Source: a virus. Taken from it: 39,166 nucleotides of DNA. The stretch spans positions 1 to 39,166 of IMG/VR virus record IMGVR_UViG_3300010885_036222, one strand, 5' to 3'. Position numbers and translations under genes: made by a program. Below, one piece after another: positions 1 through 39,166 of the stretch (the first letter of the stretch is position 1; each line of letters starts with the position of its first letter). Under the pieces are notes generated by a model. That model was given only the letters and a program-made list of their open reading frames with translations. It was not told the origin of the DNA and did no database searches.

Positions 1-829
1 CGGCACAGTTAAGGGCCACGCCTCCCATGTAAACCAAATTGTCACTCCACCCAAACTTCTTTGCACGGGTCATGACATTTAGTATTAGTTGTTCTGCTAG
101 TTCCTGTGCTCCGGCCGCAATATCCATTGCATCGGTGCCAGGCATAAAATCTTCGTTCAACCCTATGTGTAGATTTTCTCTAAATCGTACGTCGTATTCG
201 TGTGCTATTAAACGATCTTGCATGGGCACAGCGTGTCTGCGGTCACCATAGGCCGCCATGCCCATCAAGATGTATTCTTCGTCTAGTGGGCGTAAGCCAA
301 CGCGGCCAGTCGCTCCAGAATAAAAGAGTCCGATGCTATGCGGGTAAAGCTGTCTCCACAACTTTGTATAATTCGCTTGACCAGTTTTCTTATCATATTT
401 AGCCCCCCATATACTTATCGTATCCCACTCACCTATAGCATCAATTACCACCACAGTGGCCCGATCAAACGAGCTGGTTTGAAATCCGGCAGCGGCATGA
501 CTTAGATGATGATTGAAACTGTATATTTTTTCAGGTTCAATTTGTCCACCCAACTGTTGTTGTAATATTTGTCGTGTAGTGAGTTTGTTCCATTCAATAC
601 CTTGTCCTGAATACAATTGTCGTAACTGTTTGAGCCATGGACGTTCATAGTAGGCAACCACGTCAGGGCCGTAGGGCAAGATTTCGTCAAGCAAGCCTTG
701 GCAGAAGTTGGCGTCATTCTTGCGTTTGCTGTAACGTTCGCTATGTCCAGCAAACAGTATCTCGCCCCGGGGGCTTAACACCGTTGCGGCAGCATCATGA
801 AATCCAGCCGAGATGCCTAATATGTTCAT
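1..829 (-). CDS. Carbamoyltransferase, NodU/CmcH (TobZ-like) family, N-terminal part; runs off the window edge
   Basis: The frame is open from an ATG at 829 to base 1, giving 276 codons without a stop; the C-terminal half lies outside the window. The protein starts MNILGISAGFHDAAA, the usual opening of this family (GI-x-x-x-HDA-A). It continues with FNHHLSHAA at residues 105-113, the His cluster that binds metal in the Kae1-like domain, and VVVIDAIGEW at 127-136. Family members move a carbamoyl group from carbamoyl phosphate, through carbamoyl adenylate, to a hydroxyl of a sugar, antibiotic or similar acceptor. The start overlaps the end of the SGNH hydrolase gene by 35 nt, so it is probably the next cistron of the same operon. 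Upstream of the ATG there is only a weak purine-rich stretch (AGAAAAGATC). The acceptor cannot be read from the sequence; neighbouring glycosyltransferases make a sugar or glycan plausible. Confidence 0.85.
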   Translation of the reverse strand, partial: MNILGISAGFHDAAATVLSPRGEILFAGHSERYSKRKNDANFCQGLLDEILPYGPDVVAYYERPWLKQLRQLYSGQGIEWNKLTTRQILQQQLGGQIEPEKIYSFNHHLSHAAAGFQTSSFDRATVVVIDAIGEWDTISIWGAKYDKKTGQANYTKLWRQLYPHSIGLFYSGATGRVGLRPLDEEYILMGMAAYGDRRHAVPMQDRLIAHEYDVRFRENLHIGLNEDFMPGTDAMDIAAGAQELAEQLILNVMTRAKKFGWSDNLVYMGGVALNCA

Positions 830-1352
830 TGATCTTTTCTGCTATTCGTTGATGGCCCAGTTCCAACGGATGTCCGCCCGGGCCTTTGGGGCAATCGCCC
901 ATCCATTCTACCATGCCTTCTCGAGGCCACCCCATCCAATTGTTCATGGTGATGTCGGGTGCCCATGTTTGTATATCAAAGGTGCTCACAAACACAAATG
1001 GTATACGCATTCTATCTAGATACGATCCAAGTAATTGTGTTTGTACCAAAAACTTTTTTCTAGCCCAGGTATTATCCCAGTCGTTGAACACAGCATCAAC
1101 CAGGGGCTTGCCATACCTGGCACCGCTGGTGGGTGTAAGATGTTTGCCCGACACCGTAATCCTATTGGGCGTGGTCCAAGCAATGATCACATGATCAGGT
1201 CTAGTTCGTACAATAGACTCCACAGTGGACTGCACAATATGATCATTGCTTGCACCCGGAGTGGCAATGTTGACTGCGCCTGTGACCAGGCTAGGCCATG
1301 CAACAGGGCTCTCTTCTCCAGCAGTAAAACTATCACCGTTAACCAATATCAT
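795..1352 (-). CDS. SGNH/GDSL-type hydrolase (esterase or acyltransferase fold), 185 aa
   Basis: The protein begins MILVNGDSFTAGEE, so the GDS block with nucleophile Ser8 sits at the very N-terminus. A second conserved block, PGASND, has Gly33. Near the C-terminus PGGHPLELGHQRIAEKI carries the likely catalytic His161 and a second His167. The length of 185 aa suits a single SGNH domain with no signal peptide or membrane segment, so it should act in the cytoplasm or on the virion. Family members cleave or transfer acyl esters on sugars and lipids. The aspartate normally three residues before the catalytic His is not evident (GGHP instead), so activity is less certain than fold. The ATG overlaps the stop of the upstream 33-codon gene as ATGA, a typical translational-coupling arrangement, and no independent Shine-Dalgarno is visible. 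The gene ends inside the carbamoyltransferase start. Confidence 0.72.
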   Translation of the reverse strand: MILVNGDSFTAGEESPVAWPSLVTGAVNIATPGASNDHIVQSTVESIVRTRPDHVIIAWTTPNRITVSGKHLTPTSGARYGKPLVDAVFNDWDNTWARKKFLVQTQLLGSYLDRMRIPFVFVSTFDIQTWAPDITMNNWMGWPREGMVEWMGDCPKGPGGHPLELGHQRIAEKINEHIRHLGWIS

Positions 1353-1450
1353 TTGTATATAAATGGGTCGCGTTTACGTAGTTCTCGAAGTTTCTTGCGG
1401 TAGTTAATTTCCAACCGAATTCTATAGTATAGATTTTTTAACCAATTCAT
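1349..1450 (-). CDS. Small basic peptide gene, 33 aa, between the two SGNH hydrolase genes
   Basis: An ATG at 1450 opens a 33-codon frame that starts MNWLKNLYYRIRLEI and ends LRELRKRDPFIYK. It is strongly basic (many Arg and Lys) with aromatic residues at both ends and looks like one amphipathic helix. The start has one of the best ribosome sites in this region: AGGAAAA, with AGGA eight nt before the ATG. The stop TGA overlaps the ATG of the downstream SGNH hydrolase (ATGA), so translation of the two is probably coupled. It overlaps the end of the upstream SGNH gene by 29 nt. From memory, short phage proteins ending in a similar KRDPFIY motif occur in aquatic viromes, but I cannot name a function. 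It could be a translational coupler, a membrane- or nucleic-acid-binding peptide, or a partner of the hydrolases. That it is a gene is supported by the ribosome site, the overlap and the way it fills an otherwise empty gap. Confidence 0.6.
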   Translation of the reverse strand: MNWLKNLYYRIRLEINYRKKLRELRKRDPFIYK

Positions 1451-1979
1451 TGAATTTTTCCTGCATTATTTTAGCGGCGTCTTGATGTGCTTGCTCTAAG
1501 GGATGATTGTCTGGACCGCACAAGTATTTATTCTCCACTGCCCATTGATAAAAACCTCTTGGTTCTTGTGTATTATATGCTTGTTCTTTGGGTGCAGGCG
1601 GGAAGAAGAACCAATTTGAGTAATCCAATCGTCCGGTTACAACACAATTGTCGGCGCAGGTAAACATGTAGCGATACTTGTGGAATTCTAAATACTCTTG
1701 TAAACTTGTGATGTCCCTATCGCTATCCGTTTGATTGTCTCTAGTGGGCCATGTCCAGCACACTATAACCGCTACATCATTCCGCATCCAGTTTAAGTAT
1801 TCACGCACACGAAGACCAATTTCACGGTTGCCTATGCCTGGATAAGCGGCACACACGTAGTTGGTGGCCAACAGGGCAGGGAAGGTACTATGGCTGTAAC
1901 CATCCAGGCCGCCATGCGGACTGTCAGCTAGTTCACTGCCCCATACAAAACTGTCACCGCCCGCGACTACTGTAGTCAT
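1422..1979 (-). CDS. SGNH/GDSL-like hydrolase, second copy, 185 aa
   Basis: MTTVVAGGDSFVWGSEL places a GDS block with Ser10 at the N-terminus. YPGIGNREIG around residues 46-55 resembles block II (Gly with a following Asn). The C-terminal GPDNHPLEQAHQDAAKI supplies Asp157, His159 and His165, closer to the canonical D-x-x-H block than in the downstream paralogue. Both SGNH proteins are 185 aa, share the HPLE-x-x-H motif and flank the 33-codon gene, so they are probably diverged duplicates. A family role in ester hydrolysis or O-acyl transfer is likely; the substrate is unknown. The ATG lies inside the end of the 359-codon gene (26 nt overlap), where a GGAT directly abuts the start, too close to be an efficient ribosome site. 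Coupling to the upstream gene is therefore likely. Confidence 0.62.
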   Translation of the reverse strand: MTTVVAGGDSFVWGSELADSPHGGLDGYSHSTFPALLATNYVCAAYPGIGNREIGLRVREYLNWMRNDVAVIVCWTWPTRDNQTDSDRDITSLQEYLEFHKYRYMFTCADNCVVTGRLDYSNWFFFPPAPKEQAYNTQEPRGFYQWAVENKYLCGPDNHPLEQAHQDAAKIMQEKFNELVKKSIL

Positions 1980-3033
1980 ATCCTGGTTTCAACATTTCAA
2001 TTTGTTGTTGGTAGTAATCTGCGTCTGACCATGTGTAATCATAGGTGCCAATTACCGACCCGGCTTCAATACTATATATGTCGAGATATCTTGATAGTAC
2101 AGGCCAAACTTCAGTGTAGTTGTTGGTACCAAAAGATTTTTGTAGATCAACTTGACCAATCGGGTGGTATCCGTAGTTGTACTGTGGATCTTCCACGTCG
2201 AAGCCGTTGCGCCCAAGCCACTGTCTAAATCCAGCCAACTCTTGGGTGTGCCAAGGATGCGGCCCATTAAATACCACATCCTGCGCCCATTCGATGTCAA
2301 ACTCACCGCTATAGTAACGTAGGTGTGTAATAGCATCACAAGTGGCTGAGTCAATGTCCACTCCCCCTTCGTCTCGATATACTTCATACAGCGTTTTACC
2401 AATCTGTGTCCAATGTAAGTATACCTCGCCGAATCGTCTATCATACTGAGATTCTTTAAAAGTACTTCTATGTAGTTCTGGGAATTCATATCGTGTGGCG
2501 TTTAAGAAAGTTGTGATTTGACTGGGACGTATCCATTGCGGGTCAGTTACCTTTTTGCGTTGACTCAGCATTAGGCTTTCGGCCTCATGACACAGGTTGT
2601 TTAATTGCCGTATGGCAAACTTGGTGTCGTAGTCGGCCTGTCGATACCAATCACTTAGTCCCCACACTGTGCCTTGTAGGTGTTCAAAATGATTGTGCAG
2701 TTGGTTCATTACTTCTTGATCAGGATTAATACCATCGGGTCGCAATGTGGCCGGAGTAAATGTTTCACTGATACGATAGTCTTCGGGTTCAAAGAAACTG
2801 TTGATTTGATCCGTGGCCCATTTCAGCTCTCGACAGATATAATCTAAATCTCTAGGACTGTCAGGAAAACCCAAAAAGCAAAAATTCTTTTCTAGGTAAT
2901 TGTTGTTTGCCAGTAACTGCTGTAGTGCCTGATACCATAGTTGACCCATTGGTGTATCGTAGACGTCAATGTAATATCGTAATTGATCATCTTTGTTTAA
3001 AGGATTTCGTAGGGTTACAGTTACTTGGTCCAT
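1954..3033 (-). CDS. Conserved-looking protein of unknown function, 359 aa
   Basis: I do not recognise a catalytic family. The protein is acidic and aromatic-rich, starts MDQVTVTLRNPLNKDD and has no signal peptide, membrane segment or Cys cluster. A distinctive stretch is MNQLHNHFEHLQGTVWGL around residues 109-126. Tyr- and Trp-rich segments follow, including HPWHTQELAGFRQWLG near residue 265. I believe similar proteins with the HNHFEHLQG motif occur in aquatic phage genomes, but this is memory, not a search. Its ATG overlaps the stop of the 42-codon membrane peptide as TAATG, and its end contains the start of the SGNH gene, so it is embedded in the modification operon between radical-SAM and hydrolase genes. 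It might be a scaffold, a substrate protein or an uncharacterised enzyme. That it is real is supported by length, tight packing and ordinary codon use. Confidence 0.8.
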   Translation of the reverse strand: MDQVTVTLRNPLNKDDQLRYYIDVYDTPMGQLWYQALQQLLANNNYLEKNFCFLGFPDSPRDLDYICRELKWATDQINSFFEPEDYRISETFTPATLRPDGINPDQEVMNQLHNHFEHLQGTVWGLSDWYRQADYDTKFAIRQLNNLCHEAESLMLSQRKKVTDPQWIRPSQITTFLNATRYEFPELHRSTFKESQYDRRFGEVYLHWTQIGKTLYEVYRDEGGVDIDSATCDAITHLRYYSGEFDIEWAQDVVFNGPHPWHTQELAGFRQWLGRNGFDVEDPQYNYGYHPIGQVDLQKSFGTNNYTEVWPVLSRYLDIYSIEAGSVIGTYDYTWSDADYYQQQIEMLKPGYDYSSRGR

Positions 3034-3161
3034 TAAAACAATCCAGGTGGCGGGAGGTCAGATCTTTCATTGGGGTCACACGGCTGATAAAAAATTATCA
3101 CGCCATATGCCACAGCAACCACAATCATACCAATTAAATAAATCATATCGACATCCACCAT
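3033..3161 (-). CDS. Small single-pass membrane peptide, 42 aa
   Basis: This short frame fills the gap between the 430-aa radical-SAM gene and the 359-aa gene. It opens at ATG 3161 and reads MVDVDMIYLIGMIVVAVAYG at the N-terminus, then a short hydrophobic run, then a polar Pro-rich tail ending SDLPPPGLF. Residues 6-25 form one clear transmembrane helix. A good ribosome site, GAGG seven nt before the ATG, lies inside the end of the radical-SAM gene. Another in-frame ATG at residue 6 has no such site, so I prefer the first. The stop overlaps the next ATG (TAATG), which fits coupling. There is no lipobox or signal-peptidase site, so it is not an obvious spanin lipoprotein. Its place inside the enzyme cassette suggests a small membrane anchor or accessory; the function is unknown. 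Confidence 0.6.
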   Translation of the reverse strand: MVDVDMIYLIGMIVVAVAYGVIIFYQPCDPNERSDLPPPGLF

Positions 3162-4435
3162 TTGAGTACCTCTGGACGTTCACTTAATATATCAGTCATT
3201 GTAACGCTTTGAGTACGTATTTGTTCTAATTTTAACACACGAGCCTTGCCACGAGCAACAGCTTTGGCATATTCTTCTGGCCATTGTTCTTGGAAAGTGG
3301 GTCTAGTTTTTAGCTGGACAAGTATATCCCGCAAGGCGCCTCCAGAATGTTGCATCTGGTTGGTAATCTCGTCTATCCAAGGATGTAATACGTCCCGAGG
3401 TAGTGCAAGGGGTGACATAACTATGTCCGGGCTAAAACTAAAAATCACCTTCGCCAGAACTTGTACTCCGTAGGTTGCGGACAGTCTTTCAATACGTTCA
3501 ATCTCAAACAGTCCTGGCAATGTAAGGGTGAAGTCGAGTCGCATCTGGCGACTATGAGTTGCACACGCAACTCCTTGAGTGAAGTTCTCAAGCCATGAAT
3601 CGTAGTCGAGGCCTGTTCTAATGTATTCTCCAATCGCTCCTGTTCCATCGAGGCTCGCGCAGATTTGCCAGTCCCGTAACCCAGGGAGAATATCAGTGTA
3701 AAGATTACAACCGCGATAACTAACGCGGCTAAGATTTGTATTATAACGAGCGTAAACATTTGGGCCGTCTCCTAGTTCTATAATTCGTTTCATATAACGC
3801 CAGTGCTGTTCATACATAAGAGGCTCTCCGCCTACCCAGTATATTTCTTCAACTCTGTGCTCTTCAACGGCCTTTGAGAACTCGGCTTCAATTTGACTCT
3901 CTTGGAATTCCTCTATTTCTTTCTTGACTATAGGAACCATCCAAGCATTTTTTGGATTTGACCACTCGATCATGTTGTGTTGTCGTTGTTCACTCTCCCA
4001 ACTGCTTGACAACATATCTCCACACATCCGGCACTTGAAGTTACATAAATTGCTAAATCTGTAATCCCACGACACCGGCTGTAATGATGTATGCCCACAC
4101 TCATCAGTATTTGACATTGCATAATCATACTTATGTCCAAACAACTGGTTGAAATAACTGCGGTAAACGGAGGTGTTTAGTAATCGATCATTACATACTT
4201 CGCACTCGGGCAATGTTTCCCCCGCCATCATGCGGCGGCGCACAGACCGCATGTGTTCGCCGTTCCAGTGTTCATCTAATGTTATGGGAATATATCGTCC
4301 GGTTCCCGACTCGGTGTCAATGTATTGTTGAAAGTTCTGCGCGGGCTCACGACTTGCACAGCACATACGTCGTTCAGTTTGTGGACTTAGGTATGTGTGC
4401 GTCCACGGTGCCATGCATAAGGTATCGGGTTTCAT
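3143..4435 (-). CDS. Radical-SAM protein with N-terminal twitch/SPASM-like Cys domain, 430 aa
   Basis: The radical-SAM signature is Cys131-x3-Cys135-x2-Cys138 within SNLCNFKCRMCGD, which binds the 4Fe-4S cluster that cleaves S-adenosylmethionine. It is followed by the VGGEPLM motif (GGEP at 202-205), which contacts SAM. Ahead of the barrel is a separate Cys-rich region: CMAPW at residue 7, CC at 25-26 and ECEVC at 78-81. These residues could hold an auxiliary Fe-S cluster, as in SPASM or twitch enzymes, but here the region is N-terminal rather than C-terminal. Relatives with auxiliary clusters modify peptides or dehydrogenate sugars. The ATG overlaps the stop of the neighbouring 416-aa radical-SAM gene (ATGA). 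A different-frame reading at 3445-3759 is treated in the findings. Substrate unknown; fold confidence high. Confidence 0.9.
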   Translation of the reverse strand: MKPDTLCMAPWTHTYLSPQTERRMCCASREPAQNFQQYIDTESGTGRYIPITLDEHWNGEHMRSVRRRMMAGETLPECEVCNDRLLNTSVYRSYFNQLFGHKYDYAMSNTDECGHTSLQPVSWDYRFSNLCNFKCRMCGDMLSSSWESEQRQHNMIEWSNPKNAWMVPIVKKEIEEFQESQIEAEFSKAVEEHRVEEIYWVGGEPLMYEQHWRYMKRIIELGDGPNVYARYNTNLSRVSYRGCNLYTDILPGLRDWQICASLDGTGAIGEYIRTGLDYDSWLENFTQGVACATHSRQMRLDFTLTLPGLFEIERIERLSATYGVQVLAKVIFSFSPDIVMSPLALPRDVLHPWIDEITNQMQHSGGALRDILVQLKTRPTFQEQWPEEYAKAVARGKARVLKLEQIRTQSVTMTDILSERPEVLKWWMSI

Positions 4436-5682
4436 GGATGGTGTCCAGCCAGGTTAAAGGCCGTTAATAGTTGTTGGTAGTCTGCATGTTCGGGATTGTA
4501 GATATTTCTACGATTGAATTCTTCTAAGGGCCATGTACCCCAATTCCACATGCGCTGATAGTATATGGTGTCTATGGACATATCTTGGGCCAACTTACGC
4601 AATAAAGGAATTTCACGATAGTTATCTTCCTGTACAACAAAATCAATTGATACTGTGGTTTTAAGAGCTAGACGTCGTATCTGTTGTTGTACGTGGCGAA
4701 CATTTGCCAATAGGTTTTCCCAGACACCGCCGACTCGAATTCGACTGTAAGTATCTGCGGTGGCAGCATCAAAGCTGATACGTAACTCTTTGACGTGTGG
4801 CAACAACTGTTCTAATAGATCCGATTTGGCAATCAAATAACTTCCATTGGTTTGTATAATGTGTCGAATGTTCTTGCCACTGGCAATACAATACTCCATC
4901 AAGTCTACGTATACTTCGCTAATAAATGGTTCGCCTCCGGCCCAACGAATGTCAACTGGTTGCTGATCTATTTTATCAATTACTAGATGTTTAATTTTGT
5001 CGCTGATGCTGTTGTTAATGGGCCTGATAACATGATGTTTGTTGTTGTTGATCAATTCGGTTCTACAACTGGGACAACGAAAATTACAAGTGTAATCAAA
5101 GTCAAAAATCAAGTTACGTGGTATCTGTGTGACTCGAGTTTGTTCACTGGGTTCGTATGGCAATGGCTGTAGGTCGGCCTCACCGGTTGGTTTGGTCGTG
5201 ATTGAGTTGGCCTTGGGCGCAAGGAAACGACTTATCTTGTGATTGCAGTAGTAATAACGTTGAGCCAGTATCTCTTGTCTAATACGCTGTGCTGTTTCTG
5301 AATTCAATACCGCATACACGTCGTCTGTTTCTAGCAGACTGCCAACAAACTTGGGAACCCAACTGGGGCTTTCGCATATAAACACACTACCATTGGTGTT
5401 GATGCCCATGGTGTTCCACGGCACTCTACAGGCAAACATCTTGGGTGCGTGTTTGTTAAAAAACACCTGTTGCTGACGCTGTTGGTTTGCCTCAGCTTGG
5501 CCATCTCGATCTTGTTCAGCAATCACAGAATAGTTCTGTCGCATCATGGCCACAAACTCTTCAATCTCGTGTGCAACAACTGCGGGCCTACTGCCATTTA
5601 AAAAATCTGAGAAGCTGGGCCAATCGCCGCCTCGAAATGCGCGATATGTTTTCTCATCCACTATTTTACTCAGGTCTGTCAT
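4432..5682 (-). CDS. Radical-SAM protein with N-terminal SPASM-like domain, 416 aa
   Basis: The signature is Cys199-x3-Cys203-x2-Cys206 in DYTCNFRCPSCR, with WAGGEPFI following (GGEP at 249-252). The N-terminal half reads like a SPASM block: FACRVPWNTMGINTNGSV with Cys85, then FICESPSW with Cys103, then a GSL and NSETAQRIR stretch, then YYYCNH with Cys146. Unlike its neighbours it has no C-x-x-C-W pair in this domain. I take ATG 5682 (MTDLSKIVDEKTYRAF) as the start. A longer frame begins at a GTG at 5733, but its extra 17 residues overlap the upstream coding end and look like chance hydrophobics. With ATG 5682 the overlap with the tandem radical-SAM gene is 17 nt. The end overlaps the next ATG by 4 nt. 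Same putative role as its neighbours: SAM-dependent radical chemistry on an unknown substrate. Confidence 0.88.
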   Translation of the reverse strand: MTDLSKIVDEKTYRAFRGGDWPSFSDFLNGSRPAVVAHEIEEFVAMMRQNYSVIAEQDRDGQAEANQQRQQQVFFNKHAPKMFACRVPWNTMGINTNGSVFICESPSWVPKFVGSLLETDDVYAVLNSETAQRIRQEILAQRYYYCNHKISRFLAPKANSITTKPTGEADLQPLPYEPSEQTRVTQIPRNLIFDFDYTCNFRCPSCRTELINNNKHHVIRPINNSISDKIKHLVIDKIDQQPVDIRWAGGEPFISEVYVDLMEYCIASGKNIRHIIQTNGSYLIAKSDLLEQLLPHVKELRISFDAATADTYSRIRVGGVWENLLANVRHVQQQIRRLALKTTVSIDFVVQEDNYREIPLLRKLAQDMSIDTIYYQRMWNWGTWPLEEFNRRNIYNPEHADYQQLLTAFNLAGHHP

Positions 5683-8194
5683 ATCCCATTGCAACAGCAA
5701 TATCAGTATGCGATTGAGCAAAGTCTTCGCCACGGAAGCGGTCGGTGCGTTGCATTTCTTTTAAGAACTGCTCGTTACTCAATGTTTCGCCGTTTTTAAT
5801 GAACTGAATAATCTTATCTATTTCTTTGCGATGGCGTGGAACAAAATCACCTTTGGTTAATCTATCGATTACTAGAGCCTTGGCCTCTTCGGTCATAGCA
5901 CCAATGTACATGTGACGTGGTTCGTGCATCATGTTAAAGTAATCATAATCAAAGTTTTGTTCGATTACCCACTTGCATAAGTCTTCCAAATACAGCACGT
6001 TCTGTACATTGATGGTCATGCAAACTTGTGTCAATAGATTTGGCCAAGTTTTCTTTAGTTCATGGAAGCGATTGATGTTTGCCTGTACTTCAGACCATTG
6101 AGCGCCTGAGCGTTCAAACTCAAAACGTTCTTTGATGTTGTCAATACTAAAGGCAATTTCCACTTTGCGGAACCGCTTCCAGGTTGCAATAAATTCTTCT
6201 GGGAACTGTGTACCGTTGGTGTTGTAGTGTATTTCGATGTTGTCGGCATAACCATTATCAGCGGCAAATTTCAACAAGTCAAAGTGTTCTTGAATCATAA
6301 ACGGCTCTCCGCCTGTGAACTCAAAGTACTTGACATGCGGCAATATGGTCTTTAAGTCAGCCCAAAACTTGTCAGAATTTTCGTTACGTGGCCAATTGCC
6401 CTGCTTGAGCCATGTGTAGGCCACATGCTTTTTAGGATCGCCGCCCCATTCTTTGACATATTCCATTTCTTCTGGAACCCACTTGCTACTTGACCATGAA
6501 CCACAAATACGGCATTTCAAGTTGCAGATATTGCCCAGCTTCAAGTCCAAGAACCATAACTGATTGGGTGTATCGTTTTCCCAATCAACTTCGGCATAGC
6601 GTTCTTTGAAACGTGTAATGGTGTTGATGCGTTTGCTGTTACGTCCAGCATCTTCTTCTTCCCAACAGCGGCTACAGGTAGCTGGCTTATTGCCTTCACG
6701 GAAACTTTTACGTAGATCCTGCATGTATTTGCTGTTGTATATTTCAGTAATGGTATGACGATTCATGTCATACTTTTCACCCGTCTCGTCGGTGATTTCA
6801 TCCACAGCAAGACAGCAAGGGCGGGCACTGCCAATTGGACTAGTTTCCATGCTGACCCAGGGCAACATGCACATGGTCTGTGGTAGTTTGTAATTTTTCA
6901 TTTCGGTCAGTTCAGGGAATACTTCAAAGAAGTTCTCGCCGCGCACTTTATCTATTAGATCGTTGTTCTTGAAGAAGTCTGGCAAGTATGCTGTACTGTC
7001 GTTATGATCCATAAAATTGATCAGGCCCTGATAACCCTGTGTGGCACGTTTTAATGTGTCCAGTGGTTCAAGCCATTCAATGTGTGCTTCAATCTTATCT
7101 CTTGCAAGACGCTTCAAGTTGGCAGGCAATGCATCTACACGATAACGTAGCGGATGTTGCAACATGTTGATGTTCCAGTCCATTGGACGTAGCAAACCCA
7201 GGTCCACCCACTCACGGTGGAAGTCCGGCAGGTGCATGACATTCATTAAACTGGCAGTACTGCTGACGTAGAAGTCGACTTTGGGGCATACCTTGAGCAT
7301 ACGCTCACGATTGGCCACTGTTTGTTTCCAATCCTGTCCTTTACGCATATACTCGCCGCGAGCATAACTGGCATCTAGACTGGCACCAACACTGACACAG
7401 TCAAATAAATTCCATAACTCCATGACGTCTTGACCCTTGTAGGCCATTTCGCTGAAGTTGGTGTTGTAGATCAAGCGCACATGAAACATCTCACGGTCAA
7501 CTAGTTCACGTAGCACACGATAGTGTTCTTCCATGATCAAGGGCTCGCCTCCGGCCCAATATATTTGTTCTAGGTGCGGAATATGCTCTTGCATCTGATC
7601 CCACATGTCATCTTTGTTTTTGCCAGCAAACATGATTTGTGGGTGCTGTGGGTTCCAGCCGGCGGCTTTTTCATCTCGGTACCAGCTGGAACTAAACAGG
7701 CTGCCACAACTACGACAACTGAAGTTACAGATGTTGCTGAAGCGTATGTCATAGTAACGCAATTTAAAATCTTCGTGTGTGCCATCAGGTTTGGTTTCAT
7801 CAACTAAATTGATCAGATGTCCAAAGTTTTTGTTACTGCTGTTACGCATACTGAACAGGCCGCGATCTTCTTGCTCGATACACTTGGTACATTGCTTACA
7901 CGGCTTGTCCTCCATCATGTTGCGGCGCATTTCCTTCATTGGCTCTTGATTCCAAATCTCACGCATGGTATGTGTTTTTAAATTGCCGATGCTGTGATCT
8001 GGATCTCCTAGACAACAGGGATATGCACGACCGTCTGGGAACCCGTGCATATGAATCCAAGGTATCATACAAAAGTTGTCGCTTTTGACAATGCGGTCCC
8101 ATTGATCGGGGCGCATTTCATTTTCTTTGATATAAACAGGCCAACGTGCGCCGTAGTTGTAGTCTTTGTAATAATCGTCAATATCGTTTGCCAT
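5666..8194 (-). CDS. Tandem double radical-SAM fusion protein, 842 aa
   Basis: Two complete modules sit in one chain. Module 1 (about residues 1-430) has CMIPW at 42, CC at 60-61, CKQCTKC at 99-105, then Cys156-x3-Cys160-x2-Cys163 and WAGGEPLI (GGEP 215-218). Module 2 (about 438-842) repeats the order: CMLPW at 442, CC at 460-461, CSRCW at 507-511, then Cys557-x3-Cys561-x2-Cys564 and FTGGEPFM (GGEP 628-631). All seven expected Cys positions are kept in both halves, so neither looks degenerate. I chose ATG 8194 because AAGGA lies a few nt upstream and the ATG overlaps the previous stop (TAATG); a TTG 18 nt earlier has no such support. A fusion could process a substrate in two steps or at two sites. 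The gene overlaps the next radical-SAM gene by 17 nt. The product remains unknown. Confidence 0.9.
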   Translation of the reverse strand: MANDIDDYYKDYNYGARWPVYIKENEMRPDQWDRIVKSDNFCMIPWIHMHGFPDGRAYPCCLGDPDHSIGNLKTHTMREIWNQEPMKEMRRNMMEDKPCKQCTKCIEQEDRGLFSMRNSSNKNFGHLINLVDETKPDGTHEDFKLRYYDIRFSNICNFSCRSCGSLFSSSWYRDEKAAGWNPQHPQIMFAGKNKDDMWDQMQEHIPHLEQIYWAGGEPLIMEEHYRVLRELVDREMFHVRLIYNTNFSEMAYKGQDVMELWNLFDCVSVGASLDASYARGEYMRKGQDWKQTVANRERMLKVCPKVDFYVSSTASLMNVMHLPDFHREWVDLGLLRPMDWNINMLQHPLRYRVDALPANLKRLARDKIEAHIEWLEPLDTLKRATQGYQGLINFMDHNDSTAYLPDFFKNNDLIDKVRGENFFEVFPELTEMKNYKLPQTMCMLPWVSMETSPIGSARPCCLAVDEITDETGEKYDMNRHTITEIYNSKYMQDLRKSFREGNKPATCSRCWEEEDAGRNSKRINTITRFKERYAEVDWENDTPNQLWFLDLKLGNICNLKCRICGSWSSSKWVPEEMEYVKEWGGDPKKHVAYTWLKQGNWPRNENSDKFWADLKTILPHVKYFEFTGGEPFMIQEHFDLLKFAADNGYADNIEIHYNTNGTQFPEEFIATWKRFRKVEIAFSIDNIKERFEFERSGAQWSEVQANINRFHELKKTWPNLLTQVCMTINVQNVLYLEDLCKWVIEQNFDYDYFNMMHEPRHMYIGAMTEEAKALVIDRLTKGDFVPRHRKEIDKIIQFIKNGETLSNEQFLKEMQRTDRFRGEDFAQSHTDIAVAMGYDRPE

Positions 8195-9543
8195 TATAGG
8201 TCCTTGTACCAATCTGCTAAAGCAGGGAATGTTTCTGCAAAGTTTTTATTACGACGCTGGTCGTATTGTGTGTAGAAGTTTTTAAAGTCACGTTGTAATG
8301 TAACTTGTTCCATGGCTTCTGTGTGCGGTTTCATTACTACGTCAATATAGTCAAGCAATCTATCAAGTTGATTCTTTTCGTATTCGTGCATTAGATCAAA
8401 CTTGAGCCAATCGTTGGCAAAACGATAAAGTTTGCCAGCATAGCGTTGTCTAATGTCACGGGGAAGAAGTGTAAGTGATTGAAAACTTGGGAAGCGCAAT
8501 ATATTTAGCGAGAAATTAATAGCGTCCCGACCGTATTCCAGTTTCCAGTTCATGACCATGTCCAGGAAGCTGTCTAAACTATCTAAACACAATGCATTGA
8601 CTGTACACATGACATGCAGGCCACGGAACCGTCCTGAATCCAACAAGCGTTCTACATTGTTGGCCCAGTCGTCAAATACCAGTCCGTCGCGAATGTATTC
8701 TGCTTGCAAGCCCACAGCCTCGTTACTGGTATACAGGTCAACTTCAACTCCATCAACGGCCGCCAGTAAACGGTCAATATCGACCGCGGTGCCCAAGTTG
8801 CTGTTGATGGCAAGTCGGGTAGTACTCTTGCCTCGGTTGGTTTTAAACCAATCAATTAACTTCCAAGTCTCGGCACTCATCAGGGGCTCGCCGCCAGTAA
8901 TACGTAGTTCCTTTAGCGTTTTATGTAGGTCCGTTTCCCACCAGGAGTGGAAGGCCTCCACATAAGGATTAGTCTCACCGAACTTATACAGTTGACTATT
9001 ATCGTGAGCGTGAGTAAAATGATTCCTACCGTCACTAACCAATTGGGTATAGGGTCCATGTTGTTTAATGTCTTTAACCCAAGTGCTACTAAAAGCGGGG
9101 TTGCAGTAACTACAAGCAAACTGGCAAGTGCGGTCAAATGCAATTTCCAGTGTCTGGAGGTTGATGTCTGTGCTGGCTGGTGTTCGTTGTGCATATGCTA
9201 AATCCTCATCCGAATATATAACGGTTTTGTAAACTCTATCACTGATGTTGTCGCGGCCGATGTCTTCGATCTTCCAGCAGTACTCGCAACCTGCTGGACG
9301 CTCGCCTTTTTGCATCTGCTCACGTTCCATTTTCTTTTTGACAGTGTTGTGAATCGCACTGGGATTGGTTCGAATAGCATCCACATCAATGGCATGTGGT
9401 AAGGGATGATGACAACTTGTGGTCTGACCTGATCCTAACCATATGGTGGCATTGTACCACTTGGCTCCACAAAAGCTGGCCGACTTGATGTCAATCACTC
9501 GGCGTTTGTACTCTAAGTCTGTTTCTTTATCTAGTCTAGGCAT
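8194..9543 (-). CDS. Radical-SAM protein, C-x-AKW subtype, 449 aa
   Basis: The core signature is Cys140-x3-Cys144-x2-Cys147 in DRTCQFACSYCNPAFSSTW, followed by ITGGEPLM (GGEP 217-220). The N-terminal region differs from the C-x-x-PW neighbours: FCGAKW with Cys25, then TTSCHHPLPHAIDV with Cys44 and two His, then AGCEYCW with Cys86 and Cys89. The same order occurs in the 461-aa protein encoded two genes upstream (10627-12012), including the HP, IDV and NP-x-A-x-HNT stretches, so the two are close paralogues. The ATG at 9543 overlaps the previous gene by 13 nt. The stop overlaps the ATG of the tandem-fusion gene by one base. Relatives with auxiliary clusters act on peptides or sugars; nothing in the sequence picks the substrate. 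A hydrophobic alternative frame over the Cys motif (8913-9194) is rejected. Confidence 0.9.
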   Translation of the reverse strand: MPRLDKETDLEYKRRVIDIKSASFCGAKWYNATIWLGSGQTTSCHHPLPHAIDVDAIRTNPSAIHNTVKKKMEREQMQKGERPAGCEYCWKIEDIGRDNISDRVYKTVIYSDEDLAYAQRTPASTDINLQTLEIAFDRTCQFACSYCNPAFSSTWVKDIKQHGPYTQLVSDGRNHFTHAHDNSQLYKFGETNPYVEAFHSWWETDLHKTLKELRITGGEPLMSAETWKLIDWFKTNRGKSTTRLAINSNLGTAVDIDRLLAAVDGVEVDLYTSNEAVGLQAEYIRDGLVFDDWANNVERLLDSGRFRGLHVMCTVNALCLDSLDSFLDMVMNWKLEYGRDAINFSLNILRFPSFQSLTLLPRDIRQRYAGKLYRFANDWLKFDLMHEYEKNQLDRLLDYIDVVMKPHTEAMEQVTLQRDFKNFYTQYDQRRNKNFAETFPALADWYKDL

Positions 9544-10643
9544 AATGGTATCTCTATCTTTTTTCTTTTTGCAAACTCATGCATAAAATGTGCCATTTGT
9601 TGATGCATATTTTTGTTAAAAGAGGTATTAGACACCACTGTGGCCAAGGTGTCTAGTCCCCATATATTATATGACTTCATTGCCTCTATTGCGACCAATA
9701 TTTTGTCTTTATAGCGATCTGGCAAAGTTGCCATGCTCTGTGTTACCGGATGTTTGCAATACTCAACACGCCACTCAAAATTTGGTACTGTCAGGAACTC
9801 CTGCATATAGGTGCTGAACTTGTCAAAATCTCTAACAGTGATGCTGGTCATTAGACTATTGACCACTACCTTGAGATTTGCGGGCTTGTTTGCCAGTAGG
9901 TATCTAAAGTTATCATCAAACCAATCAAAGTCAAGTCCGTGTCTTGCAAATTCAGCAATAGATCCAGTGGCATCGATACTCACCACCAACACCACTGTTC
10001 TATACTGTTGGCTTCGTTCAAACAATGCGTCCAACACCGATTTCTTACAACTCAAATTGGTTATCATTTGTAATACGTCTGCTGATACTGCATCAATCAA
10101 TTCAAATGTGCGTTTGTTGACCAGGGGTTCACCACCTATGATGCTCAAACGTTCCACATGTTCAAATGACTTTAGAAAAGCAATATTCTTTTCCATTACA
10201 TTCGGTTCTTTGCGATCCACGTCCCAAAAGTATCTATCACTGAACACACGATAACTTTGTTGGCGCACATCCTGTTCCCATCGACTGCTGAACTTGGGAT
10301 TGCAGTAGGTGCATTGAAAATTGCATTCATTACCAACAGTGACTTGTATTTGTTTGGGTGCCGGGTTGTGTTGGTAGTGTTCAAAGTCAGCAGGATCGAA
10401 TGTTCGTAAATGCCTATGACGCAGGCTCTCACCCCCAGCATGTTCCACAGTCCAGCAATAACTGCAACTGGCGTCTTGTATGCCCCTGAGCATATTCATG
10501 CGCTCTTTGGTCACAAACTCCAACACCTGTTCACCAAACACAGTGGGAGTAGATTTGCAACAACTGTAGGCGTAGTTTGTTTCGAAGCTGACATACAGTT
10601 CGTCCCATTTGGCTGGACAAAATGTATCAGGAATTGATTGCAT
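9531..10643 (-). CDS. Radical-SAM protein, short C-x-AKW subtype, 370 aa
   Basis: Cys107-x3-Cys111-x2-Cys114 in GNECNFQCTYCNPKFSSRW gives the SAM-cleaving cluster site; IIGGEPLV (GGEP 170-173) follows. The N-terminal auxiliary region is compact: TFCPAKW with Cys9, SCCKS with Cys28 and Cys29, and CSYCW with Cys60 and Cys63. It is about 80 residues shorter than its two C-x-AKW relatives. The difference includes the segment between the CC/CHHP position and the C-x-x-C pair and a shorter linker before GGEP. It has Cys-Cys where the relatives have Cys-His-His or Cys-Tyr-His. The start at ATG 10643 lies within the end of the 461-aa gene (17 nt overlap) without a clear ribosome site. Role in the cassette unknown; the fold is clear. 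Confidence 0.9.
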   Translation of the reverse strand: MQSIPDTFCPAKWDELYVSFETNYAYSCCKSTPTVFGEQVLEFVTKERMNMLRGIQDASCSYCWTVEHAGGESLRHRHLRTFDPADFEHYQHNPAPKQIQVTVGNECNFQCTYCNPKFSSRWEQDVRQQSYRVFSDRYFWDVDRKEPNVMEKNIAFLKSFEHVERLSIIGGEPLVNKRTFELIDAVSADVLQMITNLSCKKSVLDALFERSQQYRTVVLVVSIDATGSIAEFARHGLDFDWFDDNFRYLLANKPANLKVVVNSLMTSITVRDFDKFSTYMQEFLTVPNFEWRVEYCKHPVTQSMATLPDRYKDKILVAIEAMKSYNIWGLDTLATVVSNTSFNKNMHQQMAHFMHEFAKRKKIEIPLCLD

Positions 10644-12012
10644 GGTATCTACACTCGTTCCAAAACTCTCGCATCTGTGGGAATGTCTCTAAAAAGTCTG
10701 TCTTGCGTCGTTTATCGTGTTCGTTAAAAAATCTATAAAAATCTGCTCGCGTTGCTGTTAAATATGCAGGATCCAATTGCTGGCCTTCAGCCATCCAGGC
10801 AATGTCACGCCGCATACGCTGTACTTCATAATCTTTGAATCCTTGAAATGGTTGCTCTGGTCGTTCCAAATTCATCTCCATCCAATCAGCAACTCGTTCT
10901 AGTTGTCCCACATATAGTTCAGGTAGTATCTGTAGGCTTTGCCACTGTGGGGTACGCAGTAGTGGGGTATCAAACCAAACACGTTGATATGTTGTACTGT
11001 GTTGACGACGTAGATCCAGTATCCATTCTAACTGTTGCTGTAGGCCCAGTACACTTAGATTATTCATTGTGATAATAAAAGTTAGACTGTTACGATATGG
11101 AATTTCAGTCAAGTAACGTTGCACATTGTGTGCAACTCGTTTGTAGTTTAATCCATTACGAATATATTCTGCGTGTGCCGGGTTACCTGAATCTAAACTC
11201 ACATACTGCATGAAGTGTTCGATTTGTGTTCCACATAACCGCTTGACATAATCTAAATATTTTTCCATCAAGGCGTCTTCCACACTGAAGTTGCTGGTGA
11301 CATTCAAATGCAAATCAGGCTTGGGCAGGGCCAACACATAGTCAAATACTTGATAGGTGTTGCGATCCATCAAGGGCTCGCCGCCGGTCATGCGGAAGTG
11401 TTTTAACTTAGGGTACAGTTCGGGCCACCACTCCCAAAACGCATCAACGTATGGATTAGACTCACGAGCGGGGATAGGTCTTTTACTACCAGTAAAATGT
11501 ACGGGGTCATTATGAGGATTACTGGTGGGAAATGCTCCATACCTAGCAACCTCGTCAGCCCAACTGCTACTAAACTGAGGGCTACAATAACTACACTTAA
11601 GGTTACAAGCGTGATTAAAATTGACTTCCACATAACTTGGAATTGTATCTTCGGATCCTGTAAAATTTTTGATTTCTTCATAGTGTTCGGCTGCCCAGGG
11701 CTCTCCTGATCTATAATGTCTGTCGCTTAGATGCCCGTGTTTCTCAATATTCCAGCAATAACTGCACTCACTAGGTTTTTCGTTACGTAACATGATCGTC
11801 CGCTGTTCTTTTTTGTAAGCGGTGTTGTGTAGTGCGCCGGGATTGGCCTTCAATGGCTCAACATCTATGTGATGTAACGGAGGATGGTAGCACGAATTGT
11901 TAAGACCCGTAGGCAAGTGTAGGCTAACCTGTTGCCATTTGGCAAGGCAAAGCGCAGGGCCCAGTTGTTCTCGCATCTGCTCGGCTGCAGACATGAAGTC
12001 ACTTTTACTCAC
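10627..12012 (-). CDS. Radical-SAM protein, C-x-AKW subtype, 461 aa (GTG start)
   Basis: The signature Cys136-x3-Cys140-x2-Cys143 lies in NHACNLKCSYCSPQFSSSW, followed by MTGGEPLMD (GGEP 210-213). The auxiliary region has LCLAKW with Cys22, NNSCYHPPLHHIDV with Cys41, and CSYCW with Cys83 and Cys86. It is a paralogue of the 449-aa protein at 8194-9543, matching it through the N-terminal domain and the barrel. The frame opens at a GTG (12012) that overlaps the glycosyltransferase stop by 8 nt, with GAGG about 11 nt upstream. An in-frame ATG at residue 7 is the alternative start. This is the first radical-SAM gene reached by transcription from the promoter near 15085. A hydrophobic other-frame reading at 11403-11681 coincides with the Cys motif and is rejected as a by-product of its codons. 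Confidence 0.88.
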   Translation of the reverse strand: MSKSDFMSAAEQMREQLGPALCLAKWQQVSLHLPTGLNNSCYHPPLHHIDVEPLKANPGALHNTAYKKEQRTIMLRNEKPSECSYCWNIEKHGHLSDRHYRSGEPWAAEHYEEIKNFTGSEDTIPSYVEVNFNHACNLKCSYCSPQFSSSWADEVARYGAFPTSNPHNDPVHFTGSKRPIPARESNPYVDAFWEWWPELYPKLKHFRMTGGEPLMDRNTYQVFDYVLALPKPDLHLNVTSNFSVEDALMEKYLDYVKRLCGTQIEHFMQYVSLDSGNPAHAEYIRNGLNYKRVAHNVQRYLTEIPYRNSLTFIITMNNLSVLGLQQQLEWILDLRRQHSTTYQRVWFDTPLLRTPQWQSLQILPELYVGQLERVADWMEMNLERPEQPFQGFKDYEVQRMRRDIAWMAEGQQLDPAYLTATRADFYRFFNEHDKRRKTDFLETFPQMREFWNECRYHAINS

Positions 12013-12904
12013 GTGCCATTATACCTCGATTTTTGAACTGACTCATGTAGTGATGCTTGAAGAATCTGCTTTCTGCAGGATCCATGTCCACAATGGGCAA
12101 GCCCAAGCGTGTGCGTATATGATCGCCATAACTGTGTGCGTCCTCGACTACATCAGTGTACTTTACTTCTGTATCCCAGATCTCTTTGAGTGCATCAAAA
12201 CTCTGTACTTGGGTATAGTCCCAGTCGGTCAACATGCATTTGTATGTGCCGTGTCGTGCGCCCATGATGGCCCACGCACCATGGTCAACATCAGCACCCA
12301 CTGTTTGCCAGATACAAAGGTTATCGTAATTTCTAGATACCACCCGTGATGTGAAATCGGCAAGACTTGGTCTTGCTCCGCGATCTAGGCACATCTTAAC
12401 GCCCTCACGGAATCCGGCACGCCAGGCTTGAAACTCTGATCCGTTGGGGTATGTGGTTGAATAGCAGTCTGCCATGGCCCAGTACCGTGGGTGAAAGCAA
12501 AATTCTACCAAGGTTTCATCGGTGCCATCTGAAGCCTCGTGTGTACGCATGTTGTAAACAAAATCCTTGGTCCAAGAACTGAGTCCACCATTGCCATACA
12601 TCAATCCATTGATATTGTTACGTGCTCGCCATCTAAAAACACAGTCACGATTGTTATCGTCCAGAGCCAACTGCTGATTAAAGAAAACAGCATCGGGTAA
12701 GTTATCACCATCAATAAGGATAAATCTTTCTGTATCTGATGCATCAGCGGCAGCTTTGTGTGCCGCGTCAGAACCCAATACGCCATCAACTCTTTTCGCC
12801 CACGGTACCACGTTCTGTATCTGGATCCAGAATTCTTCTCGTCGGGGTTCGTCATAAGTTAAAAATATACAATCTAAATCTGCTACGTCAACTAATTCTG
12901 TCAT
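12005..12904 (-). CDS. Putative GT-A-type glycosyltransferase, 299 aa
   Basis: After a short N-terminus comes CIFLTYDEPRREEFW, then RFILIDGDNLPD with Asp65-Gly-Asp67. This has the form of the DxD metal and nucleotide-sugar site of GT-A enzymes, at the end of a predicted strand. Downstream are NGLMYGNGGLSSWTKDF (about 99-115), typical of the acceptor-side loop in such proteins, and a C-terminal half without membrane segments. No exact GT family can be assigned by eye; distant resemblance to phage glycosyltransferase-like proteins is my basis. The ATG at 12904 overlaps the 105-aa gene by 17 nt, and the end overlaps the GTG of the first radical-SAM gene. Together with two further GT-like genes it suggests that a sugar is transferred to a virion or cell-surface acceptor. 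The alternative is a non-enzymatic GT-fold protein. Confidence 0.6.
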   Translation of the reverse strand: MTELVDVADLDCIFLTYDEPRREEFWIQIQNVVPWAKRVDGVLGSDAAHKAAADASDTERFILIDGDNLPDAVFFNQQLALDDNNRDCVFRWRARNNINGLMYGNGGLSSWTKDFVYNMRTHEASDGTDETLVEFCFHPRYWAMADCYSTTYPNGSEFQAWRAGFREGVKMCLDRGARPSLADFTSRVVSRNYDNLCIWQTVGADVDHGAWAIMGARHGTYKCMLTDWDYTQVQSFDALKEIWDTEVKYTDVVEDAHSYGDHIRTRLGLPIVDMDPAESRFFKHHYMSQFKNRGIMARE

Positions 12905-13205
12905 AGTATTCTATTTCCGGATATTCATCATCAGCAACCAAATTGGCATGTCCTCGTACTACAGGCACACCTGTATCGCTTTTCTTTAATTGTACACGAA
13001 ATTGGTGCTCTGTGTCAAACTTTAATTGACCCTTGACAACTCGACAATTATAATTTGGTCGTTCATATTGTTCTTTTGATATCACGATGTAATTGCCTGC
13101 CGGATGATTGTGACTACTCATTGAAACGGGTCGACCTGCTGTGTCATAATACAATCGGTATTCTAGTACAATTGGATCAAACTTCTTGTATAACTCGTTG
13201 CTCAT
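12888..13205 (-). CDS. Small protein of unknown function, 105 aa
   Basis: I do not recognise this protein. It starts MSNELYKKFDPIVLEYRLYY and contains GRPVSMSSHNHPAGNYIVIS (about residues 24-43). The rest is a compact, charged, beta-rich-looking sequence without Cys clusters, membrane segments or coiled coil. ATG 13205 is preferred; three codons earlier a TTG is possible, but neither has a clear ribosome site. It lies between two GT-like genes, overlapping the upstream one by 29 nt and the downstream one by 17 nt, so it is co-transcribed and probably coupled. Its size and position suggest a small partner or accessory domain of the glycosyltransferases, which is inference only. Confidence 0.65.
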   Translation of the reverse strand: MSNELYKKFDPIVLEYRLYYDTAGRPVSMSSHNHPAGNYIVISKEQYERPNYNCRVVKGQLKFDTEHQFRVQLKKSDTGVPVVRGHANLVADDEYPEIEYYDRIS

Positions 13206-14025
13206 ATTCTGCAATTAATTCGTCTGTTGCATAACTTTTATCGTAGTAATGAACTGGGTGTATTTGATTAATATTGTTAATACGAATCATGTCTGCATTG
13301 CGTTCATGCACACAATATTCCTGCCATGTTTGATCATCACTCCAGCCTTGTATCCCAGATTTCATATGGACAAAATTGATAAAGTCCATGCCAGGGTTGT
13401 AACAAGCGGTATCCATAATGCTTGACACCAAAGCATAAACCATATCTGTTGTAGCATACTCATCTTCACAGTTCTTAAGTTGTTGTTTAACATCATTCCA
13501 ATTTTCAAATACTTGCCTGGCAAGATCAAAAAACTTTTTGCTGGCCTCACTATATCGCCAATACATTAATCCATTGTAAACATCAGGTAATCGATTGGCG
13601 TCAAATACGTGTCTGTACTTACGCGAGGTACTTAATTCTTGTTTATAATTCCTACACCCATGGCTCAGGCAAACATCATGCAATCTAAATGCTGTTATCC
13701 AGTGACTGATGTCTCTAGTAAACAGTAAATCACTTTCAACTTTGATGGTTTCACGCCAGGGACTCAACCACCAGGTGTGCCATTCTGTGGCAAACGGGCC
13801 TTGGCCTTCAACACTATTTGTTGGGATAATGTGATCAAATACTTGTCGATGTTGATCGGTTACCTGTTGATATGTTGCTTGATCCACAATCACAGCACAA
13901 TTTTTGATCTGCTGTGTTGCTTGTATATTTAGTGCCTGTAGATATGCAAGACGCAGGTAGTCAACATCTGCGGTATTGATTGCTAGGGTTAGGAAACCAG
14001 TGTCGCCGTAGAATTTTCTAGACAT
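13177..14025 (-). CDS. Putative glycosyltransferase (GT-A fold, GT8-like appearance), 282 aa
   Basis: The N-terminus FYGDTGFLTLAINTADVDYL resembles the first strand and loop of nucleotide-sugar transferases. TEWHTWWLSPWRETIKVESD leads into LLF at residues 100-102, so Glu97-Ser-Asp99 occupies the usual DxD position. DVYNGLMYWRYSEASKKFFD (about 154-173) resembles the acceptor or sugar-donor loop of GT8-like proteins. The C-terminal HPVHYYDKS could contribute a metal-binding His. The first acid of the DxD is Glu rather than Asp, so catalytic competence is less certain. The gene overlaps its upstream GT-like neighbour by 37 nt and the small unknown protein by 29 nt. There is no signal peptide, so action is cytoplasmic. 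I infer a sugar-transfer role in the same pathway as the two other GT-like genes. Confidence 0.6.
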   Translation of the reverse strand: MSRKFYGDTGFLTLAINTADVDYLRLAYLQALNIQATQQIKNCAVIVDQATYQQVTDQHRQVFDHIIPTNSVEGQGPFATEWHTWWLSPWRETIKVESDLLFTRDISHWITAFRLHDVCLSHGCRNYKQELSTSRKYRHVFDANRLPDVYNGLMYWRYSEASKKFFDLARQVFENWNDVKQQLKNCEDEYATTDMVYALVSSIMDTACYNPGMDFINFVHMKSGIQGWSDDQTWQEYCVHERNADMIRINNINQIHPVHYYDKSYATDELIAEYEQRVIQEV

Positions 14026-14807
14026 TGATCTACTAGTAGTAGAAGGGCGGGACTTGTGAGCCAGGATTTTGACATGATGTGAAGGTTTGCCAAAGGCAGC
14101 ACGTGGCCTTTATGGGGTGTACGGAGAACCAAGTTCTTGGACGCGGTGATCGATTCAACCGCTCCAGTAACCGTAAGAATATGAAATGGTGCAAAACTCT
14201 CTGTAGCCAAACTATTTCCATTGAGTATATAGTGTGCGATAGCAAAGGCATAGTCGTTCCGAAAGTTGCCTTCTTGAACATTGTATAATAATCGGTAGTA
14301 ATCATAATTGCGTTTTATTTTTGCCACCAGTTCAAAAAATAATCTTGACCGTTCGGTTTTTCTAAACAGGAACGCGGTGGCCCAAATATAGGGCAAACTG
14401 TGCGGGCCCATGGTGCTGGCCTGCTGGTCAATATTCACATACCGATTTTTGTCGAATAGCAAATAATCGAACGAGCACTCAAATAGGCCGAGTAGACTAT
14501 TGTCAAATACAAGATAATCGGCGTCAAGGACGATAGTCTCATCATAAGGGCTTGCTTCATATGCTTCATGTCTTCCAAAGTTTTTCCATTCTACAAATCG
14601 ACCTGTGTCGGTACTGAATCGTTGATTACTACCAGTGTCTTTTGCACTTACTATTGTTGTTGGTAATTTTAAAAAATGTTCAATTAGCCTGGCATTTTGT
14701 TCTGCAATACTCACGTAATCGGTTTCGGCTGTGTTGGTTGCAAAGATTACAACACCTCTAGACTTTTCGGATTTTGCGGAGTTCTGCATGTTGTTGATGC
14801 CATTCAT
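13989..14807 (-). CDS. Putative glycosyltransferase with DxD motif, 272 aa
   Basis: RGVVIFATNTAETDYVSIA (about residues 17-35) forms the first strand of a Rossmann-like GT-A domain. YDETIVLDADYLVFD has Asp95-Ala-Asp97 as a clear DxD motif. SLPYIWATAFLFRKTERSRL further on resembles the region that closes the donor site. This is the best DxD match of the three GT-like genes. The start is uncertain: ATG 14807 gives a 50-nt overlap with the upstream gene, and an in-frame ATG at residue 7 gives 32 nt; neither has a good ribosome site, and the conserved part begins only near residue 17. The upstream neighbour is the small gene directly behind the operon promoter, so this is the first enzyme of the cassette. 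Donor and acceptor are unknown. Confidence 0.65.
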   Translation of the reverse strand: MNGINNMQNSAKSEKSRGVVIFATNTAETDYVSIAEQNARLIEHFLKLPTTIVSAKDTGSNQRFSTDTGRFVEWKNFGRHEAYEASPYDETIVLDADYLVFDNSLLGLFECSFDYLLFDKNRYVNIDQQASTMGPHSLPYIWATAFLFRKTERSRLFFELVAKIKRNYDYYRLLYNVQEGNFRNDYAFAIAHYILNGNSLATESFAPFHILTVTGAVESITASKNLVLRTPHKGHVLPLANLHIMSKSWLTSPALLLLVDQCLENSTATLVS

Positions 14808-15072
14808 TCATCACACGGTGGTAATGTTGTTGTGCTGTTACTAAAAATACTTGTCGATCTATTTCAATTGGATTTTGATACACATCTTCCATGTACAGGG
14901 TATCAATTGGCCAACCCTGTACAAATGCAATCAGTTCGGGGTTGATTCGAAACATACCACCGTTGTGTGTCATGTGCAAATCGGTTTGAATTTTTTCACG
15001 CAAGATTTGTCGGTTCACATTGAAGTCTGTGGCCAAACGAACTTGCTCTACAATTTTGGGTAGGTCACTCAT
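14758..15072 (-). CDS. Small alpha-helical protein of unknown function, first gene of the modification operon, 104 aa
   Basis: The protein starts MSDLPKIVEQVRLATDFNVN and contains KIQTDLHMTHNGGMFRI, then DVYQNPIEIDRQVFLVTAQQ, and ends in a basic helix HAELRKIRKV. No catalytic motif, Cys cluster or membrane segment is visible. I have the impression that similar short proteins occur beside fibre genes in aquatic phage genomes, but I cannot name a role. The start matters here: the -10 box TATAAT lies only six nt before ATG 15072, so a transcript from it would begin at or within a base or two of the start codon. A TTG at 15090 would extend the frame through the promoter and is unlikely. There is no Shine-Dalgarno. 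It could be a regulator or a helper of the enzymes that follow. Confidence 0.7.
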   Translation of the reverse strand: MSDLPKIVEQVRLATDFNVNRQILREKIQTDLHMTHNGGMFRINPELIAFVQGWPIDTLYMEDVYQNPIEIDRQVFLVTAQQHYHRVMNEWHQQHAELRKIRKV

Positions 15073-15078
15073 GCTGTT

Positions 15079-15087
15079 ATTATAGCA
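15079..15087 (-). promoter_or_regulatory. Extended -10 sigma70-type promoter for the modification cassette
   Basis: On the minus strand the sequence TGCTATAAT is a perfect TATAAT with an upstream TG one base away, the extended -10 form. A weak -35 (TTTATT) lies 17 nt upstream, overlapping the T-run of the terminator. The promoter is placed between the end of the fibre operon and the first cassette gene. It implies that the cassette is transcribed separately, by host-type RNA polymerase. Predicted initiation is at or next to ATG 15072. Confidence 0.6.
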
Positions 15088-15101
15088 CAACTACCGATAA
15101 A

Positions 15102-15127
15102 AATAAAGCCCCTTTTGGGGCTTTATT
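15102..15127 (-). terminator. Rho-independent terminator at the end of the tail-fibre operon
   Basis: An 11-bp perfect stem (AATAAAGCCCC / GGGGCTTTATT) closes a four-base loop, and a T-rich tract follows on the minus strand. It begins only a few nt after the TAA of the last fibre gene. The palindrome could work in both directions, but no plus-strand gene approaches it. It separates structural-gene transcription from the enzyme cassette. Confidence 0.88.
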
Positions 15128-15132
15128 GTCCA

Positions 15133-16119
15133 TTAAGCGATTGTTACGCTTCCCCAACTGTTGGTCAAGTTGGTTGTTTCTGGAGGACGTACTGTGATGT
15201 TAGTGGTGATGCTCAAGTTCAGTTGGTCTTGGAAGTTACCTTGTGTGGGCGGTGTACCAACCGGACTGTAAACTGGAATTGCCGGAGGTGCTGTGTTTGT
15301 ATCAGCTGCCGCATCACTCAAATCAATTTGGAATGTTAAAATAGTACCAACATCACCATTGCTACCTTGTACACCGTTGGTCTTGATACCAACTGCAACC
15401 GAGTTACTGCTGTAGTCAGCTGTGCCAGAAGCACTTGTTAATGTGATGATACTGTTATTGCTTGTGCCAGCATTCCAGTAGCCCAAAGCTGTGTTAGAAG
15501 CCGATGCTGTGCCGCCTGTGCCAGTACGACTATTGGTTGTGCCAGTGATGACCATGCTGGCCAATTTGGTGTTTAGTAAAGTGGCCCAGTCAGCACCTTT
15601 GGTGTTACCCAATGTGTTAGTGACCGAGAATGTGATTACCAATTTGCCGCCGGCGTTAAAGAAATAACGTGCTTGGTCGGCACTGGCAAATGTTGCTGTG
15701 CGAATAATCTGGAATGTGGTAGGAGCACTACTGTTCCACGTGGCTGCTGCCGGTGCTGTTCCAGTTATGTCGGTGCCATTGGTTGCGGTGGTAGCACGGT
15801 TTGTGTATGCTGTATTAATACTTGATTGGAAAGTACTCAAGTAAGAAATAATACTACCTGCAGTTGGTGCACCAATACCTGTGCCCGAGCCGCTTTGGTG
15901 TGTTCTGATAGAATTCAGGGTATTGACCGCTGTGGCCCATTGTGTGGCTGTTACTGTACCACCAGTGGACACTTGCGATAAAGCAGTTTGACCATATCCG
16001 GCTTGGCCGTTACCCACTGCCCAAATTGTGTTTATTTGGTTTGTTGTACTGCTGGGACTGGTACCAACAATACCATTGTAGTCCGCTGCCGTTATTAAAC
16101 CACCTTGTGCGTATGACAT
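15133..16119 (-). CDS. Phage structural or tail-fibre-like protein, 328 aa
   Basis: The N-terminus MSYAQGGLITAADYNGIVG and the repeat-like NQINTIWAVGNGQAGYGQT and SIRTHQSG segments are typical of virion-associated proteins of aquatic phages. The C-terminal half has FASADQARYFFNAGGKL (about 164-180) and ITFSVTNTLGN, then a Thr/Ser/Asn-rich beta region ending PPETTNLTNSWGSVTIA. There is no enzyme motif, signal peptide or membrane segment. Composition is low in charge and rich in Thr, Ser, Asn, Ala and Gly, as in fibre proteins. The ribosome site AGGAAAG precedes ATG 16119 at suitable spacing, and the gene begins 16 nt after the upstream fibre stop. It is the last gene before the terminator. It may be a short fibre or a fibre accessory; a receptor role is inference. 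Confidence 0.7.
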   Translation of the reverse strand: MSYAQGGLITAADYNGIVGTSPSSTTNQINTIWAVGNGQAGYGQTALSQVSTGGTVTATQWATAVNTLNSIRTHQSGSGTGIGAPTAGSIISYLSTFQSSINTAYTNRATTATNGTDITGTAPAAATWNSSAPTTFQIIRTATFASADQARYFFNAGGKLVITFSVTNTLGNTKGADWATLLNTKLASMVITGTTNSRTGTGGTASASNTALGYWNAGTSNNSIITLTSASGTADYSSNSVAVGIKTNGVQGSNGDVGTILTFQIDLSDAAADTNTAPPAIPVYSPVGTPPTQGNFQDQLNLSITTNITVRPPETTNLTNSWGSVTIA

Positions 16120-16135
16120 ATTATTCTTTCCTAAA

Positions 16136-17629
16136 TTATGAATTCAGCTTTACTGTAGCTTCTATTATACCCTCATCCTCAGTGATTTTGCTAGTCAGTG
16201 CTCGCCCAATTACATTCCACGGGGTAATTTCTGTTCTCGAACCCGAACGTGCCAAACCATTTCCTGCACTGACCAAACGATCACCCTTGTTAACACGCCC
16301 AATTACACGAACCGGAACTCGTCCGCTTACAGCAATTGGTGGATGGGTAATGTCGGTGCCTGCACCGGAATTCATCAGATAGGCCGCTCTAGTACTTATG
16401 ACGCCTAGTATGTTTTCACTTAATTCTTCGCCAACAGCGCAGATTTCTTCGACCCCGCCCAGCTCAACAACTGTTCCCGGGGGGTGGGGCAAATCAATTG
16501 CAAAGCGTTCTGCAACGTCGGCGTATCTTGCGTGTATTGCTGTGCCGTAAATATTGTTCCACCAGCTGGTAGTACTGCCCAAATCATAAGTTACGTTTGC
16601 ACCCGGCACCACGTTGGCACCAAATGTGGTGGTTCCACCTGCTCCGCCCAAGCCAAGCGAAATAATGGCATCATCAACATATTTTTTAGTTGAAACGCCA
16701 CTTGATGGGCCCAATGCTGTGTTTGAAGAAATAGTCACGTTGGTTTGTACTGAGCCAGGTGCGATACTCACAATACGAGTTGAAACACCATTGACGTTTG
16801 CAAAGAAATCCAGATTATTGTTGTTAACTGCACTGGTAATACGTGCCGCACCAGTTGTGGCGGTCAATGTCAAATCGTTACTGGCACCAACAGTTAATCC
16901 ACTGTTGTTGCTGATTGTCTGTGCCGCTGTAAATGGTGTTGTACTTGCCAATTGAGCAAAATACCCTGCCGTAATTCCACCCAAGGCCTGTGAGTTTTCA
17001 ACTGTGCCATGGTAAATCAAGTTTGCAATAGTTGAACTCAAATTGAATCCGGGTTTGATAGTTGCAAAACCTGTTAGAGAAATCAGGGGTGTAAACACTG
17101 GATCAGAGCTTAGAATGGCAACAAGAACTTGACTAATGTAGAATTTTACAACCACGTGTTTTTGTGTGCCATCTGTTGCGCCACTGTTGTCGGTCACGGT
17201 GTCAACTACCGCTCCAGATATACCTTGATCGGCTGTACTGGCTGGGCCAATAACATTCCATATAGAACCGTTGTAACCTTTTAATTGTCCTGCATTGCTG
17301 TCCCACCACATGTCTCCTGCTCTTGGGCTGGCAGGTGCCGATACACCAATTGTGGAATTGGCTAGGCCATTCCAAGTTGTGCCACGGTAAACTTTTAATA
17401 CTTGATTTGCAGTATCATACCAAAGTTGGCCAATTACTGGATTGTTTGGTGCTGTGGTGTTGTTAAAATTCTGTAGTACTTGTACAAAATTCTGCATCAA
17501 GAACTGCCCGTAACCTGGGAAGTTTTTACCAACAAGTGTCAAACTTGTTGCTGTTGTATTTGTTGTACCCGGAGCAATAGAAACGGCTTGTTGACTAGCT
17601 CCTGTACCGATAGTAATATTATATGACAT
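16136..17629 (-). CDS. Tail-fibre protein with N-terminal attachment module and conserved C-terminal domain, 497 aa
   Basis: Residues 25-95 contain SLTLVGKNFPGYGQFLMQNF and GQLWYDT, a module also found at the start of two other fibre genes here. WWDSNAGQLKGYNGSIW follows as a second W-D-box repeat. The middle is Thr/Asn-rich beta material. From about residue 343 a domain starts with GANVTYDLGSTTSWWNNIYG, continues with ARYADVAERF and AAYLMNSG, and ends with SGRVPVRVIGRVNKGDRLVS. The same domain closes the 331-aa fibre at 23563-24558. It resembles self-processing or chaperone-type C-terminal fibre domains such as Peptidase_G2, though I cannot prove a cleavage site. ATG 17629 has AGGA five nt upstream, and a GATAAATA motif 25 nt upstream suggests its own late promoter. 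Confidence 0.8.
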   Translation of the reverse strand: MSYNITIGTGASQQAVSIAPGTTNTTATSLTLVGKNFPGYGQFLMQNFVQVLQNFNNTTAPNNPVIGQLWYDTANQVLKVYRGTTWNGLANSTIGVSAPASPRAGDMWWDSNAGQLKGYNGSIWNVIGPASTADQGISGAVVDTVTDNSGATDGTQKHVVVKFYISQVLVAILSSDPVFTPLISLTGFATIKPGFNLSSTIANLIYHGTVENSQALGGITAGYFAQLASTTPFTAAQTISNNSGLTVGASNDLTLTATTGAARITSAVNNNNLDFFANVNGVSTRIVSIAPGSVQTNVTISSNTALGPSSGVSTKKYVDDAIISLGLGGAGGTTTFGANVVPGANVTYDLGSTTSWWNNIYGTAIHARYADVAERFAIDLPHPPGTVVELGGVEEICAVGEELSENILGVISTRAAYLMNSGAGTDITHPPIAVSGRVPVRVIGRVNKGDRLVSAGNGLARSGSRTEITPWNVIGRALTSKITEDEGIIEATVKLNS

Positions 17630-17653
17630 GTAAATCCTGCTCCGATTTTACTT

Positions 17654-17661
17654 TATTTATC
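17654..17661 (-). promoter_or_regulatory. Late-promoter-like motif GATAAATA upstream of the 497-aa fibre gene
   Basis: GATAAATA on the minus strand matches the NATAAATA form of T4-type late promoters (T4 itself uses TATAAATA). It lies in a 40-nt intergenic gap. Initiation would fall roughly 6 nt downstream, leaving a short leader that contains the GGAGCAGGA ribosome site before ATG 17629. The spacing is what a real late promoter would show, but one eight-base AT-rich match is weak proof. Confidence 0.4.
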
Positions 17662-17669
17662 TGCATTTA

Positions 17670-18803
17670 TTATAGGTACTGGAACCAAAAATCACCGTTA
17701 TTGCCCTGATTGGGATCTGGAGCGTTGGGACTGATAATCCGGTGACTGCCTTGCCAAGTTGAGTTTGTGCCTGCTACGGTCTGTTGTACAAAAGATGTAG
17801 TGGCAATTTGTGTGCTGGAATCTCCTGGTGTGGGATTCGGGGCTGTTGCAGTACCGGCAAATGACGGATTTAACATCGGTGCTTTTAGTGCTAGATTGTT
17901 ATTTACTGCGGTGTTTAATGTAGATATGTTTGAAGCAATGTTGGTGTCCACATACACTCTGCGAATTGCATCTTGATTCATCACATAGGCTGTGGTTGCC
18001 AAACGTGTGCTGTAGTCACCAATTGTGGGAGTTTGTGTATTGGGTGTGCCGGTGAAATTTGGGCTATTGGTTGGGGCCAATGGTCCAACTGCTGAACTGA
18101 TTGCTGACTGTAATGTTGCAACATTTGATGCTATTACTGTATCTACATACCCACGACGCAAGTCATCTTGTGTCATCACATAGGCTGTGGTTGCAATTCT
18201 TGTACTGCGATTACCCATGTTTTGTGTAGGTGCAGTTGGATCACCTGTCAGTGCCGGGCTGGCAATGGTTGCTCTGAGTGCAATTGCCGCGTTGGCTCCT
18301 GCAATATTGGCATTTATTAATCCAATTTCTGAATTTTGTGTGGCCGCGTTGGCCCACAGGCTGTTTATGCTGGTATCTTGAGTAGCGGCATTGGCCCAAA
18401 GATCTGTAATTTGTCCTTGTTGGCTAGCGGCATTGGCTGTCATTGATGCAACATTACTGATGATGTTTGCGTTGACCAGGCCAATATTGGCCGATATAGC
18501 AGAGTATATTGTGTCTGATTGCCCGGACAACTGATCAGCAGTGGCTATTGCTTTCCATACTGTGCCATCGTACACATTCAATAGGTTTGAGCCAGTATCA
18601 AACCAAACTTGCCCGGTTACAGCATTGGTGGGTGCAGTTGCTTTTGCAAAATGTTGCATCATCCATAGCTGGTTCTCGTTAAGAGCTTCGCCGTACCCGG
18701 CGTAATTTCTACCTGCAAATTTTATACTTGTAGATGTATCTAGCGTACCGTCTGCCACGTTAGCTAGTATCGTTCCGTTATAATTGTTAATTGTGTATGC
18801 CAT
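17670..18803 (-). CDS. Tail-fibre protein with three T-A-Y/F-V fibre repeats, 377 aa
   Basis: Residues 20-75 carry the shared attachment module (SIKFAGRNYAGYGEALNENQ, then GQVWFDT). Residues 95-180 are an Ala/Asn-rich helical stretch with repeated LWANAATQ units, probably a coiled stalk. Three fibre repeats follow at about 182-209, 246-274 and 310-339, each of the form N/P-x-(F/L)-x-G-T/D-x-x-(A/T)-P-T and ending S-T-R-I/L-A-T-T-A-Y-V, a repeat well known in phage side-tail fibres. The C-terminus NQGNNGDFWFQYL resembles the end of the 441-aa fibre. The gene starts 18 nt after the glycine-rich gene; ATG 18803 has no clear ribosome site, but tandem stops (TAATAA) precede it. Its likely role is a fibre subunit in host binding. 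Confidence 0.82.
   Translation of the reverse strand: MAYTINNYNGTILANVADGTLDTSTSIKFAGRNYAGYGEALNENQLWMMQHFAKATAPTNAVTGQVWFDTGSNLLNVYDGTVWKAIATADQLSGQSDTIYSAISANIGLVNANIISNVASMTANAASQQGQITDLWANAATQDTSINSLWANAATQNSEIGLINANIAGANAAIALRATIASPALTGDPTAPTQNMGNRSTRIATTAYVMTQDDLRRGYVDTVIASNVATLQSAISSAVGPLAPTNSPNFTGTPNTQTPTIGDYSTRLATTAYVMNQDAIRRVYVDTNIASNISTLNTAVNNNLALKAPMLNPSFAGTATAPNPTPGDSSTQIATTSFVQQTVAGTNSTWQGSHRIISPNAPDPNQGNNGDFWFQYL
17978..18194 (-). repeat. Direct DNA repeat inside the 377-aa fibre gene
   Basis: A 22-nt identical stretch beginning TCATCACATAGG (plus strand) occurs at 17978-17999 and again at 18173-18194, inside longer imperfect copies. It encodes the A-T-T-A-Y-V-M end of successive fibre repeats. 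The third copy is diverged. This fits recent duplication or gene conversion of the repeat unit. Confidence 0.7.
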
Positions 18804-18821
18804 TTTAAGTACTTATCTTTA

Positions 18822-20144
18822 TTATACAAAGTTTGCTGTGCTGAATGACACTTGGATATCTGCTGGTGACCCTGTGGCCACCGGTGCCCAAACCCCGTTA
18901 TTTTTAACCCAAGTTCCTGAAACAGTTCGCCAGGCTCCGCCAACTTTGACCGCTGTGGACTTTAGTGGATTCCAAGCATCATGCACTTTAACTTGCCCGC
19001 TGGCTGTGCTGTCAAATACCAATACCACTAGCCCGCTCATGCCGGTTTCTCCAGCAGTGGTATCGCCGCCTTGTCCACCGTATGCAACCGGAGATTGCCA
19101 GTAAGCAACGTCAGCTCCAGCAGGGTACCTTCCAACTCGTATAGTTGCGCCAGGTGAACTGGTGCCCGGTGATCCAGCTAGTCCGCCGCGCCACCCGTCA
19201 TATCCATAGTCGCCGCCATTTCCAGAGCTAAGGCCTCCGCCTCCGCCTCCGCCGCCTCCGCCATCACCGGGGCAATCGCCACCAGTGCTGGTAGTAGTTG
19301 ACACAAACGTGGGAGTTGCCGAGTAGCCTGGACGATAATTGGATCCACCGCCACCGCCACCGCCACCTGCGGCACAAGCGGCCACTTCTCCATTTGATAT
19401 TATTACTGATGCACCGCCGCCACCGCCGCCTGAGCCGGACCAACCACCGGGGCCGGCGTTGCCGCCACGCCCACCACTGAATCTGTTACCGCCACCTGCG
19501 CCACTGGATACAGCAACAGCCAGTGACCCAGGACCACCAGTATTGACCCCGTAGAGTCTAATTGTGTGAGCCCCAGCAGTGACATAAAAGTTGTTGCTGT
19601 AAGTGCCCTGGAATCCTGGGATGGATAATACTTGTGCACCATCTATGTAAATTGTAGCATAATTGTCGCAGGCCCCAACAATGTTGTAGTAGCCGCTGAG
19701 TGCAAAATTAATAGTATAGGATTGATCAAATACCGGATACGAACTATTGAAGTTCCAAATGCCGTATTGATTTAAGAAATCCACATAGGCGCCATTGGTC
19801 ACTCGCAAGTTGTTGGCATTGCCGGCTATGTTCAATGTGTTCCATGATGTTGAGTCGGCATAACTGCCGCCGCCGGCTCCATACCCCGAACCGCTGCCAC
19901 TTCTGCCCCCGTAACCACCTCCGCCAACTGCAACAGTTACACGATCGCCTGGATTAAGAGTTAAGTTTTTTTGTACAAAAAATCCAGCACCGCCAATGCC
20001 ACCATCACCCCCGCCACCATCTTTACTGCCTCCGCCACCTCCGCCACCCCAAACATATGCGGTCACTGACGGATTAAATCCTGCAGGCATAGTAAACGAT
20101 TGTGTGCCATTACAGAAATTAAAAGTTTTGACTAGTTGGCTCAT
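18822..20144 (-). CDS. Glycine-rich tail adhesin with an inserted beta domain, 440 aa
   Basis: Polyglycine tracts lie at about residues 33-58, 74-94, 214-245, 259-267 and 294-320, the pattern of polyglycine-II sandwich adhesins such as T-even gp38-type tips. Between tracts, about residues 100-212, is a beta-rich insert with FDQSYTINFALSGYYNIVGA, ATIYIDGAQVLSI and VTAGAHTIRLYG. This resembles a PA14- or lectin-like sandwich that presents a ligand site. The C-terminal VKVHDAWNPLKSTAVKVGGA and GTWVKNNGVWAPV repeats form a short W/K-rich module that also ends the neighbouring S53 protein. The gene starts one nt after the S53 stop (TAATATG) without a ribosome site, so the two are probably coupled. 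It is likely the receptor-binding tip of a fibre; the ligand is unknown. Confidence 0.8.
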   Translation of the reverse strand: MSQLVKTFNFCNGTQSFTMPAGFNPSVTAYVWGGGGGGGSKDGGGGDGGIGGAGFFVQKNLTLNPGDRVTVAVGGGGYGGRSGSGSGYGAGGGSYADSTSWNTLNIAGNANNLRVTNGAYVDFLNQYGIWNFNSSYPVFDQSYTINFALSGYYNIVGACDNYATIYIDGAQVLSIPGFQGTYSNNFYVTAGAHTIRLYGVNTGGPGSLAVAVSSGAGGGNRFSGGRGGNAGPGGWSGSGGGGGGASVIISNGEVAACAAGGGGGGGGSNYRPGYSATPTFVSTTTSTGGDCPGDGGGGGGGGGGLSSGNGGDYGYDGWRGGLAGSPGTSSPGATIRVGRYPAGADVAYWQSPVAYGGQGGDTTAGETGMSGLVVLVFDSTASGQVKVHDAWNPLKSTAVKVGGAWRTVSGTWVKNNGVWAPVATGSPADIQVSFSTANFV

Positions 20145-20145
20145 A

Positions 20146-21519
20146 TTAAAAAGTCTGCTTCCAGGTGGTGGAATCCACTTTGGTCCAAATTGCTCGGACG
20201 TTGCTCCAGGTATTTGTGGCAGTTTTTACCTTTACATTGGCTAGATAGCTCCAGTTATTTGCGGCGGTTTTAACAGTTGTTCCGCCACTAGAGACCATTT
20301 GATAAACTACATTGCCCCAAGGAACACCTACCCCAGTAATCGGATCCCAATTGGAACTGGCGGCGTACCCATTTAGATATGTTGTTGTAGCATTATTTCC
20401 TGAGGTAATATCATAGTACGCATTTAAGTTTCCATACAAAATAGGATGTATAGCATTGGGTATAGGCCTGCGGCCGCCATTTAACGACATAAACCTAGCA
20501 AACATACCAGCCATAATCGGGGCCGACGCACTAGTGCCGCCACCAAATTGATTTATAACATTACCATACCAAAGTCCATAAGAATTCATTGGTGCCGCAA
20601 TGTCTGGAACTCCTCTATTAGATAGACTAGTTACCGGACCAACTGTTGAATTAGATTTAAAATATCTCTGATAAGTTAAGTTTGATTGCCAAGTTGGTAA
20701 ACTGATAAATGTACTGATTCCACCGCCGCTACCGTATCCATTGGCATAACTGAAAATTGGATCTAAATTTTCAACTGTTTCGCTAGATCTTACATTCCCA
20801 GTAGTTACAATTAAATTTGTTCCACCAACAGCGATCACGTTAGAACTTGTGGCAGGGTATACCGCAGTTTCAATATTTGCCGACAAACTAAAAATACTAC
20901 CATAATCCCCCGAACTAGCAAAAACAGAAATTCCTTTTGCAGATGCGGCAGCGAGAGGTCCTGCTAAAAAATCCCCACAATAATAATTTGGATAGACATT
21001 ACTAAGAATTTCTCCGCTAGCCCAACTTATGCTAATAATATCACACTCTTCATCGACAGCTCGTGTAATTAAATTTCCAAAACTTGTATTATTATTAAGA
21101 CTTGCCGCTGTGGTAGCGTTTGTGGTGTAGTTAATACCATCATTTCTACCAATGTAAAGTACTATGTTGGCACTTGGAGCCAACCCTGCCACACAATATA
21201 AATCTAGGGTATTTTCAAAACTATAGAGTCCTGGTGTTGTTTGAGAATTACCGTTAAAGTTATTTGAAGCACCATCAACTAATACTGTAGTAATAGTAGG
21301 AGTTGTTAATCCCATGTTAGACATAGAATTTGCCAAATCCCCCTGCCACCATCCGCCTCCAAGACTAATAATACCAACTTTTACATTTGCCCCTGTGCTA
21401 CTTGGCATATTATATGCCGTGGCAATTTTCAACGGCGTAAGTCTACCATCTTGATTAATGTTTGTGGCTTCAGGAATTGGTATTACTGAAGATATCAACG
21501 GGCGAGGGTAATCTGTCAT
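20146..21519 (-). CDS. Sedolisin-like serine-carboxyl peptidase (S53) with adhesin-type C-terminal module, 457 aa
   Basis: The S53 residues are all present in order. SFENTLDLY gives Glu102 and Asp106, the E-x3-D pair. ASSGDYG gives the oxyanion Asp205. GGTSASAP gives the nucleophile Ser330. YDITSG (Asp370, Ile371) and WDPITGVGVPWG (Asp392) form the C-terminal calcium site. The chain starts at the LTPLKIATAYNMP segment that normally begins the mature enzyme, so no large propeptide is present, and there is no signal peptide. Residues from about 415 form a tail with VKTAANNWSYLANVKVKTA and TWSNVRAIWTKV, like the end of the glycine-rich adhesin. I infer a virion-bound protease that cuts a surface protein of the host or matures fibres. 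ATG 21519 follows the upstream fibre stop by 3 nt without a strong ribosome site. Function not shown; the fold assignment is strong. Confidence 0.88.
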   Translation of the reverse strand: MTDYPRPLISSVIPIPEATNINQDGRLTPLKIATAYNMPSSTGANVKVGIISLGGGWWQGDLANSMSNMGLTTPTITTVLVDGASNNFNGNSQTTPGLYSFENTLDLYCVAGLAPSANIVLYIGRNDGINYTTNATTAASLNNNTSFGNLITRAVDEECDIISISWASGEILSNVYPNYYCGDFLAGPLAAASAKGISVFASSGDYGSIFSLSANIETAVYPATSSNVIAVGGTNLIVTTGNVRSSETVENLDPIFSYANGYGSGGGISTFISLPTWQSNLTYQRYFKSNSTVGPVTSLSNRGVPDIAAPMNSYGLWYGNVINQFGGGTSASAPIMAGMFARFMSLNGGRRPIPNAIHPILYGNLNAYYDITSGNNATTTYLNGYAASSNWDPITGVGVPWGNVVYQMVSSGGTTVKTAANNWSYLANVKVKTATNTWSNVRAIWTKVDSTTWKQTF

Positions 21520-21522
21520 ATC

Positions 21523-22848
21523 TTAAAATGTCTGATACCAAATATCGCCAATGTTGCCCTGTGTGCTCAACGGTGCATAACTGTTGACATAAACGTTACG
21601 AGCTATGTTAGACACCATTGCTATGTTGCCATTAGATCGAACATTTCCAGCGGTGATGTTGCCTGTTGTGTTAAATGTAAGTGTTGACAGTAACGAAGTC
21701 ACATTGGCATTGCTAAAATTTGCTGTGCTAAAGTTGGTGTTGGCCCAGGTATAGAAACCGCCCACGTTGGATTGCAAATTGGAGATGTTTGTATTGGCGC
21801 CTGTGACATTTGCATTAATACCTGTGATCACTGTCGAAGTCGGCAGATATGCGGCCACAGTGGTGTTGCCATAGTTATTAGACACATAGGGAGATCCATT
21901 GGACCAAAACAAGCCAGTAGTGACTATAATATTGTCAGCTGTGATGTCACCGGTATATGTAGGTAAGAATTGTGCAACATCACTGTTTGAGTAATCGCTT
22001 GCACCATAGTTCAAATTGGCCCAGGTATAGAAACCAGAGATACTTGAATTAATTCCACCAACTGCTATGCTTAAATTTTGAATCTCGTTTGTTTGTAGTA
22101 GATTTTGTGCGTCAACATAATTGCGGACTGCCACGTTTGTTGCCAAGATGCTGGCGTTTGCCCCAGTCAATCCAGATTGTACCGTATTGATTGCGGCAGT
22201 TTGATTGTTTTGTACCACATTGTGTGCGGCCAGCGTATTATTGATGGTATCAATGGAGGATGATAGTCCGTTAATGGTGCTTGACTGTGTGCTGATTGCT
22301 GTATTGGCTGCCGCAACGTTGGCATCGGTGCTGTCAATTCTGGCATTGGTGCTATCTAGTAGGCCAGACAAATCAATATTGGACCCAGTGACCAAGCCCG
22401 ACAATATGCCAATTGATGTTGCTTGAGCCGCGGCGTTGGCCCACAAGTTTTTAAGTTGTGTATCTTGTGCGGCTGCATTGGCTGTTAGTGTTGATACATT
22501 GCTTGCAAAATAAGAACTTAGGTTCGCTATGTTTGCGGCCAGCGATTGATTTAGTGTGGTAACATTTGCTGTCAATCCAACTGCATTTGCTATCACATTA
22601 AATGTTGTGCCGTCAAAGTATTTTAATGTTGTGGTCCCAGTATCGTACCATAGTTGTCCGGTCAGGGGATAAGCCGGTGCGGTGCCGTTGGCAAAATTTT
22701 CCATTAACCGCACAAAGTTCTCGTTTTGTGCAGTACCAAAGTTCACATAATTTTTACCAACCAGGTTTACACCCCTGCTGGAATCTAGCGTACCATCTAA
22801 TAGAGTTAGTAACTGTTGCCCGTTTGTTTTATAAATGATGTACGCCAT
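21523..22848 (-). CDS. Tail-fibre protein with attachment module and long helical stalk, 441 aa
   Basis: Residues 20-75 hold the shared module (GVNLVGKNYVNFGTAQNENF, MENFANGTAP, GQLWYDT). From about residue 95 to 270 the sequence is rich in Ala, Asn, Ser and Thr with heptad-like spacing and repeated SLAANIANL- and LWANAAAQ-type units, suggesting a trimeric coiled stalk. A repeated FYTWANLNYGASDYSNSDVA / FYTWANTNFSTANFSNANVT unit and an NVTGANTN stretch follow. The end, STQGNIGDIWYQTF, resembles that of the 377-aa fibre. No enzyme motif is visible. ATG 22848 has AGGA nine nt upstream, inside the end of the preceding gene. Its role is probably a fibre shaft or connector; the order of assembly is unknown. 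Confidence 0.8.
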   Translation of the reverse strand: MAYIIYKTNGQQLLTLLDGTLDSSRGVNLVGKNYVNFGTAQNENFVRLMENFANGTAPAYPLTGQLWYDTGTTTLKYFDGTTFNVIANAVGLTANVTTLNQSLAANIANLSSYFASNVSTLTANAAAQDTQLKNLWANAAAQATSIGILSGLVTGSNIDLSGLLDSTNARIDSTDANVAAANTAISTQSSTINGLSSSIDTINNTLAAHNVVQNNQTAAINTVQSGLTGANASILATNVAVRNYVDAQNLLQTNEIQNLSIAVGGINSSISGFYTWANLNYGASDYSNSDVAQFLPTYTGDITADNIIVTTGLFWSNGSPYVSNNYGNTTVAAYLPTSTVITGINANVTGANTNISNLQSNVGGFYTWANTNFSTANFSNANVTSLLSTLTFNTTGNITAGNVRSNGNIAMVSNIARNVYVNSYAPLSTQGNIGDIWYQTF

Positions 22849-22854
22849 GTGTTA

Positions 22855-23505
22855 TTATCCTAATGCACTCAAGTTGGTTAGTGTTTGAATTCGCACAGTA
22901 TAATCGATTTGAATCAGTCGGTTCAGACTCTTTTGTACTGGATGGAACACCACGTGTGTCAACAGTAGGCCTGTAGTGGTCAATCCGCTAGAGCCGTCTA
23001 GGCTGTGTGCTTTGAGTCCCAATTCGTCAAACACATAGTCGCCATTTAGGCTTTGACTGTTGTCAAAGGCCGCCTGGTCAGCAGGCTCGCCGTAGTCCAG
23101 CAAACAGGTCACTAGAATATCGGTGTAGATGTTGCCTGGAGTGTGTAGCACTGTGATGTTGTTGCGTGTTGGGTCGGTATTTTGAATACTGGTGTTGTCA
23201 ACAATTTTATAGTACGTGGGATTGTACAAGTTACTGTTCTGTGCATTGGTATTTGGCGGCAGGTAACTGATAACGCCGGTGGGGTCCACAGCAGTTCCGC
23301 CATTGCCAAAGTGCATTTCATAGATAAAACTTTGGCCTTTGTTGCTCAAGTTCTGTGCCAAGGCCACTGAAATGTTTTCGTAGTGTATGGCATTGCGTTT
23401 GTTGACAAATTCTTCGCCTGTTACAGGATCGAAAATTTTGATATGTCCTTGAACATGTACGCCACCGGTCTCATCCGGCTTGCGTTCGGGTTTTTGGTTT
23501 TCCAT
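22855..23505 (-). CDS. Virion structural-type protein, 216 aa, function unknown
   Basis: After a charged N-terminus (MENQKPERKPDETGG) comes VHVQGHIKIFDPVTGEEFVN, then KRNAIHYENISVALAQNLSN and IYEMHFGNGGT. The rest is beta-like and ends RIQTLTNLSALG. I believe similar short proteins occur among the structural genes of aquatic T4-like phages, but no named family is certain. An in-frame ATG at 23538 would add 11 residues (EQDKQQDKQQ-type). I prefer ATG 23505 because AGGAT lies about ten nt before it, and because a transcript from the GATAAATA motif just upstream would begin near 23536, too late for the first ATG. The gene sits between two fibre genes, so a baseplate or fibre-connector role is likely. 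Confidence 0.72.
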   Translation of the reverse strand: MENQKPERKPDETGGVHVQGHIKIFDPVTGEEFVNKRNAIHYENISVALAQNLSNKGQSFIYEMHFGNGGTAVDPTGVISYLPPNTNAQNSNLYNPTYYKIVDNTSIQNTDPTRNNITVLHTPGNIYTDILVTCLLDYGEPADQAAFDNSQSLNGDYVFDELGLKAHSLDGSSGLTTTGLLLTHVVFHPVQKSLNRLIQIDYTVRIQTLTNLSALG

Positions 23506-23542
23506 TTGTTGTTTATCCTGTTGTTTATCTTGTTCCATATGT

Positions 23543-23550
23543 TATTTATC
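23543..23550 (-). promoter_or_regulatory. Late-promoter-like motif GATAAATA upstream of the 216-aa structural gene
   Basis: This is the same eight bases as upstream of the 497-aa fibre gene, again in a short gap between structural genes on the coding strand. The predicted start of transcription lies near the first possible ATG (23538) and upstream of the second (23505), which favours the second as the real start. Only two such matches stand at gene junctions in the structural half. Confidence 0.4.
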
Positions 23551-23562
23551 GCTATTTTTCGC

Positions 23563-24558
23563 TTACAAAACCAAGGCTTCTACAAGTTTCTCACCTGAGT
23601 CATCGCTAGCGGCTAGTGCAATAGCAAAAACTTCGCTGGAATGGTATACTGCCGCTGTGGCACAACCGTTATCGCCAGCAATCAAGTTCTGTCCTTTTTT
23701 AACTGTACCTATTACTCGTACTGGAACACGCCCTTTTAGTGCCACAGGGACTCCGCCCTCTAGGCCCGAGTTCATCAGGTAGCTGGGGTTCGCAGAAATT
23801 GCGCCAATAGCACGATTGCCAAATTGGCAGGCTGTGACTTCGGCAGTGCCGCCAATCATCACCACAGTGCCAACTGCGTACTCGGCATCGGGCAAATACA
23901 TTTCTGCCAAGTCAGCATACTGTGCTTGAACTGCTTTACCGTAAATTGTGTTCCACCAAGCACTGGCACTGCCCAAATCGTAAGTTACGTTGGCAGTTGG
24001 TGTAATGGTGCCACCGGCATTGGTTGTGGGCAATGTCACAGTACCGGTGAATGTCGGTCCGGCCAGGTTTGCTTTAATAGATGATAATGTATTGATAGTA
24101 CCAACTGTTGCGGCGGCATTTGCAGTCCACGCGGTGGTTACCGCAGAATCTCTTGCATCAACATAACTTTTCATTGCTGTGTTGGCTGTTGTAATTGCTG
24201 TGTTGGTTGCAGTTGCACCGCTTTGCAATGTTGTGATCTGTCCAGAAAATGTTTGAATATTGTTCTGGGCTGTAGTCATCTGACCTTGCAAGGTATTGAT
24301 GTTGTTGGAGGCGGCTGCGGCCCCTGAAATCAATGAGTTAACGCTGGTTTGTGCAGTCGACACATTGGCAACCACAGCATCAATTTCGCCCTGTAACACA
24401 GTGACACTGGAATTTACTGTATCGCCGATGAAAGATGTGAATGTTGCGCCGGTCACTACCCCCAACACATTTGCACCCAAGCTCACATCCACAACTGGTA
24501 CCAGTGTTGTTGGGACTATTGATCCGATTTTTGGTAATTGACTAAATTTAAGCGCCAT
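23563..24558 (-). CDS. Tail-fibre protein with conserved C-terminal domain, 331 aa
   Basis: The N-terminus KFSQLPKIGSIVPTTLVPVV is followed by an Ala/Thr/Asn-rich coiled stalk (about 50-165) and one fibre repeat, GPTFTGTVTLPTT, at 167-179. From about residue 187 the C-terminal domain begins ANVTYDLGSASAWWNTIYG, goes on with QYADLAEMYLPDAEYAVGT and NPSYLMNSG, and includes GRVPVRVIGTVKKGQNLIAG. It matches the end of the 497-aa fibre, so the domain has been duplicated between fibres. It may act as an intramolecular chaperone or processing domain, which is inference. ATG 24558 has AGGAG five nt upstream, a strong ribosome site lying inside the last codons of the giant gene; the gap between the two genes is 2 nt. 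Confidence 0.8.
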   Translation of the reverse strand: MALKFSQLPKIGSIVPTTLVPVVDVSLGANVLGVVTGATFTSFIGDTVNSSVTVLQGEIDAVVANVSTAQTSVNSLISGAAAASNNINTLQGQMTTAQNNIQTFSGQITTLQSGATATNTAITTANTAMKSYVDARDSAVTTAWTANAAATVGTINTLSSIKANLAGPTFTGTVTLPTTNAGGTITPTANVTYDLGSASAWWNTIYGKAVQAQYADLAEMYLPDAEYAVGTVVMIGGTAEVTACQFGNRAIGAISANPSYLMNSGLEGGVPVALKGRVPVRVIGTVKKGQNLIAGDNGCATAAVYHSSEVFAIALAASDDSGEKLVEALVL

Positions 24559-24560
24559 TT

Positions 24561-27500
24561 TTACTCCTGAATTAGTATTTGGTTATTTTCTGACATTAAT
24601 ATTGTATTTACTGTAACGCCATCGAGTTCAACTTCAATTGTATAGAAGTCGGTCAAGTTGGCACCAGAGCTAATTGTGGCACCAGCTCCCAAGAATGCTC
24701 TAGCCGGCAATTCTGCATCTTGGAATTGTAACCCAAAACTCTTATAATCATAGTCAAGCCATGCTAAATTATCCTGTCGAATCTCAACGTTGGCACTAGT
24801 TGAGGTCACCGTTACCGTGCCATTTGCGCGGACTGCGCCCAGTAGCCCAACTGCATTGGCGTATCGAGTTGATTGAATACCGTTAACATATATTACACAA
24901 CCGGCATTGGCTGTAGTAAACTGTCCGCTATTGTATACAACTGCCACAGTATTCCCGGTAGTGACATTTCCTCTCACAACCGCATTGGCGTTGCTGTAAC
25001 GCTGAGTAATTATGTCCCCAACATTGGCAACAATGTTACCACTCAGCGATAATTTATATGTTGGATTATCCACTGTGGTAAATGTTGCTGTTCCTGTGCC
25101 AGTTTTCCAGTAATTCCACGAACTGTTGCTGTCGAATTGTGTATTGGCACTGATGGTGATGGTACGTGGATTTAGTCCAGGAATTTTCTGAGCGGCACTT
25201 GCATCATATATTGAAGTTTGATCTCCGTTCAATAGATTTTTTGCATAATGTGGCTGTATTGGTGTTCCGCCAACTCCGCGGCGTATATTGCGTAACGTAC
25301 CACCAATTGAAGTAGAGTCATTTTCCCAATAAGTGATCATTTCTCCATCAATAAAGATAACACCAGGAACGGCTCTTTCAATGTCGGGTACAGGTAGTCC
25401 TGTGCCTTGGTTACTGATGTATAAGATACTATCAGAGTCGATACCAACATTGGCCGCAAGATATGCTGTATTAAAACCACTGATGCGATAGTACCGGTGA
25501 TTATCATGGATGTCGTAAAACTCTCGATATGCCAGTGTGGTTCCAATGGGGTCAACTGTCAAGTTAGCCGAGCTGATCACAGATGATGTAAACACACTGA
25601 TATCTACACTTTCGTGCATGATACCAGGTAACAGTTCTTCAGGAGCATGACTAGAAAAATAGTCAATGTATGCTCCACCATCAATGTTGATGTCTTCTGG
25701 ACGAGTACCTAGTGCTGTGTCAAGATAACGACTTTGAATAATTGTATCAAGTAACTGTTGATCTGTGACATTGGCATTGAATTTTAAACCTTGTACTTTT
25801 ACCCCAGGGTATTCAATTCCGGGAATGTATTGCGATAGCCAGAAGTTGTTGTCAAGAACATTGTAAATCTCTTGTCCTAGAGTAGTTTTTGTATTCAGTC
25901 CTGGTGCGTCGGGGCTGCCAATATACGTAATAATACGATCATTTGCGTTGCCAACTTCGGCACCTGTTAGTACTTTAAAGATATCAAAGTTAAAGTTATC
26001 CGATGGTGTAGTATCAACTATGGGTCTATATGCTTTACCAGCATAAGCCACAGTGGTTCCTGCAACATAACTATTGGAACTGCTCCAAATCTGTACATTT
26101 GATTCGTACGCGGTACGATCAAACTTTAACACGCTGTTGAATTGCCTTGCTGTGCGATTAATAATTCTTGCCACGGCCAATGCACCGGACCCTTTGGTAC
26201 CGTTGATTGTTATTCGTGGTGCGCTGGTATATCCAACACCGGGGTTTGTAACAGCAATACTGGTAATAGCTCCAGTAACCAAATTAAATCCCGAAACCAC
26301 CGCAGTGGCTCCACTACCACCGCCTCCGGTAATAGTGACACTTGGGCTTATAATTGAATTGCTCTTTGGATCTGTTAAGAATAGGTAACCGGTGCCACCA
26401 TTACTCAATTGAATCGAATCAATAGTAAAGCCATGGTATTTGTTCCAGTACTGGTACTCGCCGGTTGTTGATAATAGTGTAGAATCAATTGTTGCACTAT
26501 TGTCTGGTGTGCGGTACTTCCCTAGAGATTTAACATATAAACTAGGCAAATCAAAGTCGGTCACATTACTCTCAACACTATCCGACCCAGTATAGTCAAC
26601 AACATATTCACGAACAATAGTACGATACGGTTTGACTTCATCAATGTAGTCTAAATAATAATTTTGATTGTCTAATATAAAACTGGGCGGTTGACTTAGT
26701 TCTCTTAGTTGATGGAAGATACTAATAAAACTTGATTTAAAGATCCAGTCAATGCTCTTTTGTTCTTGTAATATGTAATCCACTAGAATAAAGAACAATT
26801 TATTAAACTGGCCTGCCAAGGTCCCGATAAAAATATCATTCTTTAGCGCAAATAAAATATTGCGAATTTCGATACTGGGTGTTTGATCAAATCGTATAGT
26901 GTCAAACAGGTCTTCGTCCCATCCCATGTTTCCGGTTGCCCAGTTGTACAGAGTATCACTCAACTGGATGGTACCATTTTGAATACCAACCTTGGACAAC
27001 GACAAGTCAGTGTTCACACGATAAATTGCAAAAAGACCGTTTTCGTCATAGTTAACACGAATAATGTCTCCGCCAACCAGCGACAATGCCACAATGTCTC
27101 TATAAGATGCCACGGTATAGTTGATACGACTTGTTGGATCATAGTCGGCGTCGTACCAATCAACTTTGCTCCAATATAAATTGGTATTATATGATTGTAC
27201 TTGCAATGTATCAAATTGAAGATTACTATTTAATGTGTACAGTGTCCATAAGCCTGCATTTGTGCTGTCAGACAATACCAACACCTTATAACCAGGAGAC
27301 AATATATTAACGTCAATCTTGGCAAGATCGTCAACTGAGTTTACTGTGATGTCGTATTGTGTTGAATCGGGTATTGGATCTTGGGCTTCTAATCCCAATA
27401 AACTGTATTGAAATACAATTGGGTTTGCAATCAACACGCTGTTTGCATATTTTACAAAGTTTTCAATTCCAAGTCCTTGATTTATAAACATTGTTTGTCT

Positions 27501-30500
27501 TGGACGAATCTTTATACCAATTTGGTCCGCTAGATTCAATGTTGGATCTGGTACAACTTGTCCCAAACGATCAACGCCAGCCAAACTATCAATTAATTTT
27601 TCTAATATACGATCAGGAATAATACTATTGGCATCATTTTTGTTAATTAACGCATACTCGGTGTGTATTCCATTGTTGACCAACGATGAGTTGTATTCAA
27701 CATTCAATATGGTATCTGTTCCGCTTAGATAAGGTTGTACATTTACCAAGGCAAATGCATTTGACTGCATTAAGAATGCGTATGGCACACCTTGTAACTG
27801 TGGGTTTTCAATGATGTCAGACAACACCGCGATATTGTTCTTTTTTCCAGGGGCCGCATTTTGTTTATTAATTACCCAGTAATAGTACATCACAGTCACG
27901 TTGCCGTTGATAACAAATGGCACTGTTACATAAGCAGTATCTTGTGGGTACAACGGCACACCGTCGCCACCGCTGGCCACATACTTGCTGGGCGGGTATT
28001 TGCTCTCAACCCACTCACATACTTGTACTTGACTTCCGGGGAACAATTTGCCCCAGTTGTTGCTACGATATATTAATGTATCTTGTTCGTAGTCAAGATA
28101 ACGTAGCAAACTCAGGTTCCACCAGATTCTGCCCTTCTGGCTTTCGTTCCAATGATAAGATTTACTTACCGACACTGACAAATCAACACTGTTGTTGTAT
28201 ACCGCAGGATCGTTGGCTGTTTTGTAATCGATATCTTGTTCAGCAATGCCCAGTATTTTACCTTTTACGGGGTCGATATAATCCAAATAAGATAATATAG
28301 TTTGAGTTTTTTCATTGTAAACAAACAAACGACTAACATTAGATAAATCAACAGTATCATTTTCTTCTCTAATCAGACTCCAGGTCGGCGTTGCTGTTGG
28401 ATTTTCATAGGCATGTACTGTACCACCACCGGTAACCACAGAACTATCATTTGGGGCACCCACTAATATAATTCCGTTATTGATGTCAACTGCATAGCCA
28501 AATTGGTCTGATGGGCTGCCTGCCGGGCTCTTGAGTAGACTCACAAAAGACATGGTACCAACGTTTGTTAAACCTGTGTTGGTGTCGGTTAATCTTTCGT
28601 ATACATAAACTGCACCAGCTTGTGGAACTAGATCATTAAATACTGTTGCTTTTGAGTCAAATACTGTGGTATAGGCGTCAATCTCTGTTGGATACCCAAC
28701 TTGGTCTAGATAACTAGATACTAGTAATACTCCAACTGAATCATCGTACTTCATGGACTGAACAAATCCCACACCGTCAGTCACTGTTGGGTGTGTAATC
28801 ACTTGTGATAATTCAAAAACATTAATATCCAGTTTGCCAAATAAATTAGATCCATCACTGGTAATGACCAGTTTACTATGGTCAACAACACTAGATGACA
28901 CAATGTTAAAAAATACCCCGTCAGCTAGGTTAGCGGTGGCATTGGGTATTGCGGCACTGTTGATCAATGCCACACATTTATCGGGATAGATATATCCCGC
29001 AGGCACCAAAATGTCGCCCAATGTGTCGTATTGAGTTGTGGACTCTCGGGCCGAGCTCAAGTCAACATGCATTCCGTTGATATAGATGCCAACAGTTGTA
29101 TCCACTGGGCCTTCGTTGATGATCAAATTCTTGACATATTCGGTATTGTTCGGAGCGGCCACGGATCCGAGTATCTTACCAGTATTGGAGTATTGATACA
29201 CAATGCCGCGCACACCACTGTCCGATAGTGTATTGGGTGCGCCAATAAAGAATGTTGAGGTATTGGTCCGATCCATTGTTATAACAGATCCAAATTGGTT
29301 TCCTGCATACTGGTAAGAAACAGGTTCAGTTATGGTTTGCACTAAATCAAACGGAGTTCTAGTTACTGTAATAATTTGTCCCAGTGTCAACGGAATAGCA
29401 AAAGAAATAATATTTCCGCTGGCAACAGTAAAGTCAACATCTTTTGTTAGTAAAGTTTTACCAACATAAACTTTTGTGTAGGCATCAACAGAGCCCACAC
29501 ACGAATACGTATTTGTGACTGTTGACACAAACGTCTGCTGGAAACGAGCAAGCACATATGCCGCACCGGCATTGCTGTTGGTACCCGGTGCCCCTATGAC
29601 CAAGTCGTCACCGGTCTTGGATGTTGCAACACTATATCCAAAATTGTCGCTTACGCCTGCACCATATGTGCTTCCAGTAATGGTATTAAACAATTCATAA
29701 CACGGAGATTGCACAAACGATACTGTTGATAACAACGCAGGTGTTGTTATAAATGTAATTACATTTGTGGCCAATGTGTAATCAATGCCAGGCACATAAA
29801 CATAATTGTTATCAAAAATTCTAACTTGTTTGACATTGCCGGGTATCCAAGCCAATGTTTGTGTAGAGCCACCAGACCAAGTGGTGGTCAAGCTCTTTTG
29901 TGTGATTGTGGAATTAAAGCGATATGCATAAACGGTATTATCACCAGGTGCACCAATGTATAACCATTTGCCGTCATCACTAAATGCTACACCAGTTCCA
30001 AATTTGCTTGTTGTGGTTGCATTTGGATCTGTAATGACTTGAATAGATCCTGTTGAGGTATCGTGTACAAACACATAGCCTCTGTTGCTCGAGCTGTTGG
30101 GTGCCCCGACCGCCACAGTAGTAGTGGCTGCGGTCAAAGACTTGCCGTAATTGACTGTTGCGGCTGTTGTAGTGGTTGTTGGCTGTAGGGCCGAAACTTG
30201 ATTTAATTTTCCAGCAGTATTTTTAGCAAATACTTTTACTAACCCACGTGCAGGCATGCCAACAAACATATTAAGTCCATTGGCATTGGTCGCGATGGCT
30301 GTACCAAATCCCGAATTAGGTGTGGCTTGGTTTATGTCATCACGTATTGACGATTGGTAGTTCCACGCTGTTGACTTTTTATATACACCCCATAGGCCGT
30401 TACTGTCGTCGTCTACCCATAGTTTGTCGCCATCATTCCAACCATTTAACGGAATTAGCGCATTGGCCTTGTCTAATGTTGGCACCCTGGCTGTTTGTAA

Positions 30501-33500
30501 AGTGTAAAAGACTCCGGTTCCAGTTATAGTTTTTTCGTTCTTTATGATGTCTGCATTTTTGTGAGGTATTACCTTGACGCTATGCACCCCATCTATAGAA
30601 TATACTTGATAGAATCCATCAAATTGATCATTGAAATGTTTGATAGCAAAAACATCGCCAATCTCTAGAGTTGCAACCTTGCTGAACTCAACACTCATTA
30701 GACTATCAATTGTATATGTTAACGAAATTACATTTATTTTGGTTTCGGTTACTCGATATACATTCCAATTGTTTGTAAAATCTTTAGCTACCCATATATA
30801 GTACCCGGGCCCGATGTTATTGACCACGGTGTCTAAATCTGCATACGAGGTGAAATCAAATAATGTCTCATCGATATCGACTAAATTTACATATCCAGCA
30901 GTTGAGATATCGCTAAAAGTATCAGACAACTCATTACGATTCATAAAGATATTTTTATCGTAATCATTGGGCTTTCTATACAGTTCTACCGGCTTGTAAC
31001 TGACAACTCCACTAATACTTTCGGCATCATCTTTGTTTAATAATTCAATTGGGGCTGGATTTGCTGTAATGATTGAATCGTCAAGTACTAGCTCAACAAA
31101 GTTGTTGGTATTTAAAGATCCGTATTCGCCAACACGCAGAGCCCATTCTTCATATATTGTAATTTCACTGGTCAGATTGTCAAGTTTTGCCTTGGTAAGA
31201 CCTGTAATGGCATTAAGCGTGCCTTTGTTTTTAATAAATCCCTGATAAAACTTAACTTGGCTAGTTTCATCTAATCCAAAGTTTGTTAGATAGTTGCGTT
31301 TACGGAAACCTATTAGGCTTGTTCCAAATCCTTCTAGTGTGCTGTCGGCCGGCAAGTTGTCAACGTCGTATACATTTTTCATACGATCTGCCAGGTAACT
31401 GAAGTTGGGTAGCAAGCCGGTTTTAATATCGGTCTTGTTGATGGGAGCCCATTGTTTGTTTTGCGTAAAATCGCTGGCTGCATCAATGTCCACTAGGGCA
31501 GTATAATATTGGCTTTTGAATTCAATGATAGAGCCCATCTTGTAGTCAACGCCGGGTTGCCATGCATCAACCGTTGAGTTATTATAAACAAATCCTGGAG
31601 GGTTAAATGCTCCGGTCCACGAGCCAGTTTTACTTCCGATTAGTTTTAATCGGAACTGACGATTGCCCAATTCTGGAACATATAGGATATCATTAAATAC
31701 TGTAACATTGTCAAATATAATTGCATGTTCGTACTGGACTACATTTAAATCAGCAAAGCAAATAGTTTGATTGTTGATTGCTGTCAACTTAAATGTATTG
31801 TTGGTACGCACTTCAACAAAATCAGAACTCTTGATAAAGACAAAATTTTGATCTAATACTTTTGTACCGGCTGGCGAATTGTCAATTGGTGCCACAACGC
31901 CTGTGGTTTGTATGTTTGTAAGTACATTATTAACCGGACTCAATATAATAAAATTACCGTTGGCCCAACCCTGTTGGCTCCAGTTTAAAAATTCCTTGCT
32001 ACTTAGTACCCAGTCTCGGGTATCCCCAAGTTGATCATCGACATCGCGGAATCTAAATCCCTGAGAAGTCAAGTATCTGCCGTAACTGATCAAGAAGTCA
32101 ACAACTTCTTGACGAGAATTAAATTGGTACCCGTACGGTATTGTTACCTTTATTGATTCATAGTCATTGTAAATTGTTGCACGTTCTTGTAGTACTCCGA
32201 TTGTATAAAAATTATTATTGACCCTACTAGGGATAATTGTAAAATATGGATTATTTACATTGTAACCAGTTACAATGTATCCACCATCGGTCTGCTCAAC
32301 TTGAACCGCACTATAAACCAATTTTCGTATAGGAGTAGACTGGTTTAGATAGACATTGTAGTTTTCGGTGGGTATTACAATGCCGTTTTGCGAATTGGTT
32401 GGGCTTCCTTGTTCTGCAAGAACTTCAATAAACTTTTTATCAGTATAACCACCAACTTTATACCCAAGTTGAATATTTGCGTTGTCAAGATAATATTGTA
32501 TAGTTGCAACTGGGTCCATCCCAAGATTTAATAAATGGTCTCTTACCCAATTTAAATATCCAGCACTACGTTTAGTGGTACCACTGGTGGTGTCACCGTT
32601 AATGATCACAGATGATAATGTTATACGCTGTAACGTATTGGTGTTGATTAATTGATCAACTAGTGTATTTCTATGGTAGCTGTCAAGGTTAATCAAACTA
32701 CCAAAGTAAACGCCAGGCTTTGACAATGCCAGGGCAAATTGCACAGCAAACGGATAGATACTGCTTGATCGCCAGGCAAATTCAGCTGGCCCTTGGTCAC
32801 CCACTGCAAATGAGGCGCTGGCCGATAAACTATCAAACGTTGATGTTGCCCAATTATTGGGACTCAATAAACTACCGTAGTCATCAACAGGAATAATTTT
32901 ACTCAAGCCAGGACGTGCAAAACGTGTGTCATACCCGGCACGTTCGCCAGCATGAATATAACCAACTTCAAGGTCATCCCATAGTAACTGATTGCCACCG
33001 GTATAAGGAGCCGCGCCATAACGAGTGACCCACCAATTTGGCATTTCGCCAAATCCAAGCATTTCCCAAGGATGTGTATGTGGTCGATATGTGTCAAAGA
33101 AGTAACTGAAAATAGCTCGCCAGCCGCCGGGCAGTAGACTTCCGTCAACGCGGTCTTTAAACTTCTTGTAATTCCATGTCCACGGGTTACTGCCGTCAAA
33201 TCCCATGTTTGATGAGTAGTCGACTTGGTTATCGCCAACCCAACGCAAGAATTGTCGACTTAGTATTTGATTGAATTCTTTAAGAGAATAATCGGAATCT
33301 CGGAACTTACCAGGAATGTAATCGTAAATGTTGAACAGGTGAGCTTCGTAATCGATTTTAATATTATTGTAGATACGTTTTTCTAATTCCAATAATAAAT
33401 CATCACGTATATCATTGAATACCGGAGTAACACTTCCGTCATGACCGCGAATAACCTCAACTGGGGTTATATAACTATCATCAATGAACTTGTTGGGGAC

Positions 33501-36500
33501 AAATTTTGGATACAGACCCAATTTACTCGGAGTTTCAGGAACAAAACTGCCGTCAGTGTTGTTGTACTCAACAATTTTTAGTTTGCTGTTTACAGTTAGT
33601 GTGATTGACGATTTATCAATGATAATGGCCGAACGATCTTGGGGGAATGTAAAGTCTACACCATTTACAAGTTGTTTTCCGTCAAGGTAAACCAATACTG
33701 CCAGGTTGCTTAACTCGTTGTTGTTAAACACCTGACTAATTTCATATTGATATTGATATGGGTTAATGATGGTATAAGTGATGACATTTACATCATTGCC
33801 GTATGGGACCATATCGCTGTAATACCACGGGAATGATTTATTCTTAATGGCATTGATATTTTTTATAATGATGTCAACACTGCCTGAAATATCCGACGTG
33901 CTGATTGTGTCTAATTTTGTAGCAAGTTCTAAAAACTTATTTTTAAATCGTGTGTACTCGCGGCTGGCCAACTCCAAACTCTTGATAAAGTCTAGATTCT
34001 TATCGGTCAAGAAAATATTACTGTACATCGCAGGAGCAGATTGTTGAACAATGCTACCGCCATTGCTCTTGTACACTATGTCACGCAGGGCCGGAGTTTC
34101 TTTATTTGCTCCCGGCGACGATAACACTTTTGTATTCTCTTCTATAATCTTGACATGGTTACGTAATTGTCCCAATGTCAACGATTCAAATTTTGCATTT
34201 TTACTATTGTAGTCTAAGTTATTGGGTATTTCGTAGTACCCAACTTTGCTAGGAGTTTTACTATAAATTAAGATATCAATCTTGTCGCCAACTGTCAATA
34301 GTGAAACATTAATTCTAACAGTGGGGCGACTACCCACAGTATAATATTGGAAGTCCAGTAAGCCGGCTTCAAAGGCCACATCGTCAATAGTTTTACCATT
34401 GGCGTTCTTGGCGGGACTTCCTGGTGTATAGCCCGATAAAAGTTTATTGTTTTGATAGACCTTGGTGTATGGTACCTTTGCGTCAACTTCGGGGACAATG
34501 TCAATTGGAAAATAATTTGACTGCCCTGTATAAACGAAAGAAAATATTTGATGTTGTTTAGTATTTTCTGTATTTTTAACCCAGGTATTTCTGTACACAA
34601 AGGTGTCACGCCCGGTATTTTGTTTTACAAAATTATTATTGATTGGTAAATTTATAGAAGTTTGTCCGCTAGAATAAGTTGCAAATTCTGTGTCAAAATT
34701 GTTAGTAAACTGTATGTCGCCAATGCTGTTGAAATTTCTATAACTTAACGGAAATCCCAACACAGTATCATTTGTGCCGGTGCCCAGTTTATACGAAAAT
34801 AGGGCTGTTCCTGCAAACGTACTAGTTTCGTAATAGGTATTGTTGCCAATGCTGTGGCCATTGCTGTCAATGATATCAAACAGCGGGTTTTGATTGACTG
34901 CGGTTTTTTGTTGTGCTTGGTTCCAAACTGTACCATCATACCAAAATGTTTGGCCGGCCTTTGTTCCGGTGGTGACTGTAACGCTGTCGCCTTCGAGTAT
35001 CTGTGTGTCATCGGTTTGTACTAGATGTATCACTACATCACTGGTGCCGGACCCTAATGGATATGTTGGGCCAGTTGCATCAATTGCTGTGACGGTATAA
35101 ATCTTGTCTCTAATAACCGGGTCAACATCGTTTGCAAAAATAACACGCTGACCGGGAACCAGCGTCAAGGAACCAACTGTTACAGAACTGTTTGTGCCAA
35201 TTACCAAATTCTCAACTTGGTTCATGGCATCTGTGATGGTGTAGTCTAGTTGATCAATTGGTGCTTTTGATGTGCGGCCAAAGTTGAACAGTTGCAGTCC
35301 GCTTTCAAATTCAATGATGGGACGTGTGGCTCGTTTTGATTGGTCCGGCAAAGGAATTGTACTGTTGTATTTGGCCGTTAGATTGATAATGTCAATGTGG
35401 AACCAACGGTTGCTACGACTCCAAGGATTTAAATCTAGACTGTAACGATTGATTGTTATGTAGTCTTGTTTTGTGATTCCACCGCTGGCATACGACTCTG
35501 GTGTAATTAATTTATCAACTTCAACCAGTCGAATTGCTGTGCCAACCCCTTCTACGTAATATTGCTTGTCTGCGTATGCAGGATTATTCACAGTGTCATC
35601 AAAGTGAATCTTCAGGCCATTGGTAAACACTACTCCATTTGGGCTTGTATAATTGGCTTGGCCAAGAATGTTTTCTTCAATGTTGATTACATTGGTATTT
35701 TCGTCAACAAGTTGTATAATTCCCACCATGTTGGGGTTGTTACCGTCTTGGTAGTATAATCGATCAAGTATTGCTGTGTTAGTGGGCACCAATTGATATG
35801 TGCCGGTGTAATCTAAATAGAACGAAGTTGAACCATATGCAACTCCGGACTTGACAAATATTCTATTGCTAGTTTCTACCGCAGTTCCGGGAACCAATGT
35901 AACAATATAGTCGTCTTCGATGGCTGTTAAATTTATAGTCCATACCCCGGCTCGTTGTGACTCGGGCACAGTTGGGCCGCCATCAAATAAATCACTATCA
36001 AATCCGCCATCGTTAAGATCAAAATCTCCAGGCGCTTCCCAATAGGCCTCATCTTGATAATTGCCAATGAACACAATGGTCTTGCGGTCTATGCTGTACT
36101 TCTCACCGTCAAATACATTAGGATATTGATTCAATAATGCACTTAGGGTTGAGTTTTGTACCTGTGTATATGGTAATGTTACTGCGTAATCCACAGTGGC
36201 TGCCAATGGCATCTGTTCAAATGTGTTCTGTGCAGTTCTAGTTGGTACTGTAAAAATAATTTGTCCAAGACTTGCACCATTATTTTGCACACCATATATA
36301 TTACGGGCACTGACATTTGGTTGCTTCTCTAATGTTCCGCCGATGCCGGGTTCGGTCTGGAACCAAAACGGGTTACCTGTTTGTGCCAAATTAAATTTAT
36401 ACGTCCCGCCACGGGCCAGTGTTATAACCGGATTGGCACCCACTCCACTGCCAGTAAAATTGTATCCCCCGGCGCCAGTATTTCTTGTTACTGTAAAAGT

Positions 36501-36962
36501 TTCTTCTGTGGGAATATTTCCCGAAAACACGTTAACTGCGTCTGGGCCGTCGGGTAGCCAGTAGTAATTGTTGTAGTTGCTAAATTTGTCAAAATCAAAT
36601 AGGCCACCAAACGTATAACTTTCGTTACTGAACAAACGGCTGTGATCTTTTGTGTTTCCACCTGCAACATCAATTTGATTCAACAGGTCAACATACGTGC
36701 TAAAAAGACTAACTGTATTGTTGGTTTTATTTTGTACTACTACTGTGGGTTCAAGTTGGTAGTTGGTTCTATCTGCAGTTGTCTCTGTGACATAATTGTC
36801 ATTGGCTTTATATGTTGGTGCAAATTTGCGTCCAATATAGCCGTTTACTCTCACCAAGTCAGCATCTTGAACCAACTGATCCAATGTTGCATTTAAGAAC
36901 TTCTTATTAGAATCAGTTTGAAAGATTGTTGGTAAGAATGGTAAAGTACTTTTAGCAGCCAT
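24561..36962 (-). CDS. Giant virion structural protein (baseplate or tail associated), 4133 aa
   Basis: A single uninterrupted frame takes up almost a third of the window. The N-terminus has PFLPTIFQTDSNKKFLNATL and RVNGYIGRKFAP, which I recall from large structural proteins of T4-like aquatic phages. A conserved aromatic core near 1278-1315 includes TYRPHTHPWEMLGFGE. About residues 2215-2850 contain seven FG-GAP-like blades with motifs such as VAVGAP, YIGAP, VIGAP and ILVGAP. Short modules with a W-x-V-Y motif recur around 2060, 2185, 3235 and 3310. A glycine-loop repeat (VTITGGGGSGATA, NPGVGYTSAPRITI) lies near 3521-3605. SSHAPEELLPG occurs near 3760. The gene follows the gp6-like gene, where T4 carries gp7, so a baseplate-wedge role is plausible. 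ATG 36962 is 3 nt after the previous stop with a weak GGA site. Confidence 0.85.
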   Translation of the reverse strand: MAAKSTLPFLPTIFQTDSNKKFLNATLDQLVQDADLVRVNGYIGRKFAPTYKANDNYVTETTADRTNYQLEPTVVVQNKTNNTVSLFSTYVDLLNQIDVAGGNTKDHSRLFSNESYTFGGLFDFDKFSNYNNYYWLPDGPDAVNVFSGNIPTEETFTVTRNTGAGGYNFTGSGVGANPVITLARGGTYKFNLAQTGNPFWFQTEPGIGGTLEKQPNVSARNIYGVQNNGASLGQIIFTVPTRTAQNTFEQMPLAATVDYAVTLPYTQVQNSTLSALLNQYPNVFDGEKYSIDRKTIVFIGNYQDEAYWEAPGDFDLNDGGFDSDLFDGGPTVPESQRAGVWTINLTAIEDDYIVTLVPGTAVETSNRIFVKSGVAYGSTSFYLDYTGTYQLVPTNTAILDRLYYQDGNNPNMVGIIQLVDENTNVINIEENILGQANYTSPNGVVFTNGLKIHFDDTVNNPAYADKQYYVEGVGTAIRLVEVDKLITPESYASGGITKQDYITINRYSLDLNPWSRSNRWFHIDIINLTAKYNSTIPLPDQSKRATRPIIEFESGLQLFNFGRTSKAPIDQLDYTITDAMNQVENLVIGTNSSVTVGSLTLVPGQRVIFANDVDPVIRDKIYTVTAIDATGPTYPLGSGTSDVVIHLVQTDDTQILEGDSVTVTTGTKAGQTFWYDGTVWNQAQQKTAVNQNPLFDIIDSNGHSIGNNTYYETSTFAGTALFSYKLGTGTNDTVLGFPLSYRNFNSIGDIQFTNNFDTEFATYSSGQTSINLPINNNFVKQNTGRDTFVYRNTWVKNTENTKQHQIFSFVYTGQSNYFPIDIVPEVDAKVPYTKVYQNNKLLSGYTPGSPAKNANGKTIDDVAFEAGLLDFQYYTVGSRPTVRINVSLLTVGDKIDILIYSKTPSKVGYYEIPNNLDYNSKNAKFESLTLGQLRNHVKIIEENTKVLSSPGANKETPALRDIVYKSNGGSIVQQSAPAMYSNIFLTDKNLDFIKSLELASREYTRFKNKFLELATKLDTISTSDISGSVDIIIKNINAIKNKSFPWYYSDMVPYGNDVNVITYTIINPYQYQYEISQVFNNNELSNLAVLVYLDGKQLVNGVDFTFPQDRSAIIIDKSSITLTVNSKLKIVEYNNTDGSFVPETPSKLGLYPKFVPNKFIDDSYITPVEVIRGHDGSVTPVFNDIRDDLLLELEKRIYNNIKIDYEAHLFNIYDYIPGKFRDSDYSLKEFNQILSRQFLRWVGDNQVDYSSNMGFDGSNPWTWNYKKFKDRVDGSLLPGGWRAIFSYFFDTYRPHTHPWEMLGFGEMPNWWVTRYGAAPYTGGNQLLWDDLEVGYIHAGERAGYDTRFARPGLSKIIPVDDYGSLLSPNNWATSTFDSLSASASFAVGDQGPAEFAWRSSSIYPFAVQFALALSKPGVYFGSLINLDSYHRNTLVDQLINTNTLQRITLSSVIINGDTTSGTTKRSAGYLNWVRDHLLNLGMDPVATIQYYLDNANIQLGYKVGGYTDKKFIEVLAEQGSPTNSQNGIVIPTENYNVYLNQSTPIRKLVYSAVQVEQTDGGYIVTGYNVNNPYFTIIPSRVNNNFYTIGVLQERATIYNDYESIKVTIPYGYQFNSRQEVVDFLISYGRYLTSQGFRFRDVDDQLGDTRDWVLSSKEFLNWSQQGWANGNFIILSPVNNVLTNIQTTGVVAPIDNSPAGTKVLDQNFVFIKSSDFVEVRTNNTFKLTAINNQTICFADLNVVQYEHAIIFDNVTVFNDILYVPELGNRQFRLKLIGSKTGSWTGAFNPPGFVYNNSTVDAWQPGVDYKMGSIIEFKSQYYTALVDIDAASDFTQNKQWAPINKTDIKTGLLPNFSYLADRMKNVYDVDNLPADSTLEGFGTSLIGFRKRNYLTNFGLDETSQVKFYQGFIKNKGTLNAITGLTKAKLDNLTSEITIYEEWALRVGEYGSLNTNNFVELVLDDSIITANPAPIELLNKDDAESISGVVSYKPVELYRKPNDYDKNIFMNRNELSDTFSDISTAGYVNLVDIDETLFDFTSYADLDTVVNNIGPGYYIWVAKDFTNNWNVYRVTETKINVISLTYTIDSLMSVEFSKVATLEIGDVFAIKHFNDQFDGFYQVYSIDGVHSVKVIPHKNADIIKNEKTITGTGVFYTLQTARVPTLDKANALIPLNGWNDGDKLWVDDDSNGLWGVYKKSTAWNYQSSIRDDINQATPNSGFGTAIATNANGLNMFVGMPARGLVKVFAKNTAGKLNQVSALQPTTTTTAATVNYGKSLTAATTTVAVGAPNSSSNRGYVFVHDTSTGSIQVITDPNATTTSKFGTGVAFSDDGKWLYIGAPGDNTVYAYRFNSTITQKSLTTTWSGGSTQTLAWIPGNVKQVRIFDNNYVYVPGIDYTLATNVITFITTPALLSTVSFVQSPCYELFNTITGSTYGAGVSDNFGYSVATSKTGDDLVIGAPGTNSNAGAAYVLARFQQTFVSTVTNTYSCVGSVDAYTKVYVGKTLLTKDVDFTVASGNIISFAIPLTLGQIITVTRTPFDLVQTITEPVSYQYAGNQFGSVITMDRTNTSTFFIGAPNTLSDSGVRGIVYQYSNTGKILGSVAAPNNTEYVKNLIINEGPVDTTVGIYINGMHVDLSSARESTTQYDTLGDILVPAGYIYPDKCVALINSAAIPNATANLADGVFFNIVSSSVVDHSKLVITSDGSNLFGKLDINVFELSQVITHPTVTDGVGFVQSMKYDDSVGVLLVSSYLDQVGYPTEIDAYTTVFDSKATVFNDLVPQAGAVYVYERLTDTNTGLTNVGTMSFVSLLKSPAGSPSDQFGYAVDINNGIILVGAPNDSSVVTGGGTVHAYENPTATPTWSLIREENDTVDLSNVSRLFVYNEKTQTILSYLDYIDPVKGKILGIAEQDIDYKTANDPAVYNNSVDLSVSVSKSYHWNESQKGRIWWNLSLLRYLDYEQDTLIYRSNNWGKLFPGSQVQVCEWVESKYPPSKYVASGGDGVPLYPQDTAYVTVPFVINGNVTVMYYYWVINKQNAAPGKKNNIAVLSDIIENPQLQGVPYAFLMQSNAFALVNVQPYLSGTDTILNVEYNSSLVNNGIHTEYALINKNDANSIIPDRILEKLIDSLAGVDRLGQVVPDPTLNLADQIGIKIRPRQTMFINQGLGIENFVKYANSVLIANPIVFQYSLLGLEAQDPIPDSTQYDITVNSVDDLAKIDVNILSPGYKVLVLSDSTNAGLWTLYTLNSNLQFDTLQVQSYNTNLYWSKVDWYDADYDPTSRINYTVASYRDIVALSLVGGDIIRVNYDENGLFAIYRVNTDLSLSKVGIQNGTIQLSDTLYNWATGNMGWDEDLFDTIRFDQTPSIEIRNILFALKNDIFIGTLAGQFNKLFFILVDYILQEQKSIDWIFKSSFISIFHQLRELSQPPSFILDNQNYYLDYIDEVKPYRTIVREYVVDYTGSDSVESNVTDFDLPSLYVKSLGKYRTPDNSATIDSTLLSTTGEYQYWNKYHGFTIDSIQLSNGGTGYLFLTDPKSNSIISPSVTITGGGGSGATAVVSGFNLVTGAITSIAVTNPGVGYTSAPRITINGTKGSGALAVARIINRTARQFNSVLKFDRTAYESNVQIWSSSNSYVAGTTVAYAGKAYRPIVDTTPSDNFNFDIFKVLTGAEVGNANDRIITYIGSPDAPGLNTKTTLGQEIYNVLDNNFWLSQYIPGIEYPGVKVQGLKFNANVTDQQLLDTIIQSRYLDTALGTRPEDINIDGGAYIDYFSSHAPEELLPGIMHESVDISVFTSSVISSANLTVDPIGTTLAYREFYDIHDNHRYYRISGFNTAYLAANVGIDSDSILYISNQGTGLPVPDIERAVPGVIFIDGEMITYWENDSTSIGGTLRNIRRGVGGTPIQPHYAKNLLNGDQTSIYDASAAQKIPGLNPRTITISANTQFDSNSSWNYWKTGTGTATFTTVDNPTYKLSLSGNIVANVGDIITQRYSNANAVVRGNVTTGNTVAVVYNSGQFTTANAGCVIYVNGIQSTRYANAVGLLGAVRANGTVTVTSTSANVEIRQDNLAWLDYDYKSFGLQFQDAELPARAFLGAGATISSGANLTDFYTIEVELDGVTVNTILMSENNQILIQE

Positions 36963-36965
36963 TGG

Positions 36966-39101
36966 TTAGATTCCGATTTGTGTGCTATTTGTGGTTGTTT
37001 GATTCAAGTGCGCGGCTGTGATTGCAGAAATAACTTCTACATTATCAACTGTTGCGGCACTAGTAATAATCTCATTTGCTTCTGCATTTACTTGGTACAA
37101 TGAGCCAAATTGTATACGTGGGTCACTTGATACAATAATAATACTGGCCACCATTGGGGTCAACGTCTGATGTAGGTATGCGCTTAGTTCACTGAAATAA
37201 AACGTTTCGCCAAAGTCCCAGTTGTTGATATCAAAGTAGCGATTGATGGCTGCCACAACTGCGCTCTTGATTTCACTATCACTCACAACCAAATTGGGGT
37301 TTGGTACCACCTTGAATGTGGCCTGTAGACTTGCGTCGGCTTTGGTACCAAATAATGGTTTAAACTTGGCAGGGTTGTACACAATGGTATCGCTTAATGC
37401 TTTGTAGTTGTCTAAGTCTTGATATGAACTAGACAACTCTTCAGTAGTTGGCATAACTGGTTCTGTCAATGTTCCGCTGGAGTCTGAAATCCACAGCGCA
37501 TAATCTGTACTGTATTGTTTTGTTAAAATATACAGGTCCATGATGTTGTTGGGACTTGGGTCAATACGACGGTTGTTTGGACTATTATGACGGTATTGGA
37601 AACTTAACCCTTGGCGCCCTGCATAAGCCACATAGTTAGTTAGGATAGTCATTGTGGGCAAAATTGGACTGTTGCTGGTCAATTCGTAGAAAGTATTTTC
37701 GGCCACAGCATAAAAAAGAGTACCCACATTGTATTTGCTGGCAATCAACAGGATACTTGTTTCTGTTGTGTAATCTGTAACAATGGTAGAGTTGTCAATT
37801 GGTTGTAGGTTAATAAAAGATCCATCAGTTGGATCAGGTACCTGTTTAAAGAATACTACCTTTTTAGATGTGTTAATCAATGGGTTAACTACAGTCTGGA
37901 ATAGATCCGGGTCGTCGGGGATTCCGTCATTGTTGTTGTCCGGGAATGTGACCAGCACACGACTTGGATCTTGATACCCGTCGCTACTTACAACGTTATT
38001 GTAAATTTGCCAGGTGATATCTTGCCCCAGCGGTGTTGATAAATCTGGACCTGAGTTAATTTTAAGAATCTTGATTTGATCGCGGACTGTCTGTGCAGTC
38101 TTACTATCGTATACTTTAACACTGGAATCAAAGTAAAAAGTAGTCGCTGCCAAACTTTCAAATATGTAATTTAGTCCTCTATACGAAACAGTATAACTAC
38201 CATTGTTATATATAACTGTGATTAACCAGCTGGCATCTAATGCGCCGCCACTGGTGTTGCCAGCATAGTTAAGACTAAATGTACTTGAGGTATTCAAATT
38301 TGAAATTGTAATTAATTTCCACGTGCGTGTGGGAATATCGTAACGAATACCAAAGCTATTGTAGCCCTGAATTAATGTAGACAACTTGGTTGTGGTTGCT
38401 TCATCTGATGTGCTTGATGAGAATGCAAAATCGTTTGCCATCATTGGAATAACATTGGCCAATATGGCACCAGTTGGAATTTGTTGATTGATGGTGACCA
38501 GGGTGCCATTAACCAATTTTATAGTGGCGTATATATAGTTTGATTCGCCTTGGTATTGTGCAGTTCCAGTTTTTATTATGCGCTGGGCCGTAAAGTATTG
38601 TCCTGTAGGTGCTTCAAATTTGACCAATGCGCCAACTTCTATGTACTGACGATTAGAACTAGTAGGTGCAAGACCCGGACCAAAACTTATCAAACTACCG
38701 CCAGTGCTGTCCATGATATTGCCAGTACTACCGTTGGTAATGTCGTTGACATGTTGCCAAGTCACTACGCCACCATTATTTGTAATTGTATATCGTGGTG
38801 TGTTTTCTAATCTAAAATGCGTGACTTTTTGTAAGTTCAGTATTGGGCGCAGTTTATTATCAATCACATTATTGACATCGGCCACAGTTTCAAAAGAAAA
38901 TGTAAACTGATCGCCGGCACCACTATCTCTATATAAGTATCCGTCGTCGCAGAAAATATTTGTACTAGAGTATTTTCCTGTTACGTCTAGCACGTCTAGG
39001 AAACGACTTACACCTGAACTGGTTCGATTTACTGCTTTAACTTTAACTACACTATTAAACAAACTACACGGCAACGTATTATAGTTTTCGTCGATGATCA
39101 T
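36966..39101 (-). CDS. Baseplate-wedge-like structural protein, gp6-like C-terminus, 711 aa
   Basis: The last 150 residues read like the end of T4-type gp6 and related baseplate J-like proteins. They include LVVSDSEIKSAVVAAINRYF, then NNWDFGETFYFSELSAYLHQ, then ATVDNVEVISAITAAHLN. The N-terminal and middle parts are beta-rich (FNSVVKVKAVNRTSSGVSRF near the start) without recognised enzyme motifs. A calcium-loop-like DNNNDGIPDD lies about two-thirds of the way along. The length of 711 aa is close to the 660 aa of T4 gp6. ATG 39101 is preceded in frame by a TAG five codons earlier, so the start cannot lie far upstream; the ribosome site is poor. By family analogy the protein would sit in the baseplate wedge. 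The assignment rests on the C-terminus only. Confidence 0.6.
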   Translation of the reverse strand: MIIDENYNTLPCSLFNSVVKVKAVNRTSSGVSRFLDVLDVTGKYSSTNIFCDDGYLYRDSGAGDQFTFSFETVADVNNVIDNKLRPILNLQKVTHFRLENTPRYTITNNGGVVTWQHVNDITNGSTGNIMDSTGGSLISFGPGLAPTSSNRQYIEVGALVKFEAPTGQYFTAQRIIKTGTAQYQGESNYIYATIKLVNGTLVTINQQIPTGAILANVIPMMANDFAFSSSTSDEATTTKLSTLIQGYNSFGIRYDIPTRTWKLITISNLNTSSTFSLNYAGNTSGGALDASWLITVIYNNGSYTVSYRGLNYIFESLAATTFYFDSSVKVYDSKTAQTVRDQIKILKINSGPDLSTPLGQDITWQIYNNVVSSDGYQDPSRVLVTFPDNNNDGIPDDPDLFQTVVNPLINTSKKVVFFKQVPDPTDGSFINLQPIDNSTIVTDYTTETSILLIASKYNVGTLFYAVAENTFYELTSNSPILPTMTILTNYVAYAGRQGLSFQYRHNSPNNRRIDPSPNNIMDLYILTKQYSTDYALWISDSSGTLTEPVMPTTEELSSSYQDLDNYKALSDTIVYNPAKFKPLFGTKADASLQATFKVVPNPNLVVSDSEIKSAVVAAINRYFDINNWDFGETFYFSELSAYLHQTLTPMVASIIIVSSDPRIQFGSLYQVNAEANEIITSAATVDNVEVISAITAAHLNQTTTNSTQIGI

Positions 39102-39116
39102 TAGGTCTTGTGTATA

Positions 39117-39166
39117 CTATCTTTGTGGTGAATGGGCTCTATCCGATGTTAAGGTTTGGGATCTGC
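39117..39166 (-). CDS. C-terminal end of an upstream gene, partial
   Basis: One frame stays open from the window edge to a TAG at 39117-39119 and encodes RSQTLTSDRAHSPQR. The two other frames close within this stretch. The gene would end 15 nt before the gp6-like start. In T4-like phages gp25 usually precedes gp6, but 15 residues are too few to identify anything. Confidence 0.3.
   Translation of the reverse strand, partial: RSQTLTSDRAHSPQR

Follow-up and report, generated by a model that had tools for sequence, protein, structure and literature searches.

An ordered set of radical-SAM enzymes is carried by many uncultured freshwater and marine phages, and the viral DNA described here holds an expanded example of it. 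The window, meaning the whole linear viral fragment of 39,166 nt (39 kb) that was analysed, contains six overlapping minus-strand open reading frames at positions 3143–12012, which together encode seven radical-SAM modules. This array consists of a core of five enzyme classes, A to E (C and D share a single fused gene), and of accessory modules F and I. Among 117 non-redundant viral loci in the combined set, 87 have all five core classes; these loci share descent, so that such counts, and likewise those of gene order and genome co-occurrence, are not independent. The array is ordinary in its family and unusual in its organisation. The genes around it point to the radical modification of a glycan that the neighbouring genes assemble, a reading to which we give an even chance of being correct.

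Organisation of the array

An earlier note, made from the letters of this DNA alone, had described six adjacent genes with seven radical-SAM modules, and both the open reading frames and matches to the NF033640 model (N-terminal twitch radical SAM) bear it out. All seven modules match this model, at about 97 to 400 bits, and six exceed its cutoff of 170 bits, so the match of the array is not a product of chance; module I falls below. The motifs CX3CX2C and GGEP, which the note had reported for every module, are indeed found in all seven. With translation from the probable ATG codons at 8194 and 5682, the junctions overlap by 4, 17, 1, 13, and 17 nt, which agrees with the head-to-tail overlaps of 1–17 nt that had been noted.

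The order of modules is A-F-B-(C=D)-I-E, all on the minus strand. Class A (10627–12012; 303 bits) has 461 aa when read from the GTG at 12012, and an ATG at 11994 is also possible. It is followed by accessory class F (9531–10643, 370 aa; 192 bits), which has 7 members in 7 loci, and by class B (8194–9543, 449 aa; 291 bits). The fused gene for classes C and D probably starts at the ATG at 8194 and extends over 5666–8194; the mechanical 848-aa reading frame (5666–8212) begins at 8212. Its two modules, the class C part at about 6893–8095 and the class D part at about 5669–6895, score 400 and 341 bits, and they are separate genes in most relatives. Accessory class I (4432–5682, from the likely ATG at 5682 in a reading frame that extends to 5733) scores about 97 bits against the cutoff of 170 and, judged by that score, is a relative only. 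Class E (3143–4435, 430 aa; 283 bits) completes the array and has chromosomal orthologues. In an alignment of the modules, identity to the first ranges from 19 to 28%, which marks them as old paralogues and not recent copies, and no stretch across all seven was conserved enough for a joint search.

The source is a large phage, probably a jumbo phage. The baseplate protein of the window is closest to those of the jumbo myophages Atu_ph07, Phosso, GAP32, and PA5oct, and related contigs reach 374 kb. The tail region also includes a single reading frame of 4133 aa (24561–36962), located between a baseplate wedge gene and tail-fibre genes. Among the tail genes there is a 457-aa protein (20146–21519) with a GGTSASAP motif, which resembles serine peptidases of the S53/subtilisin type and has no match in PHROGs.

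A conserved core across viral loci

Related loci were gathered with three baits: the 848-aa protein, the neighbouring protein GT299, and class C. A tree of 345 modules separates the five large classes and many small ones. The order is ABCDE in 73 of the 87 loci with the full core and ABCED in 9. Of these full arrays, 56 consist of five N-twitch modules; 22 have six, 8 have seven, and one has eight. Transferase-like, SGNH, and other radical-SAM genes are inserted inside arrays; accessory B12-binding radical-SAM proteins, for example at L019:5733–7232, interrupt several of them. A comparison of gene neighbourhoods among viral homologues, which the earlier note had proposed as a check, revealed a conserved block next to tail genes. 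The array is not unique, given the number of full-core loci; in addition, two papers describe phages with multiple radical-SAM genes (PMC5332604) and radical-SAM cassettes in a phage host-recognition region (PMC7029224).

Neighbouring genes

The block usually runs tail fibre, tail328, s105, GT8, GT8, s119, GT299, and then the array, followed by a 360-aa protein, two SGNH genes, a carbamoyltransferase, a kinase/nucleotidyltransferase, and more transferase-like genes. The earlier note had seen no pathway partner; in most relatives, the array is flanked by GT8-like and GT2-like glycosyltransferase genes and, at its opposite end, by SGNH and carbamoyltransferase genes.

In the window all of these neighbours are on the minus strand. 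Directly upstream of the array is the GT2-like protein GT299 (12005–12904), with weak Pfam matches of the GT2 type in 14 of 23 members (best 0.0012). Beyond it are the small conserved protein s119 (12888–13214; 108 aa here, present in 67 of 78 loci), two GT8-like glycosyltransferases (13177–14025 and 13989–14807), whose common profile matches the solved GT8 enzyme glycogenin (E 5e-7 across some 110 residues), and a second small conserved protein, s105 (14758–15090; 110 aa here, 72 of 78 loci). Neither s119 nor s105 matches a family. On the other side, the conserved protein of 360 aa that follows class E (1954–3033; 40 loci) was modelled with a pLDDT of 89. Its model suggests a weak cyclophilin-like barrel with a helical insertion (best Z about 8), a resemblance too weak to name it a PPIase, and Foldseek returned no significant match for it. 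SGNH-like hydrolase 1 (1422–1979) is assigned by sequence resemblance within a cluster of 5 and has no library match, and SGNH-like hydrolase 2 (795–1352) belongs to the family of L002:15704–16330 (Pfam GDSL, E 5e-4). The contig end cuts a carbamoyltransferase of the NodU/CmcH type, of which the 5' part (1–829) remains. It clusters with L002:16296–17783, which matches Pfam Carbam_trans_C at E 2e-46. The likeness to NodU-type enzymes extends to both Pfam carbamoyltransferase domains, but this homologue scores 136 bits against the NF041651 cutoff of 1000, which makes it a relative and not NodU proper. An APS-kinase-like N-terminus within the block is backed by Pfam. The labels ‘GT10’, sulfotransferase, and amidinotransferase given to other accessory genes are leads only, and profile searches of the PDB were uninformative for the ‘GT10’ group, as they were for s119, GT299, and the 360-aa protein.

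The association of glycosyltransferases with the array is close to constant. Among 107 viral loci with GT299, a GT8 gene is within five genes upstream in 105 and class A is within eight genes downstream in 102. GT299 and the carbamoyltransferase are both in view in 59 of the 87 full arrays. Because the GT299 and class C baits recover one another, the link does not stem from a single bait. A tblastn search of cultured phages found no relative of GT299.

Cluster cysteines, selection, and fold

Three core and four twitch cysteines are invariant in every core class (A, 71/71; B, 66/66; C, 62/62; D, 59/59; E, 49/49). The CX3CX2C motif and four N-terminal auxiliary-cluster cysteines are present throughout classes A to F, H, and J. 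At least the core classes and F, and thus six of the seven window modules, are accordingly predicted from their residues to bind one auxiliary cluster besides the SAM cluster. In class I, the window module and its two relatives have three twitch cysteines and lack the fourth. The earlier description of the modules as diverged auxiliary-cluster enzymes is upheld, with the missing cysteine of module I as a refinement. A comparison of the window with L002 gave dN/dS ratios of 0.045–0.067 for A, B, C=D, and E, values that are rough at the high dS found here. Together with the invariant cysteines, these low ratios indicate enzymes under strong purifying selection.

The structure model of class C (pLDDT 89) resembles SuiB, BlsE, SkfB, DesII, and anSME, with Z of about 12. 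The peptide enzymes SuiB, SkfB, and anSME rank level with BlsE and DesII, so that the best folds include both peptide enzymes and enzymes of sugars and nucleotides, and the fold does not pick the substrate.

Several known identities were considered. Assignment as SPASM peptide maturases was rejected, given that the auxiliary cysteines are N-terminal and that no further conserved set follows the core in A to E. Scores exclude prokaryotic viperin (best 51.5 bits against the NF038283 cutoff of 180), the heme b synthase AhbD (20.5 bits, the best among the matches listed, against the TIGR04545 cutoff of 500), QueE, and MoaA. Some of the 261 ‘ahbD’ auxiliary genes reported from Baltic Sea viromes, whose function is doubtful (PMC9301287), may be mislabelled N-twitch proteins. 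Searches of cultured phages by tblastn gave weak radical-SAM relatives at 21–28% identity and nothing closer. Six modules match NF033640 over its full length, with N-terminal auxiliary cysteines and a radical-SAM core; however, the model defines a subfamily to which no reaction is attached, and it does not describe an ordered five-class core.

Bacterial relatives

Strong NF033640 matches are present in 73 of 241 sampled genomes of the Bdellovibrionota, the phylum of the bacterial locus L114, and many of these genomes have several. Counted as N-twitch radical-SAM candidates, many genomes in the set G001–G244 have several to dozens. A second radical-SAM type, the rSAM25 group, is beside N-twitch genes in 14 of 20 loci (L211–L230). 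Phage classes group with chromosomal sequences from this phylum with support of 0.997 for A, 0.905 to 1.0 for B, 0.939 for D, and 1.0 for E; the tree does not resolve the placement of class C. Of the 241 genomes, 9 have class E and 14 have class B; 7 genomes have both, where about 0.5 would be expected (hypergeometric p about 1e-8, phylogeny ignored). Class A, for which the effective boundary is looser, coincides with class E in only 3 genomes, and a complete bacterial set is accordingly rare.

The glycan link extends to some of these chromosomes. Relatives of GT299/GT18 occur at 7 of 20 bacterial N-twitch loci in the Bdellovibrionota, and GT2 domains occur in 11 of 150 neighbours of bacterial N-twitch loci compared with no more than 1 of 150 in control regions, which were drawn from some of the same genomes (Fisher p 0.005). 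In contrast, orthologous core groups with the orders B-E-D-B, C-E-D, and E-D sit among housekeeping genes, without transferases. The neighbourhood of the Bacteriovoracaceae locus L114 suggests no glycan link, and wider sampling places that link at other bacterial N-twitch loci, not at core E-D groups. In bacterial groups, as in the marine phage order ABCED, E and D are adjacent, and this arrangement may have come first. A divergent class E gene (L249:9664–10908) lies, by eye and in one genome, between glmU- and glmS-like genes, which would fit an amino-sugar substrate. In Paenibacillus (L117), a lone class C-like gene is beside acyl-carrier-, ligase-, SDR-, and ketosynthase-like genes, again by eye.

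Possible roles of the array

Five fixed, diverged, and constrained classes imply five distinct jobs, and the suggestion in the earlier note of several substrates or sequential steps is likely to be right. Twitch and SPASM enzymes cleave SAM at the core cluster and take a hydrogen atom from the bound substrate, and their auxiliary cluster takes or gives an electron or binds the substrate. Each array enzyme should work in this way, with SAM cleavage at its core cluster, hydrogen abstraction, and help from its auxiliary cluster. The five core enzymes would then perform different radical C-H steps on a glycan, or a glycan precursor, made by the neighbouring transferases. These steps might be oxidation, epimerisation, or deoxygenation of the type carried out by BtrN, HygY, and NeoN, which are named among the radical-SAM enzymes that act on sugars or aminocyclitols (PMC10991966). 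Differences in the product from phage to phage would come from the accessory radical-SAM, SGNH, and transferase genes that are interspersed with the core. The likely function is to decorate either the surface of the host, so as to block superinfection, or the tail fibres of the phage itself; the block adjoins tail genes, and for pelagimyophages a change of the host O-chain has been proposed (PMC7029224). DesII and BlsE also act on such substrates and are among the best folds. Characterised sugar-acting enzymes are single pathway enzymes, whereas the array is a five-class set. Where known, their auxiliary domain is C-terminal, and in the array modules it is N-terminal.

A glycan is the most economical substrate because of the neighbouring genes: the linkage of GT8, GT299, and class A is near-constant in viral loci, and GT299/GT18 relatives and GT2 domains recur beside chromosomal N-twitch genes. 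The sugar-acting BlsE and DesII among the closest folds add to this, although the equal ranking of the peptide-modifying SuiB, SkfB, and anSME counts against it. Those peptide enzymes instead favour the maturation of a phage protein (s105, s119, or a tail fibre), as SPASM/twitch maturases act on RiPP precursors. The small, conserved, and adjacent s105 and s119, and the position of the array after tail genes, would suit such a role. However, 338 of 374 radical-SAM junctions are at most 30 nt, which leaves little room for a precursor gene, although short open reading frames are present in the few larger gaps and a precursor may lie farther away or be s105 or s119. Furthermore, s119 was not detected in marine ABCED loci, neither small protein is in view at the chromosomal core groups, and the modules start directly with the twitch domain, with no leader-binding domain apparent. 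Protein maturation is thus a minority possibility.

The main tension for the glycan reading comes from bacterial core groups without transferases, since the core may then act on a common metabolite. The enzymes would convert a small molecule, lipid, or cofactor of the cell, with the glycan genes as mere neighbours in a hypervariable phage region. The stand-alone bacterial groups and the single Paenibacillus copy agree with this; the near-universal adjacency of GT299 in phages, and its relatives next to chromosomal N-twitch genes, do not, and we regard such a role as unlikely. Hypermodification of a base in the phage genome by radical-SAM enzymes, transferases, and the carbamoyltransferase is very improbable. 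Carbamoyl- and glycosyltransferases are known from phage DNA-modification pathways, but the genes here are in the tail region with SGNH hydrolases, and a base-modifying enzyme was not recognised within the 39-kb window.

Relation to published phages and significance

T4-like marine genomes with up to 12 radical-SAM genes have been reported and interpreted in terms of Fe-S metabolism (PMC5332604). They resemble this phage in having many such genes, but in the accessible text of that paper these are treated as Fe-S proteins, without a proposal on arrangement or pathway. The host-recognition regions of pelagimyophages differ by radical-SAM cassettes, for which a change of the host O-chain against superinfection was proposed (PMC7029224). 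As here, these genes are near tail fibres and glycosyltransferases and vary between phages, whereas the available portion of that account does not describe an ordered core, assign classes, or mention a bacterial counterpart. In Tasman Sea phages, radical-SAM and glycosyltransferase genes are both enriched (PMC7150976). No description of an ordered five-class core, or of its counterpart in the Bdellovibrionota, was found in the literature searched, which lay mostly outside subscription journals and preprints.

Modification of a glycan by the array can be extended, tentatively and with some doubt, to a pathway of five radical-SAM enzymes that jumbo phages, marine phages, and some Bdellovibrionota would have inherited as a unit. 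Its product would be a radical-modified glycan, or another structure of the cell surface, not described so far, and accessory radical-SAM enzymes would add variable tailoring steps. Should the five classes work one after another, the resulting radical-SAM pathway would be unusually rich by viral standards; it would be present in many uncultured phages and common to a phylum that includes predatory bacteria. A large, functionally unassigned radical-SAM family would become a testable pathway with defined partners, and there would be a biochemical reason for the radical-SAM cassettes seen in phage host-recognition regions.
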